Source: Gemmatimonadaceae bacterium (lineage in GTDB: Bacteria > Gemmatimonadota > Gemmatimonadetes > Gemmatimonadales > Gemmatimonadaceae). Taken from it: a stretch of DNA of 64,000 nucleotides. The DNA lies in assembly GCA_019752115.1 (NCBI GenBank), contig JAIEMN010000004.1, positions 124,001 through 188,000 of the forward strand. The letters are read 5' to 3'. Numbering within the stretch: the stretch's first letter is position 1; every line of letters begins with the position of its first letter. Positions 1 to 64,000 of this stretch are shown piece after piece. The notes below the pieces were generated by a model that searched no databases, had not been told where the DNA came from, and worked only from the letters and a program-made list of their open reading frames with translations. The position numbers and the translations under genes are program-made.

Positions 1-6
1 AGCCTG

Positions 7-933
7 ATGACTGCACCCACGTCGCCGTTGCCCATTCCGACCACCACGGCCCGCGTCCCGAGCCCGGCAAAGAAGCCGGGCGCGAGTCGCCTGGACGGCG
101 TGCCCCTCACGCTGCTCCTCTCGGCGCTCATCGCCATCAACGTTCTTGGCGCGCCGTACTACCTCGCGCCCGCCACGGCCCGCCCGCGCCACCCGTGGCA
201 CCAACTGCTCAAGCCCTCGGGTGATATCGGACAAACGGCCGGCATTCTGGCCTTCGTCATCTTCGTCTTTTTGTGGCTCTACCCGCTGCGCAAGCGGTGG
301 AAGCCGCTCAAGTGGACCGGCGCCGTGGCGCGCTGGCTCGATGTGCATGTCACGACGGCGCTCGGTTTGCCGTTGCTGCTCACCATTCACGCCGCGTGGC
401 GCTCCGACGGCGTGATTGGTCTGGGCTTCATCGCCATGCTCATCGTGTGTGCCTCGGGTGTGGTCGGTCGCTATCTGTACGTGCGCATCCCGCGTGCGAA
501 GAGCGGTGTGGAGCTCACGCGCGATGAAGTGGCCGCGGAGCAGCTGGACGTGCTGCAGGCGCTGTCCAAGGCCCTCAACGAGCCGATCGACGAGCTGCGC
601 AAGCTGATCGAGCCCGCCGAGCGCACCGCCAACACGAGTGTGTGGGGCGTGCTGGAGGGGCTGCTGCTCAATGACGTGCGCCGCTGGCAGCGCCGCCGTG
701 AACTGTCGGCGCTCTGGGCCCGCAAGGGCGTGTCGAAGGCCACGATCAAGAAGGCCGTGACGCTCGCCAGCCGCGAGATCGCGCTCACCGATCAGGTGCG
801 CATGCTCGAGGCGACGCAGCGCGTCTTCAAGTTCTGGCACATCGCTCACATGCCGTTTGCGCTCACCGCCCTCATCGCCGTGACGGTGCATGTGGTGGTC
901 GTGATTGCGGTCGGCCAGACCTGGTTCTGGTAG
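7..933 (+). CDS. Di-haem b-type cytochrome membrane protein
   Basis: A 308-residue integral membrane protein with about five hydrophobic segments (near residues 33-53, 78-95, 113-131, 136-158 and 277-303) and a soluble, charged insert between the last two (about 160-275). Two helices each carry a histidine pair spaced exactly 14 residues apart, H114/H128 and H281/H295. This is the spacing of bis-histidine haem ligands in cytochrome b proteins, so two b haems stacked across the membrane are inferred. The ATG at 7 overlaps a TGA (5-7) that probably ends an upstream gene, giving TGATG coupling. The next gene starts 6 bp after the stop. Followed by an Fe-S/FAD oxidoreductase and multihaem cytochromes, it most likely moves electrons between the quinone pool or the oxidoreductase and the periplasmic cytochromes. 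I cannot match it to a named family; a ferric-reductase-like or NapH/CcdA-type protein is less likely. Confidence 0.75.
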   Translation: MTAPTSPLPIPTTTARVPSPAKKPGASRLDGVPLTLLLSALIAINVLGAPYYLAPATARPRHPWHQLLKPSGDIGQTAGILAFVIFVFLWLYPLRKRWKPLKWTGAVARWLDVHVTTALGLPLLLTIHAAWRSDGVIGLGFIAMLIVCASGVVGRYLYVRIPRAKSGVELTRDEVAAEQLDVLQALSKALNEPIDELRKLIEPAERTANTSVWGVLEGLLLNDVRRWQRRRELSALWARKGVSKATIKKAVTLASREIALTDQVRMLEATQRVFKFWHIAHMPFALTALIAVTVHVVVVIAVGQTWFW

Positions 934-939
934 GCACCC

Positions 940-2448
940 ATGCTGCTCACCACGCTTGGCTTCTTCGCGCTTACGGGCTTCTTCATCTGGCTGCAGCTCC
1001 GCAAGAGTGCGCCGTCGTCGGATGCGGCGCCCGCGACCAGCGGCGGCAACATGACGTCGACGCACAACTGCGTCCGATGCGGTGCCCCGGTACCGACCAA
1101 GTCCACGTACTGCCCCGGGTGCGGCGTGGCGCAGCAGCTCTTCGAGATCGTGGCAGCGCCAATGGCGCTGGGCGCCACGGCCCTTGGCGGTGGCCAGCCG
1201 AAGGCGCTGGTGCGAGCCGACATGTGCGTCGGCTGCGGGACGTGCGTGGCGGCGTGCCCGGAGGACGGCGCCATCTCGATGCGTGGCAAGCTGGCCGTGG
1301 TCAATGACGCGCTCTGCAAAGGCATTGGCGAGTGCGTCGCGGCGTGTCCGGTTGGCGGCATCAGCGTGACCACGGGCGCTGCCGTGAATCGGGTGTCGGT
1401 GCCGCTGATCGATGCGAACTTCATGTCCAACGTGCCGGGGATCTACATTGTCGGCGAGTTGGGGGGCCGCGGCCTGATCAAGAATGCGATCAACGAAGGC
1501 AAGCTGGCGGTCGAGCACATTGCATCGGAGTTGCCTGGCGGTGAAGCGCGCCCCGATGGCGATGAGGACGCGTTCGACGTGGTGATCGTGGGATCGGGTC
1601 CGGCCGGTCTGTCGGCCGGTCTCGAGGCCCACAAGGAGCACCTGCACTACGTGATCCTCGAGCAGGGCTCGCTGTCGGACACGGTCCGCAAGTATCCTCG
1701 CAAGAAGCTCCTGCTGGCCGAGCCGGTATCGATTCCGCTGTATGGAGACCTCTGGGTCGCCGACGCCTCGAAGGAAACGCTGCTCGAGGTGTGGGAAACC
1801 ATCGTGGCCAACACCGGGCTCAACGTGAAGACCGGCGTCAAGGTCGATCGCGTGGTTCGGAACGGTGCGTTCTTCGAAGTCATGAGCGACGGCGCCCGCT
1901 ATCGGGCCCGTCGCGTCGTGCTGGCGATGGGGCGCCGCGGGACGCCGCGCCGACTCGGTGTCCCGGGCGAGGAGACCGAGAAGGTGTTTTACGACATCGT
2001 CGAGATGGAGGCCTTTGCCGGCCAGAAGGTCATGGTCGTGGGCGGTGGCGACAGCGCGGTCGAGAGTGCGCTGGGCCTCGCCAATCAGCCGAACACGGAA
2101 GTGCGCCTGTCGTATCGCGGCACCGACTTTAATCGCGTGAAGCCGCGCAACACCGAGAAGCTCAACAAGGCCATCGCCGAGGGCAAGGTGATTCCGATGC
2201 TCCAGAGTGAGCTGCGGGAGATTCAGCCCGATCGCGTGCGCATTGAAGTCGAAGGCAACTCGATGATCCTGCCGAATGACACGGTGATCATCCGCATCGG
2301 CGGCGAGGCGCCGACGACGTTCCTCGAGAAGCTCGGCATACGCATCGTGGACAAGGACGTCCCGATCCAGATGGACGTGGAGGCCGTGAACAGCGGCGCC
2401 GCCACGGCCAGCCCGTCCGACTCGACCCACGTGGCTCGCGCCGGATGA
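940..2448 (+). CDS. Membrane-anchored Zn-ribbon / ferredoxin / FAD-NAD(P) oxidoreductase
   Basis: A 502-residue protein with domains in this order. An N-terminal membrane anchor spans about residues 1-20. A zinc ribbon has C44/C47 and C58/C61. A bacterial two-cluster ferredoxin domain covers about 92-145. An FAD-binding thioredoxin-reductase-like fold begins with the dinucleotide motif VIVGSGPAGLSAG near 215-227, and a second NAD(P) motif VVGGGDSAVESA lies near 365. No CxxC redox pair of true thioredoxin reductase is seen, so it resembles YpdA-like or ferredoxin-NADP reductase-like proteins. The first ferredoxin motif is complete (C96, C99, C102, C106), but the second reads C126-x5-C132-x3-C136 with Ile129 in place of a ligand, suggesting one [4Fe-4S] and one [3Fe-4S] or missing cluster. 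It lies between a cytochrome b and multihaem cytochromes and probably connects NAD(P)H to the membrane electron chain. Confidence 0.85.
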   Translation: MLLTTLGFFALTGFFIWLQLRKSAPSSDAAPATSGGNMTSTHNCVRCGAPVPTKSTYCPGCGVAQQLFEIVAAPMALGATALGGGQPKALVRADMCVGCGTCVAACPEDGAISMRGKLAVVNDALCKGIGECVAACPVGGISVTTGAAVNRVSVPLIDANFMSNVPGIYIVGELGGRGLIKNAINEGKLAVEHIASELPGGEARPDGDEDAFDVVIVGSGPAGLSAGLEAHKEHLHYVILEQGSLSDTVRKYPRKKLLLAEPVSIPLYGDLWVADASKETLLEVWETIVANTGLNVKTGVKVDRVVRNGAFFEVMSDGARYRARRVVLAMGRRGTPRRLGVPGEETEKVFYDIVEMEAFAGQKVMVVGGGDSAVESALGLANQPNTEVRLSYRGTDFNRVKPRNTEKLNKAIAEGKVIPMLQSELREIQPDRVRIEVEGNSMILPNDTVIIRIGGEAPTTFLEKLGIRIVDKDVPIQMDVEAVNSGAATASPSDSTHVARAG

Positions 2449-2455
2449 GGATTGC

Positions 2456-4531
2456 GTGAGTGATCGCGTGCGCAACGACCGCGGCCGGCTGGTCGGCGTC
2501 TGGCGCCGGAGCCTCGTCATGCTGACGGGGCTTTTGGTGTGCGCCACGACCCGCGAGGCCCAGGGACAGATCTCCCCGGGCAAGCTGTCGCGCGCGCACA
2601 CGACGCTCGAAGGCGCGGCCAACTGCGTGCAGTGCCATCCGCTCAATCGCCAGCCGATGGCGCAGGCGTGCCTGAATTGCCACAAGGATGTCCAGACGCT
2701 GATCACCGAGAAGCGCGGCTATCACGGCAAGCTGCCCGCCGGCCAGCGGCTCGAGTGTGCGAGCTGCCACCCCGATCATGCCGGGGTGGAGTTCGAGATG
2801 ATTGCCTGGCCCACCAGCAAGGCGCGGTTCGATCATCGCTCGACGGGCTACGCGCTGGAGGGGAAGCACACGACCACCGAGTGCGAGAAGTGCCACACGG
2901 TGGCCAACAAGAAGGATGCGGTGGCGGCGCTGTCGAAGCGCAAGACCGGCACCCCGTGGGTGGGGATGAGCGCCACGTGCGCCACGTGTCATGCCCGCGA
3001 CGATATCCACGAAGGTGAACTCAAGGGCGGCTGCGACAAGTGCCACGATGCGCGCACGTGGGAGAAGGCGCCCAAGTTCGATCATGACGACGCCCGCTTC
3101 AAGCTCACGGGCAAGCACGAAGACGTGAAGTGCGCCGAGTGCCACGAGACGACCAAGCTGCCGCGCAAGACCAACCCCAAGGGCGAGGTCGTGCCGATCT
3201 TCCGCCCGGTGCCGTTCGCGCGCTGCTCCGATTGCCACGCGGACCCGCACAAGGGGCGTCTCAAGCAGTCGTGCACGAGCTGCCATGAAACGACCGGCTG
3301 GGACGCCATCGACAAACGCGCCTTCAACCACAATGCCACCCGCTACCCGCTGCAGGGGCGGCATGCGCGGGTGAGCTGCGCGGCGTGCCACGGAAAGGAC
3401 AACGAGAAGCCCACACCGGCCTTCGCGACGTGCGCGAGCTGTCATCAGGATGTGCACCGCGGCGAGGCCACCAAGGCGAAAGCGTGCGAAAGCTGCCACG
3501 TGGTGGATGGCTTTGCGCCGGCCACGTTCACGGTGGCCAATCACGCCACGACCAAGTACCCGCTGGAAGGCAAGCACGCCGCGATCGCCTGCGCGAAGTG
3601 CCACACGACCACCGTGGCCACCCCGGGTACGACGACGCCCGGACTCACCGCCAAGTACGTGAAGCTCCAGATGGCGAGCACGAGCTGCACGAGCTGCCAC
3701 CAGGATGTGCACGGCGGCCAGCCGGCCGTGAAGGCTGCGAATACCGGATGCGTGCAGTGCCACACGCTCGAGGGGTTCAAGCCGAGCACGATCACGGTGG
3801 CGGCGCACGCCAAGTTCCGGTTCACGCTGGAGGGCGCGCACGCGAGCGCGACCTGCGCCGCCTGCCATGGCGTGGTCCGCAAAGACCTGCCGGCGCTGAC
3901 CACCCCGGCGGGGACCGCCAAGTTCGTCTTTGCGATGGGCGCCAGTGCGGCGGATACGGCGTGCAGCAGCTGCCATCTCGATCCGCATGCCGGTCGCTAC
4001 GCCCCGGGCGGCGCCCGCGCGAAACTGGGATGCCGCGGCTGCCATGAACTTGCCCGCTTCCGTCCGGCGGCGGTGTCGTTCGCGACGCACGAAAGCTTTG
4101 GATATGCGCTCGATGGCGCGCATCGCGCGGTCGAGTGCGCGCAGTGCCATCAGGAAATGCAAGGCAAGGCGCCGGCGTCGTCGCTCAAACTGGTGAGCAA
4201 GGCGCGGCCACTGCCGTTCGCCGCAGCCAAGACGCGGAGTTGCAGTCAGTGTCACGCCGACGTGCACGCGGCGCAGTTCGCGAAGCGGAAGGATCAGGGC
4301 GCCTGCGACGGGTGTCATGTCACGGATCGCTTCGGTGGTGCGACGCGCTTCGATCACGGCAAGACGAAATTCGCCCTCACGGGTGCGCATTCCCAGGTGC
4401 CGTGTGCGAAGTGTCATGCCGTGACACCCAGTGCCGACCCGACTGCGCCGCTCTCTGCCCGCCGGCAGTACGCTGGCGTATCCACCGCGTGCGAATCCTG
4501 CCACGCCCCCTCTGCCAAAGGCGCGCTATGA
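2456..4531 (+). CDS. Periplasmic multihaem cytochrome c (23 CxxCH)
   Basis: A 691-residue protein starting at GTG 2456, 7 bp after the previous stop. It has an N-terminal hydrophobic export segment (about residues 18-31, then AQGQ). I count 23 CxxCH c-haem attachment motifs from about residue 57 to the C-terminus. Many are preceded by a repeated frame of the type F-x-H....[FY]-x-L-x-G-x-H....C-x-x-C-H, in which the extra histidines are plausible distal ligands, so most haems are likely bis-His and low potential. This is the cytochrome c3/c7-like repeat architecture found in electron-transfer multihaem cytochromes. The stop codon overlaps the ATG of the 49-haem cytochrome (ATGA), implying stoichiometric translation. 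The likely role is a periplasmic electron wire between the inner-membrane module and the outer-membrane cytochrome/porin pair. Direction of electron flow cannot be read from sequence. Confidence 0.9.
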   Translation: MSDRVRNDRGRLVGVWRRSLVMLTGLLVCATTREAQGQISPGKLSRAHTTLEGAANCVQCHPLNRQPMAQACLNCHKDVQTLITEKRGYHGKLPAGQRLECASCHPDHAGVEFEMIAWPTSKARFDHRSTGYALEGKHTTTECEKCHTVANKKDAVAALSKRKTGTPWVGMSATCATCHARDDIHEGELKGGCDKCHDARTWEKAPKFDHDDARFKLTGKHEDVKCAECHETTKLPRKTNPKGEVVPIFRPVPFARCSDCHADPHKGRLKQSCTSCHETTGWDAIDKRAFNHNATRYPLQGRHARVSCAACHGKDNEKPTPAFATCASCHQDVHRGEATKAKACESCHVVDGFAPATFTVANHATTKYPLEGKHAAIACAKCHTTTVATPGTTTPGLTAKYVKLQMASTSCTSCHQDVHGGQPAVKAANTGCVQCHTLEGFKPSTITVAAHAKFRFTLEGAHASATCAACHGVVRKDLPALTTPAGTAKFVFAMGASAADTACSSCHLDPHAGRYAPGGARAKLGCRGCHELARFRPAAVSFATHESFGYALDGAHRAVECAQCHQEMQGKAPASSLKLVSKARPLPFAAAKTRSCSQCHADVHAAQFAKRKDQGACDGCHVTDRFGGATRFDHGKTKFALTGAHSQVPCAKCHAVTPSADPTAPLSARRQYAGVSTACESCHAPSAKGAL

Positions 4532-7500
4532 CGCCGCATCGCTTCCGCCCGTTGCTGGCCGCCGTTGGCCTGCTGAGTGCACTGGCACTCGGTGGGCGGC
4601 CCGCGCACGCGCAGAACGGCCCGCGCCCGCAGACCCCGGCACCCGCCAGCGGTACGGCCGCGAAGGCCGTCAGCTCGGTGACGTCACCGCACGGTGCTAC
4701 CCTGCGCGAGGCGTGCGCGAGTTGCCACCGGGCAGACGGGTGGAAGCCGGCCCGCATCGCGCCGGACTTCAAGCACGCCGCCCAGACGTTCCCCCTCACC
4801 GGCGCGCACGTCCGCACGACGTGCATGAGCTGCCACAAGAGCCTCGACTTCCGCGGCGCGCAGACCTCGTGCGCGTCGTGCCACACCGATACGCACAACG
4901 GCGAGCTGGGCACCACCTGCCAGCGCTGCCACAACACGCGCAGCTTCGTCGATCGCGGCGCCGCGGTGCGGAGCCACGAAGGGTCCCGGTTCCCGCTGCG
5001 CGGTGCGCATGCCCTCGCGACGTGCGAGTCGTGCCATCAGCGCACGGCCCCCGGCCAGCAGCGCTTCCTCGCGCGCAGTGCGACCTGCGCGAGCTGCCAC
5101 ATGGACACGTATCAGGCGACCCGGAGCCCCGCGCACACGGCCGCCAAGTTCAGCACCGATTGCACGAACTGCCACACCATCAGCACGTGGACCGGGGCGA
5201 CGTTCGATCACAACACCACGACCTTCCCGCTCACCGGTCGCCACCTGATGACCACCTGCGCCGGCTGCCACGCCGACAAGGTGTTCACCGGCAAGTCCAA
5301 GGTGTGCAGCAGCTGTCACGCGCCGGATGCGGCCAAGGCCACCGCGCCCAAGCACGATGGCTTCTCCACGGCCTGCGAATCGTGCCATACGACGTCGGGA
5401 TGGCCCGGCGCCAAGTTCGACCATGATCGCATGACGAGCTTTGCGCTGACCGGGGGGCACCGTGCGGCCACCTGCGCGCAGTGTCACGCCGACAAGGTCT
5501 ACAAGGGGAAGCCCACCACCTGCGTGAGCTGCCATCAGACGGACTTCTCGAAGTCCATCAACCCCGACCACGCGGCCGCCAAGCTGCCGACCACCTGCGA
5601 GACGTGCCATACGACCGCGGTGTGGAAGGGCGCCAAGTACGACCACACGAAGACCAAGTTCCCGCTGACCGGCCAGCACGTCGCTGCCACCTGCCTCGCC
5701 TGCCACGCTGACAAGGTGTACGGCGGCAAGGCGATGGCCTGCGCGTCGTGCCACCAGAAGGACGCCACGGCGGCCCGGAACCCGGTGCACACCGGCTTCT
5801 CCACTGCGTGCGAAAGCTGCCACACGACCTCGGCCTGGCAGGGAGCGCGCTTCGACCACAACAGCAGCACGCGCTTTGCGCTCACCGGCGCGCACGAAGG
5901 CGCAAGCTGCGCGCAATGCCACAGCGACGGCGTCTTCAAGGGCAAGCCGATGGCGTGCGTGAGCTGCCATCAGGCCAAGTTCGACGCCGCCGTGAATCCG
6001 AACCATAAGGCGGCCGGCTATCCGACCACCTGCGAAGGCTGCCACAGCACCAGCGCCTGGAAGCCGGGGCTCTTCGATCACAACAGCACACGCTTCCCGC
6101 TCACGGGCGCGCACCTGGCCACGAGCTGCGCGCAGTGCCACGTGAACGGGGTCACGCGCGGCACGCCGATGACCTGCGTGAGCTGCCATCAGACGAAGTA
6201 CGACGCCTCCACGCAGCCGCACCACAAGGAAGCGCGCTTCGGCACCACGTGCGAAACGTGCCATACGACCAGCAAGTGGCTCGGCGCCCAGTGGAGCCAC
6301 AACACCCAGACCAAATTCCCGCTGCTCGGTCGGCACGTGGCGGCGGCGTGCCTCGCGTGCCATAGCGATCGCGTGTACGCCGGGAAGCCGAGCGTGTGCC
6401 AGAGCTGCCATCAGAAGGATGCCGATGCGGCGCTGACCCCGAGCCATCGGGGCTTCCCCACGACGTGCGAAACGTGTCACTCGGTGAATGGCTGGAAGCC
6501 GTCGAGCTTCAGCCATGACAACACGCGCTTCCCACTGCTCGGATCGCACCGCGCGGTATCGTGCGAGAGCTGCCACAAGAACGCGCAGTACGCCGGCACG
6601 CCCTCGAGCTGCGTGAACTGCCATCAGGCGAAGTACGACGCCACCACGAACCCCAATCACCGCGCGTCGAACTTCCCGACGACCTGTGGCGTGTGCCACA
6701 ACCCCACGTCGTGGAAGCCCGCGAGCTTCGATCACAACCTGACGCGCTTCCCGCTCACCGGCAGTCATCGCCCGGTGGCGTGCGAAAGCTGCCACAAGAA
6801 CGGGCAGTACACGGGCACGCCCACCGCGTGTGCGAGTTGCCATCAGGCCAAGTTCGACGCGACCACGAACCCGAACCACAAGACGGCCGGGTTCACCACC
6901 ACGTGTCAGCAGTGCCACACGACAACCGCGTGGACGCCGGCGACGTTCGATCACAACCTGACCAAGTTCCCGCTCACGGGGAGCCACAAGACGGTGACGT
7001 GTCTCGCCTGCCACAAGACGGGCACGTATACCGGCACGCCGAGCAGCTGCGCGAGCTGCCATCAGGCCAAGTTCGACGCGACCACGAATCCGAATCACAA
7101 GACGGCCGGGTTCCCGACCACGTGCCAGCAGTGCCACACGACGACGGCGTGGACGCCCGCCACCTTCGACCACAACACCACGGCGTTCCCGCTGACGGGG
7201 GCGCACCGGACCGTGGTGTGCCTCTCGTGCCACAAGAACGCGGTGTACGCCGGCACCCCGAAGGAATGCATCGGGTGTCATCAGGCCAGGTTCGACGCGA
7301 CCACGAATCCGAACCACAAGGCGGGCGGCTTCCCCACGGTCTGCCAGAGCTGCCATACGACGACCGCCTGGACGCCCTCGAGCTTTGACCACAACGCCAC
7401 CGCGTTCCCGCTCACGGGGCTGCACAAGACCACGAGCTGCCAGGGCTGCCACGGCGACGGCGTGTTCAAGGGCAAGACCACGCTGTGCAGCGGCTGTCAC

Positions 7501-8259
7501 CTGACCAAGTACAATGCCACCGCGAAGCCCGCGCACCAGAGCAACGGCATCGGGACGAGCTGCCAGACCTGCCACACCACCAATGGCTGGACGCCGGCGA
7601 CCTACGACCACAGCGTGACGCGCTTCCCGCTCGCCGGGGCGCATCGCGCCGTAAGCTGCGCCGGCTGCCACGGCGATGGCGTGTACCGCGGCAAGTCGAT
7701 GGCCTGCGCGTCGTGCCACCTGCCCAAGTACAACGCCACGACCAAGCCGCCGCATGCGAGCAACGGCATCGGGACGACGTGTGAGACCTGCCACACGGTG
7801 AATGCGTGGACGCCGGCGACCTATGATCACAGCGTCACCGCCTTCCCGCTCACTGGCGCCCACAAGACGGTGGCCTGTGCCCAGTGCCACGGCACCGGCG
7901 TGTATCGCGGCACCTCCAAGATCTGCTCGTCGTGTCACCTGCCGGCCTTCAACGCCACGACGAATCCGAATCACAAGACGGCCATGTTCCCGACGACGTG
8001 TGAGACCTGCCACACGACGACGGCCTGGCTGGGCGCCAAGTTCGCGCACGATCCGTGGTTCCCGATCTACTCGGGGGCGCACCTCGGGCGCTGGAACAGC
8101 TGCACGCAGTGTCACGCGAACAACGCGAACTACAAGGAATTCACCTGCCTGACCTGCCACCTGAAGACCAAGACGGATCAGCAGCATGTGGGTCGCGCGG
8201 GCTACAGCTACAGCAGCCCGGCGTGCTACAGCTGCCATCCGCGCGGGAAGGCGGGATGA
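4528..8259 (+). CDS. Giant repetitive multihaem cytochrome c (49 CxxCH)
   Basis: A 1243-residue protein starting at ATG 4528, which overlaps the previous stop. The same open frame extends upstream, but that part antisense-shadows the previous gene, and a clear signal peptide begins here and ends ...RPAHA before QNG (about residue 28). I count 49 CxxCH motifs arranged as 16 triplets plus one terminal motif. From about the seventh motif on, the protein is built of 14 tandem modules, typically 73 residues each: CxxCH, 27 residues containing FDHN-x-T-x-FPLTG-x-H, CxxCH, 11 residues containing YxGTP or YxGK, CxxCH, then about 20 residues containing AKFDATTNPNHK. The conserved non-motif histidines supply candidate distal ligands. 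Adjacent modules at 6840-7320 are near-identical in DNA, so the gene has grown by recent duplication. It overlaps the outer-membrane barrel gene by 4 bp. I infer an outer-membrane or extracellular conductive cytochrome. No membrane anchor is seen. Confidence 0.92.
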   Translation: MTPHRFRPLLAAVGLLSALALGGRPAHAQNGPRPQTPAPASGTAAKAVSSVTSPHGATLREACASCHRADGWKPARIAPDFKHAAQTFPLTGAHVRTTCMSCHKSLDFRGAQTSCASCHTDTHNGELGTTCQRCHNTRSFVDRGAAVRSHEGSRFPLRGAHALATCESCHQRTAPGQQRFLARSATCASCHMDTYQATRSPAHTAAKFSTDCTNCHTISTWTGATFDHNTTTFPLTGRHLMTTCAGCHADKVFTGKSKVCSSCHAPDAAKATAPKHDGFSTACESCHTTSGWPGAKFDHDRMTSFALTGGHRAATCAQCHADKVYKGKPTTCVSCHQTDFSKSINPDHAAAKLPTTCETCHTTAVWKGAKYDHTKTKFPLTGQHVAATCLACHADKVYGGKAMACASCHQKDATAARNPVHTGFSTACESCHTTSAWQGARFDHNSSTRFALTGAHEGASCAQCHSDGVFKGKPMACVSCHQAKFDAAVNPNHKAAGYPTTCEGCHSTSAWKPGLFDHNSTRFPLTGAHLATSCAQCHVNGVTRGTPMTCVSCHQTKYDASTQPHHKEARFGTTCETCHTTSKWLGAQWSHNTQTKFPLLGRHVAAACLACHSDRVYAGKPSVCQSCHQKDADAALTPSHRGFPTTCETCHSVNGWKPSSFSHDNTRFPLLGSHRAVSCESCHKNAQYAGTPSSCVNCHQAKYDATTNPNHRASNFPTTCGVCHNPTSWKPASFDHNLTRFPLTGSHRPVACESCHKNGQYTGTPTACASCHQAKFDATTNPNHKTAGFTTTCQQCHTTTAWTPATFDHNLTKFPLTGSHKTVTCLACHKTGTYTGTPSSCASCHQAKFDATTNPNHKTAGFPTTCQQCHTTTAWTPATFDHNTTAFPLTGAHRTVVCLSCHKNAVYAGTPKECIGCHQARFDATTNPNHKAGGFPTVCQSCHTTTAWTPSSFDHNATAFPLTGLHKTTSCQGCHGDGVFKGKTTLCSGCHLTKYNATAKPAHQSNGIGTSCQTCHTTNGWTPATYDHSVTRFPLAGAHRAVSCAGCHGDGVYRGKSMACASCHLPKYNATTKPPHASNGIGTTCETCHTVNAWTPATYDHSVTAFPLTGAHKTVACAQCHGTGVYRGTSKICSSCHLPAFNATTNPNHKTAMFPTTCETCHTTTAWLGAKFAHDPWFPIYSGAHLGRWNSCTQCHANNANYKEFTCLTCHLKTKTDQQHVGRAGYSYSSPACYSCHPRGKAG
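6474..7983 (+). repeat. ~219-bp tandem repeats inside the 49-haem cytochrome gene
   Basis: Imperfect tandem repeats of about 219 bp (73 codons, three CxxCH motifs each). The closest copies are around 6835-7280, where the stretch encoding QAKFDATTNPNHKTAGF recurs with only a few synonymous changes. The same period continues, more diverged, to both sides (about 5150-8030). Boundaries given are approximate. Confidence 0.8.
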
Positions 8260-9998
8260 GACACCCCACGGCGCTCGCGCTGTTCGCCGTGCTGGCGACG
8301 CAGGCCGCCGGTGCCCAATCGGCGCAACCGCCGGTGAAGGCCCCGGTGCGTCGGCCCACCACCACGCGCCCGACCACGCCGGCGAAGCCCGCGCCCAAGT
8401 CGGCGGCGGCGGCGACCACGAGCGATTCCACCAAGCCGGCGGCAGCGCCGGCCGCGCCATCGCCCTACCGCTGGGTGCACGTCACCTATCTGAGTGGCGA
8501 ATCGATCTATCTCGATGGCGGCACGACGCAGGGGCTGCAGGAAAAGTCGGCGGTGCAGATCGTCCGCAAGGATTCGGTCGTGGCCACGGTCGAGGTGCAA
8601 TACGTCTCCTCGACGCGGGCAGCGGGCAAGGCGCGCGCCGGAAGCGCGGCGATCGTCGTCGGCGACAGCGGGCGCTTCCTGCCGTCGTTCGCCGTAGCGT
8701 CCGCGCCGACCGGCGATACCGCTGCGCGCGCCGCGGGCAGCCAGACCACCAGCTCGACGTCGATTCTCGCGCCGGTGAGCACGCCAAAGCGGCGCGGCCC
8801 GCGCACGATGAACGCGCGCCTCGGCGTGCGCTATCTCACGATGCAGAACGGCACGAGCGCCAGCGGGCGTATCACGCAGCCCGCGTTCGACGTGCGCCTC
8901 GAAGGCCACCGCATCGGTCAGTCGGCGTTCGGCCTGCTGGTGGACGCGCGCGCGCATCAGCAGCGTTCGGGCTCCGGCCTCGTGGACAACAGCACCCGCG
9001 TGTATCAGTCGGCGATCGAGTACCAGACCGCCGGGACCTCGCCGAGCCGCGTGACGATGGGGCGCCAGCTCTCCAAGGTCCTGTCTCCCGTCGGGTTCTT
9101 TGATGGCGTGTCGATGGACTTTGACAACGCCCACTGGAAGTACGGCGCGATTGCCGGCACGCAGCCCGATCAGGTGAAGTTCATGCCGGCCGCCGACATC
9201 CGCGAAGCCGGCGCGTATCTGCAATGGCACAACGCCCCCGGTACACGGGGCATGTATCAGGCGACCGTGGGCGGGGTGGGGTCGTATGGCGTGGACGGCG
9301 TGAACCGCGAGTTCCTGCTGCTCAACACGCTCATCGTGAACCCCATCATCAGCATCTACGCCACCCAGGAAGTCGATCTCAATCGCGGCTGGAAGCTCAC
9401 CGCGGAGAAGAACAAGCCGCTCACCTGGTCGAGCACCTTCGCCACGGCCCGCGTCTCGGTTACGCGAGGGCTCTCGCTCAACGCCGGGTACGACAGCCGG
9501 CGGAATGTCCGCCTCTATCGCGACTTCATCACGCCCGACGTCGCCTTCGACGATGCCCTGCGTCGCGGCTACTTTGGCGGCGCGTCGGTGAGCCTGCCCC
9601 ACTTCTACGCCAACGCCGACACGCGCGTGAGCGATGGCACGACCGTGGGCAAGAGCACCTCGAACACGGCGTCGATGACCGTCTCACGGCTGACGCCACT
9701 GGGGATCTCGCTGCGCGCCCGTGGCACGCAGTACAACGGCCCGACGGTCAGTGGCCAGCTGTATTCGGGCTCCTTCGAACTCTCCCCGCGTGGGCTGTTC
9801 CGCCTTGAGGCCAGCGCCGGTCAGCGCACCGACACGCGTGGAGCGGTGGACTTTGGCGCCACCAAGTCCACCTGGATTGGTGTGGACGCCGATGCGGGCA
9901 TTGGCCGGTCGTGGTACCTCATGGGCTCGTTCTATCGCGAGCACGGTCAGGTGGACCGCGTGCTCCAGGAATACGTCGGCCTCAGCTGGCGCTACTAG
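8256..9998 (+). CDS. Outer-membrane beta-barrel protein of the multihaem cytochrome cluster
   Basis: A 580-residue protein starting at ATG 8256, overlapping the stop of the 49-haem cytochrome (ATGA). A signal peptide (residues 1-21, ending AAGA before QSA) is followed by a Pro/Ala/Thr/Lys-rich linker to about residue 70. A small beta-rich periplasmic domain follows (about 70-150). From about residue 185 to the end there is a long series of amphipathic strands with alternating polarity, aromatic girdle residues and a final strand ending in Trp-Arg-Tyr. A C-terminal aromatic residue is the usual outer-membrane barrel (BAM) signal. It contains no CxxCH motif. Its position directly after two multihaem cytochromes makes it the best candidate for the pore partner of a porin-cytochrome conduit, analogous in role to MtrB/PioB. 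I see no clear sequence motif that ties it to that family. Confidence 0.8.
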   Translation: MRHPTALALFAVLATQAAGAQSAQPPVKAPVRRPTTTRPTTPAKPAPKSAAAATTSDSTKPAAAPAAPSPYRWVHVTYLSGESIYLDGGTTQGLQEKSAVQIVRKDSVVATVEVQYVSSTRAAGKARAGSAAIVVGDSGRFLPSFAVASAPTGDTAARAAGSQTTSSTSILAPVSTPKRRGPRTMNARLGVRYLTMQNGTSASGRITQPAFDVRLEGHRIGQSAFGLLVDARAHQQRSGSGLVDNSTRVYQSAIEYQTAGTSPSRVTMGRQLSKVLSPVGFFDGVSMDFDNAHWKYGAIAGTQPDQVKFMPAADIREAGAYLQWHNAPGTRGMYQATVGGVGSYGVDGVNREFLLLNTLIVNPIISIYATQEVDLNRGWKLTAEKNKPLTWSSTFATARVSVTRGLSLNAGYDSRRNVRLYRDFITPDVAFDDALRRGYFGGASVSLPHFYANADTRVSDGTTVGKSTSNTASMTVSRLTPLGISLRARGTQYNGPTVSGQLYSGSFELSPRGLFRLEASAGQRTDTRGAVDFGATKSTWIGVDADAGIGRSWYLMGSFYREHGQVDRVLQEYVGLSWRY

Positions 9999-10022
9999 CG
10001 CCCTTCCCTGCACTTTCCGGTC

Positions 10023-10442
10023 ATGACTGCACGACTGCTGCTTTCGCTGAGCGCGGTGGCCCTGCTGGCTGCCTGCGCAGATGACGACACCAAGGGGCGC
10101 ACGCCGCTCGCGGAGGGCGCCATGCCACCGGCGGCCGGGAGCGCGAACGCGGCGCCCGCCGGTCCGCCGCCGGGGATGACGGTCAAGTCCGCCGCCCTGC
10201 TCGACAGCGGCAACGTCGCCTTCCGGCTCAAGCAGTATCCGGTCGCGCAGGCGTACTACGAGAAGGCCGCCGCCGAGGTCCCCGATCAGGCCGCGCCGTG
10301 GTACGGCGTGTACATGGTGGCGCAGGCGATCAAGAACCAATCCCTCGCCGACAGCGCCATGAAGATGGTGAGCACGCGCGCCGGCGGTGGGGACCTGATG
10401 GGATCACCGATGGGCAAGGCCCACGAGAAGCCAAAGCCCTAG
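10023..10442 (+). CDS. Small TPR-like lipoprotein
   Basis: A 139-residue protein with a clear lipobox, LLAAC, giving lipidation at Cys18. A low-complexity Pro/Ala/Gly stretch runs to about residue 55. After it comes one or two TPR-like helical hairpins (about 58-105, including the frame GNVAFRLKQYPVAQAYYEKAAAE). It starts 24 bp after the barrel gene and is probably the last gene of the electron-transfer operon. A scaffold or assembly role for the envelope complex is plausible but only inferred from position. Its stop codon overlaps the stop of recD on the other strand (10439-10442). Confidence 0.75.
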   Translation: MTARLLLSLSAVALLAACADDDTKGRTPLAEGAMPPAAGSANAAPAGPPPGMTVKSAALLDSGNVAFRLKQYPVAQAYYEKAAAEVPDQAAPWYGVYMVAQAIKNQSLADSAMKMVSTRAGGGDLMGSPMGKAHEKPKP

Positions 10443-12238
10443 CGCTGGAGCCGCTCCACCAACCCCGAACTCCGCGCGACGCTGCGGCTCAGCATGAGCC
10501 GCAGCGTCGTTTCGCTGCCGACCACGTGCACGCTCTGCCGCGCGCGCGTGATCGCCGTGTAGAGCAGCTCCCGCGTGAGCAGGCGCGTGTCCACGTCGGG
10601 GAGCACGACGAGCACGTGGTCAAACTCGGAGCCCTGCGACTTGTGCACGGTCATGGCCCATGCCGTCTCGTGCGCGGGAAGGCGCGCCGGCGCGATGGCC
10701 CGGGGCCCATGCGGTCCCTCGAAGTACACCAACGGCTCGCCATCCACCACGACGGTGGTGCCCACGTCGCCATTGAAGAGTTGCGTGGCCGGATCATTCT
10801 GGGTGATGAGCACCGGCCGGTGATGGTACCAGCCGTTCACGGCCACGCCGCGACGCTGCAGCCAGCGCTCGACCGTCGCATTGAGCCCCTGCACCCCGGC
10901 ATCGCCATCACGGAGCGCACAGAGCACCCGAAAGCGCCCGAGCGCCGCCAACGCCTCCGCCGGCGACCGGCTGGCGAGATACACCTCGAGCGGGGCGCGC
11001 ACCGGCTCGAGCAGCGCGCTGAGGCTGCTGCCGCGTTGCCCCCGCCAGCTGACATGATCAAACGCGCCCGGCGCGAGCGCCTGCAGCATCCCCTCGGCAT
11101 CACCGGTGCGGGCCGCAGTGGCCAGCGTCCCAATGCCGGGGCGCTGCCCAAAGCGATACGACACCGTGAGCGGCGCGATCGCGGCCCGCAACGGTGCTGG
11201 CGCATGCGCCTCACCGGCGGCACGCACGATATCCCCGAGCACAAAGCCAGTGTCCACGCTCGCCAACTGATCCGGATCGCCGAGCACAATGAGCCGCGCC
11301 TCCGGGCGAACGGCGGCCAGGAGCGCATCCATGAGCAGGACGTCCACCATGCTCGCCTCGTCCACGACGATCACGTCGTCCACCAGCGGCCACGCGGCCG
11401 AGTGGGTGAAGCGATCGTTCCACGGGCGATAGCCGAGCAGCCGATGCAACGTCACCCCGGTGCGCGGCAACCGCTCGGCGACGGCATCGGGCAGCCGTTC
11501 CCGCTGCACGGCCGCGTTCATCGATTCGCCAAGGCGCGCGGCCGCGCGGCCGGTGGGCGCAGCCAACGCGATGCGTCGGGTGGGGTCCTGTTCGAGCAGC
11601 AGCGCGAGCAGCTTCGCCGCCATGGTGGTCTTCCCGGTTCCCGGCCCGCCCGTGATGAAGACGAGCGGTTGGGCCAGCGCTGCCGCGGCAGCCTGGCGCT
11701 GACCATCCGTGGCCGTGGCGGGGAACAGCCGATCGAAGAGCGCGGTGGGCGGCGCGGCCGAGGCGGCCTGCGCGACCCGCTGGCGAATCTGTGTGGCCAC
11801 GCGCGCTTCGGCCGCGGCGAAGCGGGCGAGGTAGAGGCGCGTACCATCGAGTACAAACGGGGCGCGTTCGAGCGGATCGGGACGCGGGGGCGCACCGGCC
11901 ACGTCGCAGGCACCACTCACGGTCAGCGCACCGACCCAGTCGTCGAGCGACGGAAACGTGAACGGCAGCGCCGACTCCTCCTCCGCCACGGTGTGCCCCG
12001 CCCAGGCCTCGAGTGCCACGCAGCTGTTGCCCTGCGCCCGCTCCGTACTCACGAGCAGGGCCGTGTGATACAGCAACGGGTCGAGCGAACGCACCGCGTT
12101 GATATCGATACGGGCCGCTTCGCGGGCCGCATCACGCGCTGGCGCGAGCCGGCGAACGAGCATGCGTGCAAAGGTGCGATCGATGGCGGTCACCTCGAGC
12201 GCGGTCGGCGGCTGTAGCAGCTCCACAACGGTGCTCAT
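10439..12238 (-). CDS. recD: Exodeoxyribonuclease V alpha subunit RecD
   Basis: A 599-residue superfamily 1B helicase, the 5'-3' motor of RecBCD. The Walker A motif GGPGTGKTT and Walker B-type DEAS motif (VVDEASMVD) are clear, and the C-terminal helicase motif TVHKSQGSEFD lies near the end. Length is close to E. coli RecD. The open frame continues 108 codons upstream, but the ATG at 12238 overlaps the recB stop (ATGA) and begins a typical RecD N-terminus, so that start is chosen. It is the last gene of recC-recB-recD. Together the complex resects and processes double-strand breaks and degrades linear DNA. Confidence 0.93.
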   Translation of the reverse strand: MSTVVELLQPPTALEVTAIDRTFARMLVRRLAPARDAAREAARIDINAVRSLDPLLYHTALLVSTERAQGNSCVALEAWAGHTVAEEESALPFTFPSLDDWVGALTVSGACDVAGAPPRPDPLERAPFVLDGTRLYLARFAAAEARVATQIRQRVAQAASAAPPTALFDRLFPATATDGQRQAAAAALAQPLVFITGGPGTGKTTMAAKLLALLLEQDPTRRIALAAPTGRAAARLGESMNAAVQRERLPDAVAERLPRTGVTLHRLLGYRPWNDRFTHSAAWPLVDDVIVVDEASMVDVLLMDALLAAVRPEARLIVLGDPDQLASVDTGFVLGDIVRAAGEAHAPAPLRAAIAPLTVSYRFGQRPGIGTLATAARTGDAEGMLQALAPGAFDHVSWRGQRGSSLSALLEPVRAPLEVYLASRSPAEALAALGRFRVLCALRDGDAGVQGLNATVERWLQRRGVAVNGWYHHRPVLITQNDPATQLFNGDVGTTVVVDGEPLVYFEGPHGPRAIAPARLPAHETAWAMTVHKSQGSEFDHVLVVLPDVDTRLLTRELLYTAITRARQSVHVVGSETTLRLMLSRSVARSSGLVERLQR

Positions 12239-15200
12239 GGCGTCACCGCCAGGGCATCGCCATTGCCAAGCGCCGCGTCCAGCGCCTCGATGACGGCGAG
12301 GTCGGCCGGCATCGTGAACCACCCGTGTCCGGTGGCGCTCGCGTCGGGACCGAAGCCGCGCAAGAACGCGTAGGCCACACCGCCGAGGTGCTGCGCCGCG
12401 TGGTAGTTCGGCAGCCGTGTGCGCAGATAGCGATGCACCGCGACGAGATAGAGATGCGCCTGCAGTAGATAATGGTGCGCCGCCATCACCTCGAAGAGCG
12501 CCTCCGGCGCATAACTCTGCGGCGCCAGCGGCAACCGGTTCGACTTCCAGTCCACGATCCACCAGCGGCCATCGTGTTCGAAGACCAGGTCCACAAAGCC
12601 CTGCAGAAAGCCGAAGACGAGGCGCATCGGCAGGGCCGCCACGGCATCCGCGTAGCGCTGCAGCGCCGGATCCTGCGCGCGTCGGAAGGCGTCAGCGATG
12701 GCGCGCGCCGACAGCGGGGCCTGCGCATTGGCCACCGGCAGGGTGAACTGCCATTCGTGGCGCGCGCGCGTGGGGAGGACATCGGCCAGACGCACGGTCT
12801 GGGCGCCGGCGGTGAATGGAGCGCGGTACACCGCCGTCATCATCTCCACCACCGCATCGATGCGCTCATCGGCATCGCTCTCGGCGAGGTGATGCCATTG
12901 CAGCAGACGCGCGGCCCGCGGGCGCAGCTGCGCCGAGGTGTCGGTGAAGCCGGACGTTTCGAACAGGCGGTGCAAGACGGTGCCTTCGCGCGCCCCGGCC
13001 GGGAAGGCGCGAAAATCGCCACGCGGCAGCGCGCGCAGCGCGGCACTGGTCACCGCGATCGTGGCCGCCGATGGCAGCGGGGCATCCAGATCACGCGCGA
13101 CATCTTCGGCAAGATCGGCCACCGTATCGCTGCTGCGGCCACTGGCGAGTGCCGTATAGCTCGTGAGCGCAAAGGTCCGAAAGCGCCTGGCCGGCGCGAG
13201 ATCGGTGGGCAAGGTCCGCGCGGCGAGTGTGGGGATCGCCGGCTGCGGCGGCTCCCATCGGGCTCCGCCCACCGCGCCCTGCACGGCACGCACCACGATC
13301 CGCCCGCGACTCCCCTTGGCGAGCGCCTTGAGATGCGCGGGCATGGAGGTCATGCCATCGAGCAGCGCCGCCGCCGCGTGCGCCGGCACGTCGGCCGGCG
13401 GCAGCGTATCGACGAGTTCATCGACGAGCAGCAAGTAGCCGAGCGCCGAGTGAATGCTGCCATCGGCCTTGAGACAGGCGTCGCGCTCCTTGGCATTCCC
13501 CTTCACGACGGGCCCCCACGTGGCGTACGTGCGGAAGCGAGCCCGCGTCAGCGCGACATAGAGCAGTCGCAGATCCTCGGCGAGGCGGGCGGCATTCGCC
13601 ACCGCCACCCGCGCGGCGAGCGATGCCGAGCCATGCTCGAAGACCGTCCCATCAGCTTCCTGCACCACGACCGGCGCCTTGCTCGTGAGGCGGGCATTCC
13701 AGAGCGTCGGGCAGAAGACGATGTCGTATTCGAGCCCTTTGCTCTTGTGAATGGTGACGATCTGCACGGCGTCGGCATCCGTCTCCAGGCGCAACTCGGT
13801 GGCGTCGGCCTCAGTGTGATCGGCGAGACGCTCTGCGGCCAGCCAGCGCAGCACGCCGTCGATGTGCAGCTGCCGCTCCACCGACGCCGTGTGCAGCAGT
13901 TCCATGGCGTGGCGCAGATTGGTGACGCGGCGATCACCGTCGGTGAGCGGGAGCAGCCGCTTGAAGACCCGCTGTTCGGTGAAGCAGGCCTGCAGCATCG
14001 CCATGAGTCCGTCCCGCGCCCAGCGGTCACGCCAGCGCGTGAAGGCGTTGAGGGTCTGTTCCCACTCGGCCTCGGCCTCCGGTGCCAGCAGTCGGGCGAT
14101 GTCCTCGTGCCGCGCCCCCCACAGATCGGTGGCCAGCGCCGCGCGGACGAGTGGGGCGTGCCGCGGGGTGGCGATGGCCTGCAGCAGGCGATGCAACTCG
14201 TCCATCTCGTGCGAGTGGAAGACATCGTCCATGCCCGACACCACGGCCGGCACGTTCGCCTCGCGCAGCAGCGCCTCCACGGCGCGCCCTTCGTAGCCGG
14301 TGCGCACGAGAACAGCGATGTGCCGGGGCTTCCATCCGTCGTGGAGCAGTCCGACGATGTCGTTGACGCAGGTGACGAGGCTGACACGTTCGGCCTCGCC
14401 CCCGGTGTAGGCGCGTCCGTCATCGCCGGGCTCGAGCCAGGTCAGCTCCAACGCGTGCCCACCGGGGAGCGCGGCGGGCAGCGGGTAGTCCTTCTCGGCC
14501 ACCGCCGGCGGGTAGCCGATCCCGTGCTGCATGAAGGGATTTTTGCGCTTGAGGAAGAGCGCATTGACCGACTCCACCATGTCACGGGTACTGCGAAAGT
14601 TACGCTGCAGCGAATACCGGCGCGTCTCGGGCGTGAGCGAGGCCGCCGTCAGATACGCTCGCACGTCGGCACCACGGAACCCGTAGATCGCCTGCTTGGG
14701 ATCCCCGATGAGAAACAGCGGGCGATCGGCAAAGATCGTGGTGAAGATCCGGAACTGCCGCGCGTCGGTATCCTGAAACTCGTCGATCATGGCGGCGTCG
14801 AACTGGGCGCGCACCGTGGTGGCCAGCAGGCCGGTCGGCCCCTGCGCGTCGAGGACGCCATGCAGGCGCTCGAGCAGATCTCCAAACCCGATCACCTGCC
14901 GACGCGCTTTCTCCGCCGCGACCACCTCGCGGACCGTGCGCAGACAGTCGGCGCGCAGCGCGGCGACCTGCCGCAGTGCGACCTCGACCACGTGCTTCGC
15001 GGCGGCGCACTCGGGCCAGTCGGGAATCGTGGCAGCCTGCGCCTTCTGGACAGCGCTGCGCTTGGTGGCCTTGGCGGTAAGCGCCTCGGCGGTGAGCGGT
15101 TCGATGAGCGGGACGATCTCGCGCCACAACGCCGGATCGCCCACGCGCAAACGACGGGCGCGCTGCACGGCGGCATCGAGGGCCTCGATCTGCGCCGCGT

Positions 15201-15966
15201 CGGCGCAGGGCGCCCCCTTGTTCCACGTGAGGGCGAGCGCGCGTTCGGCGAACGCCTCCGGCTTCCACGCCTCCGCGAAGGCGCGCACCGCCTCGAGCAG
15301 CTGTGCTTCGAACGCACTGAACGTGAGATCCGGCGCCAGCGTGGCCCCGGGCCAGTTCATCCAGGTGCGATAGTCGCCGAGGAAGCTGTCCGGGCGCAGG
15401 TCGGCAGCGACGGCGAGCTGCGCGAGGTGCGGCGTCTCGTAGAAGGTCCGCCGCCACCAGTCGTGCAGGGCTTCACGCACGAGGTCGTCTTCGTTCTCGA
15501 GCAGCGCGGCGCCAAAGGGCGTCCCGCTTTCCAACGCGAATTCATCGAGGACGCGCTTCGCGAAGCCGTGGATGGTGAACACCGACAGCGTGTCCACCGC
15601 CGCCAAGGCGGCACGCATGCGCGCTTCCGCCCACGGCTTGTTGGCGGCCATCTCGCGCAGGAACTTGACGGTGCCGTCGTGCTCATCCATCGGCATGCCG
15701 CTGTACACATCGACCGCGGTGCGCAGCACGCGACGAATGCGGTTGATCAGCTCATCGGTGGCCGCATTGGTGAAGGTGACCACGAGAATGCGGCCGATGC
15801 CGCTCACGACCGGCTCGGTGGCGGACCCTTCGAGCAGCAGGCGCACCATGCTGAGCGCCAGGCTGAACGTCTTGCCGGTCCCGGCACTCGCCTCCACGAG
15901 CGAGAGTCCGGGCTCGAACGGTGCGGTGACGACGTTGAACGGCTGCGGCTTGGCCTTGGAGCTCAT
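12235..15966 (-). CDS. recB: Exodeoxyribonuclease V beta subunit RecB
   Basis: A 1243-residue UvrD-family (SF1A) helicase-nuclease. Walker A (ASAGTGKTF, about residues 26-34) follows the usual short N-terminus. The DEFQDTD motif II and the motif VTIHKSKGLEYD lie in the expected order. The C-terminal RecB-family nuclease domain contains the catalytic VDWKSNRL motif, so both helicase and nuclease appear intact. It starts with a 4-bp overlap of the recC stop and its own stop overlaps the recD start. It works with RecC and RecD in double-strand break repair and degradation of foreign linear DNA. Confidence 0.95.
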   Translation of the reverse strand: MSSKAKPQPFNVVTAPFEPGLSLVEASAGTGKTFSLALSMVRLLLEGSATEPVVSGIGRILVVTFTNAATDELINRIRRVLRTAVDVYSGMPMDEHDGTVKFLREMAANKPWAEARMRAALAAVDTLSVFTIHGFAKRVLDEFALESGTPFGAALLENEDDLVREALHDWWRRTFYETPHLAQLAVAADLRPDSFLGDYRTWMNWPGATLAPDLTFSAFEAQLLEAVRAFAEAWKPEAFAERALALTWNKGAPCADAAQIEALDAAVQRARRLRVGDPALWREIVPLIEPLTAEALTAKATKRSAVQKAQAATIPDWPECAAAKHVVEVALRQVAALRADCLRTVREVVAAEKARRQVIGFGDLLERLHGVLDAQGPTGLLATTVRAQFDAAMIDEFQDTDARQFRIFTTIFADRPLFLIGDPKQAIYGFRGADVRAYLTAASLTPETRRYSLQRNFRSTRDMVESVNALFLKRKNPFMQHGIGYPPAVAEKDYPLPAALPGGHALELTWLEPGDDGRAYTGGEAERVSLVTCVNDIVGLLHDGWKPRHIAVLVRTGYEGRAVEALLREANVPAVVSGMDDVFHSHEMDELHRLLQAIATPRHAPLVRAALATDLWGARHEDIARLLAPEAEAEWEQTLNAFTRWRDRWARDGLMAMLQACFTEQRVFKRLLPLTDGDRRVTNLRHAMELLHTASVERQLHIDGVLRWLAAERLADHTEADATELRLETDADAVQIVTIHKSKGLEYDIVFCPTLWNARLTSKAPVVVQEADGTVFEHGSASLAARVAVANAARLAEDLRLLYVALTRARFRTYATWGPVVKGNAKERDACLKADGSIHSALGYLLLVDELVDTLPPADVPAHAAAALLDGMTSMPAHLKALAKGSRGRIVVRAVQGAVGGARWEPPQPAIPTLAARTLPTDLAPARRFRTFALTSYTALASGRSSDTVADLAEDVARDLDAPLPSAATIAVTSAALRALPRGDFRAFPAGAREGTVLHRLFETSGFTDTSAQLRPRAARLLQWHHLAESDADERIDAVVEMMTAVYRAPFTAGAQTVRLADVLPTRARHEWQFTLPVANAQAPLSARAIADAFRRAQDPALQRYADAVAALPMRLVFGFLQGFVDLVFEHDGRWWIVDWKSNRLPLAPQSYAPEALFEVMAAHHYLLQAHLYLVAVHRYLRTRLPNYHAAQHLGGVAYAFLRGFGPDASATGHGWFTMPADLAVIEALDAALGNGDALAVTP

Positions 15967-18900
15967 GCGCGCGTACCTCCCTTGGCGCCCTGCTTATACG
16001 CCGTTTCGGCTTCGAGCAGGGGCACCCACAGCGCCTCACACCAGCCGATGAAGGCCGCGGCGGCGTCGGTCAGCGGTGCGCGCCCCTTCCACAGCAGCGC
16101 GACATGCGGATCATCAACATCGGCCGGCCGCCACTCACTCCGCCGCTCGAAGGCATCGATCGCGAGCGCCATGTTCGCCTTGGCGCCGTAGACCGCGCCG
16201 GCTTCCGGGAAGTACGGCAGCGGGGCCAAGTGGACGTGGCGATACGCGGCGATGAGTCCGGAGAGGATGCGCACGGCGTCGTCGGCGCTGATGGGGGCAA
16301 AGCCGGTGTCATCCTTGAGCCCCGAGAGATGGGTTGGGCCGGTGCCGCCCATGGCGGCGTAGGCGCAATGGGCAATCCACCCCTGCACGCGGTCTTTCAC
16401 GCCCACGCGCGCCGCACGAAGCCGACGTTGACCGCTGGGCGTCTGTCCGTCGAGCTGCCCCACGAGGCACCACGCTGGGCCGTCCACACGGACGGCAAGT
16501 GGATCGAGCACCGTGAGTGGCTGCAACGGCTCCCAGAAGCCTTCGAATTCGTCGCGCAGGCGGTCGTACCAGAGTGGCCCGAGCGACCCCGGGGGCAACT
16601 GTCCGGCGGCCACCGTCAGGCGGGCATCGTCCGCGCGTGACAGAAGCGGCGTGTCCGCCCCGTGCACCGTGTGCGCCCAGGCCCGCTCCAGCATCGTCTG
16701 CTGAATGGCGTATTTCTCGAGACCGGCCACGCGGACCGGTTCGGCGTCCTCCACCGCGTCACCGGCGCCGGGGACGCGCAGCTGCAGCACCTGCACGCAG
16801 TGAAAGCGCGCGGGGTTACACCAGACGTCCATCAGTGCGTCGAGCGTCACCACGAGTGGCTGGCCTGCCGCATCCGCCAGCGACGGGGTCGGGGCCGACG
16901 CGCCACCCCAGAAGGGCGGTGGAGCCTGTCGGGTGTGTGCGGCCGCGAGGCTCCGCGCCCAGCGCTCGTCAAAGCTGAAGCGGCGCACGTCGGCGCCGGT
17001 GAAGTACACCGGATTGAACGGTTGCAACGCGTGCGACACGAGGACGTGCTCGCGCGCGCCGGTGAACGTGGTATCGAGGTGATCGAGCAGCTCCGACAGC
17101 ACCACGCTCGGCGCGATCTCGGCGTTGTTCTGCTGGGAATGCCCCACCCAACTCAGGATAAGCCGCGACTCGGCGCAGAGCAGCGTATCGAGGAACAGCT
17201 GGCGATCGTCGGCCTTGGGATTGCGATCGCCGGGGCGCGGGGCGAGCTCGATGCAATCGAAGGCGGCGCGACGCTCCCGCCGCGGGAAGGCCCGGTCATC
17301 AAGTCCCAGCATCGCAATCACCCGGAAGGGGATCGCGCGCATCGGCTTCATGGCGCAGAGCGTCAGACCGCCGGTGAGGAAGCCGGTGTCATGCTGATCA
17401 CCGCTGAGCGCCGTGCCCAGCCAGCGACGCGCGACCTCGAAGGGCACCGCGCGACCGGCCGCCTCGCCCAGTTGATCGCCGGCCGTGCGCGCGAGTTGCA
17501 CCAGTTCGCGCTGCACCCGATCGTAGGCGCCCTGCTCGCCGGGGCCATCGGGGCGCACCAACCACACCAGGATCTCCTGCAGCAGGGCACTCCACGCGGC
17601 GAGCGGACGCGGAGCGCGCAGCGCCTCGAGACGCGAGAAGAGGCCATCCACCCAATCGACGAAGGCACCGAGCAGCTCCACATCGCCGATCGTGTCGCCG
17701 GCGATGGGAAGCACCCCCTCCACGAGCGCGTCGATGCGGCCGGTGGCGTAGCCGGCCAGCAGGCGATCGAGCCCCTGGCGCCAGGTGAAGTCTTCGAGGG
17801 AGGGGAGCGCGTGCGACCCTCGGTCGAGGCCATCGCGCCCCCATCGGATCGCCGCGGCCTGGACCCACGCGGTGATCTGGTCGAGTTGCGACGGCGCAAT
17901 GCCCGCGGCCCGCTGCACCGGTGGCAGCGTCAGCAGATCGAGCACGGCACTCGCCGTCAGGCGCGAGCCCACGAGGTCGAGCAGCATCGCGAGCGCCTGC
18001 GCGGCGCTCGCATCGCGGCCGAGGGCGCGATCGGCCAGTCGATACGGAATCGCGATGCGCTCGGTGTCACCGGGCGTGGCGCGTCCGTGCGGATCGCCGA
18101 ACACGATGGCGGCCAGCGGTGCGTAGCGCTCCACATCGGGGACCATCACCAGCACATCGTGCGGCCGCAGCGTGGGATCGGCGGCGAAGGCATCAAGCAG
18201 CTGATCGCGGAGCACTTCGAGCTCGCGCACGGGCGAATGACAGTCGTGCACCAGCAACGAGCGATCGGTAGGGTCGATCGCGCGCTTCACCGCGGCGGCC
18301 CATCTGGAGGCGTGGGGATCGCGCAGCGCCTGCTGCAGCTGTGCCAGCAGGGTCGGGGTCTGCGCCGCAGGAGCGTCGAGGTGCTCCACCGGCGCGCCGT
18401 GCTGCGTGAGCGCCGCGAGCAGTTCCCGTGACGTGCCACCGAACGCGTCCTCCAGCGCGTCGCGCGGCGCCTCGCTCTGCCAACCGGCCGCGGACGGCGT
18501 GAGCACGTAGCAGGTGACCGGCACGAAGCGCGCGAGTGCCTGCAGCAATCGCACGAAGAGCGGCGGCAGCGTGGAGACCCCAAACACCGCCACACGCGGT
18601 GGCAGTGACGCGGGTGGCGCGACGGTACGTTCGAGGAAGGCGAGCGTGTCGGTGAACCAGCGCGCGAAGTGCGCCGGCGTTTCGCCGTTCGTGAGCCGCC
18701 GCCACAGGGCCGCCTGCCATGCCACGTGCGGCGAGTCCGGCCCGTCGTCGCGTCCGGCCTCCCACGCCAGCAGCAGCTCAGGCCGGTAGAGCCGGTACTC
18801 GTCGAAGCGCGAGGCGATGCGCCGCGCGAGCGCGTAGCGCTTGGCGGCATCGGCGCCGGCGAGATAGGTCGCGAGCGGCGCAAACGCCGCGTCGTTGAGT

Positions 18901-19235
18901 TCGCTACGGTCATCGAGCAGGGCGGTGATGCGCCAGGTCAACGCTTGTTCGTCAAAGCGCGGATCGAGCGCGACACCGTGCTGCGCCTGCTGCAGCAGCG
19001 TGGCCAGCCGGCGACAGAACGCGGCGGGAAACGGCAGATCGAGCGATGCCGCCGCCCCGCGGCGCATAGCGAGCTGTTGGCGCACCCACCGCTCCATCCC
19101 CAGGCTCTGGACGACGATCGTTTCCTCGTCGAACGGCCCGAGTGCGGCAGCGGACTGATCCGCATCCAACCGCGCCAGCAGCTGGCGGGGGGAGCTCCCG
19201 GTAATGACTCGAAATTGCGCAGCATTCGCGACCAT
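15963..19235 (-). CDS. recC: Exodeoxyribonuclease V gamma subunit RecC
   Basis: A 1090-residue protein with the typical RecC N-terminus (an inactivated helicase fold beginning VITGSSPRQLLARL, then VQSLGMERWVRQQLA). The inner region FRVIAMLGLDDRAFPRRE is characteristic of RecC/AddB-like proteins. RecC is the scaffold that splits the duplex and recognises Chi in RecBCD. Helicase catalytic residues are not expected in this family. It is the first gene of the operon. Its ATG at 19235 lies next to a 777-bp region with no convincing gene, which should contain the promoter. Confidence 0.92.
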   Translation of the reverse strand: MVANAAQFRVITGSSPRQLLARLDADQSAAALGPFDEETIVVQSLGMERWVRQQLAMRRGAAASLDLPFPAAFCRRLATLLQQAQHGVALDPRFDEQALTWRITALLDDRSELNDAAFAPLATYLAGADAAKRYALARRIASRFDEYRLYRPELLLAWEAGRDDGPDSPHVAWQAALWRRLTNGETPAHFARWFTDTLAFLERTVAPPASLPPRVAVFGVSTLPPLFVRLLQALARFVPVTCYVLTPSAAGWQSEAPRDALEDAFGGTSRELLAALTQHGAPVEHLDAPAAQTPTLLAQLQQALRDPHASRWAAAVKRAIDPTDRSLLVHDCHSPVRELEVLRDQLLDAFAADPTLRPHDVLVMVPDVERYAPLAAIVFGDPHGRATPGDTERIAIPYRLADRALGRDASAAQALAMLLDLVGSRLTASAVLDLLTLPPVQRAAGIAPSQLDQITAWVQAAAIRWGRDGLDRGSHALPSLEDFTWRQGLDRLLAGYATGRIDALVEGVLPIAGDTIGDVELLGAFVDWVDGLFSRLEALRAPRPLAAWSALLQEILVWLVRPDGPGEQGAYDRVQRELVQLARTAGDQLGEAAGRAVPFEVARRWLGTALSGDQHDTGFLTGGLTLCAMKPMRAIPFRVIAMLGLDDRAFPRRERRAAFDCIELAPRPGDRNPKADDRQLFLDTLLCAESRLILSWVGHSQQNNAEIAPSVVLSELLDHLDTTFTGAREHVLVSHALQPFNPVYFTGADVRRFSFDERWARSLAAAHTRQAPPPFWGGASAPTPSLADAAGQPLVVTLDALMDVWCNPARFHCVQVLQLRVPGAGDAVEDAEPVRVAGLEKYAIQQTMLERAWAHTVHGADTPLLSRADDARLTVAAGQLPPGSLGPLWYDRLRDEFEGFWEPLQPLTVLDPLAVRVDGPAWCLVGQLDGQTPSGQRRLRAARVGVKDRVQGWIAHCAYAAMGGTGPTHLSGLKDDTGFAPISADDAVRILSGLIAAYRHVHLAPLPYFPEAGAVYGAKANMALAIDAFERRSEWRPADVDDPHVALLWKGRAPLTDAAAAFIGWCEALWVPLLEAETAYKQGAKGGTRA

Positions 19236-20012
19236 GCCCCAATCTGGCAGCCGGCTCTGACAGTGGGCAGGCGCCGCGGCGAATCGGCCGTCGGGGGGCC
19301 CAAACGCGAACGGGTAGCCACGGGTTGCGATCCCGTGACTACCCGTTCAGGCCATGTGAGGGCTTTCAACGTGCTGGCCTCGATCGGCGGACCCTTGCTG
19401 CCATCTGCTTTCGCAGACCGCTACTGATCTCTGCCGCGCCGAGCGCACTGCTGGGCTCACCTCAGTCTGCTGTTCGGCGTAAGCCCCTGCGGGCTCGTCC
19501 TGGCATCAGACCCTGGACCGAAGTCCAGTTGGATTTGTCTCGCGCCTTGGCGTGGCGCTATCTCCCTGCCGTGGCCTTTGGCAGTTCGACGCGGATTCCG
19601 TCGTTCCGGCGGTTGCCGGTTCGTACATCTGGTTCACGGTGACATTCGGTCGTGTTCGCCAGCTTGCACTGGACGACCCGCCGAGTGGCGCAACCCAGAC
19701 TCCGGAACGAAAGCGCTGCGACCAACAACGCTTTCGGGGCGGTCACCCCCCTGACCACGACGCCGACGTGCATGCACTCCGTCGCCGCAGCTGGATCCAC
19801 TATTCGCTGCTGGTGTCACGCCGTCAACAGGCAATTTTTGCTGCATTTTTCGAGTGATTCACATCAGTTTCATGCACTACGTGAGGTGCCGCGCGCGCAT
19901 CACGACAGCGTCAATGCAGCGGCGTGACGTACGTCGGGTGACGTATGGGTGAGTTCGTCACCGCCTGCTATTCGTCCCACGGTCCCGCTTCGTTTCTCTT
20001 TCCCCTCGTGAC
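19236..20012. other. 777-bp intergenic region, no recognisable gene
   Basis: Between divergently oriented recC and the coiled-coil/zinc-ribbon gene. Short open frames exist on both strands but overlap one another, lack ribosome-binding sites and have no recognisable domain. It contains a strong hairpin (19309-19347). Further right, base composition drops slightly around 19800-19990. Just before the downstream gene lies a pair of short direct repeats (GTGACGTAC / GTGACGTAT, 19924-19948). It must hold the recC promoter. Confidence 0.5.
19309..19347. repeat. Strong 39-nt hairpin upstream of recC
   Basis: Inverted repeat with a 9-bp outer stem (AACGGGTAG / CTACCCGTT), one C-A mismatch, a 6-bp inner stem (CACGGG / CCCGTG) and a 7-nt loop. 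No T-tract follows on either side, so it does not look like a classic intrinsic terminator. It could be a regulatory RNA structure, a protein-binding palindrome or a REP-like element. Confidence 0.7.
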
Positions 20013-21071
20013 GTGAAGAGTCTCCGCGTTCCCGAACGGCTCTACCAGATCGCCATGTGGGCGATCTCCTTCGTCTTTGCCAGTTTCCTGTCAGGGCTGG
20101 GCGCGCGCATCATCGCCGATCTCCCCGGCGTGGATCAGTCGGTCAGCGTCACCGACTTTGTGGATCAGCGGGCCCAAGCGGCCAGCGTGCTCGCCTCCAA
20201 TCAACTGGCGGCACGCCGCACGGCGCTCGAGCCACGCCGCGACTCCGCGCAACTTGCCGCGCGCGCCGCCGAAAATGCGGCCCGCAGTACCAAGGCGCGC
20301 TTCGATGACTGGATCGCGACGCGCACCGCGACGACCGACCCGGCGCAGGATCCCGAGGTGCTGCGCCGCACGCGGGAGGTCGAGATGGCTCAGGCCACCG
20401 CGCGCGACGCGCAGGCGGCCGTCGAGCGCCTCGATGCCGACCTATTGCAGCTGCAGCAGCAGGCCGCCGAGGAAGGGCGCAAATAGCAGGCGCTGCGCGA
20501 GGCGGCAGCGCCGCAGTACGAGCGGGCGCGCTTTGTTCAGGAGCTCAAGGTCTTCGGCATCCGGCTCGCGCTCACGCTCCCGCTGCTGCTCATCGCCGCG
20601 TGGATGGTGCGCGCCAAGCGGCAGAGCCCGTGGTGGCCACTGCTGCGTGGTGTGGTGCTCTTCGCGCTCATCGCATTCTTCGTGGAGCTGGTGCCATACC
20701 TGCCCAGCTATGGCGGCTACGTCCGCTCCATCGTAGGCGTCATTGCCTGCATCGTGGTCGGGCGCTGGGCGATTCGCTGGATGCAGGCGTACCTCGCCCG
20801 GCGCGCGGCTGACGAGCAGCGCAATGAAGCCGAACGGCGCCAATCACTGCGCAGTGAAGACGCGCTCAAGCGCATGGCGCTCAAGGTGTGCCCGGGGTGC
20901 GAGCGCCCGCTCGCCGCAGACAAGGACAACGGCTCGGGGATGCCCACCAACTTCTGCGTCCACTGCGGCATGAAGCTCTACGACACCTGCACCGGCTGCG
21001 GCTCGCGCACGAACGCGTTCTTCACCTTCTGCGCGGTGTGCGGCACGGGGCGGACGGCCGCGACCGCCTAG
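20013..21071 (+). pseudogene. Coiled-coil / double zinc-ribbon membrane protein interrupted by in-frame TAG
   Basis: Starting at GTG 20013 the frame encodes an N-terminal transmembrane segment (about residues 10-32) and a long Ala/Arg/Glu-rich coiled coil (about 50-155). The frame then meets TAG at 20484-20486. Without any frame change it continues for 195 codons: more coiled coil, two hydrophobic segments (around 20559-20590 and 20640-20760), and a C-terminal zinc-ribbon pair (CPGCERP...CVHCG and CTGCG...CAVCG) ending at 21071. Both halves read as one 352-codon protein, and the nonsense codon sits between Lys and Gln codons and looks like CAG changed to TAG. Possible readings are a pseudogene, a sequencing error, or two proteins with re-initiation at ATG 20604. 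Function of the intact protein is unknown; a signalling or scaffold role fits coiled coil plus zinc ribbons. Confidence 0.7.
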
Positions 21072-21084
21072 CCCCGCGCGGCGC

Positions 21085-22437
21085 CTACTTCAGCGCCGCA
21101 TCCGCCGAGATCACGGCATTCAGCAGCACGTCCGCCCCGCGCGCGATATCCTCGGGGCGGGAGAACTCCTTGGGCGAATGCGAGATGCCCCCCACGCTCG
21201 GGATGAAGATCATCGCCATCGGCGCGATGTGCGCGATCTCCTGCGCATCGTGCCCCGCGCCGCTCGGCATGCGCTGATACGACGCCCCCAGCGCGGTCGC
21301 ACTCTGCTCGATGAACCCCATGAACCGCTCATCGCTGAGCGCCGGCTTGGAGTTGGTCAGCACGCTGAAGGCAAAGGTCGTGTTCGTGGACGCACCGATC
21401 TCCTTGGCCAGCTGCTTGAAGCGCGCATCGAAGCGGTCGATCTTCGCCTGGTCCAGATCGCGCAGATCCACCGTGAGGACGACCTGTCCGGGAATGACGT
21501 TCGTCGTGTTCGGCGACACATTCACGCGCCCCACCGTCGCCACCTGCCGGCCGGCTTCGCTTGTGATCGCATCATGCACCGCGACCGTGAACTTGGCCGC
21601 GGCCAGCATCGCGTCCTGCCGCTGATCCATCGGCGTCGCGCCGGCGTGGTTCGCGAACCCGGTGATGGTGACCTCGAACCAGCGCAGCCCCACGATCCCC
21701 TGCACCACCCCGATCTGCTTTGAGGCCTTCTCGAGGAGCCCACCCTGTTCGATGTGGAGCTCGATGTACCCCGCCACATCCCCCGGCTTCTTCACCGCCT
21801 CCGGCAGGCGCGCCACATCCCCGCCGATGATGCCGATCCCTTCCCGCACGGTCTTGCCGCTGCGCGCCGTCTTGGCGAGATCGGCGTCGGTGAGTTCTCC
21901 GATGTAGCCCTTGCTCCCGACGGTGCCGCCTTCCTCGTTCTGCCACACCACCACATCGAGCGGGTGCCGCAGCCGGATCTTCTGCTCGGCGAGCGTCCGC
22001 GCCACCTCGATCGCCGAGAACGAGCCGACCGGCCCGTCGTAGTTGCCCCCGTCGGTCACCGAGTCCACATGGGAGCCGATGAGCAGCGGCGCCAACCCAT
22101 TCACGCTCCCGGGCACGCGCGCGATCATGTTCCCCAGCGCGTCGAGACGCATCGCGAGCCCGCTCTCCTTGAACAGATTCGCGGTAAAGGCGCGGCCGGC
22201 GAGATCGGCCTCCGAGTACGCCACCCGATTGATGCCGGTCGCCGTGCGTCCGATGCGGTCGAACTGGGCCAGCCAGCCGTTGAGACGTGCGGCATTCACA
22301 TGCAGCGGGGCGCGTGCGCGACGCGCCGCAACGTGCGACGCCAGCGGCGCCACGGCGGGCGCGATCACCGGCCAGGCGGCCGCGGCGGCCATCTGCTGCA
22401 GGAACGTGCGACGGGCGAGCGACGAATCAGACGACAT
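21085..22437 (-). CDS. Tat-exported M20-family Zn amidohydrolase (N-carbamoyl-amino-acid hydrolase / allantoate amidohydrolase type)
   Basis: A 450-residue protein with an N-terminal twin-arginine signal (ARRTFLQQ, about residues 8-15, then an Ala-rich hydrophobic stretch to about 35). The catalytic domain follows the HyuC/AllC branch of M20 peptidases. It has GSHVDSVTDGGNYDG (metal His and Asp), QNEEGG (catalytic Glu and metal Glu), ELHIEQG, the lid-domain GFANHAGATPM, SGAGHDAQ and the terminal GGISHSPKEF. These enzymes open N-carbamoyl amino acids or ureido compounds to release ammonia and CO2; the exact substrate cannot be told. Export of such an enzyme to the periplasm is unusual but seen in related proteins. 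It is divergent from a TonB receptor only 26 bp away, suggesting shared control and perhaps uptake of the same nutrient. Confidence 0.88.
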   Translation of the reverse strand: MSSDSSLARRTFLQQMAAAAAWPVIAPAVAPLASHVAARRARAPLHVNAARLNGWLAQFDRIGRTATGINRVAYSEADLAGRAFTANLFKESGLAMRLDALGNMIARVPGSVNGLAPLLIGSHVDSVTDGGNYDGPVGSFSAIEVARTLAEQKIRLRHPLDVVVWQNEEGGTVGSKGYIGELTDADLAKTARSGKTVREGIGIIGGDVARLPEAVKKPGDVAGYIELHIEQGGLLEKASKQIGVVQGIVGLRWFEVTITGFANHAGATPMDQRQDAMLAAAKFTVAVHDAITSEAGRQVATVGRVNVSPNTTNVIPGQVVLTVDLRDLDQAKIDRFDARFKQLAKEIGASTNTTFAFSVLTNSKPALSDERFMGFIEQSATALGASYQRMPSGAGHDAQEIAHIAPMAMIFIPSVGGISHSPKEFSRPEDIARGADVLLNAVISADAALK

Positions 22438-22463
22438 GCCAAGGCTCCGGATCGGGACTCTGC

Positions 22464-24731
22464 ATGATATCGTACGCTGTGCCCCCGCGCTGCCTTTCCT
22501 TGCGTTGCCTTGCTGGCCTGGCGCTCGCTGCGCCCGCCCTCGGCGCGCAGACCACGGTTGGCGGGCGGGTCGTGGATGAGCGTGGGGCCCCCGTCGTAGG
22601 TGCCGATGTGCGCGATGCCGCTGGCCACCGACGCGTGAGTACCGCCACGGGCGGCTTTGGCGGCCTGACCGTCGGACCCATCACCGTGCGCCGCCTGGGA
22701 TACGCGCCGCTCGACACCGTCCTCGCCGCCGGGGAGGCGCACCGACTCGCGCTGCGGCCGTCGGCATCGGTCCTCGCGCGGCTGGTGATCAACCCCGGCT
22801 TCAGCGGGACCGGCCCGACGGTGCAGGCGCCAACGGTGACCATGACGCGCCGCGATCTCGAGATGCGCCCGCAGCCCGGCGAGGACCTCTTCCGCGCGCT
22901 GGCGCGACTGCCCGGCGTGGCCGCGAGTGAACTCAGCGCGCGCCTGCGCGTGCGCGGCGGCGCGGCCGATGAGCTGCTGTACCTGTTTGATGGCGCCGAG
23001 CTCCCCGATCCGTTTCATCTGCCGGATGTAGACGCAGCGCTCTCCATGGTGGATCTGGCAATGGTGGGCGGTGTGGATCTGCACGCCGGCACGCTGCCGC
23101 TCGAACTCGGGCAACGGAGTGCCGGGGCCATGGTGTTTCCGTTGCCGGCGTTCGATGGGCGCGCCAGTACCACCAGCGCCTCCGTCTCCCTCACGGGCGT
23201 GCGCGTCGGACAGCACCTGCGGCTCGGGCCACGCAGCGATGCTGATCTGCTCGTGCGCCGTGGGTATCTCGAGCTCGTCCTCAATGCGCTCGGGGAATCG
23301 AAGGGACTCACGCCACGCTATGGCGACAGCTACGCGCGGATCCGGTGGTTCGGGAGCCGCGACCGCGTCGCGGCGCACGTGCTTGATGGCACCGACTTTC
23401 TCCGCTACGCCCGCAGCGATGACGCCCAGAGCACCGGACGCTATCGCACCAGCGTGGGGTGGATCACGACCGAGCACGAGCGAGGCGCCTGGCGCGCCAC
23501 CACGACGGTCTCCTTGACGCACCGCCTCAACGATCGCGACGTCCGCGACGTCCCGGGCACCCTCACGCAGAGTGGCTTCCGCGACCGCCGCGATACGTGG
23601 ACGGGCGGCGTGCGTGCGGACGTGCGCCGCGCCCTCGGCACGCGCCACCTGATGCAGGCGGGCGGTTCGTGGCAACCGGCACAGACGCACGCCGACCTCT
23701 TTCGGCTGCGCGATACGCTGGCCGTGGTACGCAACGTGGTGCAGCGGGGGATCGATACCACGCGCCTGCTCGAGACGGTCGCGACCCAGCGCAGCGGCGC
23801 CTGGCTCGGACTCCGCAGTGCGCTCCCCTGGCGTGTCACGCAGGAGCTGGGGGCGCGGGTCGATGCCGCCAGCTGGACGGGCGAGGCGCTGGTCGCGCCG
23901 CGCGCGGCGTGGCTCGTGCCGATGCGCGGCGCGACCACGTTGCGCGTCGGGGTGGGCGTGACCACGCAAACGCCGCTGCTGGAAGAACGGGCACTCGCGG
24001 ACGGGGACACCACGCGGTATCCGGCGGTGCGCGCCCTGCAACAGGCCATTGGCGTGAGTGGTGCCGGGGATGCGATCCGCTGGCGCGCCGACGTCTATTG
24101 GCGTCGGACCTCGCACGAGCGCCCCCAGTATGTGAATGCGCGCAACGGCGCGATCATCGCCCCGGAGTTGTTCGATGATCGCGTGCGGCTGGACGCCACG
24201 CGGGGTGATGCCAGCGGCATCGAGCTGTCGCTGCGCGATGCCGGCCGCGGCCCCTGGACCTGGGCCGCCGGGTGGACGATCGCGCGCTCGCGGCTCGACG
24301 TACAGGGCCGGTGGGTGGCGCGCCCCTGGGACCGTCGGCACACGGCCACGCTCGATGTGGGCCGCGCGCTCGGCGCCTGGCAGTTCTCGGGCGGCTGGGT
24401 GTATCACTCCGGCGATCCGACCTCGAGCAGCGTGGCGTTGCAGACGCCCACGCGCACCGGCGTGCTGACGCGTACGATCTATCCCCGACCGTTCGACCGG
24501 CGCATGCCCGAGTACCATCGCCTCGACCTGCGGGCCGTGCGAGCCTTCGAGCGCGGCCACACCAGTGGCCGGGTCTTTCTCGATGTGCTCAATGCCTACG
24601 ACCGCCGCAATGTGCGACGCATGGTCACCTCCATCGCGCGCACGGCGTCCGGTCAGGAACTCACGACGACGCGGCGCGAGACAGGGCTCCCCTTCCTGCC
24701 GTCGATCGGGCTGGCCCTCGACTGGCGTTGA
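22464..24731 (+). CDS. TonB-dependent receptor with N-terminal carboxypeptidase-regulatory-like domain
   Basis: A 755-residue outer-membrane receptor. The start at ATG 22464 precedes a signal peptide ending APALGA before QTT. A short CarboxypepD_reg-like beta domain follows (about 29-100: TTVGGRVVDERGAPVVGADV). The plug domain (about 120-230) has the typical frame LFRALARLPGVAASELSARLRVRGG and LFDGAELPDPFH. A 22-strand barrel makes up the rest. The substrate is unknown; the receptor is divergent from an exported amidohydrolase. A 13-bp triplicated repeat runs across its stop codon. Confidence 0.88.
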   Translation: MISYAVPPRCLSLRCLAGLALAAPALGAQTTVGGRVVDERGAPVVGADVRDAAGHRRVSTATGGFGGLTVGPITVRRLGYAPLDTVLAAGEAHRLALRPSASVLARLVINPGFSGTGPTVQAPTVTMTRRDLEMRPQPGEDLFRALARLPGVAASELSARLRVRGGAADELLYLFDGAELPDPFHLPDVDAALSMVDLAMVGGVDLHAGTLPLELGQRSAGAMVFPLPAFDGRASTTSASVSLTGVRVGQHLRLGPRSDADLLVRRGYLELVLNALGESKGLTPRYGDSYARIRWFGSRDRVAAHVLDGTDFLRYARSDDAQSTGRYRTSVGWITTEHERGAWRATTTVSLTHRLNDRDVRDVPGTLTQSGFRDRRDTWTGGVRADVRRALGTRHLMQAGGSWQPAQTHADLFRLRDTLAVVRNVVQRGIDTTRLLETVATQRSGAWLGLRSALPWRVTQELGARVDAASWTGEALVAPRAAWLVPMRGATTLRVGVGVTTQTPLLEERALADGDTTRYPAVRALQQAIGVSGAGDAIRWRADVYWRRTSHERPQYVNARNGAIIAPELFDDRVRLDATRGDASGIELSLRDAGRGPWTWAAGWTIARSRLDVQGRWVARPWDRRHTATLDVGRALGAWQFSGGWVYHSGDPTSSSVALQTPTRTGVLTRTIYPRPFDRRMPEYHRLDLRAVRAFERGHTSGRVFLDVLNAYDRRNVRRMVTSIARTASGQELTTTRRETGLPFLPSIGLALDWR

Positions 24732-24762
24732 GCGACGGCGTTGAGCGACGGCGTTGAGCGAC
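24724..24762. repeat. 13-bp tandem repeat x3 across a stop codon
   Basis: Three perfect copies of GGCGTTGAGCGAC. The first copy contains the TGA stop of the TonB receptor (24729-24731), so the repeat array lies at the 3' end of the gene. Confidence 0.9.
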
Positions 24763-24801
24763 GGCTCCGAACGCCGCCGCCGGGCGATAGCTTTCGAGTC
24801 T

Positions 24802-26877
24802 ATGCTGACTCGCCGACTCGTCCCCGCGCTCGCGCTCGCCGTTGCGCTCGCACCGTCACTTGCTGCCGCCCAGACCGTCAACTGGCCGGTCTACCACGGC
24901 AACGACGATCACACCCACTACAGCACGCTGGCGCAGATCACGCCGGCCAACGTCAAGCGCCTCAAGGTCGCGTGGACGTTCGACACGAAGGACGCGTTCG
25001 CCGGCTCGGAGATGCAGGCGAACCCGATCGTGATCGATGGCGTGCTGTACGCCACGACGCCCAAGCTGCAGGTGTTCGCGCTCGACGCGGCCACGGGCAA
25101 GCAGCTGTGGCGCTTTGATCCGCAGAATGGCGCGGCGCCCACAAGCCGCATTCGCCATCGCGGCGTCGTGGTGGTGAACGACCGCGTGCTCTTCAACTAC
25201 CGCAACCGGCTCTACGCGCTGGATCGCAAGACGGGGCGGCCGATTCCCACGTTCGGCGATTCGGGATGGGTGGACCTGCGACAGGGACTCGGTCGCCCGG
25301 TCGAGGGATTGAGCGTGAGCGCAAGCACGCCCGGTGTGGTGTTCGAGAATCTGCTCATCATGGGCAGCACGGTGCCCGAGCAGCTCCCCAGCGCCCCGGG
25401 CGACATTCGCGCGTTCGATATCACCAGCGGCAAGCTGGTGTGGAGCTTCCACACGATTCCGCATCCGGGTGAGCCGGGCTACGAGACGTGGCCGGCCGAT
25501 GCGTGGAAGATCGCTGGCGGGGCGAACGCGTGGAGTGGCGTCACGCTCGATGCTAAGCGCGCGATGGTCTTCGCCGCCACCGGCTCGGCGAGCTACGACT
25601 TCTACGGCGCCAATCGTGTCGGCGACAACCTGTACGCCAACAGCGTCCTGGCGCTTGATGCGCGCACCGGCAAGCGCGTCTGGCACCATCAGGTCCTCAA
25701 GCACGACCTGTGGGATCGCGACCTGCCGGCGGCACCGGTGCTGGTGACGGTGCAGCGCGATGGCAAGCCGCTCGACGCGGTCGCGCAGATCACCAAGACC
25801 GGACACACGTATCTGTTCAATCGGGAGACCGGCGAGTCGCTCTTTCCGCTCAAGGAGATGGCGATGCCGGGCACCGCGCTCGACGGCGACAAGCCGAGCG
25901 CGACGCAGACGTTTCCGGTGAGCCCGCCGCCGTTCGCGCGGCAGCAGCTCACCAAGGCCGACCTCACGCGCCGCACGCCGGCCGCGTACAAGGCGGCGCT
26001 CAGGACGTTCACCGAGTACAACACGCCGCATCCGTATACCGCGCCGAACACCAAGGGGATCATCATCTACCCCGGCGTGGACGGCGGGGGCGAATGGGGC
26101 GGGCCGGCGTTCGACCCGCAGACGGGGCTGCTGTACGTGAACTCGAATGAGATGGCGTGGCTGCTCAAGCTCGTGCCGCGCAGTGATGCCAGTCTCTACA
26201 GCGCGAACTGCGCCGGCTGCCACGGTGACAACCGCAAGGGCACGGCGATCGGCCCCACGCTGCTGGGCGTAGAGACGCGCCGCACGCGCGAACAGATCAC
26301 GCAGATGATCAAGGAAGGGACGGGGCGCATGCCGGCCTTCGGCGCGGCGATGGACGGCGGCGCGATCAACGATCTCGTGAACTTTCTGGTGACGGGCAAG
26401 GACGCCACCAAGGAGAAGGCCGCGACGCAGGAAAAGAGCCCCTTCTCCCTTCCGTATCGCACCGCGTACTTCGACATCTTCCTCGATCACGAAGGGTATC
26501 CGGCCATCAAGCCGCCCTGGGGAACGCTCAACGCCATCGACCTCAACAAGGGCACCATCGCTTGGTCACGCCCGTTCGGTGAGTATCCCAAGCTCGCCGC
26601 CAAGGGCATCCGCAACACCGGCACTGACAGCTACGGTGGTGCGATCGTGACCGAGAACGGATTGCTGTTCATCGCCGCCACCACGTATGACAACAAGATC
26701 CGCGCCTTCGACAAGAAGACCGGCACGATCCTGTGGGAAGCCAAGCTCCCGTTCGCGGGGAACGCGACGCCGAGCACGTACATGGTGAACGGCAAGCAGT
26801 ATCTCGTGATTGCGTGCGGCGGTGGCAAGAATGGCGCACCGAGCGGCGGTACCTACGTCGCGTTTGCCCTTCCCTGA
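24802..26877 (+). CDS. PQQ-dependent dehydrogenase with inserted cytochrome c domain
   Basis: A 691-residue quinoprotein. A signal peptide (1-23, ending SLAAA before QTV) leads into an eight-bladed beta-propeller with the repeated PQQ-propeller frame (ALDAATGKQLWRF, ALDARTGKRVWHH, AFDKKTGTILWEA). A single CxxCH motif (CAGCH, residues 470-474) with a later Met-Pro (GRMPAF) lies within the propeller, between blades, so a cytochrome c domain is inserted rather than fused at the C-terminus. Such enzymes oxidise sugars or alcohols in the periplasm and pass electrons to a c haem. The chosen ATG at 24802 gives a normal signal peptide. Nine bases separate it from the channel gene, so the two are probably co-transcribed. 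The substrate is unknown; glucose/aldose dehydrogenase-like activity is a guess. Confidence 0.88.
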   Translation: MLTRRLVPALALAVALAPSLAAAQTVNWPVYHGNDDHTHYSTLAQITPANVKRLKVAWTFDTKDAFAGSEMQANPIVIDGVLYATTPKLQVFALDAATGKQLWRFDPQNGAAPTSRIRHRGVVVVNDRVLFNYRNRLYALDRKTGRPIPTFGDSGWVDLRQGLGRPVEGLSVSASTPGVVFENLLIMGSTVPEQLPSAPGDIRAFDITSGKLVWSFHTIPHPGEPGYETWPADAWKIAGGANAWSGVTLDAKRAMVFAATGSASYDFYGANRVGDNLYANSVLALDARTGKRVWHHQVLKHDLWDRDLPAAPVLVTVQRDGKPLDAVAQITKTGHTYLFNRETGESLFPLKEMAMPGTALDGDKPSATQTFPVSPPPFARQQLTKADLTRRTPAAYKAALRTFTEYNTPHPYTAPNTKGIIIYPGVDGGGEWGGPAFDPQTGLLYVNSNEMAWLLKLVPRSDASLYSANCAGCHGDNRKGTAIGPTLLGVETRRTREQITQMIKEGTGRMPAFGAAMDGGAINDLVNFLVTGKDATKEKAATQEKSPFSLPYRTAYFDIFLDHEGYPAIKPPWGTLNAIDLNKGTIAWSRPFGEYPKLAAKGIRNTGTDSYGGAIVTENGLLFIAATTYDNKIRAFDKKTGTILWEAKLPFAGNATPSTYMVNGKQYLVIACGGGKNGAPSGGTYVAFALP

Positions 26878-26886
26878 GTAGAACAC

Positions 26887-27885
26887 ATGGCTACCGGCGA
26901 TCCGCAGGACCACGAGCCACCCGAGAAGGATCTCGGCTTCGGCAAGTTCGTCTCCAGTCAGTATCGGGGGCGCTTTCTTACCCGCGACGGGCAAAGCACC
27001 GGGCGCAAACTCGGCCTCGGCGCGCAGCGCACGGAAAAGCTGTACCTCCACGCGCTGCGTACGCCCTGGCTGACCTTTCTGGCGTGGGTCGTGGGCATCG
27101 TGCTCTTCGCCAACGGCGTGGCCGCTCTGGCGTTTCGAGCGCTGGGCCCCGGCGCCATCGCCGGCAGCGACGGCATGGGGCTCGACGATCCCTTCATGCG
27201 CGCGTTCGTCTTCAGCATGGGGCTCTTCACCACCACCGGCAGTGACGGGCTGCATGCCGTGGGTGCCACGGCGCACTTCCTGAGCGTGGTGATCATGCTG
27301 CTCGGGCCGCTCACGGGAATCCTGGTGGCCGCGCTCATCATCGCGCGCCTTACCCGCCCGCGGGCGCAGATCCGCTTCAGCGAGTCGGCGGTCATTGCGC
27401 CGTACGAGGGCGGGCGTGGCCTCATGTTCCGTATCGTGAACGAGCTCCCCGGCGAGCTCACGAACATCACCGCCAGCGTGAACCTGTCGTGGTGGGAACT
27501 CTTCGACGGGAAGAAGGAGCGCAACTACCACCAGCTCGCACTCGAGCGCAGCGACGTCGCGTTCTTCCCGCTGCACTGGACCGTGGTGCACCCGATCGAC
27601 GGCCGCAGCCCGCTCCGCGGCGTGACGCCGGAGCGCCTGCGCGAGGGTGACGCCGAGATTCTCATTCTGCTCACCGCCCACGAGGAGACCTTCTCCACGC
27701 AGGTCACCGTGCGCTCGAGCTACAAGTGGGATGAAGTGGCGTGGGACGCGAAGTTCGCGAGCATCTTCGTTACCGGCGAGGATGCGGGCGTGACGATAGA
27801 TGTGGAGCGCCTGAGCCGACTCGAGCGGTTGCCGGAGGGCACGACGCGCGTGCCCAGCCCGGCCGAGGGGGCCTTCGTCCCGTAG
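26887..27885 (+). CDS. Inward-rectifier (Kir/KirBac-like) channel with unusual selectivity filter
   Basis: A 332-residue protein. After a soluble N-terminus it has TM1 (about 61-84), a pore helix (about 101-114), a filter region and TM2 (about 130-155). A Kir-type immunoglobulin-like cytoplasmic domain (about 160-310) begins with the family-typical RLTRPRAQIRFSESAVIAPY and contains FRIVN and LHWTVVHPI, both typical of Kir C-domains. Where KirBac proteins carry T-V-G-Y-G, this one reads TTTGSDG (115-121), so potassium selectivity is uncertain. It follows the PQQ dehydrogenase by 9 bp and ends before a REP-like palindrome shared with the convergent antiporter gene. Confidence 0.82.
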   Translation: MATGDPQDHEPPEKDLGFGKFVSSQYRGRFLTRDGQSTGRKLGLGAQRTEKLYLHALRTPWLTFLAWVVGIVLFANGVAALAFRALGPGAIAGSDGMGLDDPFMRAFVFSMGLFTTTGSDGLHAVGATAHFLSVVIMLLGPLTGILVAALIIARLTRPRAQIRFSESAVIAPYEGGRGLMFRIVNELPGELTNITASVNLSWWELFDGKKERNYHQLALERSDVAFFPLHWTVVHPIDGRSPLRGVTPERLREGDAEILILLTAHEETFSTQVTVRSSYKWDEVAWDAKFASIFVTGEDAGVTIDVERLSRLERLPEGTTRVPSPAEGAFVP

Positions 27886-27909
27886 TACCGTTTGGGCGGA
27901 GAGATCGCC

Positions 27910-28006
27910 GTACCTGATCTGCGGAGGGGCGGAGCATCGGGGCAACGGAGAACGGCGTAGGCGCGTCTCCGATGCTTCGAGGCTCCGCCCCTCCGCACGT
28001 CAGGCA
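27910..28006. repeat. REP-like inverted-repeat element, copy 1
   Basis: A ~97-bp element whose ends form a near-perfect inverted repeat (TGCGGAGGGGCGGAGC ... GCTCCGCCCCTCCGCA), extended by CCTGA ... TCAGG. Its sequence matches the reverse complement of the element at 35791-35888, including the flank GTACCTGATCTG and the inner CGGGGCA/CGGAG segments. It lies between two convergent genes and may act as a transcription terminator. Confidence 0.85.
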
Positions 28007-28016
28007 CAACGGCCCG

Positions 28017-29591
28017 TCAGTGCGCCCCTTCCAGCTGCAACGCTTCGAGATCGAGCTCCTGCTCCAGGTCGCGCAATACCTCGTCCGAAATGGCGCCCTC
28101 ATTGCGCAGCCGCACCAGCAGGCGCCGTTCGGCGGCGCGCATGTGCGCGCGGAGCTTGCTGCGTGAGTGGCCGCCGCCCGCTTCGTGCTGACGCAGGCGC
28201 TCGCGGACCTCGGAGCGCAGCCACGCGACATCTTCGGGATTGGCCCATGGCTCGTTCGCCGCATCTTCCAGCGCTTCGGCGGCGCGGCGGAGCGCTTCCA
28301 GGCGGGCGAAGCGGGCCTCGCGGCGGTGATGCGTCTCCGGCTCGAAGGCGAAGCGCTGGATGATCGGCGCCAGCGTGCACCCCTGCACCACGAGTGTGAA
28401 GAGAATCACGGCCATCGTGGCGTACAGCAGTTCCTCGCGGAACGGGAAGGGCGTGCCGGCCGCCGTCGTGAGCGGCAGCGCGAGCGCCGTAGCAAAGCTC
28501 ACGATGCCGCGCATGCTGGTCCAGCTCACGAGGAACACGGCCTTCCAGTTGGGTGCCGGATCCTTGCGACGGACCTCAGCGCTCAGCCAGCGCGGCAGCC
28601 ACGTGGCCACGGGAACCCACGCGAGTCGAATGACGACCGCTACCGCGCTCAGCACGAGCCCGGGGAGCAGCAATGCGGGCAACGTCGCCGCCGCGGTCTC
28701 GCGCAGCAGGACGGCGAACTGCAGCCCCAGCAGCACGAAGATCATCGCGTTTAGCGCGAACACCACGAGATCCCACACCGCACGCGACTGAATCCGCGAG
28801 CGCGGCCCCACGGCCGTCGAGAAATGCTGGCGCGTGTAGAGACCACCGGCGACACAGGCGAGCACCGCGGAGACGTGCAGTTCTTCACCGATCACCCACG
28901 CCGCATAGGGGCCGGCGAGCGTCAGCAGCGTCTCGGCCATCTCGTCCTTGGTGCGCTTGAGCGTCCAGATGATGACCCACCCCACCGCGAAGCCGATCAG
29001 GATGCCGACGCCGGCATCGAGGACAAAGCGCACCAGCGACTCGCCGAGACTGAACAGCCCGGTCACGGCCGCGGCCACCGCCGAGCGATAGAGAATGAGC
29101 GCCGAGGCGTCGTTCACGAGGCTTTCGCCTTCGAGAATGACAATTACCCGGCGCGGGACCGGCAGGCGGGACACGACCGCGGTAGCCGCGACGGCGTCGG
29201 GCGGCGAGACGATGGCGCCGAGCGCGATGGCCACCGCCCACGGCATGCCGGGATAGAGCGCCCGGGCCGCAAAGGCGATGCCCAGCGTCGTGGCCACCAC
29301 GAGCCCGATCGCGAGCAGGCCGATCGGGCGCCGATTCGCCTTGAACTCGCGCCAACTCGTGAAGAACGCGGCCGCCCACAACACCGGCGGCAGAAAGACA
29401 AAGAAGACGACCTCGGGCTCGAGCGTCGGCACCGTCACCGACGGAATGGCGCCGAGCGCGAGCCCCGCCACCACCTGCAGGACGGGCGGTGGCACCGGGA
29501 GCCGGCGGCCGAACGCGGTCAGCGCGACCACGAGGGTCGCGAACGCGATGCCGACGAGAATCGGGGAGCTGGTGGTTGCCGCGGCGCTCAT
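28017..29591 (-). CDS. CPA1-family Na+/H+ antiporter
   Basis: A 524-residue membrane protein with about 12 transmembrane segments over residues 1-420 and a charged, helical cytoplasmic tail of about 100 residues. Diagnostic CPA1 (NhaP/NHE) motifs are FFVFLPPVLWAAA, ALGAIVSPPDAVAATAV (transport-site Asp) and EGESLVNDASALI (the ND pair). The MRGIVSFATALALP segment near residue 370 is also typical. It exchanges Na+ (or K+) for protons across the inner membrane. The minus-strand gene converges on the channel gene, with the REP-like palindrome between them. Confidence 0.92.
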   Translation of the reverse strand: MSAAATTSSPILVGIAFATLVVALTAFGRRLPVPPPVLQVVAGLALGAIPSVTVPTLEPEVVFFVFLPPVLWAAAFFTSWREFKANRRPIGLLAIGLVVATTLGIAFAARALYPGMPWAVAIALGAIVSPPDAVAATAVVSRLPVPRRVIVILEGESLVNDASALILYRSAVAAAVTGLFSLGESLVRFVLDAGVGILIGFAVGWVIIWTLKRTKDEMAETLLTLAGPYAAWVIGEELHVSAVLACVAGGLYTRQHFSTAVGPRSRIQSRAVWDLVVFALNAMIFVLLGLQFAVLLRETAAATLPALLLPGLVLSAVAVVIRLAWVPVATWLPRWLSAEVRRKDPAPNWKAVFLVSWTSMRGIVSFATALALPLTTAAGTPFPFREELLYATMAVILFTLVVQGCTLAPIIQRFAFEPETHHRREARFARLEALRRAAEALEDAANEPWANPEDVAWLRSEVRERLRQHEAGGGHSRSKLRAHMRAAERRLLVRLRNEGAISDEVLRDLEQELDLEALQLEGAH

Positions 29592-29593
29592 GA

Positions 29594-30760
<1,167 letters not shown>

Positions 30761-30857
30761 GGCGGGCGGCGGGAAGACGAACGGCGGGGAAACCCTGGGG
30801 CGGGGCGCGGTGACCTAGGGAGCAGTGGTTATCCTCTCACCCCGTCCCTCACGAATT

Positions 30858-31319
30858 ATGCGCGTTCTTGCTCGTCTGGCCCTTGCGGCGAGTCTGGTGG
30901 TGCCCGCGGCCCTGTCGGCGCAGTCCCCGATTATCGGGACCTGGAACATCGAATGGGAGCTCGGTCGCTCCATCATGAATGGCGAGTCGAGTGCCATTCA
31001 GGCGAAAGGGACCTTGAAGCTCGAAGCGTCCGGCGATTCCCTGCTCGCCACCGTCACCACCACGAGCCGTAGCGATGGGCAGCCGATCACGCGCCCGAGC
31101 TTCACCTTCGGTGGCCGTGCCACCGCCACTGGTGCGGTGCTCACGCAGATCAGCGAAGCCACGCTCAACATGAATGGCGAGACGCGGAAGCAGCGCTCGA
31201 TCGGCACCTGGACGCTCGCCATCAGCGGCGCCGCGCTCACCGGTGAGATCAAGCGGGAGATCGAAGGGATGATGATGGACATCCCGCCCGCGATGGTGAA
31301 GGGATCGCGCGCGAACTGA
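30858..31319 (+). CDS. Small secreted protein, unknown function
   Basis: A 153-residue protein. The ATG at 30858 is chosen because it begins a clean signal peptide (residues 1-21, ending ALSA before QSP). The mature part is all-beta in character and begins PIIGTWNIEWELG, the kind of opening seen in lipocalin-like or DUF-type secreted proteins. The pattern of alternating strands (KGTLKLEAS, LLATVTTTSR, FTFGGRAT) supports a small barrel. I do not recognise a named family. Its 3' end lies in a hairpin that also serves the convergent EVE gene. Confidence 0.65.
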   Translation: MRVLARLALAASLVVPAALSAQSPIIGTWNIEWELGRSIMNGESSAIQAKGTLKLEASGDSLLATVTTTSRSDGQPITRPSFTFGGRATATGAVLTQISEATLNMNGETRKQRSIGTWTLAISGAALTGEIKREIEGMMMDIPPAMVKGSRAN

Positions 31320-31334
31320 GCGGCGCGCGATCCC
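31301..31334. terminator. Hairpin between convergent genes
   Basis: Perfect 12-bp stems (GGGATCGCGCGC / GCGCGCGATCCC) with a 10-nt loop that includes the stop codon of the upstream gene. There is no T-tract, but the convergent arrangement makes a shared terminator likely. Confidence 0.55.
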
Positions 31335-31343
31335 CGAGGCGAC

Positions 31344-31988
31344 TCAGAGCCCGCCGAGTGTGCAGATGTACTGCCACTCGGCGGCGGTCACCGGCACCAC
31401 CGAGAGTCGGCCCACCTTGATCAGCGCCATCTCAGCGAGCTTGGGATCGCCCTTGATCTGCGGCAGCGTGACCGGCGTCGGAAGCGCCTGCACGGCCTTC
31501 ACATCGACCATGAACCACGTCGGCGTCGCCGGATCGGAGTCGGCGTCGTAGTAGTCGTGCGTGGGATCGAACGCCGTGTGATCGGGATAGCCTTCCTTCA
31601 CCACCTCGCAGATCCCCACGATGGCACTGGGCTCGGCGTTGGAGTGGTAGTAGAAACAGCGATCGCCCTTCTTCATGCCGTCCCGCAGGAAGTTGCGCGC
31701 GCCGGTGTTGCGCACCGAGTCCCAGCAGGTCGTCTTCTTCGGCGCCTTCTGCAGGTCGTCGAAGGAGAAGACGTCCGGCTCCGACTTGATGAGCCAGTAG
31801 CGCACTTCGCCCGGTGCGCGCGTGTACACATGCGCCCACTTGCCGAGCTCGTAGGGCATCGACTGCGGCGCCTTTTTCTTGGCCACCGCCTTTCCCGAGG
31901 TTCGAGCTCCCGCCGTACGGGCTCCCGCCGTACGGGCTCCCGCCGTACGGGCTTCCGCCGGTTTCGCCGCCGTCTTCTTTGCTGCCAT
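31344..31988 (-). CDS. EVE-domain protein
   Basis: A 214-residue protein. The N-terminal 60 residues are Lys/Ala/Thr-rich with three to four TAGAR repeats encoded by a 15-bp DNA repeat. The EVE domain (about 70-214) opens with RYWLIKSEPDVFSFDDL and contains WDSVRNTGARNFLRDGMKKGDRCFYYHS, the hallmark of the THYN1-like EVE family. EVE domains belong to the PUA/YTH-like superfamily and bind modified bases in DNA or RNA; the aromatic cage residues appear present. The open frame continues far upstream antisense to the serine hydrolase, so the ATG at 31988, which overlaps the stop of the upstream FmdB-like gene (TGATG), is preferred. The basic tail suggests nucleic acid binding. Confidence 0.88.
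   Translation of the reverse strand: MAAKKTAAKPAEARTAGARTAGARTAGARTSGKAVAKKKAPQSMPYELGKWAHVYTRAPGEVRYWLIKSEPDVFSFDDLQKAPKKTTCWDSVRNTGARNFLRDGMKKGDRCFYYHSNAEPSAIVGICEVVKEGYPDHTAFDPTHDYYDADSDPATPTWFMVDVKAVQALPTPVTLPQIKGDPKLAEMALIKVGRLSVVPVTAAEWQYICTLGGL
31906..31960. repeat. 15-bp tandem repeat in the EVE gene
   Basis: Three perfect copies of GCTCCCGCCGTACGG (31906-31950) and a partial fourth copy with one mismatch. It keeps the reading frame and encodes the repeated TAGAR units of the basic N-terminal tail. Confidence 0.9.
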
Positions 31989-32242
31989 CACTGCACCATG
32001 CAGCACGAGGACGCCCCGCACCCCGCCATCGGCAACCCGCCGCGCGGCGATCCGCAGGGCGTGGTCTGCCCCTGCTGGCCGTGCGTGAACGTCACCAGCC
32101 CGCCGCTCAGGACCCGCCGCACCGGGACGTGCGTCTCCGGATGCTCCGTCAGGGGCGCATCGTTCATCGACTGCCGGAGCTCGAACCGCTCCGGCGCCTC
32201 GCCGGCCGTGGCCGGCACCGTTTCGTAGACGTAGATCGGCAT
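31988..32242 (-). CDS. FmdB-like small protein lacking most zinc-ribbon cysteines
   Basis: An 84-residue protein beginning MPIYVYET with the frame RFELRQSMNDAPLTEHP-x-T-x-VPVRRVLSGG. This follows the FmdB/CxxC_CxxC_SSSS family (MPIYxYxC...F...QxMxDxPLxxCPxCGxxVRR), but the paired cysteines of the canonical ribbon are replaced (ET, HPETH). The Cys residues that remain are in the C-terminal tail (PCG...GCGASSCC). It is translationally coupled to the EVE gene. Function in the family is poorly defined; loss of zinc ligands suggests a changed role here. Confidence 0.7.
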   Translation of the reverse strand: MPIYVYETVPATAGEAPERFELRQSMNDAPLTEHPETHVPVRRVLSGGLVTFTHGQQGQTTPCGSPRGGLPMAGCGASSCCMVQ

Positions 32243-32294
32243 ACCCCAATTCTACGGCGGGCAGCAAGGGGCGCCGGGCGGTATTTTCGCGGCC

Positions 32295-33953
32295 ATGCAC
32301 CTCTCCCTTCGCCTCGCGCCGGCCCTGCTGTTGGCCGCAGCCCCCGCCGCAGCCCAAGCCCCACGGGCCGACGCCTCGCGTCCCGCGGCGCCGGCCAATC
32401 TGATTGCCGTCGCCGACAAGGTCTTCAGCAGCTGGAACAACACGCACGGCCCCGGATGCGCCGTCGGCATCGCGCGCGGGGGCACGACGCTGCTCGAGCG
32501 CGGCTACGGGATGGCCGACATTGCCGGTGAACGGCCCATCACGCCGGCCACCATTCTGGAGTCCGGATCGGTCGCCAAGCAGTTCACGGCCACCTCGATC
32601 CTGCTGCTCGCCAGGGACGGCAAGCTCTCGCTCGACGACGACGCGCGAAAGTACCTCCCGGAGCTCCCCGCGTACGGGCGCGTCCTCACCGTGCGTCATC
32701 TCCTCACGCATACCAGTGGACTGCGCGAGTGGAGCAATCTCGTGGATTGGCAGGGGTGGGCACGGGGCACACGTGTCCACACCAATCCGGACATGGTGCG
32801 CCTGATCGCCGCCCAGCAGGCGCTCAACTATCCGGTCGGTGATCACTACTCCTACACGAACTCCGGGTTCCTGCTGCTGCACGCCATCGTGGAGCGGGTG
32901 AGCGGCCAGACGTTCTCGCAGTTCACGCGCGAGCGCCTCTTCGTGCCGCTGGGCATGACGCACACGCGCTGGCGCGACGATTACACCCGCATCGTGCCGG
33001 GGCTCGCGCAGGCCTACCGCCGCCGCACCGATGGCTGGCACCTCGACATGCCCACCGACAATGTCGTTGGCGCCGGTGGGCTCCTCACTACGGTCGGCGA
33101 CTGGCTCCGCTGGAATGAGGCGCTCACCAACAACACCCTCGGCCCGGACATCGCGAGCGGACTCGCCAATCGCATGACGCTCACCAACGGCCTCCAGATC
33201 GAGTACGCCAATGGGCTCATGGTCGGGCGTTATCGCGGCACGACACAGCTGGCGCATTCCGGCTCGACGGCGGGCTACAGCACGTACCTCGCGCGCTATC
33301 CGGAGCTGGGCAACCTCTCCATTGCGGTGCTCTGCAACGCCGCCGGCGCCGGCGCCACGGCGTACACGCATGCGCTGGTCGATGCGCTGGCGCCCGAGCT
33401 TCCCCCCGCCGCGGCGCCGGATACGGTGCGCGCGGATCAGACCGCGCTCCTGGCCTGGCGCGGCGTGTACGAGTTCGCGAACGACCATCTTGTGATCACG
33501 CTCGATACGGCGAAGGGGCTGTTGAGCAGCGATGGCGTGCCGCTGCGCGCGCTGCGCGACGGTGGCTACCTCGCCGGAAGCCAGCGCCTGCGCCTCGCGG
33601 TTGACGGGAAGGGCACGCGCACGCTTCGCACCGCGACCGCCGATGGCGACTCGCTGGTGGCAACCTGGCGCGCCGCCAGCGTCTGGGCGCCCGCGACCGC
33701 CGAACTCGCCGCGTTCGCCGGCCGGTATCGCAGCGACGAGATCGCGAATACGATCCGCATCAGCGTGCGCGACGGTCGGCTCATCGTAAGCAAACGCGAT
33801 GGATTGGAAGAACCCCTCACCCCCACCACCCGCGACGCCTTCGAAAGCAGCGCCGGCGCCGTCTGGTTCACCCGCGACCCCAAGGGCCGCGTCACCACAC
33901 TGCACGTCAGCGAAGGCCGCATGTGGGATCTCCCCTTCCACCGCCTTCCGTAG
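32295..33953 (+). CDS. Secreted serine hydrolase, beta-lactamase class C / DD-peptidase family
   Basis: A 552-residue protein. A signal peptide (1-20) precedes a beta-lactamase-like domain (about 35-380) with the catalytic SxxK (SVAK, Ser92-Lys95), the YxN motif (YTN within YSYTNSGF) and a HSG-type third motif (LAHSGSTAGY). A C-terminal lipocalin-like beta domain (about 385-552) is common in this family. Members act as esterases, D-amino-acid peptidases or beta-lactamases; the true substrate cannot be told. The gene is divergent from the FmdB-EVE pair with 52 bp between starts. A 14-bp repeat array runs across its stop codon. Confidence 0.88.
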   Translation: MHLSLRLAPALLLAAAPAAAQAPRADASRPAAPANLIAVADKVFSSWNNTHGPGCAVGIARGGTTLLERGYGMADIAGERPITPATILESGSVAKQFTATSILLLARDGKLSLDDDARKYLPELPAYGRVLTVRHLLTHTSGLREWSNLVDWQGWARGTRVHTNPDMVRLIAAQQALNYPVGDHYSYTNSGFLLLHAIVERVSGQTFSQFTRERLFVPLGMTHTRWRDDYTRIVPGLAQAYRRRTDGWHLDMPTDNVVGAGGLLTTVGDWLRWNEALTNNTLGPDIASGLANRMTLTNGLQIEYANGLMVGRYRGTTQLAHSGSTAGYSTYLARYPELGNLSIAVLCNAAGAGATAYTHALVDALAPELPPAAAPDTVRADQTALLAWRGVYEFANDHLVITLDTAKGLLSSDGVPLRALRDGGYLAGSQRLRLAVDGKGTRTLRTATADGDSLVATWRAASVWAPATAELAAFAGRYRSDEIANTIRISVRDGRLIVSKRDGLEEPLTPTTRDAFESSAGAVWFTRDPKGRVTTLHVSEGRMWDLPFHRLP

Positions 33954-34001
33954 TCCAGCTTCCGCAGTTCAGCTTCCGCAGTTCAGGCTTCCGTAGTTCC
34001 C
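33945..34001. repeat. 14-bp tandem repeat across a stop codon
   Basis: Four copies of a CTTCCG(C/T)AGTTCAG unit; the middle two are identical. The first copy contains the TAG stop (33951-33953) of the serine hydrolase. It resembles in placement the 13-bp array at 24724-24762 but not in sequence. Confidence 0.85.
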
Positions 34002-34032
34002 GCAGTACGTCTCCCCGCCTCCCATTCCCCCC

Positions 34033-34797
34033 GTGTCCAACCCCGTCGTCCTCATCACCGGCGCCGCCACCGGCATCGGCGCCGCCTGCGCCCGCACCTT
34101 CGCGAAGGCCGGCTGGCGTACCGGCATCTGCACCCTCGCGGACACGCGCGCCGAGGCCGACGCGGTCGCCGCCGAGTGCACCGCGCTGGGCGCCGAGGGA
34201 CACGTGCTGGAATTCAGTGTCACCGACGATGCCGCGTGCCGCCACGCCGCCACCGCGCTCGAGCAGCACTTCGGGCGGATCGATGGCCTCGTGAACTGCG
34301 CCGGGGTGACGCGCTTCGTGCCGCACCATGATCTCGAAGGGCTGCCGAGCAGTGAGTTCACGCGCACCAACGACGTGAACGTCATGGGCACCTTTCAGAT
34401 GATCCGCGCCTGTCGCGGTGCGCTCGAGCGCAGCGGCCGCGGCGCGGTCGTGAACTACTCGAGCATCGCCGGCCTGTCGGGGGTGGGCTCGTCGGCCGCG
34501 TATGCCGCCAGCAAGGGGGCGGTGATTTCGCTTACCCTGTCCATGGCGCGCGCCCTGGCGCCGCTCATTCGCGTGAACGCGATCGCACCGGGCTACGTCG
34601 CCGGCGGGTTGCCGAGCCGCGTGCTCGATGCCGACGCGCTCGCGGCGGTCGAAGCGAAGTATCTCGAGACGCAGCCGCTCAAGCGCCTGCTCACGCCGGG
34701 CGAAATCGCTGAGCTGACCTATTTCCTCATTGCGGGGCCGGCTGGCATCACGGGTGAGATCATCCGGATGGACGCGGGCCTGCACCTGAACGGCTGA
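34033..34797 (+). CDS. Short-chain dehydrogenase/reductase (SDR)
   Basis: A 254-residue classical SDR. The NAD(P) motif TGAATGIG (residues 9-16) is intact. NCAGV, the catalytic serine region NYSSIAG and the Y-x3-K pair (Tyr157, Lys161) are also present. The end GITGEIIRMDAG is typical of FabG-like enzymes. It starts at GTG 34033. Its stop overlaps the ATG of the next dehydrogenase (TGATG), and an IlvD/Edd-type dehydratase follows, so oxidation of a sugar or hydroxy acid derivative is a reasonable guess. Substrate not determinable. Confidence 0.9.
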   Translation: MSNPVVLITGAATGIGAACARTFAKAGWRTGICTLADTRAEADAVAAECTALGAEGHVLEFSVTDDAACRHAATALEQHFGRIDGLVNCAGVTRFVPHHDLEGLPSSEFTRTNDVNVMGTFQMIRACRGALERSGRGAVVNYSSIAGLSGVGSSAAYAASKGAVISLTLSMARALAPLIRVNAIAPGYVAGGLPSRVLDADALAAVEAKYLETQPLKRLLTPGEIAELTYFLIAGPAGITGEIIRMDAGLHLNG

Positions 34798-35672
34798 TGA
34801 GCACGCGCATTGGGTTCATCGGGACCGGCCTGATTGGCGCGCCGATGGTGGAGCGCCTGCTCGAGTGTGGCCGCGACGTGGTGATCTGGAACCGCTCCGC
34901 CGATAAACTCGCGCCGCTGGTGGCGGCCGGTGCGACCGCCGCCGCGTCGGCCGCGGACGTCGCGCGTCAGTGCACGCTCGTGTGCCTGTGCCTGACCGAT
35001 ACAAAGGCCGTCGAGGATGTCGTCTTTGGGAGCGGAGCCCTGGCCACGGTGATGGGTGCGGATCACCTGGTGATCGACCTGTCGAGCATCGCGCCCGATG
35101 CCACGCGGGCCATGGCCGCGCGCCTCGACCAGGCCTGCGGCGCGCACTGGATCGATACGCCCGTCTCCGGTGGCGTCGTGGGCGCACGAGCCGGTCGGCT
35201 CATCGTCTTTGCGGGCGGTGACGCCGCCGATGTCGCGCGCGCCAGCGTGGTGTTCGACGCGCTGTCGCAGCGGGTGACGCACATGGGCGGTCACGGTGCC
35301 GGTCAGTTCACCAAGAGCTGCAATCAGCAGCTGGTGGCGTGCAATCTGCTGGTGATCGCCGAGATGATCGCCTTCGCGGAGCGCGCCGGTGTGGATGCCA
35401 CGCAGCTGCCGGCAGCGCTCGCGGGCGGCTGGGCCGACTCGCTGCCCTTTCAGGTCTTTGGCCCGCGCATGGCCGCTGGCGTGGACACGCCGCGCATCGG
35501 CGCGGTGGGCACCTTCCGCAAGGACATCGATCAGGTGGTGCGCCTCGCCGCCGACGTGGGTGCGACGGTGCCGGTGACGGCGTTCGCGGCCTCACGCTAC
35601 GCCGAAGCGGCGGCGCGTGAGGATATCACCGCCGAGGGTGATGCGTCGCGATTGATCCGGCTGGTCACGTAG
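34797..35672 (+). CDS. NAD-binding beta-hydroxyacid dehydrogenase (3-hydroxyisobutyrate dehydrogenase family)
   Basis: A 291-residue protein with N-terminal Rossmann motif GFIGTGLIGAPM, substrate-site motif DTPVSGGVVGA and the catalytic Lys173 in GAGQFTKSCNQ. Length and motifs match the 3-hydroxyisobutyrate / tartronate semialdehyde / glyoxylate reductase family. The usual Asn-Asn after the lysine appears as Asn-Gln. It is translationally coupled to the SDR. With the dehydratase downstream, the three may form a short catabolic route for a hydroxy or sugar acid, or take part in valine degradation. Confidence 0.9.
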   Translation: MSTRIGFIGTGLIGAPMVERLLECGRDVVIWNRSADKLAPLVAAGATAAASAADVARQCTLVCLCLTDTKAVEDVVFGSGALATVMGADHLVIDLSSIAPDATRAMAARLDQACGAHWIDTPVSGGVVGARAGRLIVFAGGDAADVARASVVFDALSQRVTHMGGHGAGQFTKSCNQQLVACNLLVIAEMIAFAERAGVDATQLPAALAGGWADSLPFQVFGPRMAAGVDTPRIGAVGTFRKDIDQVVRLAADVGATVPVTAFAASRYAEAAAREDITAEGDASRLIRLVT

Positions 35673-35790
35673 ACACTGCGGTGCGGTACCTTCTCGTTTG
35701 CCGGATCGCTGAACGGCGCTGCGGGGATCACGGGGAGGCCTGCGTGGGACGCTGGCAACGTGCCGACACTGAAAGATCGTTGTGACTGCT

Positions 35791-35888
35791 CTGCGGAGGG
35801 GCGGAGCATCGGAGCACTGGAGGTGTTCTCGCTTTCTTCGTTAACCACTCCGATGCCCCGTTGCTCCGCCCCTCGGCAGATCAGGTAC
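35791..35888. repeat. REP-like inverted-repeat element, copy 2
   Basis: A ~98-bp element with ends CTGCGGAGGGGCGGAGC and TTGCTCCGCCCCTCGGCAG, in the opposite orientation to copy 1 at 27910-28006. The outer flank on the right (GATCAGGTAC) is the reverse complement of copy 1's left flank. The inner loop differs. It occupies much of the 311-bp gap (35673-35983) between two plus-strand genes; the rest of that gap has no recognisable gene and should hold the promoter of the dehydratase. Confidence 0.85.
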
Positions 35889-35983
35889 AGCTCCTCGTCG
35901 GAATGATCAGCACCATCCGAAGTGCCCTTGCTCCCGTTCCCCCGTGATCCCCGCCACGTTCTTCCTCTGACCTCTCCAGTCTG

Positions 35984-37714
35984 ATGCCTCGCGAGTTCCG
36001 GTCAGCCAAGATCCACGAAGGGCTCCTGCGCGCCCCGACCTATGCGTTTCTGCAAGCGCTTGGGCAGAGCGACGACGAGATCCGGCGCCCGCATGTGGGC
36101 GTGTTTCACACCGGCGGCGAGATGAGCCCGTGCAACCTCGCGTTGCGGGAGCAGGCGCAGCACGCCAAGACGGGGGTGTATGCCCACGGGGGGATGCCCC
36201 ACGAATGCCCCGTGGTGAGTGTGAGCGATGGGCTCAGCGTGGCGCATCCCGGGATGCGCTACTCGCTGGTGAGCCGTGAGCTCATCGCCGACAGCGTCGA
36301 AGCGAGCACCGAAGCGCATCAGTGGGACGGCGTCTTTGCCATCGGCGGCTGCGACAAGAATCTCCCTGGGCTCATGATGGGGATCGTGCGCTGTAACGTG
36401 CCGGGCATCTTCGTGTATGGCGGGAGCACGTTGCCGGGCACGTACCAGGGGCGCGACACCCACATCGGCGAAACGTACGAAGCCGTGGGGCGCGTCCTCG
36501 CCGGCGAAACCACGATCGACGAAGTCACGGCGCGCGCGCGGAGCTGCATTCCCACCGCCGGCGCGTGCGCGGGGCAGTTCACGGCAAATACCATGGGCAT
36601 GGTCGGCGAAGCGCTGGGGCTGTCGCCCATCGGCTCGAGTATGATTCCCGCCGTCTACAGCGAGCGCGCGCCGATGTTGCGTCGCGCCGCGGCGGTGCTG
36701 ATGCAGGCGGTCATGGCCGATGCCCCGCGGCCGCGCGACATCGTCACCCGCGCGGCGCTCGAGAACGCCTGCGCGGTGGTCAGTGCGACCGGCGGCTCCA
36801 CCAACGCCGCGCTCCACCTCCCGGCGATCGCCCACGAAGCCGGCGTGCCCTTCACGCTCGACGACGTTGCCGCGGTCTTTGCCCGCACGCCGTTGCTCGC
36901 CGACCTGCAGCCCGGTGGCCAGTACCTGGCGCGTGACCTGCACCACGCCGGCGGCACCGGCATCGTGCTCAAGGCACTCCTCGACGCCGGGTTTCTGCAC
37001 GGCGAGGCGCTTACGATCACCGGGCGCACGATGGCGGACGAGCTGGCGCCGGTGGCGGCCCCCGATGGGGCGGTGGTGCGCACCGCCAGCAACGCGCGCA
37101 GCCGCGACGGTGGCGTCACCGTCCTCACCGGCAACCTCTGTCCCGCCGGTGCGCTGCTCAAGACCGCCGGACTCGCCACGCTCACACACACCGGGCCCGC
37201 GCGCGTCTTCGAGAGCGAGGAGCAGGCGCTTGAAGCGGTCCGCGTGCGGCGCTACGCCCTCGGCGACGTGATCGTGATTCGCAATGAAGGCCCCAAGGGC
37301 GGCCCCGGCATGCGCGAAATGCTCGGCATCACCGCGCTCCTCTACGGCCAGGGGGTCGGCCAGCAGGTCGCGCTGCTTACGGACGGCCGCTTCAGCGGCG
37401 CCACGCGAGGCCTGTGCATCGGGCACGCGGGCCCGGAGGCGGCCGACCGCGGCCCCATCGCCGCGCTCCGCGACGGGGACACGATCACGATCGACGCCAC
37501 GCCCGGCGCGCGGCGGATCAGCGTCGCCCTCACCGACGCCGAGCTCACGCGGCGGCTGGCCGCGCTCCCACCCTTTGTGCCCAGCGTGAAAGGCGGGCTG
37601 CTGGAGAAGTACGCAAAGCTGGTAGGGCCGGCGAATGAGGGCGCGGTGACGCACAGTGGCACACGCCGATTCCAACCCACAACCCAGAACCAAGAGCCCG
37701 AAACCCTAAACTGA
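35984..37714 (+). CDS. IlvD/Edd-family dehydratase (dihydroxy-acid or sugar-acid dehydratase)
   Basis: A 576-residue Fe-S dehydratase. The three cluster cysteines are Cys50 (MSPCN), Cys123 (GGCDKN) and Cys195 (TAGACAGQ), as in dihydroxy-acid dehydratase. Further family motifs include SGATRG and RNEGPKGGPGM. The enzyme removes water from a 2,3-dihydroxy acid to give a 2-keto acid. By sequence alone it could be IlvD (branched-chain amino acids) or an L-arabonate/xylonate-type dehydratase; the neighbouring SDR and hydroxyacid dehydrogenase slightly favour the latter. The last 15 codons lie inside the left arm of a large imperfect palindrome, so the C-terminal tail (RFQPTTQNQEPETLN) looks like recently read-through non-coding DNA. 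Confidence 0.88.
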   Translation: MPREFRSAKIHEGLLRAPTYAFLQALGQSDDEIRRPHVGVFHTGGEMSPCNLALREQAQHAKTGVYAHGGMPHECPVVSVSDGLSVAHPGMRYSLVSRELIADSVEASTEAHQWDGVFAIGGCDKNLPGLMMGIVRCNVPGIFVYGGSTLPGTYQGRDTHIGETYEAVGRVLAGETTIDEVTARARSCIPTAGACAGQFTANTMGMVGEALGLSPIGSSMIPAVYSERAPMLRRAAAVLMQAVMADAPRPRDIVTRAALENACAVVSATGGSTNAALHLPAIAHEAGVPFTLDDVAAVFARTPLLADLQPGGQYLARDLHHAGGTGIVLKALLDAGFLHGEALTITGRTMADELAPVAAPDGAVVRTASNARSRDGGVTVLTGNLCPAGALLKTAGLATLTHTGPARVFESEEQALEAVRVRRYALGDVIVIRNEGPKGGPGMREMLGITALLYGQGVGQQVALLTDGRFSGATRGLCIGHAGPEAADRGPIAALRDGDTITIDATPGARRISVALTDAELTRRLAALPPFVPSVKGGLLEKYAKLVGPANEGAVTHSGTRRFQPTTQNQEPETLN

Positions 37715-37754
37715 TCGGTTCTGGGTTTCGGGTTCTTGGTCGTGGATTGTGGGT
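37675..37754. terminator. 80-bp imperfect palindrome at convergent gene ends
   Basis: Two 40-nt arms without a spacer, pairing at 33 of 40 positions. The dehydratase TGA stop (37712-37714) is at the inner end of the left arm; the minus-strand neighbour ends 13 bp beyond the right arm. Its style (AACCC / CTAAACTGATC at the centre) resembles the perfect palindrome at 44639-44726. A bidirectional terminator is the simplest role. Confidence 0.75.
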
Positions 37755-37766
37755 CTTTGTCTCGGG

Positions 37767-38225
37767 TTATTGCCGCGGCGCCGCCGGCATCGCCTCCACG
37801 CACATCACGTACACATGCCACCGCGCCTCGCCCCGCTGAAGCGGGCGGGCCGCATCCACGGCGTCTTCGGCCTCGGTATTCAGCATCGACGGGCCGTACA
37901 CGTTGAACAGGCAGTCCACGTTGCCGGTGCGGAAGCGCAACGACGCCTCGCCAGGTGAGTCGCGGGGATCGGGGGTCCGTACCCAGCCCCCCACGGCGCG
38001 GATGCGCTCGTAGAACGCCACCGCCTCCGCCTGAGCGCCGCGCGTGGTCCCGCCGGCGGACGTCACGCGGCAGCCGATCAGCTTCTTGCGCGTCCGCCAG
38101 TCGTCGAGCGTATCCGCCTCGACCCGCGTCGCCAGCTGTCGATCCCCCGACAGAAACCGTTCCGCCGCGTCACACATGGGGAATCGCCCCGGTTGCCCCA
38201 GCAACGCCAGAACTGCCATCAGCAT
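37767..38225 (-). CDS. Putative secreted protein, unknown function
   Basis: A 152-residue protein from ATG 38225; the frame is open a further 29 codons upstream (Gly-rich, unlikely coding). A short hydrophobic N-terminus (MAVLALLGQPGRFPMC) could be a signal peptide or a poor lipoprotein signal. The mature part has four cysteines and segments such as DDWRTRKKLIGCRVTSAG and LRFRTGNVDCLFNVYG. I recognise no family. It converges on the dehydratase gene across the 80-bp palindrome. Confidence 0.55.
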   Translation of the reverse strand: MLMAVLALLGQPGRFPMCDAAERFLSGDRQLATRVEADTLDDWRTRKKLIGCRVTSAGGTTRGAQAEAVAFYERIRAVGGWVRTPDPRDSPGEASLRFRTGNVDCLFNVYGPSMLNTEAEDAVDAARPLQRGEARWHVYVMCVEAMPAAPRQ

Positions 38226-38395
38226 ACCCCACACTACGCCAACCCAGCCCCCGCCGTTCACTCCCCCCTCCCTCCTCCCCCCTGACTTCTCGAATACGGT
38301 CCCTCCGCCCACCCTCCCCCGTCAGGGTTTCACCGAATAGCCAAGCCGGGTCGAACCGCCGAGCTTTCAGCTCTCCCCTACCCCGCCGCCGTTCT

Positions 38396-40330
38396 ATGAC
38401 GTACTCGCCGCCACCGACCGCGTACGACCTCGCCTATCAGCACGCCCGCACCGACCCGGAAGGGTTCTGGGCCAGCGCCGCGAGCGCCCTGCACTGGGAC
38501 CGCCCGTGGGATCGCGTCCTCGACGACACCCACGCCCCCCTCTATCGCTGGTTCAGCGGCGGGCGACTCAACACCTGCTACAACGCGATCGATCGCCATG
38601 TCGAGAACGGTCGCGGTGCACAACCCGCGGTGATCTACGACTCCCCCGTCACCAACGGACGGCGCGTCATCACCTACGCCGAGCTGCAGGACGAGGTCGC
38701 GCGCTTCGCCGGGGTGCTCACCAACCTCGGCGTCACCAAGGGCGACCGCGTCATCATCTACATGCCGATGACACCGGAAACGCTCATCGGCATGTATGCG
38801 TGCGCGCGCATCGGCGCGGTACACTCCGTCGTCTTCGGCGGATTCGCGCCCAATGAGCTCGCGGTGCGCATCGACGATGCGCAGCCCAAGGTGGTCCTCA
38901 CGGCGAGCTGCGGCATCGAAGTGCAGCGCATCGTGCCGTACAAGCCATTGCTCGATCAGGCGCTGGAACTCGCCTCGCATCGACCGGCGCACTGCGTGGT
39001 GCTGCGGCGCCCGATGCAAACCGCCGATCTCACCCCCGGGCGCGATCACGACTGGCGCCAGCTCGTGACGATGGCCGAGCCGGTCCCGTGCGTCAGCGTG
39101 GACGCCACCGATCCGCTCTACATCCTCTACACGTCGGGCACGACCGGCGTCCCCAAGGGCGTCGTGCGCGATCACGGAGGGCACGCCGTCGCGCTGCACT
39201 GGAGCATGGCGCACATCTACGGCGTGAAGCCGGGCGAAGTGTTCTGGGCCGCCAGTGACTTCGGCTGGGCCGTTGGCCACTCGTACATCGTGTATGCGCC
39301 GCTGCTCGCCGGCTGCACCACCATCGTGCACGAAGGCAAACCGGTCGGCACTCCCGATGCCGGCGAATTCTGGCGCGTGATCCAGGAGCATCAGGTGCGG
39401 GTGCTCTTCACCGCGCCGACCGCCTTTCGCGCCATCAAACGCGAAGATCCCAAAGGCGAGTTCTTCGCGAAGTACGACACGAGCAGTCTGCGTGCCCTCT
39501 TCCTGGCCGGTGAGCGCCTCGATCCCGATACCTACCACTGGGCGCGCGCCCTGCTTGGCAAGCCGGTCATCGACCACTGGTGGCAGACCGAAACCGGATG
39601 GCCCATCGCGTCGAACTGCCTCGGGCTCACGCCGTTCCCCGTGAAGCCCGGGTCGCCGACGAAGCCGGTGCCCGGCTACACGGTGGAGATTCTCGACGAG
39701 GACGGCCACGCGCTCCCGGCGAACAAGGAGGGCGCCGTGGCGATCCGCCTGCCGCTGCCGCCCGGATCATTGCCGACGCTCTGGCGCAACGATGCCCGTT
39801 ACATCGAGACGTACCTCACCAAGTACCCCGGCTACTATCTCACCGGCGACGGTGGCTACATCGACGAAGACGGCTACCTGTTCATCATGGGGCGCGTCGA
39901 TGACATCATCATCGTGGCCGGCCACAACCTCTCCACCGGTTCCATCGAGCAGGCGCTGGCGAGTCACCCCGATGTCGCCGAGTGCGCCGTGATCGGCGTA
40001 CGGGACGCACTCAAGACCCAGGTCCCACTCGGTCTCGTGGTGCTCAAGCAGGGGGTGGAGCGCGACGCGAGTGAACTGGCCGCCGAACTGGTGCAGAAGG
40101 TGCGCAACGAAGTCGGTCCGGTGGCGAACTTCCGCCAGGTGACCACCGTGGCGCGCCTGCCCAAGACGCGCAGCGGCAAGGTGCTCCGCAAGACGATGCG
40201 CCTGATCGCCGATGGTGACGCGTGGTCCGTGCCCGCCACCATCGACGATCCGGTCATTCTCGACGAAGTAAAGGTTGCGTTCCAGCGACTGGGCTACGCG
40301 CAACGGCCGATTGGCACGATCGGCGGCTAG
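38396..40330 (+). CDS. prpE: Propionyl-CoA synthetase (PrpE / ACSS3-type acyl-CoA synthetase)
   Basis: A 644-residue AMP-forming synthetase. ATG 38396 gives the normal family length; the frame is open upstream but without family sequence. It has the N-terminal ACAS segment (about 10-70, LNTCYNAIDRHV), the P-loop-like YTSGTTGVPKGVVRDHGG and the core motif WWQTETGWPI. The hinge YLTGDGGYIDEDGYLFIMGRVDD and the terminal acylation lysine in KTRSGKVLRK are also intact. The VVRDHGGHAVAL and WAASDFGWAVGHSYIVY segments favour the propionyl-specific branch over acetyl-CoA synthetase. It activates propionate (or acetate) for central metabolism. Confidence 0.9.
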   Translation: MTYSPPPTAYDLAYQHARTDPEGFWASAASALHWDRPWDRVLDDTHAPLYRWFSGGRLNTCYNAIDRHVENGRGAQPAVIYDSPVTNGRRVITYAELQDEVARFAGVLTNLGVTKGDRVIIYMPMTPETLIGMYACARIGAVHSVVFGGFAPNELAVRIDDAQPKVVLTASCGIEVQRIVPYKPLLDQALELASHRPAHCVVLRRPMQTADLTPGRDHDWRQLVTMAEPVPCVSVDATDPLYILYTSGTTGVPKGVVRDHGGHAVALHWSMAHIYGVKPGEVFWAASDFGWAVGHSYIVYAPLLAGCTTIVHEGKPVGTPDAGEFWRVIQEHQVRVLFTAPTAFRAIKREDPKGEFFAKYDTSSLRALFLAGERLDPDTYHWARALLGKPVIDHWWQTETGWPIASNCLGLTPFPVKPGSPTKPVPGYTVEILDEDGHALPANKEGAVAIRLPLPPGSLPTLWRNDARYIETYLTKYPGYYLTGDGGYIDEDGYLFIMGRVDDIIIVAGHNLSTGSIEQALASHPDVAECAVIGVRDALKTQVPLGLVVLKQGVERDASELAAELVQKVRNEVGPVANFRQVTTVARLPKTRSGKVLRKTMRLIADGDAWSVPATIDDPVILDEVKVAFQRLGYAQRPIGTIGG

Positions 40331-40333
40331 CCC

Positions 40334-40939
40334 TTACCGCCGGCGCCCGCCGCCTCGCCCGCCGACGACGATCGGCACACCGACGAACCCGGTGTAATAC
40401 GGCGCTCTCCACCCGAGGGCGCCGTAGCCGTATCCGAATCCGGGGCCGTACATGCCATAAAACCACTGATCGTAGAAGGGATAGTTGGCGTAGCGGGGCG
40501 TCTTGTCCTTGTCGTTCTGCACGACATCGAGCGGCGCCACCACCACCGAGGCGTTGCCCTGGATGTCCTTGCACGACCGCTTTTCCTTCTCGGCGGTCGC
40601 GACCAGCTTGCCGTCCAGCCAGAGTTCGACATCGCCCTTCGACCTGGAACTGAACTCCACCTGCTCGTGCGGACCGAGCGGGATTTTGGTGTGCTCGCCG
40701 CTTTTCGCCACGGCCACCTCGGCGTCAACGGGCCGAGCGCCGTCGTTGCGGACGATAAAGCGATCTTCGCACAGCTGACCGAAGGTCAGGCGCGAAATAT
40801 CCGAAACGGCGCTGCGTGTGACATCCGCGATCTGTGCGTGCGCCGTGGGGGCGACGCTGACGGCGGCGAGTGTAGACCAGAGGAGCGCCCGCGACGTGAC
40901 GGTCGCCGTCGCGCGCGAGAGTGTGTGCGTACAGCGCAT
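40334..40939 (-). CDS. Secreted protein with Gly/Tyr/Arg-rich tail, unknown function
   Basis: A 201-residue protein with a signal peptide (about 1-36, ending PTAHA before QIA) and a strong ribosome-binding site (AGGAGG in the sense of the gene, 40943-40948). A beta-sandwich-like central part (about 50-130: FIVRNDGARPVDAEVAV, VELWLDGKLVAT) has two cysteines that could form a disulfide. The C-terminal tail (about 150-201) is rich in Tyr, Phe, Gly and Arg and ends in GGRGGGRRR. No family recognised. It converges on prpE with only a few bases between stops. Confidence 0.65.
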   Translation of the reverse strand: MRCTHTLSRATATVTSRALLWSTLAAVSVAPTAHAQIADVTRSAVSDISRLTFGQLCEDRFIVRNDGARPVDAEVAVAKSGEHTKIPLGPHEQVEFSSRSKGDVELWLDGKLVATAEKEKRSCKDIQGNASVVVAPLDVVQNDKDKTPRYANYPFYDQWFYGMYGPGFGYGYGALGWRAPYYTGFVGVPIVVGGRGGGRRR

Positions 40940-41187
40940 GGTTCCTCCTGCGAAAACGCGGCAGGCAAGTCAGTGACCGACGGCGGCGGCGCCTCGTGCG
41001 TTCGCGCCGTGCAAGGGTGTGACACCCACGCGCCAAAGCGCCCTACGTCATGCATTTAGGGTGTTTCATACGATCAAGGGACGCTCACGTAACGCCATCG
41101 ACTTTCCGATACCTCGTAGACATCGGCGCCGGCGAGCGCCGCTCAATTCAATTTCGTGGGTGATCACTCGACGAGGAGTGTATCTAT

Positions 41188-43368
41188 ATGGTCCGTTGGT
41201 TTCAGGATCTTCGCATTCGCAGCAAGCTGCTGGTTACGGTTGGACTGGTGTTGCTGGGCACCGCAGGACTCGGCATTCTCGCCGAACGCGGATTGAGCGA
41301 TGTGAATGATCAGTCGGTGGCCATCACCCGCGATTGGCTGACGGGCGTGGAGCGAATCGGTGAGCTCGCGGCCCAGGTGCAGGAAACGCGCGCGATTCAG
41401 TACTCGCACATCGCGGCGATCTCCGCCGAAGACATGACCGCGATCGAGGGCGAACTCGCGGAGCAGAGCGGCCACATCAAGAAGGCCGAAGAGGCGTACG
41501 ACGCGACCATCATTCTGGCGACCGACAGCGCGCTCTTCCGGAACTTCAAGGCGGCGTACAGCGCGTATGACTCGGCTTGGGGTACGGTCCAGTCGCTCTC
41601 GCGCGCCGGGAAGAACGCCGAGGCGCGACTCGCCATGCATCAGCAGGTGGAGCCCAAGTTCGAGGCCACCAACACCACGCTGGCCGCCCTCGTCAAGCTG
41701 AATCACGACGAAAGCATCAAGGCGACCGAACTCGCTGCGTCGATTTACAGCCGTACGCGCCTGATCATGGTTGGCGTCATCGTGACGCTGCTGATCGTGG
41801 GCTTCGGTCTCGCTTGGTGGACCGGCAGCATGGTCGATGCGGCCGTTCAGCCGATCGTGGCGCGTCTCAAGTCGCTGCAGGACCACTGCGTAGCTGGCCT
41901 GCGGCGCGGCCTGATCGCGCTCTCGAGCGGTGACACGTCGGTGGTGGTCACGCCGGTCACCACGCCGATCAAGTCCGAACAGCTCGACGAAATCGGTCAG
42001 ATCAGCCGCACGTTTGACACGGTGCTCGCGGATATTCAGACGGCCGTGCGCCACTTCGGCGAAACGCAGGGCTCCATCGGCCGCGTCATCGCCGAGAATC
42101 AGGGGCTCGTGAATGCCGCGCAGCGCGGGCAGCTGGCCGAGCGTGCGCAGGTTGAGGGGCACGAGGGCGCGTTCCGGGCGCTCGTCGCCGGTATGAACGA
42201 CATGCTCGAAGCGGTGAGCCAGCCGATTGCCGAAGCGCAGCATGTGTTGGCCAAGGTGGCCGACAAGGACCTCACGGCGCGCATCACCGGCCACTACGAA
42301 GGCGATTACCTCACGCTCAAGAACTCCGTCAACACGGCCATCCACAACCTCTCGGAAACACTCGAGCAGGTGACGGCGGCCGCGGAACAGGTGGCGGCGG
42401 CGAGCTCGCAGATTGCGAGCGCCAGCCAGTCGCTCGCCGGTGGGGCGAGTGAGCAGGCCGCCAGCATCGAAGAGATCGCGTCGAGCTCGACCGAGTTCTC
42501 GAGCATGGCCAAGAGCACGGCGGCCAATACGCAGGAGGCGCAGGCGCTTGCCGAACGCGCCCGCCAGAACGCGATCGAGGGGAGCGAGCGAATGCAGAAG
42601 CTCACCGCAGCCGTGCAAGAGATTCGCCGCGGCAGCGTGGAGACCGCCAAGATCGTGAAGACGATCGAGGAGATTGCCTTCCAGACGAACCTGCTTGCCC
42701 TCAACGCGGCCGTCGAAGCGGCACGCGCCGGCGATGCCGGCCGCGGGTTCGCGGTCGTCGCGGAAGAGGTGCGCGCGCTGGCCATTCGCTCGGCCGAGGC
42801 CTCGAAGAACACCGCGAGCCTCATCGAGCAGGCATTGCAGAGCGCCGAGCATGGCGTGTCGCTCAACACGGCGGCCGCCACGAGCTTCGACGCCATCCGT
42901 GGCGACGTCGCAAAGGTGGCTGATGTCGTGGCGGAGATCTCGGCGGCCTCGCAGCAGCAGGTCGAAGGCGTGCAGCAGATCAACGGCGCGATCGATCAGC
43001 TGAACAGCGCCACGCAGCATGTCGCGTCGAACGCCGAGGAATCGGCGAGCACGGCCGAGGAGCTCTCGAGCCAGGCGGCGGTGCTCAACGCCATGGTGTC
43101 GCGCTTCACCCTGGAGCATGATGCCGGCAGCGTGCGAGCGGCGGCGCACGCCGAGTACGATCGAAACCATGCCAAGCAGCAGGCGGCGTGGCAGCGGGCG
43201 GCGGCGCCGGCTCGGGGCGCCAAGGCGGCGCGTCCGACAGCGCCCATGATGGCCCCGAAGTTCGCGTCGAAGCCGGTGGCGAAATCGTCCAAGGCGATCG
43301 CGCAGGATTTGATCCCGTTCGACGACGAGTCGATGCACGAGGATCTGGACACGCTGTCGGTGTTCTGA
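41188..43368 (+). CDS. Methyl-accepting chemotaxis protein
   Basis: A 726-residue receptor. TM1 (about 12-30) and TM2 (about 190-213) flank a periplasmic four-helix-bundle sensor. HAMP-like segments follow (about 214-400, probably more than one). The signalling domain contains the invariant hairpin tip ([23 protein letters not shown]). The tail past about residue 660 is Ala/Lys/Pro-rich and ends in DLIPFDDES...DTLSVF rather than the CheR/CheB-tethering pentapeptide. A good ribosome-binding site (GAGGAG, 41173-41178) precedes the ATG. No other chemotaxis genes are nearby, so it is an orphan receptor feeding a remote CheA/CheW system. Ligand unknown. Confidence 0.93.
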
Positions 43369-43397
43369 ACGACCAGCAGCGCTGGTGACTGACACGC

Positions 43398-43436
43398 AAC
43401 GCCGCACGGGGCACGTCTGACGCCTCGTGCGGCGTT
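43398..43436 (+). terminator. Hairpin downstream of the chemotaxis receptor
   Basis: 15-nt arms (AACGCCGCACGGGGC / GCCTCGTGCGGCGTT, one mismatch) with a 9-nt loop, 30 bp past the stop codon. There is no strong T-tract. Confidence 0.6.
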
Positions 43437-43567
43437 CGTCGTTCGGGTTGCCCCCCGATCTATTCCCGGCCGAGACGGTCGGGGCCGGCACCCATTCCCC
43501 CAGCAGGGGGCACCGGGAACGCGTAATTTCCTCGCGTTGCATTTCCCACCTTCCGCGAGGATTGCCG

Positions 43568-44641
43568 ATGTTCCGTCGTAGCCCCGTCGCCGCCGCCCTG
43601 CTGCTGGCGAGCGCCTGCACCATTCAGAGCACCCCCGGAGCCGCGTCCTACTCGCAGCTCCCGTCCACTGGCATGCGGTCCGGCAGCATGGGCGGCATGG
43701 AGATGCGCGGCATGGACGACCACAGTGCGCACATGCGCGCCGAGGATCTCAAGTCGCCCACGCTCGGCCGCTATGCCACCGTGCAAGACCTGTCGCTGCC
43801 AGCCAGCAACAACGCGGCGCCCGATCGACTCAAGGCGAGCAACCGCCACAGCGAATGGGTGAAGTTCCCCGTGGCGCCGGGCTCCAAGGATTCGGTGATG
43901 GCGTGGGTGGTCTTCCCGTTCAGCAAGACCTCCACGCAGAAGGCACCGGTCGTGGTGGTGGTGCACGAGATCTTCGGACTCTCCACGTGGGTGCGCGGCG
44001 TGGCGGACCAGGCGGCGGCCGATGGGTTCATCGCGATCGCCCCGGACTTCCTGTCGCGCGTCCGCGGTGGCCCGACGACGGTGGAGCTGGCGGCGGATTC
44101 CGCGCGCAAGATCATCGCCGGCGTCAACACGACCGAGCGCAATGCCATCATCAGTGCGGCGGCGAACTACGCCATGATGCTGCCGAGTGCACAGCAGAAG
44201 TACGCGGTCATCGGCTACTGCTGGGGCGGACAGACGGTGTGGGCCCACGCCGTCAACGGGGGCGTGAAGGGCTATAGCGGTGGCGTCGCCTTCTACGGCG
44301 CGCCGTACACCAAGGCTGGCCAGCCGGCCACGGCCACCACGGCCGCCGTACCGGCTACGGTGGACGGGGATTCGCTGCAGAAGATCAGCAAGCCGGTGAT
44401 GCTGCTCAACGGCTCGAAGGACGCCCGCATCGGCGCCCTGATGCCCGCGATCGACTCGGCGATGAAGGCCCTCAAGAAGGACTACGCCGGCACCAACTAC
44501 GAAGGCGCCGTGCACGGCTTCCTGCGCGCGCAGAACGATCCCAAGGCGCAGCGTGACGAAGCGGAAGAAGCCGCGAACTACGCGGCGACAAAGGATGGGT
44601 GGCCGAAGACGGTGGCGTTCTTGAAGCGGGTACTGAAGTAA
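43568..44641 (+). CDS. Dienelactone hydrolase family lipoprotein
   Basis: A 357-residue protein; ATG 43568 begins a lipoprotein signal with lipobox ASAC (Cys near residue 18). A Met/Gly/Ser-rich linker (SMGGMEMRGMDDHSAHM) runs to about residue 60. The alpha/beta-hydrolase domain shows the dienelactone hydrolase pattern: HEIFGL, the nucleophile elbow GYCWGG with cysteine as nucleophile, the acid Asp in GSKDARIG and the His in AVHGFLR. Members cleave lactones or esters; the substrate is unknown. The His/Met-rich linker might bind a metal. Its stop codon opens the perfect palindrome. Confidence 0.88.
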   Translation: MFRRSPVAAALLLASACTIQSTPGAASYSQLPSTGMRSGSMGGMEMRGMDDHSAHMRAEDLKSPTLGRYATVQDLSLPASNNAAPDRLKASNRHSEWVKFPVAPGSKDSVMAWVVFPFSKTSTQKAPVVVVVHEIFGLSTWVRGVADQAAADGFIAIAPDFLSRVRGGPTTVELAADSARKIIAGVNTTERNAIISAAANYAMMLPSAQQKYAVIGYCWGGQTVWAHAVNGGVKGYSGGVAFYGAPYTKAGQPATATTAAVPATVDGDSLQKISKPVMLLNGSKDARIGALMPAIDSAMKALKKDYAGTNYEGAVHGFLRAQNDPKAQRDEAEEAANYAATKDGWPKTVAFLKRVLK

Positions 44642-44726
44642 CCCGGCAACCCCAAACCCTAAAACACCAAACCCCAAACTGATCAGTTTGGGGTTTGGTG
44701 TTTTAGGGTTTGGGGTTGCCGGGTTA
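44639..44726. terminator. Perfect 88-bp palindrome between convergent genes
   Basis: Two perfectly complementary 44-nt arms with no spacer; the centre is CTGATCAG (44679-44686). The left end is exactly the TAA stop of the hydrolase gene (44639-44641) and the right end exactly the TAA stop of the Lrp/AsnC gene on the other strand (44724-44726). It is made of C/A-rich strings such as AACCCCAAACCCTAAAAC, unlike the surrounding GC-rich DNA. It probably acts as a bidirectional terminator. Confidence 0.9.
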
Positions 44727-45140
44727 TTTGTGCGTACTCAGCAGCAAACTCGTCTCCGTATTCGCCACCCCCTTCACCTTTCCGATCTGCCGCAGCACTT
44801 CGTCGAACTCCTGCAGCGTGTCGGTGGCGAGTTCGGCGACGATGTCCCAGCGTCCGTTGGTCGTGTGCAGCGCGCGGACCGCGGGGTAGCCGCGGATGGT
44901 GCGCAGCACCACGTCGGCATCGCCTTCGGTGCGAATGGTCGTGATGGCGCGAATGCGGTGGGCGCCGGCTTCGGCGGCGGTCTTCACGGTGAAGCCCAGC
45001 AGCACCCGCTGCTCCACGAGACGGTCGATGCGGTTCTGCACCGTGCCCCGCGACACGCCGAGCTGCTTGGCCAGCGTGGCCACGCTCAGGCGCGCGTTCT
45101 CGCGCAGCAGGGAGACCAGCCGTACGTCCAAAGCGTCCAT
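44724..45140 (-). CDS. Lrp/AsnC-family transcriptional regulator
   Basis: A 138-residue regulator from ATG 45140 (a TTG at 45149 would add three residues). It has an N-terminal winged HTH (about 1-60: MDALDVRLVSLLRENARLS, then VSRGTVQNRIDRL) and a C-terminal RAM/AsnC ligand domain (about 65-138, with GRWDIVAELATD). Family members sense amino acids and often control adjacent catabolic genes. It is divergent from arginase and ornithine aminotransferase with a 105-bp intergenic region, so control by arginine or ornithine is likely. Confidence 0.9.
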   Translation of the reverse strand: MDALDVRLVSLLRENARLSVATLAKQLGVSRGTVQNRIDRLVEQRVLLGFTVKTAAEAGAHRIRAITTIRTEGDADVVLRTIRGYPAVRALHTTNGRWDIVAELATDTLQEFDEVLRQIGKVKGVANTETSLLLSTHK

Positions 45141-45245
45141 GGTGCGCAATATGACACTTTTGCCTGACTTTTTGCTAGATAGATCGCGCAGTTCTGTGCA
45201 CTGATTGATCTTGTTGCTGGCATCGGTCGTGCCGATCCTTGAGGC
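45141..45245. promoter_or_regulatory. Divergent promoter region of the Lrp/AsnC gene and rocF
   Basis: A 105-bp region clearly more AT-rich than its surroundings, with two T-rich direct repeats (ACACTTTTGCC and TGACTTTTTGC, 45154-45176) and a nearby TAGATAGAT. Lrp-family operators are AT-rich and degenerate, so this is the expected place for binding sites, but no exact operator can be assigned. Confidence 0.4.
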
Positions 45246-46175
45246 ATGACGATCTCCGGCCCCGCCCCCCTGCCCAGCATCATCGAGCTGATCGGTGTCC
45301 CCCTCGACCTCGGCGCCAGCCGCCGCGGCGTGGACATGGGGCCATCAGCCATGCGCCTCTCGAGCCTGGTCAAGCAGCTCCAGGGGCTCGGCTACGACGT
45401 GCGCGACACCGGGAATGTCCTCGTCCCCGACCGCGCCTCCGTGGCCGACGCGTTCGACGAACGTCTGGCCGCCATCGCCGCCGTCTGCGCCGAGGTGGCG
45501 ACGCGCACCGCCACCGCCGTGCGTCAGGGCGTCACGCCGCTCGTGCTGGGCGGCGACCACTCGCTCGCCGCGGGGTCGGCCGCCGGCACCGCCTGCGCGC
45601 TGCGTGAGCGTGGCGAGCGCATGGGGCTCATCTGGCTCGACGCACACGCCGACCTGAACACGCCGGCGACCAGCCTCTCCGGCAATATCCATGGCATGCC
45701 CGTCGCGCATCTGCTCGGGATGGGGGCGCCAAGTCTCATTCATCTGGCGGGCGATGAACCGGCCGTGCAGGCGCAGCATCTCGCCTACGTGGGGCTGCGT
45801 GATCTCGACGCGGCCGAACAGCACGCCATCCGTGAGCTCGGTATTCGCGCCTTCACCATGCGCGACATCGATGAACGCGGCCTCCGCGCCGTGATGGACG
45901 ACGCCATCGCCATCGCCACCAATGGAACCGGCGGCGTGCATGTCTCGTGCGACGCCGACTGGGTGGACCCTCGCGAGGCCCCCGGCGTCGGCACGCCCGT
46001 GCGCGGCGGCGCCACGCTCCGCGAAGCGCATCTCGCGATGGAGATCATCCACGACAGCGGCGCCATGCGCGCCATGGACCTCGTGGAGGTCAACCCGATT
46101 CTCGACCACCGCAACGCCACCGCCGAACTGTGCGCCGATCTGATCGCGAGCGCCTTCGGCCGCCACATTCTCTGA
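45246..46175 (+). CDS. rocF: Arginase
   Basis: A 309-residue ureohydrolase. The manganese-ligand motifs occur in order: GGDHSLAAG, DAHADLNTP with SGNIHGMPVAHLLG, and SCDADWVDP. The last differs slightly from the common S-F-D-x-D-x-x-D-P, but both metal aspartates are kept. The end DLVEVNPILD is also typical. It converts arginine to ornithine and urea. Ornithine aminotransferase follows 13 bp downstream, giving the RocF-RocD route to glutamate semialdehyde, and the Lrp/AsnC regulator is divergent. Confidence 0.95.
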   Translation: MTISGPAPLPSIIELIGVPLDLGASRRGVDMGPSAMRLSSLVKQLQGLGYDVRDTGNVLVPDRASVADAFDERLAAIAAVCAEVATRTATAVRQGVTPLVLGGDHSLAAGSAAGTACALRERGERMGLIWLDAHADLNTPATSLSGNIHGMPVAHLLGMGAPSLIHLAGDEPAVQAQHLAYVGLRDLDAAEQHAIRELGIRAFTMRDIDERGLRAVMDDAIAIATNGTGGVHVSCDADWVDPREAPGVGTPVRGGATLREAHLAMEIIHDSGAMRAMDLVEVNPILDHRNATAELCADLIASAFGRHIL

Positions 46176-46188
46176 CCGCGAGCGTCGT

Positions 46189-47406
46189 ATGCCGAGCCTC
46201 CTGTCCCGTACCGAACAGCTGATCGCGCAGGAAGAGCGCTGGGGTGCGCACAACTACCATCCGCTGGATCTGGTGATCGCGGAGGCGCAGGGCGCGTGGG
46301 TGACGGATGTGGATGGCACGCGCTATCTCGATTGCCTGAGCGCGTACTCGGCGGTGAATCAGGGGCACGCGCATCCGCGCCTGGTGGCCGCGATGGTGGC
46401 GCAGGCGCACCGGGTGACGCTGACCTCGCGCGCGTTCCGCAACGACCAGCTGGGCGCGTTCTGCGAAGCGCTCGCGACGCGGTGCCGCAAAGACATGGTG
46501 CTGCCCATGAACACCGGCGCGGAAGCCGTGGAGACCGCCATCAAGGCCGCGCGGCGTTGGGGCTACCGCGTGAAGGGCATCGCCGCCGATCGCGCGCAGA
46601 TCATTGCCTTCACCGGCAACTTTCACGGACGCACGAGCACGCTCGTGGGCTTCTCGAGCGAACCCGCGTATCGCGCCGACTTCGGTCCGTTCGCGCCCGG
46701 CTTCACGCTGGTCCCGTTCGGTGACCTCGACGCTGTGCGCGCCGCGATCACCCCGGAGACCTGCGCCGTGCTCGTGGAGCCGATCCAGTGCGAAGCGGGC
46801 GTGATCCTCCCACCCGATGGCTTCCTCGCCGGGCTGCGCACGCTCTGCAGCGACCACCGGATCCTGCTCATGGCCGACGAAATCCAAACGGGTCTCGGCC
46901 GGACGGGGGCGATGTTCGCCTGCGATCACGAGCAGGTCACCCCCGATGTGTACATCCTCGGCAAGGCGCTGTCGGGCGGCATGTATCCGGTCTCGGCGGT
47001 CGTCGCCGACGCCGACATCCTGGGCCTCTTCGAGCCCGGCTCCCACGGCAGCACCTACGGTGGCAACCCCCTCGGCTGCGCCGTGGCCTGCGAAGCCCTA
47101 CAGGTCATCGACGACGAGCAGCTCGTGGAGCGCTCGGCGCGGCTTGGCGCGTGGCTGCTCGGCGAGTTGCGCACGCTCACACACCCCGCGATCAAGGCGG
47201 TACGCGGCCGCGGCCTGATGTGCGCCATCGAGCTGCACGAACCCGCGCGCCCGTGGTGCGAGGCGCTGCAGCAGCGCGGGGTGCTGTGCAAGGAGACGCA
47301 CGGGACGGTGATCCGGCTGTCGCCGCCGCTGGTGATCGCCGAGGAGGATCTGCGCTGGGCTGTCGATCAGCTCCGCGCGGTGTTTGATCGGGTCGCTGAC
47401 TGCTGA
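46189..47406 (+). CDS. rocD: Ornithine aminotransferase
   Basis: A 405-residue class III PLP aminotransferase. It has PMNTGAEAVETAIKAAR and AFTGNFHGRTSTLVGFS. The PLP aspartate lies in LLMADEIQTGLGRTG and the Schiff-base lysine in LGKALSGGMYPVS. The N-terminus HNYHPLDLVIAEAQGAWVTDVDG is diagnostic of ornithine aminotransferase. It transfers the delta-amino group of ornithine to 2-oxoglutarate, producing glutamate-5-semialdehyde. It forms an operon with arginase. Confidence 0.95.
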   Translation: MPSLLSRTEQLIAQEERWGAHNYHPLDLVIAEAQGAWVTDVDGTRYLDCLSAYSAVNQGHAHPRLVAAMVAQAHRVTLTSRAFRNDQLGAFCEALATRCRKDMVLPMNTGAEAVETAIKAARRWGYRVKGIAADRAQIIAFTGNFHGRTSTLVGFSSEPAYRADFGPFAPGFTLVPFGDLDAVRAAITPETCAVLVEPIQCEAGVILPPDGFLAGLRTLCSDHRILLMADEIQTGLGRTGAMFACDHEQVTPDVYILGKALSGGMYPVSAVVADADILGLFEPGSHGSTYGGNPLGCAVACEALQVIDDEQLVERSARLGAWLLGELRTLTHPAIKAVRGRGLMCAIELHEPARPWCEALQQRGVLCKETHGTVIRLSPPLVIAEEDLRWAVDQLRAVFDRVADC

Positions 47407-47476
47407 TTCGCCGCACTGACACAACGCTTCGGGCGCTTCCGTTGTCTCACTCGAGTCCCTGCCCTCGAGTGAGCCT

Positions 47477-50400
47477 GTGCGTCTGGTCCCATCCCTTGTA
47501 CTCATTGCCTCGCTGACGCTGGCGTCAGCGGCGCGCGCCCAAAATGCCGAAACCCTCCGCGGCCGCGTCACTTCCGACAGCGGCCGCGTGATCAGCGGCG
47601 CCACCGTGATCATTACCCGGGGCCCCGATCGGCTCATACAGCAGGGCTTCACGAACGACAGCGGCACCTATCGCATCACCTTCGAGAACGGCACCGGCGA
47701 CTATCTCGTGGCCATCCAGGCCACCGGCTACAAGCCAGCGCGGCGCCGTGTGACGCGGCAGGGCTCCGAGCGGGAATTCGTGGCCGACTTCACTCTCTCG
47801 AGCAATGTGGTGTCGCTGGACGCGGTGAAGATCGCGGCGAGTAAACCGGAACGCGTCTACACCGGTGTGTCGCCAAGCCTGCAGGACGCGGGCTCCAGTG
47901 AGCGCTTCAACGAAGGCGTGGTGGGCGGCGTGCCACCCAGCATGGCCGGGAACATCATGACCACCGTCAGTACGATTCCGGGCGCGACCATGGTGGGCGG
48001 CGGCCTCTCGATGCTCGGTGCGAGCAGCGCGAGCAATCTCACCACGCTCAACGGCATGGCAATGGGCGCCGGCAGTGTGCCGCGCGCGGCGCGGGTCAAC
48101 ACGCGCGTCACCGGGGCCACGTACGATGCGACGCGCGGTGGGTTTTCCGGCGCCAACGTCGATGTCCGCCTCAGTGGCGGTTCGCGCGATTTTCAGAATC
48201 GCAACATCTACGCCACGTTCGACGGCCCGGCACTCCAGGCGACCGACGCGATTGGTCGCGCCCTCGGCGCGCCGAACACCAACTGGAAGCTCTCCGGGGG
48301 AATGGATGGGGAGGCCATTCGCAATGCCCTCACCTACAATGTCGCCGTGGATGTGTCGCGTGAATCGCGCATCCGCCCTGATCTGACCGATGCCGATCCG
48401 CTCGCCTATCAGCTCTCCGGCATCGCGCTGGACTCCGTGCAGCGCATCCGCACGCTCGCCGCGCAGAGCGGATTGCCGCTCGCATTCGGTAGCCCGGCTG
48501 GTGGCGTGCGCCGCGATGCGCTGAGCGCGATCGCCCGTTTCGATGATACGCGCGACTCTGCCCGCTCGCATTCGCTGACGCTCTACGCCAACGAATCGCG
48601 TGCTGACAACGAGGGCGTCGGCGTGCTGAGCGCGCCGTCGGGTGGCGTCGCCCGGCTCGATCGCGCGATGGGCGGAATCTGGTCACGGGGGCACTGGAGT
48701 GGCCCCAACTTCAGTACGTATCGCGTATCACGCCTCAACGCGAGTGGCACGCTGGCGCGCACGACGCCCTATTCCGATCGACCGGCCGTGGATCTGCTCG
48801 TCCGCACGCTTGCCGACGCCACGGCATCGGATGCCGGCGTCGCGTCGGTCGCGCTCGGTGGCAATGGCGCCGCCGCGTCGGATGTGTGGCGCTGGACTGG
48901 CGAAGCCAATCACGAGTTCCAGCGCAACATTCGCGGCCGCCGTCATCAGCTGCGCGCGATCGCCTGGGGCCGCATGGACGCCCTCAGCCAAGAAGGTGGC
49001 GGGGCGGTGAACGGGCGCTACAGTTTCGCCTCACTCGCGGACCTCGCGGCGAATCGGCCCAGCAGCTACACGCGCACCCTCGTCAACCCGGATCGATCCG
49101 GCCAGAGCTGGAACACCGCCGCCGCCGTCTCGCACACCTACAACCCGTCACGGTTCTTTTCCCTGCTCTATGGTGTGCGCCTCGAGGGCAATGGTCTCCT
49201 CACGAGCCCCGCTCGCAACGGCGCCCTCGAGCAGGCACTCGGCCTCACCACCGGCGGCGTGTCGCCCACCGTGCACGTGAGCCCGCGCGTCGGTTTCAGC
49301 TACACCTTCAACAAGTCGCAGCGCAACGGCGGCGGCGTCGCGATGAATGGCTACGGCACTTGGTACCGCTATCCCACCGGGGTGCTGCGCGGCGGCATTG
49401 GTGAGTTTCGTGATCTGTGGCGCCCTGATGCCGTGGCCGATGCCGCCGCGCGGACCGGGCTCGCCGGGAGCGTGCTGTCGCTGACGTGCATTGGCGCGGC
49501 GGTACCGCCGGGCAACTGGAGCCTGGCGAGTTCTGCGTCGAGTCCGCAGCAATGCCGTGATGGGAGCGGTCCGCTCGCCGAGCGCGCGCCTTCGGTAACG
49601 CTCCTCGGTCGGGGCTACGATGCGCCGCGCAGCTGGCGGGCGAATCTCGACTACAACGCCACGCGCTGGCAAATGATGGTGCGCGCCAGTGCGCTTGCGA
49701 CGTACGATCTCAATCAGGCGTCCACCATCGACGCCAACTTCAGTGGCGTATCACGCTTCACGCTGGCGAACGAGGGCAACCGGCCGGTGTTCGTGTCGCC
49801 CAGTGCCATCGACGCGGCCAGTGGCGCGGTGTCGGCGGCGGAGTCACGCCGGAGCGCCGAGTACGGTCGCGTGGGTGTCCTGCAGTCGGATCTCCGCGGG
49901 CGCGGCGCGCAGCTCACGATCGGCGTGGGCCCCGATCGGTTCAGTCGCTTCTGGCGCAATTGGCCATTCTGGGGGGTGAACTACACGGCGCAGCGCATCG
50001 ATCGACAGGTCCGTGGCTTCGACGGCGCGGCCGGCGGCGATCCCCGCACCGTGGAGTGGACACCAGCGTGGTCGGATGCGCGGCATGTGTGGCTGTTGCA
50101 GGCGGGCCATCAGGGCAAGTTCGGCACGCTGTCGGTCTTCGCGCGCCTGCAGAGTGGCCTGCCCTTTACGCCGACGGTCCAAGGCGACGTGAACGGCGAT
50201 GGCCGCGGCGGCGATCGCGCCTTTGCGCCCAATCCCGCCACCACGAGCGACGCCGCACTCGCGGCGGGGCTGCGCGCCCTGCAGACCAGCGGCAGCGACA
50301 TCGCCAAGGCGTGTCTCGCCAGCTCGATCGCCAATCCCCTCGCGCGCAACGGCTGCCGCGGCCCCTGGACACGCACGCTCAATCTCACCTGGTCGCCGCC

Positions 50401-51181
50401 GGTGGACTACGCGAGCAAGGGATGGCGCAGCCGCGTGAACATGACGGTCTTTGCCAACAACATCCTGAGCGGACTCGATCAGCTCTTCAACGGCAGTGAC
50501 CTGCGCGGCTGGGGCGGCGTGGCCACGCCCGATGCGACGCTGCTCATTCCGCGCGGCTTCGACGCGACGGCCAGAGCGTTCCGCTACGACGTCAATCCGC
50601 GTTTCGGCGAAACACGCCCGAGCCGCACCACCTGGCGCGAACCGTTCCGGGTGTCGATCGATATGCAGATCCGTCTGCACGTGGACTACGACGTGCAGAC
50701 GCTGCGGCGGGTGCTCGAGCCGGTGAAGATGAACGGCCGCTACGAACGCCGCGGCATCGACTCCCTCATGAAACAGTATCTGGACGAGACGAGCAGCATC
50801 CATCGTGCCGTAGTCTCCGAAGGCGACTCGCTCTTCCTGCGCCCCGATCAGATTACCAAGCTGCGCCAGCGTGATTCGGTGTTCGCGGAAGGCGTGCGCG
50901 CCATCTATCGCCCGCTCGCCGAGTATCTGGTCAACGTCCCCGGTGGACGCGCGAGCGCCGAAGCGCTCGCCAAAGCCAAGGACGCGAAGGACGCCTACTG
51001 GGCGCTGTTCTGGAAGCAGCCCGAGATCGCGGCGGAGCTACTCGACTCCCAACAGATCGAGCTCATGTCGCTGCTTAAGGACATGCTGACGATTCCGCAG
51101 GGGAAGCGGAAGGGGCACCAGTACTTCTTCGGGAGCGAGGTCACGCTGAAGCACACGGTGGCGCAGGTACGCAAGGACTGA
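47477..51181 (+). CDS. Large TonB-dependent receptor, Oar-like, with C-terminal helical extension
   Basis: A 1234-residue outer-membrane protein starting at GTG 47477. The signal peptide (1-21, ending ARA before QNA) is followed by a carboxypeptidase-regulatory-like domain (about 27-110: LRGRVTSDSGRVISGATVII). A plug domain comes next (about 130-260), then a very long barrel (about 270-1080). After the strand around residue 1070 the protein does not end but continues about 160 residues. This stretch is charged and helical (RYERRGIDSLMKQYLDE, LRQRDSVFAEGVRAIYRPLAEYL), ending EVTLKHTVAQVRKD without a terminal aromatic. Oar-like receptors of this size import large or complex molecules. No partner SusD is nearby. 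Confidence 0.85.
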   Translation: MRLVPSLVLIASLTLASAARAQNAETLRGRVTSDSGRVISGATVIITRGPDRLIQQGFTNDSGTYRITFENGTGDYLVAIQATGYKPARRRVTRQGSEREFVADFTLSSNVVSLDAVKIAASKPERVYTGVSPSLQDAGSSERFNEGVVGGVPPSMAGNIMTTVSTIPGATMVGGGLSMLGASSASNLTTLNGMAMGAGSVPRAARVNTRVTGATYDATRGGFSGANVDVRLSGGSRDFQNRNIYATFDGPALQATDAIGRALGAPNTNWKLSGGMDGEAIRNALTYNVAVDVSRESRIRPDLTDADPLAYQLSGIALDSVQRIRTLAAQSGLPLAFGSPAGGVRRDALSAIARFDDTRDSARSHSLTLYANESRADNEGVGVLSAPSGGVARLDRAMGGIWSRGHWSGPNFSTYRVSRLNASGTLARTTPYSDRPAVDLLVRTLADATASDAGVASVALGGNGAAASDVWRWTGEANHEFQRNIRGRRHQLRAIAWGRMDALSQEGGGAVNGRYSFASLADLAANRPSSYTRTLVNPDRSGQSWNTAAAVSHTYNPSRFFSLLYGVRLEGNGLLTSPARNGALEQALGLTTGGVSPTVHVSPRVGFSYTFNKSQRNGGGVAMNGYGTWYRYPTGVLRGGIGEFRDLWRPDAVADAAARTGLAGSVLSLTCIGAAVPPGNWSLASSASSPQQCRDGSGPLAERAPSVTLLGRGYDAPRSWRANLDYNATRWQMMVRASALATYDLNQASTIDANFSGVSRFTLANEGNRPVFVSPSAIDAASGAVSAAESRRSAEYGRVGVLQSDLRGRGAQLTIGVGPDRFSRFWRNWPFWGVNYTAQRIDRQVRGFDGAAGGDPRTVEWTPAWSDARHVWLLQAGHQGKFGTLSVFARLQSGLPFTPTVQGDVNGDGRGGDRAFAPNPATTSDAALAAGLRALQTSGSDIAKACLASSIANPLARNGCRGPWTRTLNLTWSPPVDYASKGWRSRVNMTVFANNILSGLDQLFNGSDLRGWGGVATPDATLLIPRGFDATARAFRYDVNPRFGETRPSRTTWREPFRVSIDMQIRLHVDYDVQTLRRVLEPVKMNGRYERRGIDSLMKQYLDETSSIHRAVVSEGDSLFLRPDQITKLRQRDSVFAEGVRAIYRPLAEYLVNVPGGRASAEALAKAKDAKDAYWALFWKQPEIAAELLDSQQIELMSLLKDMLTIPQGKRKGHQYFFGSEVTLKHTVAQVRKD

Positions 51182-51198
51182 GGGCCGTTGATCAGTCC
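51175..51198. terminator. Short hairpin spanning convergent stops
   Basis: A 7-bp stem (GGACTGA / TCAGTCC) with a 10-nt loop that includes the stop codons of both convergent genes. Weak evidence; no T-tract. Confidence 0.35.
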
Positions 51199-52463
51199 AG
51201 CTGGGCGCCCTGCGTATTCGGAATCACGCTCCACGTGAGGGCCGCAAGCAAGTACGCGGCGCCCGCCACCGCGAACGCCACGCTGAACCCCTGGCTCGTT
51301 GCCAGCGACCCCACCGTGAACGGCGCGGCGGCGCTCGCGATGCGCCCGATGTTGTACGTGAACCCCTGGGCGCTCGCGCGAATGGCGGTGGGGTAGAGCT
51401 CGGCCGTCACCGCACCAAAGCCGCTGTAAAAGCCCGTACCGAAGAACGCCACAAACGGGCCGAGGAGCAACAGGAAGACCGGGTTCGTCAGTGAACCGTA
51501 GAGCGGCAGCAGCAGACTCGCGCCCACGAGGTACGTCACGTAGACCCGCTTGCGACTGAAGACATCGCTGATGTAACCGAACGTGATGTAGCCGAGCCAC
51601 ATGCCGAGCTGCATGAAGGCCACGAAGCGCGGGCCGGTGGCGGCGCTCATGCCCAGGCCGCCCTGCTCGGTGGGGAGCGAGAGGTACGCTGGGATCCAGC
51701 TGTTCATCCCCCACCAGCCAAAGAGCGTGCAGGCGTTCATGAACGTCACCGCGCTGGTGCGGCCCAGCATCTTTCCGCGGAAGATGTCGAACACGCTCGC
51801 GCGCGCCGCGGCCGATGCGACGCCCATCTTTTCCGTGACCTTGAGCGCCACCCACCGCTCGGGTTCTTCGACGTTGCGGCGCACCCACAGCACGAGCAGC
51901 GCGGGGAGCACGCCCACGAAGAACACGGCGCGCCAGCCAAAGCGGGGAAGCACCACGCTCACCGTGAGCGCCGCCGCCCCAAAGCCAATGGCCCACGCGC
52001 TCTGCATCCACGCCAGCGCGCGGCCGCGGACATGCGTGGGCCACCATTCACTGACGAGCGCGGCGCCGCTGGCCCACTCACCGCCCATGCCGAGCCCCAG
52101 CAGCGCGCGGAAGGCGGCGAACTGCCAGAAGGTCTGCGACAGGCCGCAGAGCGCGGTGAAGCACGAGTAGAGCAGCACGCTGCCCATGAGCGCGCGCGTG
52201 CGGCCGAACTTGTCGGCCACCCAGCCGAAGAAGAGGCCACCGACCGCGCCTCCCAGCAGCGTAATGGAGCCCAGCACACCGGCCTGGACCTTGGTGAGGC
52301 CCAGTTCCTTGATGACGGCGGCCAACGTGAGCGAGAAGAGCATCACGTCGAAGGCGTCGAGTGCCCAGCCCAGCGCGGCCGCTATGAGCGCCCGTTGCGC
52401 CGCCGGCGTGCCTTCGTGCCACCAGGCGAGCAGGCCGCGGGAAGTGGAATGAGAGGTCGTCAC
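51192..52463 (-). CDS. Major facilitator superfamily transporter (metabolite:H+ symporter type)
   Basis: A 423-residue protein with about 12 transmembrane helices. TM1 carries GWALDAFDVMLFSLTLA, and loop 2-3 carries GWVADKFGRTRALMG, the MFS signature with the DxFGRxR core. GMGGEWASGAALVSEWWP in TM4-5 is typical of the sugar/aromatic-acid:H+ symporter branch (AAHS/MHS-like). It likely imports a small organic acid by proton symport. It stands alone, convergent with the large receptor. Confidence 0.88.
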   Translation of the reverse strand: MTTSHSTSRGLLAWWHEGTPAAQRALIAAALGWALDAFDVMLFSLTLAAVIKELGLTKVQAGVLGSITLLGGAVGGLFFGWVADKFGRTRALMGSVLLYSCFTALCGLSQTFWQFAAFRALLGLGMGGEWASGAALVSEWWPTHVRGRALAWMQSAWAIGFGAAALTVSVVLPRFGWRAVFFVGVLPALLVLWVRRNVEEPERWVALKVTEKMGVASAAARASVFDIFRGKMLGRTSAVTFMNACTLFGWWGMNSWIPAYLSLPTEQGGLGMSAATGPRFVAFMQLGMWLGYITFGYISDVFSRKRVYVTYLVGASLLLPLYGSLTNPVFLLLLGPFVAFFGTGFYSGFGAVTAELYPTAIRASAQGFTYNIGRIASAAAPFTVGSLATSQGFSVAFAVAGAAYLLAALTWSVIPNTQGAQLD

Positions 52464-52592
52464 CTCGGCAAGCTATCGCCCAAACGCGTCACCCGCAGCC
52501 ACGGCGCGTTCCCTGACAGGGATTGTCGCCCCCAGGTAGGGCCGAACCGCGCGTCGCGTGTCTTTCCGCCAACCCCGACCCTGTGAGCACGA

Positions 52593-54206
52593 GTGATCGC
52601 GAACGTGATGCGTACGATGTGGGCGGCCCGCTATTCAGGTGGCGCCGCGATGTGGCTGGTCTTGGCGAGTGGTGCTTGTGGTGGCACGAGTAGCACAGCA
52701 ACCACGGCGATCGCGCCCTCGATTACGACGCAGCCGACCGCGGTGTCGGCCGCCGTCGGCAGCGCCGCGAGCTTCAGCGTGAGCGCCTCGGGGAGCGCGC
52801 CGCTCAGCTATCAGTGGCGCAAGGATGGAAGCGCGGTCAGTGGCGCGACTGGCGCGACGTATGCGATCGCCGCCGTGGCCACCAGCCAGGCCGGCAGCTA
52901 CGACGTGGTGGTGAGCAACAGCGCCGGCAGTGTCACGAGCAGCGCGGCCACCCTCACCGTCACCGGCGGGTCGAGCGCGCCCACGATCGTGACGGCCCCG
53001 GTCTCACAATCAGTGGCGGTGGGCTCCTCCGTTACGTTCAGCGTCACGGCCAGCGGGACGGCACCGCTCACGTATCAATGGCGCAAGAACAGCAGCGCGA
53101 TCGGTGGCGCCACCGGCACGACGTATACCATCGTCAGCGCGGCCACCACCGACGCCGGCAACTATGACGTCGTGGTGTCGAACAGCGCCGGCAGCACCAC
53201 CAGCGCAGTGGCGAGCCTCACGGTCACGACGAGCAGCGGCAGCGGCTTGAGTGCGCAGGCCACCGCGGCAGCGAATGCGTTCCTCGCCACGCTGAGCACG
53301 AGCCAGCAGACGACCGCCAAGATCGACTTCAGTGTGGCCTCGGCGCGGCGCTGGTCCAACCTGCCTGCGGCACTCTCGGCCCGGAACGGCATCAGCTGGG
53401 GCAGCCTCTCCACCACCCAGCAAGCCGCGGCCCGCACGCTCATCACAACGGCCCTCAGCACCGCCGGCAACACGTTGCATGTGGGGATGCAGGCGGCCGA
53501 TGACTACCTCGCCGCGAACGGCGGTGGGAGCTCCTATGGCAATGGTCAGTTCTACCTCGTCATTCTGGGCACACCATCGGCCAGCAGCTTCTGGATGCTG
53601 CAACTCACCGGGCATCACCTCACGTTCAATCTCGCCTTCAACGGGACCTACAAGAGCCCGACCCCGCTCTTCCTGGGTGTCGAGCCGAAGGGAGCCTTCA
53701 CGCAGGGCGGTGTGAGCTACGATCCGATGCTTGCGCAGCGAACGGCGATGGCCGCACTGGGCACGGCCCTGGTGGCGTATCCGGCGACCAAGCTGACCGG
53801 GACCTACGCCGATCTGCTCTTCGGCGCGAATGGCAGCGGCGGCATCGACAACACCTGCCCGCGCGCCTACGCCAGCGTGACGGAGCGCGGTGCGCTCTAC
53901 ACCACGCTCTCCGCCGCGGATCAGACGCTGGTGCAGGCGGTGATCACCGCCTACGTCAACACCCAGGCCAACGAATACGCCAACGAACTGCTGGGCAACT
54001 ATCTGAGCGCCACGTCGCTCGCCAGCACATACGTGGCCTATGCTGGCAGCGGCACCGTGACCACCAACGGCAACTACTTCCGCATCGACGGGCCACGCGT
54101 GTGGATCGAGTTCTCGGTGCAGCGCGGGATCATCTTCAACAGCGACATCCATTTCCATACCATCTGGCGCGACAAGGTCGGGGATTATGGTGGCGCCTGT
54201 CAGTAA
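52593..54206 (+). CDS. Lipoprotein-like protein with two Ig-like repeats and a DUF3500 domain
   Basis: A 537-residue protein. GTG 52593 or ATG 52608 may be the start. The hydrophobic N-terminus ends LASGAC at about residue 29, a good lipobox. Two near-identical bacterial Ig-like domains follow (about 41-125 and 130-213; both contain YQWRK and YDVVVSNSAGS), then a DUF3500 domain (about 220-537). The DUF3500 part shows AFLATLSTSQQTTAKIDF, RRWSNLPA, RNGISWGSLSTTQQ and the His-rich LTGHHLTFN and DIHFHTIW. DUF3500 function is unknown; conserved histidines and acids suggest a metal-dependent enzyme. Ig domains probably place it at the cell surface. It overlaps the HupE-like gene by 20 bp. Confidence 0.82.
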   Translation: MIANVMRTMWAARYSGGAAMWLVLASGACGGTSSTATTAIAPSITTQPTAVSAAVGSAASFSVSASGSAPLSYQWRKDGSAVSGATGATYAIAAVATSQAGSYDVVVSNSAGSVTSSAATLTVTGGSSAPTIVTAPVSQSVAVGSSVTFSVTASGTAPLTYQWRKNSSAIGGATGTTYTIVSAATTDAGNYDVVVSNSAGSTTSAVASLTVTTSSGSGLSAQATAAANAFLATLSTSQQTTAKIDFSVASARRWSNLPAALSARNGISWGSLSTTQQAAARTLITTALSTAGNTLHVGMQAADDYLAANGGGSSYGNGQFYLVILGTPSASSFWMLQLTGHHLTFNLAFNGTYKSPTPLFLGVEPKGAFTQGGVSYDPMLAQRTAMAALGTALVAYPATKLTGTYADLLFGANGSGGIDNTCPRAYASVTERGALYTTLSAADQTLVQAVITAYVNTQANEYANELLGNYLSATSLASTYVAYAGSGTVTTNGNYFRIDGPRVWIEFSVQRGIIFNSDIHFHTIWRDKVGDYGGACQ

Positions 54207-55479
54207 GCACCTCCGTCGTTGGTCGCTGGCCGCGGCGCTCCTGGCCGCGCCAGCGACGGCCGCGGCCCATCCCCTGCCCGAGACCCGCGCATGGATCGAC
54301 GTGATGCCGGGCGGTGTGCATCTGCTGCTGCACATTCCGCTCAATCGCCTCGAGTTCGCGGTGGGGCGTCCGCTCGCGGATCATCCGACGCAGCTCCTGG
54401 CACGGGATGGCGAGATGCTCACCCGCTACCTCCTGCAGCACGTCGGGGCACGCACCGCCAACGTCGGCTGGTTGGTGGAGCGCCCGGTGCTCTCGGTGCT
54501 CGGGACCGATCGACGCGCAGAGCTCGTGGCCGATCTCACGCTGCGGGCCCCCGTCGGCATGGATGCTCGTCGGTTCACGTTGCTGTACGACGCGGTGCTG
54601 CATGAAGTGCGCACGCATCGGGTCGAGGTCATGCTGCGCAACGACTGGGCGGCCGGCCAGGCGGCGCAACCGCCGCGGCTCCTCGGAGAGCTCCGCGCGC
54701 CGATGCACCAACTCGACATTGCGCTCCCCGCCCCGCGGGTCGGGGGCGCCATCGGCAGCCTCGTGGCCGCGGGGACGCGGCACATTGCCGACGGGAGTGA
54801 TCACCTGCTCTTCCTGCTGCTGCTCATCCTCGTCGCCCCGTTGCGCGTGCGGGCGCAGCGTTGGCGCGAGGCGCTGCCGCTGCGCGAGGCATGGCGGGGC
54901 GTGGTGCGCGTGGTGACCGGCTTCACCGTGGGCCACAGTGTCACTCTGGCGTTGGGCAGCCTCGGCGTCGTGCACGCCCCGTCGACTTGGGTCGAGGTCG
55001 CGGTGGCCGCCACGATCGTCGTCGCGGCCGTGCACGCCATCCGCCCGCTCTTCGCCCGCGCGGAACTCGCCATGGCGGTGGGCTTCGGACTGGTGCACGG
55101 CCTCGCGTTCGCCGCGAGTCTTGATGGGGCGGGGCTCTCGGCGTGGCAGCAGGCGCAGGCGCTGCTCGCGTTCAACGGCGGCATTGAGCTCATGCAGGTG
55201 GCGATCGTCGCGGTGGTGATGCCGGCGTTGATCGTGGTGCTTCGCCGGGCGCCAGCCGCCTATGCCCACCTCCGCGTGGGGCTCGGCGCGGCCAGCGGCG
55301 CCGTGGCGGTTGGCTGGCTCGCCGATCGGAGCGGACTCGCCACCGTCCCCGCGCTCGCGGTGGTCGATACCCTCATGCCGTGGATCCCGGTGGCAGTGTG
55401 GAGTGCCGCGCTCCTGTCGTGGGCGTACGCGTCGTGTAACCTGCGTCACGCGCCGAGGCCGCACCCGGCCGGTTCGTGA
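54187..55479 (+). CDS. HupE/UreJ-like membrane protein
   Basis: A 430-residue protein. After a signal peptide (about 1-27) it has a soluble periplasmic domain (about 28-190), then six or seven transmembrane segments. The transmembrane part carries the HupE/UreJ_2 motifs HIADGSDHLLFLLLL (199-213), VTGFTVGHSVTLALG, GFGLVHGLAFA and FNGGIELMQ. HupE/UreJ proteins are metal (nickel/cobalt) transporters or accessory proteins; histidines and aspartates in these motifs are thought to bind metal. Its start lies inside the DUF3500 gene (20-bp overlap), so the two are co-translated. No hydrogenase or urease gene is in the window. Confidence 0.85.
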   Translation: MVAPVSKHLRRWSLAAALLAAPATAAAHPLPETRAWIDVMPGGVHLLLHIPLNRLEFAVGRPLADHPTQLLARDGEMLTRYLLQHVGARTANVGWLVERPVLSVLGTDRRAELVADLTLRAPVGMDARRFTLLYDAVLHEVRTHRVEVMLRNDWAAGQAAQPPRLLGELRAPMHQLDIALPAPRVGGAIGSLVAAGTRHIADGSDHLLFLLLLILVAPLRVRAQRWREALPLREAWRGVVRVVTGFTVGHSVTLALGSLGVVHAPSTWVEVAVAATIVVAAVHAIRPLFARAELAMAVGFGLVHGLAFAASLDGAGLSAWQQAQALLAFNGGIELMQVAIVAVVMPALIVVLRRAPAAYAHLRVGLGAASGAVAVGWLADRSGLATVPALAVVDTLMPWIPVAVWSAALLSWAYASCNLRHAPRPHPAGS

Positions 55480-55561
55480 CCCTTCATGCCGGCGGCGGAC
55501 GTAACGGCAAGGAATAGGATCCGTCTCCTCGGTGAGAGTTCACCCGCCCTCACCGCTCGCC

Positions 55562-56173
55562 ATGACGCCACGCCCTGAGCCGATCGACGCCATCCCGGAT
55601 CTCGAGCCCCGTGATCACACGGCGATCGGACCAGACATGGGGCAGCTCGCGCCGTTTATTCCGGCCGATCCGGCGGCGTTCGCGCATCTCGATCTCGCGT
55701 GGTACGATCGCGTGCGGCGACGCTTCGAAGCCTATGGCTTTCGGCATCTCGGTGACTACGACGCGCCCGCCGATGCGTGTGACCACACGTGGCAGCCACT
55801 GCTCGTGCGCGCGCTCGTCTCGCGCGATGGCACCGTGACCGTGTCGCTCTCGGCGCCGCAGCTGCAGGGATTCGCGCGCCGCGTGACGCATACCCTGCTT
55901 GGCACGCTCCCGCGGCCGGTGGTGGCGTGTACAACGGCGTGCACCGATGGCACGCTCGTCCACACGAGCAATGGGCCCGCCGATGGGGCCCCGTCGCTGC
56001 CGTCCCTGCGCGACGTGCGCTGGCTCGCGCCCCGAACGTCGCCGGAAGATGTGTACGCCACGCACACCGCGCGCGTGACCGCCCATCTGCGTGCGCGGCC
56101 TGGCGTGCGGCCGCTGGTGGTTCGCACCGCCGACGCGTGGTGGGCGTCGGAGGCGCGACGGCGCGGCCGCTAG
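55562..56173 (+). CDS. Hypothetical protein
   Basis: A 203-residue soluble protein from ATG 55562 (a GTG 10 codons upstream is possible). No signal peptide or membrane segment. The sequence has a folded look, with segments [25 protein letters not shown] and [24 protein letters not shown] do not recognise a family. Its stop overlaps the stop of the VF530-like gene on the opposite strand (56170-56173). Confidence 0.65.
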
Positions 56174-56430
56174 TCGGCGGCGGGAGGCTCGGCGGGCCTC
56201 GCCGCCTTGCGTGGATGCGCCGCCGAGTGCCGGTATAGCGACTCGACCTTGGCGCACGCCCACGGCGTCTTGCGCAGGAACTTGAGCGAGCTGGTGATGC
56301 TCGGGTCGTGCGTGAAGCAGCGGATCTCGATGCGCTGCCCGAGCCCGTCCCATCCGTAGCGATCCACGAGATGCTCGAGGATGGCCTGCAGGGTCATCCC
56401 GTGCATCGGATCCTTCGCCGGGGCGTTCAC
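56170..56430 (-). CDS. VF530 family (DUF2132) small protein
   Basis: An 86-residue protein that starts at GTG 56430, overlapping the YbjQ stop. It contains the VF530 pattern [45 protein letters not shown] and KVESLYRH. The family is small, conserved and possibly DNA-binding from its fold; function is unproven. The C-terminal tail is Ala/Pro/Lys-rich. Confidence 0.88.
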
Positions 56431-56789
56431 GCCTCTTCGACGCGCACCGCGGTGCCGTAGCAGAGCACTTCGGTCACACCGCTCATGAGCTCATTGGCAT
56501 CGTAGCGCACCCCGATCACCGCGTTGGCGCCGGCGAGGTGCGCCTGATGCAGCATCGTTTCGAAGGCCTGCGCGCGCGTGCGCTCCGCGAGCTCCGTGAA
56601 CAGCGAGATGTTGCCGCCCAGAATGGTCTGGAAGCTGGCGCCAATCGTGCCGAAGACGGAGCGTGAGCGGACGACCACCCCGCGTACCACGCCCAGGTTC
56701 ATCACGATACGATACCCGGCGAGGTCGAAGCCGGTGGTGGTCATCTCGTGGGGGACGTCGAACGTCTGCGCAGGAATGACCGGGGGCAT
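56427..56789 (-). CDS. YbjQ family protein (UPF0145, heavy-metal-binding-like)
   Basis: A 120-residue protein; residues 16-115 match the YbjQ pattern ([74 protein letters not shown]). Members form a compact pentameric-type beta-rich fold of uncertain function. It overlaps the VF530-like gene by a few bases, so the two form a small operon. The true start may be the internal ATG at Met16. Confidence 0.88.
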
Positions 56790-56819
56790 CGGCGTACGGG
56801 TAGGCGTGGGGAGCGGCGA

Positions 56820-57563
56820 TCAGCTGCAGGGCGGATCGTTGGGAGCCGCCGGGTGCCCCTGAATGGCGAGCGCCGCCGTGGCCACGATAGTGGTGTCGGC
56901 GAGCGCGATCGCCTGCAGGGTGGGATAGGTACTCGTGCGCTGACAACGATAGCGCACGGTGCCGGTCTGCGCATCGAGCGAAACGCCACTCGTGTCGCCA
57001 TCGAGACGCCAGCGCACCGCGGTGGAGATCCCCGGCGTGGCATCGACCACGGGTGTGAAGGTGTAGGCGGTGGTGTATGGCTCTCGATCGAGCAGGATCC
57101 GCGGCGGCAGCAGATGCGCCGAGCGAACGGCCGGCGCCCCAGGCGCGAGGGTGAGTACGACGGGCAGCGTGGCCGGCGGCTTGTCGCCCGCGCGGCAGGC
57201 GTTCCGGCTGACGCGCACCTTCCGCACAACCGCGTCCTGGTAGAACGGTTTGGAGACCACCACATCCACCACCGAGGCGCCCGCGGTTTGAAAGTACGTC
57301 ACGCGCAGCGAGTCCTCGCGGAGCGTCTGCGGGTAGCGCGCATCGCCGTCCACGAGCGTGACGGTGCTCCCCACGCCCTGGGCCCGCCCGTTCGCATCGC
57401 GGATCTCCACCGTCAGCATCGGCCCCACCGTCAGGAGGCAGTCGCCCGCGCCGAACAGCCCACAGCGAGTGAGCCCCACGGCGCCCGCGCACACCGCGGC
57501 CATCGCGACCCATTGCTTCCCCACATTGCCTCCCGTTCGAGGATTCTGCTGCAACATACGCAC
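56820..57563 (-). CDS. Secreted Ig-like domain protein, unknown function
   Basis: A 247-residue protein; the start is uncertain (ATG 57563, or an internal GTG/ATG near residues 14-21 just before the hydrophobic signal AMAAVCAGAVGL). The mature part has two beta domains. One (about 45-150) has LTVEIRDANGRAQGVGSTVTLVDG. A C-terminal BIG2-like Ig domain (about 165-245) has VRWRLDGDTSGVSLDAQTGTVRY. Four or five cysteines may form disulfides. No enzyme motif. Confidence 0.65.
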   Translation of the reverse strand: MRMLQQNPRTGGNVGKQWVAMAAVCAGAVGLTRCGLFGAGDCLLTVGPMLTVEIRDANGRAQGVGSTVTLVDGDARYPQTLREDSLRVTYFQTAGASVVDVVVSKPFYQDAVVRKVRVSRNACRAGDKPPATLPVVLTLAPGAPAVRSAHLLPPRILLDREPYTTAYTFTPVVDATPGISTAVRWRLDGDTSGVSLDAQTGTVRYRCQRTSTYPTLQAIALADTTIVATAALAIQGHPAAPNDPPCS

Positions 57564-57925
57564 CCCCGGCGGCGCGAAGCATCGGGGACCGCTCCGGCCA
57601 AACGAAGTTTCGCTTAGCGTTTGAAAGCGTCATCGGGGAACGACCGATCTGTCGCGGTCCCCAACTTGGACAGCATCGCGCCAAAATACTGGAGATCCTA
57701 TCGAGGCGCACCTCTGGAGTCTTGCTTGTTGCTCAGAGGACCGTTCACCTTCCCCCAGCACGAGCGCTTCGACCCGATCGCCATATCACCGCGTTCGGAT
57801 GAAGGACACGATCGAAGTTGAGGCGAGTCCAATCTGAGCACTCGCAAAGTAAATTATCGCCTGAGGCGCTTCGAAGTGTTTGCTGCGCGGCGGCGTAAAA
57901 CGACGCAAGAGACGGACGTAATCCG
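57564..57925. other. 362-bp AT-richer region without a recognisable gene
   Basis: From about 57600 base composition falls visibly below the rest of the window. Short open frames exist, but none has a convincing ribosome-binding site or domain. This is the left edge of a lower-GC segment that continues to about 59700 and carries a solo HTH gene and a secreted protein gene. Confidence 0.5.
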
Positions 57926-58213
57926 CTACTCCTCAACGAGCAGCCTACAAAGGAGGAGGCCGATCGCCTCCGCTCCGCCCCTAACCGCTAACTTGCGATA
58001 CACGCGAGTGCGGATCGCAGTGACATTTGCAACAGAACAATCGAATACCGCCGCGATTTGCCTCGACGATAGGCCTCGGACGATAAGCTCCGCCATCTCG
58101 CGCTCCCGCGTCGATAAACCATAAATCGAGCAGAGACGGCACCACCTTTGCGTCGCGAACACTTGCTCAAGATCACGAGTGTAGGCAGTCTCGCAAGAAT
58201 GGCGATTCAGCAT
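57926..58213 (-). CDS. Solo LuxR-type HTH protein
   Basis: A 95-residue protein. Residues about 32-90 form a LuxR/GerE helix-turn-helix: YGLSTREREMAELIVRGLSSRQIAAVF followed by SVANVTAIRTRVYRKLAVRGG. No receiver or autoinducer domain is present; the 30-residue N-terminus is short and Cys-containing. It could be a stand-alone regulator (GerE-like) or the remnant of a larger response regulator. It is divergent from the secreted protein gene 253 bp away (58214-58466, AT-rich, no gene seen), which it might control. Confidence 0.75.
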   Translation of the reverse strand: MLNRHSCETAYTRDLEQVFATQRWCRLCSIYGLSTREREMAELIVRGLSSRQIAAVFDCSVANVTAIRTRVYRKLAVRGGAEAIGLLLCRLLVEE

Positions 58214-58466
58214 TTCAGTGGTGGATTTGGCAACAAGAACAAATTGAACAGACAGAGAGTTGCGTTCTGCTAGAGCGCAGTCAAGTATCGCAGGTCACAC
58301 ACACACTTTTCTCATCAAAGCGACCTGCAGCTCCTATTACTACTGCTAATTGCCGAGTTGGTCGATAGACGTAACGTGGGCGATGCGATCGACGGCGTGT
58401 CATGAGAGCTCAGTTCGGCTCCAAAGACCCCGACTCGATCGTGATTTCTCACCCACGGAGGGAATT

Positions 58467-59666
58467 ATGAAACGCAGTACAAGACGCATCGGATTGCTGG
58501 CCGCAGCCCTCTCTACCGTAGGCCTCACGAGTGCTTGTCGAGACGTAATCAGCGTCGCTGAGCCAGCAATATCGAGGCGAACGGAGGTATACCAAGCCGA
58601 AGCAACGCAAGTGGCTAGCTCATCAGTGGAATTCGCCAATGCCAGCACCGGGTTCTCACCCTTCAGCAAGGACATTGCGATAGGATGGGGAAACTCGGGG
58701 AGTGGGAACACCTCCGTTTACTTTCCCCATGATTCTACGGTTGTCGCGGGCACCTTTGAGTACGCGTGCAGCACTCCGCTTAGTATCTGTCCGGTAGTGG
58801 TCGACTCAGCGAAGTTCCTCTTGAGCAACACGTCATCCTCGTATTCCCTCTATACCGCCGCGGGGCTTCACACGTTGTCGGTTGACGGTTGGCAGACCCA
58901 GCGGTTTAACGGATATCTGTGGGCTTGGAGCATGTGTACCATGAGTGGCAAGCTCCCGGCCCTTAACTGGTGTTCGAATCGGAACGCTGACGGTAGCGTT
59001 GACAGCTTTGCGCGCTATCTCAAGTTCATCTACACCAAGTCATTTTCAGCTGCACCAAGCTTGAACATATCCTTGTCGCGTGTTGGCAGTGGCCCGCTCT
59101 ATGGCGAAGTAGGCTATCAGATTAGCGCGAGCTCCTCCGGTCGCTGGCCTCCCGATGTTCCCGCTCGTTACGCGTTCTGCATTCGCTCAAGCGGGGGCGC
59201 GTGCTCGTACACTCAAGCGGCAAGTTACACCTCAACTTATGGCTTCTCGATTCCATGTGAGGATATCGGCGTCAATAAGTGGATCATCGGAGCGGTGTAC
59301 GACGGCTTCAATCGTTTCAAGACAGACTCGCTCGGGGTGAGCGCATCGTCCGGCGGTCCTTCTTGCGGTCCGCCAAATGTGATCATAACTGGGTACACCG
59401 ACGCGAATTCGGGCAGCCAATGCCGCCTACGATACACAGCAGTAACGACTGGACGGTTCCCGGGAGGCGTAACCTCCATCGCATTATCTACGAGCACGGG
59501 GTCAGTTCACGAGGCCGGCAGTGACTACTTCGTGGTTTCGTACGACAATATCAACGGAGGCAAGCTGATCTCTGCTGTGGTGACCGATGGAACCGGAGGT
59601 ACACACAGCGCGATGCTGGAGGTAAACGCATCCAGCACAGAGTACGATTGCTTCGGCCCGTATTAA
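58467..59666 (+). CDS. Secreted or lipoprotein, unknown function, in low-GC segment
   Basis: A 399-residue protein with a good ribosome-binding site (GGAGGG, 58457-58462) before ATG 58467. The signal sequence (RRIGLLAAALSTVGLTSAC) ends in a possible but weak lipobox. The mature region is Ser/Thr/Tyr-rich, with about ten cysteines and alternating beta-type sequence; the C-terminal part (about 295-399) looks like an Ig-like domain (VIITGYTDANSGSQCRLRYTAV). No family recognised. Codon use is less GC-biased than in neighbours, suggesting transfer. A clear terminator hairpin follows. Confidence 0.7.
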   Translation: MKRSTRRIGLLAAALSTVGLTSACRDVISVAEPAISRRTEVYQAEATQVASSSVEFANASTGFSPFSKDIAIGWGNSGSGNTSVYFPHDSTVVAGTFEYACSTPLSICPVVVDSAKFLLSNTSSSYSLYTAAGLHTLSVDGWQTQRFNGYLWAWSMCTMSGKLPALNWCSNRNADGSVDSFARYLKFIYTKSFSAAPSLNISLSRVGSGPLYGEVGYQISASSSGRWPPDVPARYAFCIRSSGGACSYTQAASYTSTYGFSIPCEDIGVNKWIIGAVYDGFNRFKTDSLGVSASSGGPSCGPPNVIITGYTDANSGSQCRLRYTAVTTGRFPGGVTSIALSTSTGSVHEAGSDYFVVSYDNINGGKLISAVVTDGTGGTHSAMLEVNASSTEYDCFGPY

Positions 59667-59704
59667 ATCGACACCGAAACTTGAGTGGGCAAGCGTAGGA
59701 ACAG

Positions 59705-59741
59705 TGAACGCCCTCCGCTGAAATTGAGCGGAGGGCGTTCA
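59705..59741. terminator. Terminator hairpin between convergent genes
   Basis: Perfect 15-bp stems (TGAACGCCCTCCGCT / AGCGGAGGGCGTTCA) with a 7-nt loop, 38 bp past the plus-strand stop and 15 bp from the end of the minus-strand gene; likely works in both directions. Confidence 0.8.
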
Positions 59742-59756
59742 GCAATACGGAGTGAA

Positions 59757-60536
59757 TCACCGATTGAGAGTATTATCTAGGAAAGCTCGGTTCGTCGCGG
59801 TACCGGTGGTCGATACGGTCGCATCGCCTCGAGCGCCAATAGTGTAAACACGACCGGCCAAGAAAGTTACGTTCGACCGGGCGAAGACGTTTGTGCTTGA
59901 CCCAGCTACCCGCGCATTCAAGTTGTAAATGCCGCTTGGCACCGCGGTAAACGCGGCCGCCGACTTGTAGGCCGCGGCCGCCCCGACTGCCGACTCGGCA
60001 TTCGTGGTGGTATTCGTTGCATACAGTGTCATCGGGCTGGAGTTCGGGCTCGCGTTGACGAACCGTACGAGCGCCTGGCTGTAATCGAACGTCGCCGGAT
60101 AGTCGTCGGTGACGACGAATCCTTCGACGGTCTTGGCCGTGGCGTCGTAGAACCCACTCATGTACACCGAGTAGGACTTGCCGCTCTCGAGTGTTGCCGT
60201 GATTCGAGAGACCGCGAGGTCCTTGTCGATCGTCGCGGCGATCTTCCCGGTGAACGTGTAGGCGCCAGCCGGCAGATCGGAGTAGAAAGCACCGTTCCCG
60301 GCATTCCCGTACGTCACGCCGGTCGTGGCTTCGAAGCCCGTGGTGGAGCCCACTGCCGTAACCTTGGCATCATTGGCGTAGAAGTTCACGCCCGGTGCAT
60401 TGATGCCAAAGTTGAAGAACTTGACCTTGGCGCCGGCCGTGGGCGCGGCGATTTCCTGCACCGCGTTCTTGTCGCATGCGCCCAGAGTCAGGGCGCCGGT
60501 GATCGCAAGGATGAGTGATCGTGTCTGCATGGTCAT
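59757..60536 (-). CDS. DUF4397-domain lipoprotein
   Basis: A 259-residue protein. ATG 60536 overlaps the SusD stop (TGATG); the ATG at 60530 is an alternative. The signal ends in the lipobox LGAC. Two DUF4397-like beta domains follow (about 38-140 and 148-259), recognisable by KVKFFNFGINAPGVNFYAND, DLPAGAYTFTGKIA, ALVRFVNASPNSSPMTLYA and VPSGIYNLNARVAG. The domain is found in surface lipoproteins of Bacteroidetes and relatives; its binding partner is unknown. Position after SusCD suggests a surface glycan- or peptide-binding accessory protein. Confidence 0.85.
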   Translation of the reverse strand: MTMQTRSLILAITGALTLGACDKNAVQEIAAPTAGAKVKFFNFGINAPGVNFYANDAKVTAVGSTTGFEATTGVTYGNAGNGAFYSDLPAGAYTFTGKIAATIDKDLAVSRITATLESGKSYSVYMSGFYDATAKTVEGFVVTDDYPATFDYSQALVRFVNASPNSSPMTLYATNTTTNAESAVGAAAAYKSAAAFTAVPSGIYNLNARVAGSSTNVFARSNVTFLAGRVYTIGARGDATVSTTGTATNRAFLDNTLNR

Positions 60537-62113
60537 CACGGCTGGAAGATCCACAACGGCTTGGTATGGTAGTCGGTGGCCAGACCGCCGATCGCATCAA
60601 GACCAGCGCGATTCCACACGTATTCAGAGTTGTATCGCGGGCGCATGCGCTGCACGATCTTCGCGCTGTTGTCCACGAACAGGTTGGTGGGGGGCGTGAA
60701 GCCCGGGTATACCTGCTGCCCCGTCTTCGGGTCGAGCCCGGTGTAGTTGTAGCGACGCATGTCCGACCACAGCTCGACATGCGACCAGGCCCACTGCGCG
60801 ATGTACTTCTGCGACATGATCATCGTGAGCGTCAGGCTCGACGGGTTCGTCGGAATGATCTTGGGATCCGTGAGGAAGGCCGCCTTTTCCGCCGCGCTGA
60901 TCTGCGTGACGGCCTGGGCGTTGTCGAGGTTACGCGCGTTCACGAAGTCGATGTGCGCTGACACGCCGTTGGTGTACGCCTGCAGCGCCGTCGACAGCTG
61001 CCCCGCCTTGTAAGCCGCCTCGGCCTTGATGAACTGCAGCTGCGCATACGTCATGATGGGCATGCGGCTCTTGTCATCGAACAGGTAGCGCGACGGCTGT
61101 CCTGCGCCGCCCGCCGTGCCGACATTGCCGAAGAAATTGTTCGGCAGCTGCGCGGTGGTGAAGCCCGACAGGCCACTGTTGATATCCCACCCGCGGTACT
61201 GCCCGTCCGGGCTCGGTGCCAGCATTCGCGACAGCCTCGGGTCGGGCGTGCCGAGCGAGGTGCCGTTGAGCAGGTTCAACACGAACTGCGTCTGCCGATG
61301 GGAACGGATGTTGTTGCGGGCCCAACCGAGCGGATTGGCATCCGCCAGATCCGGACTGACGTTCGTGTACTGAATGAGCGCGTCGTCCGCACTGCCTGCA
61401 AACGACTTGTCGACCGCCGCAATCACGTCAGCCGGATTGTACGTCGCCTTGTTCGAGAAGTGATTGAGCGCCATGGCGCGCAGTCCCCACGCGAACTTGA
61501 GCCACTTGGTCCGGTCGCCGCCGTAGACCTTGTCACCGCGCGCCATGTACGTGGCGCTGACCGCCCCGTCCGTGCGCGAGAGGTTGACGACCGCCGAATC
61601 GAGGAGTCGGAATACCTCCTGATACGCGAACTCCTGTGAGTCGTAGTCGAACGAGAAACGATTCTGATCGATAGCCTGCTTGATGATTAGTTCACCGTGC
61701 ATCTGCGTGAGCATGAGCCAGCCCCACGCCTTGATCGTGTAGCCTAGGCCGAGCAGGTCATATCGCTGCTCCGCCTGCGACTTGGCCATCATGTCAACGA
61801 GGTTCTGCCCCATGCTCCAGTACACGTCACGCCAGAGCTGTGCGCCGCGGTCGGTGCCGGCATCATAGCCCATGCGATCCCACGTATTGGGCGTCGACGA
61901 GCCGGACGGCAGCGTCCACTCCTGCATGTAGCGGCCAAACCAGACCCCATCGAGCTGCTGCGACGTGGCCATCCAGTGCAGCATCGGCGCGAGATACAGA
62001 TTGGGCGCCACGACCTGCGGGGCATTCGGATTAGTATTGACGTCCAGGAACTTGTCGCATCCTGACGTCGCCACCAGCGAGCCGGCGAGAAGCAGCGTGG
62101 TGAGTTTCTTCAT
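60536..62113 (-). CDS. SusD/RagB-like outer-membrane lipoprotein
   Basis: A 525-residue protein with lipobox ATSGC (Cys19) followed by DKFLDVNTNPNAPQ, a typical SusD-like N-terminus (SusD_2-like subgroup). TPR-type helices run through the middle, and the C-terminus shows MIMSQKYIAQWAWSHVELWSDMRRYNY, the family's signature QK-x-x...-W-x-D-x-R-R. SusD-like proteins lie on the outer membrane over the SusC barrel and bind glycans or peptides for import. The start codon is 4 bp after the susC stop. Confidence 0.92.
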   Translation of the reverse strand: MKKLTTLLLAGSLVATSGCDKFLDVNTNPNAPQVVAPNLYLAPMLHWMATSQQLDGVWFGRYMQEWTLPSGSSTPNTWDRMGYDAGTDRGAQLWRDVYWSMGQNLVDMMAKSQAEQRYDLLGLGYTIKAWGWLMLTQMHGELIIKQAIDQNRFSFDYDSQEFAYQEVFRLLDSAVVNLSRTDGAVSATYMARGDKVYGGDRTKWLKFAWGLRAMALNHFSNKATYNPADVIAAVDKSFAGSADDALIQYTNVSPDLADANPLGWARNNIRSHRQTQFVLNLLNGTSLGTPDPRLSRMLAPSPDGQYRGWDINSGLSGFTTAQLPNNFFGNVGTAGGAGQPSRYLFDDKSRMPIMTYAQLQFIKAEAAYKAGQLSTALQAYTNGVSAHIDFVNARNLDNAQAVTQISAAEKAAFLTDPKIIPTNPSSLTLTMIMSQKYIAQWAWSHVELWSDMRRYNYTGLDPKTGQQVYPGFTPPTNLFVDNSAKIVQRMRPRYNSEYVWNRAGLDAIGGLATDYHTKPLWIFQP

Positions 62114-62116
62114 GTC

Positions 62117-64000
62117 TTAGTACCCCACCTTGAGACCGAACGCCAAGCCACGCGGCATCGGGAAGTTGCCGTAGTCGATACCAGCCGCGCCCGAGCCGCC
62201 CACCGCTGCGGTGTTGCCGTTCACTATCGGGTCGAGGCCGGAGTAGTTCGTGAAGAGGAAGAGATCCGTGCCCGTCACGAAGATGCTCGCACTGCGCGCG
62301 CCGATGATCTTGGGCGGCAGCGTGTAACGCAGAGTGATGTCCTTGAGACGCACCCAATTGATGTCCTTTTCGATAAATAGCTCTTCCGAAATATTGGTGT
62401 AGAACGTCGGCTGGACCTGCGGAATCACCACGATAGTGTTCTTGGTCGGCGTGGCCGAGTTTTCCTTGCCGTCACGGAGCACGCCGGCAATGACGCGCGG
62501 CTGCTCGCGATCGAGCGTCCGCTTCGAAAGTCCACGTGCGGTGAGGAACTGCTCGGTGGCGTTGAATACATCACCGCCCTTCCGGATGTCGATCAGGAAG
62601 TTGAGACTGAAGCGCCTGTACTTGAACGTGTTCGTGACGCCCATCGTCCAATCGGGCTGGCGATCGTAGCCCTTGCCGGGGCCCGCGATGAACACCGACG
62701 AACGAATCGGCAGACCGGTCGTCGGATCGATGAGCAGGTCACCTGCGCTGTTGCGCAGGTAGAAGAAACCGGTGAGCGAGCGCGTCGACTGACCCGGCGC
62801 CGTACCGTTGCGCACGTTGCCGAAGAGCCACGTGTCGGACACATACGATTCCGGCAGCGCGTTCGGCAGCGCGATCGTCTTGCCGCGCGTCTTGTCCACG
62901 TTGACCATCACGTCCCAGCTGAAGTTCGGCTTCAGCAGTGGCGTGCCGCGGAGCATGACCTCGGTGCCGTTGTTGCGCGTCTTGGCGCCGTTGAGGTTGA
63001 AGAGAATGAAGCCCGTGCCGTACGAGCCACGGATGTCGTTCACGATCTGGTCGCGCGTTTCCGACTTGTAGGTCGTGATGTCGAGGCCGAGGCGATCCTG
63101 CAGGAAGCTCATTTCGGCGCCGAACTCACGCGACACCTTGAACTCGGGCTTCAGGCCGAGGTTCGGACCGGTGAAGCCGTAGCCGTAGCCGCCGCCCGTC
63201 GTCGTCTTGGACTCGAGGCTCGGGCGATACGCGTACGGGCGCGCATCCTTACCCACCTCGGCGTAGCCACCACGCAGCTTGAGCGACGTGAAGTAGGTGC
63301 GGAGGAACGGGAGCGCGTCGGTCGCGATGAACGACGAGTTGATCGAAGGATAGAAGAACGAGTTCCGCTCCACCGGAATCGTCGACGTCCAGTCGTTGCG
63401 GCCGGTGATCGTGGCGAAGAGGTAGTCGTTGTAGCCGAACGTCGCCTGCCCGAAGGCACTTACCAGTCGGCGCTGCGAGAGCGTGGTCCGCGAGAAGCGC
63501 TTCGTGGGGTCGGTGTTGTTGATCGAAATGAAGTTGAGGTCGTAGAAGTCACGCCCGACGTCGCCCGTCGTCTGCGAGCGCGCGTCCTGCAGGCTCTGGC
63601 CCACGAGCCCTTCCACCGTCAGCCCATTCCACAGCGTGCGTCGATTGACGTTGAAGAGGTTCTGCACGTTGAAGTTGCGCACGACATCGGTCGCCAGGTC
63701 GAGGATACCGTTGTTGCTGAAACCGGCGGCCGACTCGGGATGACGCAGAATCGTATTCTCGTTCGTGTAGCTGTCGGAGCCGATGTTCGACTTGATGCTG
63801 CCCCAGCTGAACGGCGTGATCGTGAAGCCGATATTAGCGATCAGACGACCCGTCTTCGCGTTCACCTTGTTCTTGTTGACCGAGAAGTAGGGGTTGTCCG
63901 TCTCGGCACTCTGCGTGAGGGTCGTGATGCGGCGGCGGGTGCCCGCGGGCGTCAGCCAATCGCTCGCCTTGTCGGTCTGCGGCCAGAGAAGTAGGCCGAT
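62117..64000 (-). CDS. SusC/RagA-family TonB-linked outer-membrane protein (partial)
   Basis: The C-terminal ~627 residues of a SusC-like receptor; the frame stays open to the window edge, so the N-terminus (signal, regulatory domain and plug) lies outside. Typical SusC barrel segments are seen: SQRRLVSAFGQATFGYNDYLFATITGRNDW, YPSINSSFIATDALP, LKLRGGYAEVGKDARPY, FKVSREFGAEMSFLQDRLGLD, and the ending RGLAFGLKVGY with a terminal aromatic. It pairs with SusD for TonB-driven import of oligosaccharides or peptides. Operon order is susC-susD-DUF4397 lipoprotein. Confidence 0.93.
   Translation of the reverse strand: MGLLLWPQTDKASDWLTPAGTRRRITTLTQSAETDNPYFSVNKNKVNAKTGRLIANIGFTITPFSWGSIKSNIGSDSYTNENTILRHPESAAGFSNNGILDLATDVVRNFNVQNLFNVNRRTLWNGLTVEGLVGQSLQDARSQTTGDVGRDFYDLNFISINNTDPTKRFSRTTLSQRRLVSAFGQATFGYNDYLFATITGRNDWTSTIPVERNSFFYPSINSSFIATDALPFLRTYFTSLKLRGGYAEVGKDARPYAYRPSLESKTTTGGGYGYGFTGPNLGLKPEFKVSREFGAEMSFLQDRLGLDITTYKSETRDQIVNDIRGSYGTGFILFNLNGAKTRNNGTEVMLRGTPLLKPNFSWDVMVNVDKTRGKTIALPNALPESYVSDTWLFGNVRNGTAPGQSTRSLTGFFYLRNSAGDLLIDPTTGLPIRSSVFIAGPGKGYDRQPDWTMGVTNTFKYRRFSLNFLIDIRKGGDVFNATEQFLTARGLSKRTLDREQPRVIAGVLRDGKENSATPTKNTIVVIPQVQPTFYTNISEELFIEKDINWVRLKDITLRYTLPPKIIGARSASIFVTGTDLFLFTNYSGLDPIVNGNTAAVGGSGAAGIDYGNFPMPRGLAFGLKVGY

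Follow-up and report, generated by a model that had tools for sequence, protein, structure and literature searches.

What does a single polypeptide with 49 haem-binding motifs do for a bacterium, and is the number of its repeated modules free to change? The question is raised by a gene at 4528–8259 (+) of the window, by which we mean the whole 64,000-nucleotide stretch of Gemmatimonadaceae DNA analysed here. The gene is the fourth of five collinear, operon-like genes, which encode, in order, an inner-membrane protein (IMP), an iron–sulfur flavoprotein (Fer4/FAD), a first multihaem cytochrome (pMHC), the 49-haem cytochrome (eMHC) and a predicted barrel. These genes, the parts of the eMHC gene and one small gene beyond the cluster are as follows, with positions in the window and the basis of each call in brackets:

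7–933, +: inner-membrane protein (IMP) of the PCC3 type, 308 aa, SGVVG lying between two WX3HX13H motifs (motifs, hydrophobic segments)
940–2448, +: membrane-anchored flavoprotein, with an N-terminal TM segment, two 4Fe-4S sites and an FAD/NAD(P) (YpdA/TrxB-like) domain (Pfam, TM segment, synteny)
2456–4531, +: putative periplasmic 23-haem cytochrome, pMHC (23 CxxCH; Cytochrome_C7, 3.9e-29)
4528–8259, +: putative extracellular 49-haem cytochrome, eMHC (49 CxxCH; Cytochrome_C7, 5.9e-51)
4528–4614, +: eMHC signal peptide, approximately residues 1–29, no lipobox seen (read from sequence)
4714–5160, +: eMHC N-cap, 6 haems, irregular spacing 36-16-16-35-21-25 (spacing identical in close relatives)
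5161–7998, +: 13 tandem tri-haem modules, each with three CxxCH and three extra His
6838–6869, +: longest exact repeat in the eMHC gene, 32 bp, second copy at 7057–7088
7999–8256, +: eMHC C-cap, last 4 haems, spacing 34-15-26, ending in CYSCHPRGKAG (conserved to Emticicia)
8256–9998, +: porin-like outer-membrane beta-barrel, 580 aa, C-terminal Tyr (AF2, Foldseek)
10023–10442, +: small putative lipoprotein beside the porin gene, association uncertain (a homologue adjoins the porin gene in relative G010, locus L094)

A capped array of tri-haem modules

The sequence-only reading of this DNA had reported a 49-haem frame with a period of about 73 residues, and both points hold: the protein has 1243 aa and 49 CxxCH motifs, with no cysteine outside them, and its autocorrelation peaks at 73 residues with 36% identity. 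Its division of the motifs into 16 triplets plus one is correct as arithmetic (49 = 16 × 3 + 1), but only 13 triplets are regular, and these lie between the 6-haem N-cap and the 4-haem C-cap. The PCC3-type gene cluster, which is decisive for how the gene is read, was absent from that account.

The regular modules span residues 212–1157 and are 71–74 aa long, with haem gaps of 32–33, 16 and 23–25. Three extra His residues occur at fixed offsets in every one of them (13/13). A comparison of 89 windows, each of four modules and drawn from 18 gene stretches (eMHC included), showed no variation in any CxxCH motif or in any of the module's three extra His, and the pattern is far beyond chance. There are 52 His residues outside the motifs; removal of H4 and H27, both in the leader, and of one of the pair HH565/566 leaves 49 that are positionally consistent, or one per haem, which is enough for bis-His ligation at all 49 CxxCH motifs. 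We infer haem attachment, this bis-His ligation, linear stacking, and electron flow and its direction in the eMHC system; cytochrome c assembly genes are present in the host genome.

Profile comparisons place the modules near the c7-type cytochromes. The Pfam family Cytochrome_C7 (PF14522) matched eMHC at 170.6 bits, and a module profile searched against the PDB matched the 16-haem HmcA (1z1n, 6.6e-7) and GSU1996 (3ov0, E 1.2e-4, over 4–281). Other families scored below their cut-offs, namely NCBIfam TIGR04257 nanowire_3heme (34.2 bits, cut-off 40), NCBIfam HmcA (90, cut-off 400) and the DmsE-family decahaem cytochromes (weak matches of 65–71, cut-off 192), and a search with PF22678 (NrfB-like) gave no match. 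A hit to the MAS5 zinc-finger chaperone, from a single-sequence phmmer search of the PDB, was set aside as a chance match. Four modules modelled by AF2 without haems gave a pLDDT of 72 and a pTM of 0.40, and this model had no Foldseek match in the PDB, probably due to the little secondary structure in such haem proteins.

Among characterized proteins, HmcA (PDB 1Z1N) belongs to the cytochrome c3/c7 superfamily and shares with eMHC the Pfam Cytochrome_C7 and Cytochrom_CIII matches; however, it is part of a sulfate-respiration complex and lacks a tandem array like that of eMHC. The Geobacter proteins GSU1996 (a crystallised dodecahaem cytochrome, PDB 3OV0) and GSU2210 (27 haems) share the nanowire-of-haems design, as single chains of tandem c7-type tri-haem domains, a build described for GSU1996. 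GSU1996 has 4 domains, as against the 13 modules here, and a different haem spacing; its haems are 3–5 Å apart (PMC10138318). Each of its domains also contains one His-Met haem (PMC10138318), whereas eMHC has 0.8% Met and three invariant extra His per module, from which all-bis-His ligation would follow.

A cluster of the PCC3 type

The porin–cytochrome complexes called PCC3 (He et al. 2017, PMC5566968) comprise an IMP, a periplasmic MHC, an extracellular MHC and a porin, and all four component types are found at this locus. We made the assignment by composition, motifs and gene order, taking the proteobacterial PCC3 from its published description. The PCC3 IMP, of about 300 aa, is defined by two WX3HX13H motifs and SGXXG and has been likened to a di-haem-b ferric-reductase domain (PMC5566968). 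The 308-aa IMP here has the motifs WLDVH..H and WHIAH..H (in full WLDVHVTTALGLPLLLTIH and WHIAHMPFALTALIAVTVH), separated by SGVVG, and a simple hydropathy scan gave hydrophobic segments at approximately 28–56, 70–98, 113–131, 129–162 and 276–308, a number that would fit the five transmembrane helices of the PCC3 IMP, although the segment at 113–131 is weak. With 23 CxxCH, the putative pMHC falls in the range of about 21–27 haems given for the periplasmic component, although the Gallionellaceae PCC3 have 21, 24 or 27 (PMC10734462). The extracellular component is typified by very many haems and repeats, which eMHC matches with its 49 CxxCH and 13 modules. Both have repeats rich in Thr, Ala, Ser and Gly, and haem density is alike, at about 25 aa per haem in eMHC and a median of 26 in PCC3 (PMC5566968). 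Finally, the porin beside the MHC genes corresponds to a predicted barrel of 22 strands (residues 184–579, AF2 pLDDT 71.8), the Foldseek matches of which are outer-membrane barrels (ushers and OprD-type porins); its gene had no match in Pfam.

Gene order agrees as well. In Sideroxydans lithotrophicus ES-1, where Slit_1446 is the IMP and Slit_1449 the porin, the locus tags Slit_1446–1449 indicate the same order of IMP, pMHC, eMHC and porin (PMC12016527; PMC8788666). The published PCC3 descriptions surveyed contain no experimental proof of any PCC3 function, and growth on Fe(II) lowered the expression of both ES-1 PCC3 clusters (PMC8788666); both points weigh against reading the cluster as a conduit. 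The cluster studied here is a well-formed case of the PCC3 type, a kind already known, and its 49 haems are no record, since extracellular cytochromes of PCC3 reach 63 and 85 (PMC5566968). Judged from sequence, eMHC very probably forms the outer "wire" of a conduit of the PCC3 type that would take electrons through both membranes. Gene order and analogy would place it outside the cell, and we think it likely that it serves such a conduit as its extracellular cytochrome, carrying the haem chain beyond the cell surface. MtrCAB and MtoAB follow the same logic of porin and multihaem cytochrome, with 10-haem subunits. MtrA extends about 100 Å for 10 haems (PMC5566968); on that scale alone, 23 haems might cover about 23 nm, comparable with the periplasm, and 49 haems about 49 nm.

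Published accounts give PCC3 four genes (PMC12442390), whereas here the Fer4/FAD flavoprotein makes a fifth. It has Pfam matches to Fer4 and Pyr_redox_3 (1.2e-43) and an NCBIfam YpdA-like match below cut-off. In most loci its gene adjoins the cluster, lying between the IMP and pMHC genes, divergently upstream, or after the porin gene, and in a Planctomycetota locus it is fused to the IMP (789 aa). The association of a flavoprotein with a PCC is not wholly new, as a 2026 metagenome paper noted that PCCs of another, decahaem kind have genes for ferredoxin-NADP reductase in their vicinity (PMC13264449). This association suggests that the conduit may be linked to NAD(P)H or ferredoxin.

Module number in the family, and other readings of the array

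Relatives occur in 51 of the 395 sampled genomes of the host's phylum, and further ones in MAGs of Acidobacteria and Planctomycetota. A plasmid search yielded Emticicia alone: in the Bacteroidota strain Emticicia oligotrophica DSM 17448, plasmid pEMTOL02 carries all five genes in unchanged order. Both cytochromes are complete in 26 clusters; the pMHC of 14 of these has 23 haems, that of ten others has 17, and the remaining two have 18 or 19. The 14 clusters with a 23-haem pMHC span three phyla, including Bacteroidota and Planctomycetota, and their eMHCs carry 15, 19, 24, 30, 31, 31, 34, 40 (four clusters), 43, 43 and 49 haems. Haem number thus varies more in the extracellular than in the periplasmic cytochrome, as it does in PCC3. 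The outer counts mostly follow a rule, 10+3n, as a result of fixed caps and tri-haem modules. Of the 27 complete outer cytochromes of the host's phylum and of Planctomycetota, 21 conform to it (binomial p 3e-6, with one third expected, the species not being independent), and the exceptions seem to have lost a cap motif or to have a truncated N-cap or a variant cap. By contrast, the extracellular MHCs of Gallionellaceae PCC3 have 10–18 or 26–35 motifs, without a three-haem step (PMC10734462).

The sequence-only reading had also proposed that neighbouring modules are nearly identical in DNA and that the length of the array can change by recombination. The former is contradicted by the gene itself, in which module pairs have 53–78% DNA identity; even the closest neighbours, m8/m9 and m9/m10, reach only 76–78%, and no exact repeat exceeds 32 bp. 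The gene's own DNA therefore does not bear out the latter proposal, but comparison across the family does. DNA-identical or near-identical modules are found in relatives (G375, modules 9/11, 100%; G077, 96%; G113, 94%), and such copies frequently lie at a distance of two modules, a hint that modules were duplicated in pairs. Relatives carry 1–13 modules, and outer cytochromes of the same genus differ by two (40 and 34 haems; 30 and 24). In relative G010, where the gene is split over two contigs, there are at least 46 haems, as against 49, with one module fewer in the second half. Taken together, the 90–100% identical modules, the range of module number and the same-genus differences support gain and loss of whole modules by recombination, at the level of the family and over evolutionary time. 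Within genus g10, the order of the internal modules is conserved (G222/G242, 7/7 reciprocal-best pairs), and across genera collinearity is near the shuffled expectation for most pairs. We also considered whether the caps as a group are more conserved than the internal modules; their mean identities (57–61, versus 61 for the best internal matches) did not support this, and so only collinearity was used.

That the module count is an artefact of assembly seems hardly credible. The host assembly (5.17 Mb, 97% complete) is in 83 contigs, and the break in the G010 homologue would fit such an explanation. However, the eMHC gene lies inside a 257-kb contig, and its longest exact repeat is far shorter than the usual read length; with no module pair above 78% identity, collapse of the repeats is unlikely. 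In addition, a relative with 40 haems is encoded on a plasmid listed as complete.

If the array is real, it could still serve another purpose. The proteins that share its tandem tri-haem principle, GSU1996 and GSU2210, are periplasmic stores, with GSU1996-type proteins described as capacitors (PMC10138318), and eMHC might be a store of this kind and no extracellular wire. GSU1996 is the PDB entry that the module profile matched over most of its length, and a signal peptide without a lipobox would suit a periplasmic protein. We nevertheless regard this as unlikely. The eMHC gene lies between that of a second large cytochrome and that of the predicted barrel, with an ATGA overlap at each junction, in a conduit context and a gene order kept across phyla, and the 23-haem partner is already a candidate for a periplasmic protein of fixed length. 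Very improbable is the further idea that eMHC is a subunit that polymerizes into micrometre filaments like those of OmcS, OmcE or OmcZ. The very high haem density and elongated repeat design would be in keeping with it, but the PDB search gave no sequence match to filament cytochromes, length is already provided by the array itself, and the partners of eMHC are those of an outer-membrane conduit. A tandem tri-haem array functioning as a wire is the best reading of eMHC, and the sequence-only interpretation is partly supported.

A possible working of the conduit and its significance

For the conduit as a whole, a route can be proposed. The Fer4/FAD protein and the di-haem-b IMP would exchange electrons with cytoplasmic NAD(P)H or ferredoxin and/or the quinone pool, the 23-haem cytochrome would bridge the periplasm to the outer membrane, and the 22-strand porin would provide the crossing. 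Beyond it, the 49-haem array of c7-like modules could reach a mineral, an electrode, a humic substance or a partner cell. Its caps would act as fixed connectors and its modules as exchangeable units of length, the number of which would rise or fall through unequal recombination to give 10+3n haems. More tentatively, and with appreciable doubt, these elements may be joined into one scheme: a PCC3-type wire kept across several phyla, in which a periplasmic span locked at 23 haems is combined with an outer array that evolves by module recombination, and in which a dedicated ferredoxin/FAD charger coupled to the di-haem-b membrane protein would connect NAD(P)H or ferredoxin with the outside, bypassing quinones.

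Until now, PCC3 conduits have been known chiefly from Proteobacteria, including iron oxidisers. With the five-gene set, the architecture is seen also in the host's phylum, in Bacteroidota and in Planctomycetota, and partly in Acidobacteriota. This spread is new, as are the contrast between a fixed 23 and a variable 10+3n, the support for turnover of modules and the flavoprotein that recurs beside the cluster. The contrast offers a testable hint that the inner cytochrome spans a gap of constant width and that reach depends on the outer one. Outer cytochromes with 1–13 modules between fixed caps form a natural length series for relating haem-chain length to current, and Emticicia oligotrophica DSM 17448, a culture-collection strain with the set on a plasmid, is a possible organism in which to examine it.

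Variants of the outer cytochrome

Four loci from more distant relatives (L070, L071, L072 and L088) carry a second module type of 76 aa, with a spacing of about 34-21-21 as against 32-16-25; in L070-L072 the inner cytochromes alongside these modules have 17-18 haems. In the relatives G089 and G375 (loci L059 and L065), the outer cytochrome occupies two overlapping frames, with the break falling within the module array. The haem counts are 16+30 and 37+9, respectively, for a total of 46 in both, and the split could reflect either a sequencing error or a real frameshift.

Other multihaem loci in the host genome

Two further loci were found in the host:
C45 (L095), 4158-18678: second cluster, porin-cytochrome-like
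L097, 5934-6875, minus strand: protein with nine haems

The L095 cluster encodes, in order, an 8-haem protein, a 17-haem protein with a NapC-like N-terminus, a 529-aa ORF, a 16-haem protein and an ORF similar to a [NiFe]-hydrogenase small-subunit leader; Cytochrom_C_asm matches lie at ~5-7 kb. The nine-haem protein combines a start resembling that of the inner cytochromes with a C-cap spacing like that of the outer ones (31-15-27).

Gene neighbours and gene order

A small putative lipoprotein lies 3' of the porin in the window (10023-10442), and its homologue also adjoins the porin in the relative G010 (L094). In a Planctomycetota MAG (L024, 3463-5832), the PCC3-type inner-membrane protein and the ferredoxin/FAD protein form one fused protein. 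The five-gene order of the window is repeated on plasmid pEMTOL02 (NC_018749.1, L100) of Emticicia oligotrophica DSM 17448, at 11938-20634, as genes for an inner-membrane protein, an NAD(P)-binding protein, a 23-haem and a 40-haem cytochrome and a barrel-sized hypothetical protein, immediately preceded by the cytochrome c biogenesis gene ccsA.

Follow-up and report, generated by a model that had tools for sequence, protein, structure and literature searches.

A perfect palindrome between convergent stop codons in Gemmatimonas belongs to a dispersed family at gene ends and may serve as a two-way 3' hairpin

The window, that is, the whole stretch of 64,000 nt analysed here, contains a perfect 88-bp palindrome that is one copy of a dispersed repeat family, named F1. 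The family has many copies in the genome, a fixed core at the dyad, G/T-rich arms built in heptads, a position at stop codons and arms that covary. It is restricted to one genus and patchy within it, and it occupies sites that in relatives carry terminator-type hairpins or different palindromes. We believe, with somewhat better than even confidence, that the window palindrome is a copy of a REP-like 3'-end family of Gemmatimonas, which acts as a shared two-way 3' hairpin or terminator and was spread by copying. A long perfect palindrome should be unstable. Here, dozens of palindromes per genome keep their complementarity and their link to stop codons in the absence of the transposase that is thought to spread the best-studied REPs. 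Because orthologous gene ends have a plain terminator-type hairpin, or a palindrome of one or another family, the origin, turnover and effect of these elements are testable by comparison.

The features at the palindrome are as follows.
43568..44641, + strand: dienelactone hydrolase family gene (PF01738), stop codon within the palindrome, start approximate
44639..44726, no strand: perfect palindrome without spacer, head-to-head copy of family F1 (subfamily A), with both flanking stop codons inside
44639..44682, - strand: left half element, A/C-rich on the + strand, G/T-rich heptads on the - strand
44677..44688, no strand: dyad core AACTGATCAGTT, present genome-wide in 48 exact copies
44683..44726, + strand: right half element, G/T-rich heptads on the + strand
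44724..45140, - strand: Lrp/AsnC-type regulator gene (PF01037, PF13404), stop within the palindrome, start approximate (TTG at 45149 as alternative)

Structure of the palindrome and of its family

The preliminary description had reported a perfect 88-bp palindrome without spacer, from stop to stop of two convergent genes, and reading of the sequence and an inverted-repeat search bear this out. All 44 arm positions of 44639-44726 are paired with a spacer of 0, and the symmetry centre is the dyad between TGA and TCA; the search returned the arms 44636-44682 and 44683-44729 (98% complementary, no spacer). The left end is the TAA (44639-44641) of the plus-strand hydrolase gene, and the right end is the TTA (44724-44726), the TAA stop of the convergent minus-strand Lrp/AsnC-type gene. 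The palindrome therefore occupies the gap from stop to stop and leaves no space for another terminator there. The left arm has A or C at 38 of 44 bases. The G+C content is 0.50, compared with 0.675 for the window; the sequence is thus foreign to its surroundings as had been claimed, but the composition is that of a resident repeat family and not of a single foreign insert.

The RNA hairpin predicted for the two strands has -85.1 and -82.8 kcal/mol, respectively, whereas shuffles have approximately -29 kcal/mol. The fold of -85.1 kcal/mol is far above chance, and 0 of 200 shuffles were as good. The terminator scan gave no match at the palindrome, where TTTGTG, not a U-tract, directly follows the hairpin. 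In the Rfam scan of 26-47 kb, all matches were far under the gathering scores, and nearly all were miRNA hairpins; we rejected these as the generic likeness of any long stem.

The genome assembly is a draft of 5.17 Mb in 83 contigs, and a search of it with the 88 bp as query yielded 84 strand-wise matches. The core AACTGATCAGTT occurs 48 times, with 0 occurrences of the reversed-pattern control, and all 48 cores carry at least one G/T-rich half element, as judged by reading and by a half-element profile scan. These cores form 36 head-to-head palindromes, of which 32 are good (at least 30 of 44 pairs) and four are poorer or broken (L031, L047, L067, L074). Seven cores are in inside-out pairs with the core outside (L030, L036, L046, L051, L063 twice, L066), and five belong to single halves (L029, L042, L043, L060, L071). 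A covariance model built from 20 subfamily-B copies found 104 strand-wise matches at E <=0.01, which means somewhat more than 50 places because most of the listed places score on both strands.

The half element consists of TCAGTT followed by a G/T-rich stretch of approximately 35 nt that has a 7-nt period, and the heptamer unit is GGGTTnn. The lag-7 self-identity of the 64 halves of the 32 head-to-head copies was 0.62, compared with 0.37 after shuffling. There are two subfamilies, A (12 copies, including the window copy) and B (20 copies), with no mixing within any locus. Single halves fold poorly (mean -5.5 kcal/mol, against -65.4 kcal/mol for whole elements). A T-run of 4 is inside the stem in 36 of 64 halves. 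At the 64 outer ends, GTAG was found inward in 8 and outward in 2, and CGTC inward in 6 and outward in 4; the GTAG there may be TAG stop codons. L031 (approximately 1500-1520) has a partial doubling of the core (AACTGATCAGTTACTGATCAGTT), which looks like a joining or slippage of two cores. A test for carriage by phages gave 2 F1 matches in viral contigs, a number compatible with chance.

The copies differ among themselves, yet both arms of one copy remain complementary. In the 32 head-to-head copies, the arm identity outside the core was 0.873 at the same locus and 0.802 after re-pairing within the subfamily (best of 2000 permutations, 0.832). This excess indicates that the pairing is maintained in F1. 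The alignment of subfamily B has 42 cells with two-sided changes, and 0 of 500 shuffles were as high, a control that related sequences can inflate; sliding the partner by 1-3 columns also abolishes the signal. In only 10 of 32 loci is the arm's own partner strictly its closest match; the coupling is thus real, though not extreme. The number of mismatches per 40 nt ranges from 0 to 12, with 0 in 2 of 32 copies and 1 in 4 of 32. The perfection of the window copy had been taken to suggest recent origin or selection. The upkeep of pairing agrees with this, but perfection itself is just the tail of the distribution, to which the window copy is no exception.

Gene ends in the genome and in its relatives

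All gene borders come from a codon-usage gene caller and are approximate. In codirectional pairs, 17 of 18 head-to-head copies are nearer the stop. The dyad lies within 50 nt of the stop, i.e., at or inside the arm edge, in 35 of 42 stop distances, a count that leaves out 2 of the 32 copies because they are in apparently divergent pairs. A search for similar palindromes at other convergent gene pairs, proposed in the preliminary description, was positive. In 464 kb, inverted repeats with long arms, of any family, are present in 14 of the 55 convergent gene pairs, in 11 of the 235 codirectional ones and in 1 of the 55 divergent ones. When gaps of 40-450 nt between convergent genes were examined (arms of at least 20 nt, loops up to 150 nt), an inverted repeat was found in 16/28 gaps of the sample from the genome itself, 9/31 of G068 and 8/33 of G021; the smaller samples gave 1/3 (G006), 3/4 (G004), 1/3 (G005), 0/6 (G013), 0/1 (G001) and 0/1 (G010), and the shuffled gaps of all nine genomes gave 0/330. 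Classical terminator-type hairpins adjoin some F1 copies (L074, L077), and classical terminators were found in 0/14 of the gaps that hold a palindrome versus 2/15 (P 0.48).

The convergent hydrolase and regulator genes are also adjacent in G013. The F1 palindrome is absent from this gap, which contains a 17-bp GC-rich hairpin with a T run, an intrinsic-type terminator. In G006 and G009 there is a short GC-rich hairpin after the hydrolase stop, and the regulator gene is 1.3-1.6 kb further.

Of 298 genomes sampled across the phylum, 6 contain the pattern of core plus GGGTT, and all 6 belong to the window's genus. The public genome collection has 59 matching stretches. Of these, 46 are titled Gemmatimonas, Gemmatimonadaceae or Gemmatimonadetes, or come from one untitled bacterium (5 stretches, similar copies), and unrelated taxa account for the other 13, each a single match, a number within chance by our own estimate. 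The core was the search key in the genome, phylum-sample and public-collection searches, which favours core-bearing copies. By the covariance model, the strand-wise matches are 104 in the genome itself, 98 in G022, 83 in G001, 73 in G068, 21-31 in six genomes, 2 in G013 and 0 in G021, so G021 lives without the family.

Some gene ends with F1 are shared between species. In the relative GBBB08, 7 of 28 cores share their gene end with one of the 48 cores, compared with an expectation of approximately 0.8 (P ~2e-5), which is crude because it assumes that approximately 1660 eligible ends are equally likely. In the other genomes, 3 of 23 cores are at shared ends. The arrangement differs at some of these ends (L046, L051, L043). 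The core is invariant across species, while the arms change: the four valid pairs of arms at shared gene ends have identities of 0.40, 0.50, 0.49 and 0.51, against a background of 0.48. Of the seven pairs considered for arm memory, these four passed the same-gene-end test; L058-L094 and L070-L021 are different ends, and L065-L109 is not in the same-gene-end list (49% identity, below the threshold). A locus memory of the arms between species was rejected (orthologous 0.479, non-orthologous 0.484).

Relatives differ at what occupies one gene end. At the end of L049, the single-contig genome G068 (4.7 Mb) has an F1 palindrome as well, and G013 has a palindrome with 50-nt arms of another family. 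In G005 and G016 a terminator-like hairpin is flanked by inverted arms of low complexity, which were read by eye and were missed by the ungapped search. At the position of the F1 element of L150, short GC-rich hairpins are present in G001, G004, G021 and G022.

A second F1 copy in the window lies at the end of a coding sequence.
35984..37714, + strand: ilvD/edd-type dehydratase gene, final codons and stop read from the element at 37675-37754
37675..37754, no strand: further F1 member, imperfect, with 1 mismatch in the core (37709-37720), which supplies the TGA stop of the upstream gene

In G013, G004 and G006 the match to the homologues stops before the tail encoded by the element, and there is no such palindrome there. 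At least here, the element was thus gained at the end of a coding sequence. At the same place in G001, an F1-type element is split by an IS. This IS (L230, approximately 5103-6415) encodes a DDE_Tnp_1/DUF4372 transposase, has the ends CAGGCGTGTCCGGT and lies inside the F1-type element, with a 10-nt direct repeat ACTCAAGACT at the insertion, read by eye. The same IS end breaks F1 elements at L074 (approximately 2014) in the window's genome and at L127 (approximately 6245) in GBBB08. As it lies inside F1 elements of three genomes, this IS seems to target F1 palindromes; REPs are reportedly hit by IS elements as well (PMC1525189).

Function, spread and published relatives

In our preferred reading, a transcript arriving from either side of the window palindrome would fold into a hairpin of approximately 44 bp directly after the stop codon. 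This hairpin would be a shared two-way 3' end, that is, a terminator and/or a barrier to 3' exonucleases, and we infer termination or RNA protection as the role of F1 hairpins in general. F1 would have spread via a copying process, apparently independent of RAYT, and the complementarity of the arms would be upheld either by selection for hairpin formation or by correction of one arm from the other through template switching. This reading is favoured by the many copies in the genome, their closeness to stops, the covariation of the arms, the stop-to-stop position of the window copy, and the terminator-type hairpins at some orthologous ends, including the same gene pair in G013. It is weakened because there is no U-tract at the window copy, because terminator-type hairpins lie beside some copies and because the wobbles in the mismatches have no sense-RNA bias (29 sense-strand and 23 antisense-strand wobbles, P 0.49). 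The existence of G021 without F1 weakens it further.

It is rather unlikely, in our opinion, that F1 is a purely selfish REPIN-like repeat without host function, for which gene ends are the least harmful insertion sites and the hairpin serves its own single-strand copying. The patchy copy number in one genus (0-104 strand-wise matches), the insertion that displaced the stop of the ilvD/edd-type gene, and the solo, head-to-head and inside-out arrangements are all consistent with such a repeat, as are the classical terminators adjoining some copies and the missing sense-strand bias. However, the Y1 transposase (Y1_Tnp; RAYT, PF01797) was not found in the four richest carriers (G000, G068, G001, G022); single RAYT-type genes (PF01797) are present in G006, G009, G018, G016 and G005. 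The half profile found no autonomous copy within 2 kb of the 48 cores. As to the target-site duplication of MITEs, 0 of 62 related palindromes, all of families other than F1, are abutted by direct repeats of 3-10 nt. The sharing of gene ends between species above chance (7/28) also argues against a purely selfish repeat.

A site acting at the level of DNA, with RNA uninvolved, is improbable. The core AACTGATCAGTT would be bound by a protein, or the arms would act on the chromosome as a cruciform or G-quadruplex. The invariance of the core among varying arms and the lack of RNA-strand bias fit this proposal, but the core served as search key, so that core-bearing copies were favoured. Similarly, 52 of 64 halves have four G-runs with loops up to 12 nt, but the strict G-quadruplex fit (loops up to 7 nt) was found in just 9 of 64. 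The close association of F1 with stop codons and convergent pairs speaks for a role of transcription. We consider it highly improbable that a recent template-switch inverted duplication of a half element made this perfect copy: the perfect symmetry without spacer and the existence of single halves and poorer palindromes would suit such an event, but the graded series of head-to-head copies (0-12 mismatches per 40 nt) needs no special event. The assembly or library artefact raised as a possibility in the preliminary description has almost negligible probability, because, although the genome is a draft and some F1 copies are near contig ends, the arms are unequal in most copies and the family is found in several independent assemblies, including the single-contig genome at an orthologous gene end.

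Among published systems, F1 is closest to REPs/REPINs and to the inverted G-rich heptamers described in Xanthomonas. According to PMC3733652, REPs mostly adjoin gene 3' ends, the stop codon sometimes comes from the repeat, and CGTC-type REPs have no dedicated transposase. As described in PMC3733652 and PMC3116915, REPs, REPINs and BIMEs resemble F1 as dispersed extragenic palindromes that form inverted doublets in both arrangements and singlets, lie mostly at 3' gene ends, at times supply the stop codon and have compensatory changes. In contrast to REPs/REPINs, a GTAG or CGTC tag at the unit end is not the rule in F1, a single unit is no self-folding stem-loop of 20-40 nt, the arms are approximately 40 nt with a 7-nt period and often no spacer, and the richest carriers lack a RAYT-type transposase, which CGTC-type REPs do not require either.

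The inverted G-rich heptamers of Xanthomonas and Nostoc (PMC4692102) have the unit GGGAATC, and transcripts tend to start or stop there. The likeness to F1 includes tandem G-rich 7-nt units in inverted pairs, with approximately 4-5 units per arm, a bias to positions behind or over the stop codon, rarity between divergent genes, and the same gene context with varying sequence in relatives. F1 differs from what is described there in its GGGTTnn unit, the fixed dyad core AACTGATCAGTT, spacer-free perfect palindromes and the presence of several unrelated families in one genome. The TAACTGA heptamer repeats are described in PMC4679880 as direct, abundant in intergenic regions, patchy and mostly just upstream of start codons. 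They share with F1 the patchy intergenic 7-nt units, and their letters recall the AACTGA of the core as well as the AACTGAC-type arms of G068; they differ from F1 in being direct rather than inverted and in their usual place before start codons. The window copy resembles bidirectional intrinsic terminators in that its hairpin directly follows convergent stops, where a relative has a terminator-type hairpin. It differs from them in its stem of approximately 44 bp, its 50% G+C, the lack of an immediate U-tract and its membership in a repeat family rather than among unique sequences. No description of F1 was found in the literature on Gemmatimonas/Gemmatimonadetes and convergent-gene palindromes that was covered, many subscription journals being outside the coverage.

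Other palindrome families at gene ends

Two further inverted repeats of the window belong to another family, F5.
27913..28004, no strand: long inverted repeat, family F5, between convergent genes
35786..35884, no strand: another F5-type inverted repeat, between codirectional genes

A search that did not rely on homology detected 27 strong inverted repeats in 464 kb of the genome itself, all outside called genes; in samples of 400 kb each, G068 had 13 and G021 had 4. They represent several unrelated families. One family of 105-nt palindromes (e.g., L156:12491-12595 and L148:6871-6975) has approximately 40 places in this genome and 0 in 9 relatives of the genus, and another non-F1 family has approximately 13 places. 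In codirectional pairs, 25 of 29 non-F1 palindromes are nearer the stop. By our own rule, a T-tract terminator is present in the loop of 5 of 15 repeats with loops longer than 30 nt (this genome, G068 and G021).

We tentatively propose, at somewhat less than an even chance, that the 3'-end inverted repeats of Gemmatimonas keep their place and not their sequence. Arms of short period would grow or land around terminators, in arm dialects and families specific to the species, and both arms would be replaced together; the spacer-free AACTGATCAGTT form would then be a terminator swallowed by its arms. If true, this would be a new RAYT-independent way to make and renew gene-end palindromes.

At the outer ends of other families, the boundary GAACTGATC was found with up to 2 mismatches in 18 of 71 cases, compared with approximately 5% expected for a motif that was chosen post hoc. 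AAC is at the outer end in 26 of 62 cases versus 13%, and the arms are AAC-rich internally too (15 of 62 in one inner window). In L142:12304-12418, L147:2528-2627 and L234:2831-2966, members of other families are bounded at their outer ends by AACTGATC/GATCAGTT, which is the F1 core split; these ends are possibly a common boundary or joining signal. G021 has a family of its own (L186, L192, L194; e.g., L192:9819-9999), with inverted arms of 40-50 nt (AACAGCGGGGGGAACACAGAC...) around terminator-like hairpins between convergent genes. Arms of the AACTGAC type are present in G068. At L145:15808-15986, inverted arms of a repeated GCGCATACGT-type unit lie behind a gene and represent a further family of the window's genome.
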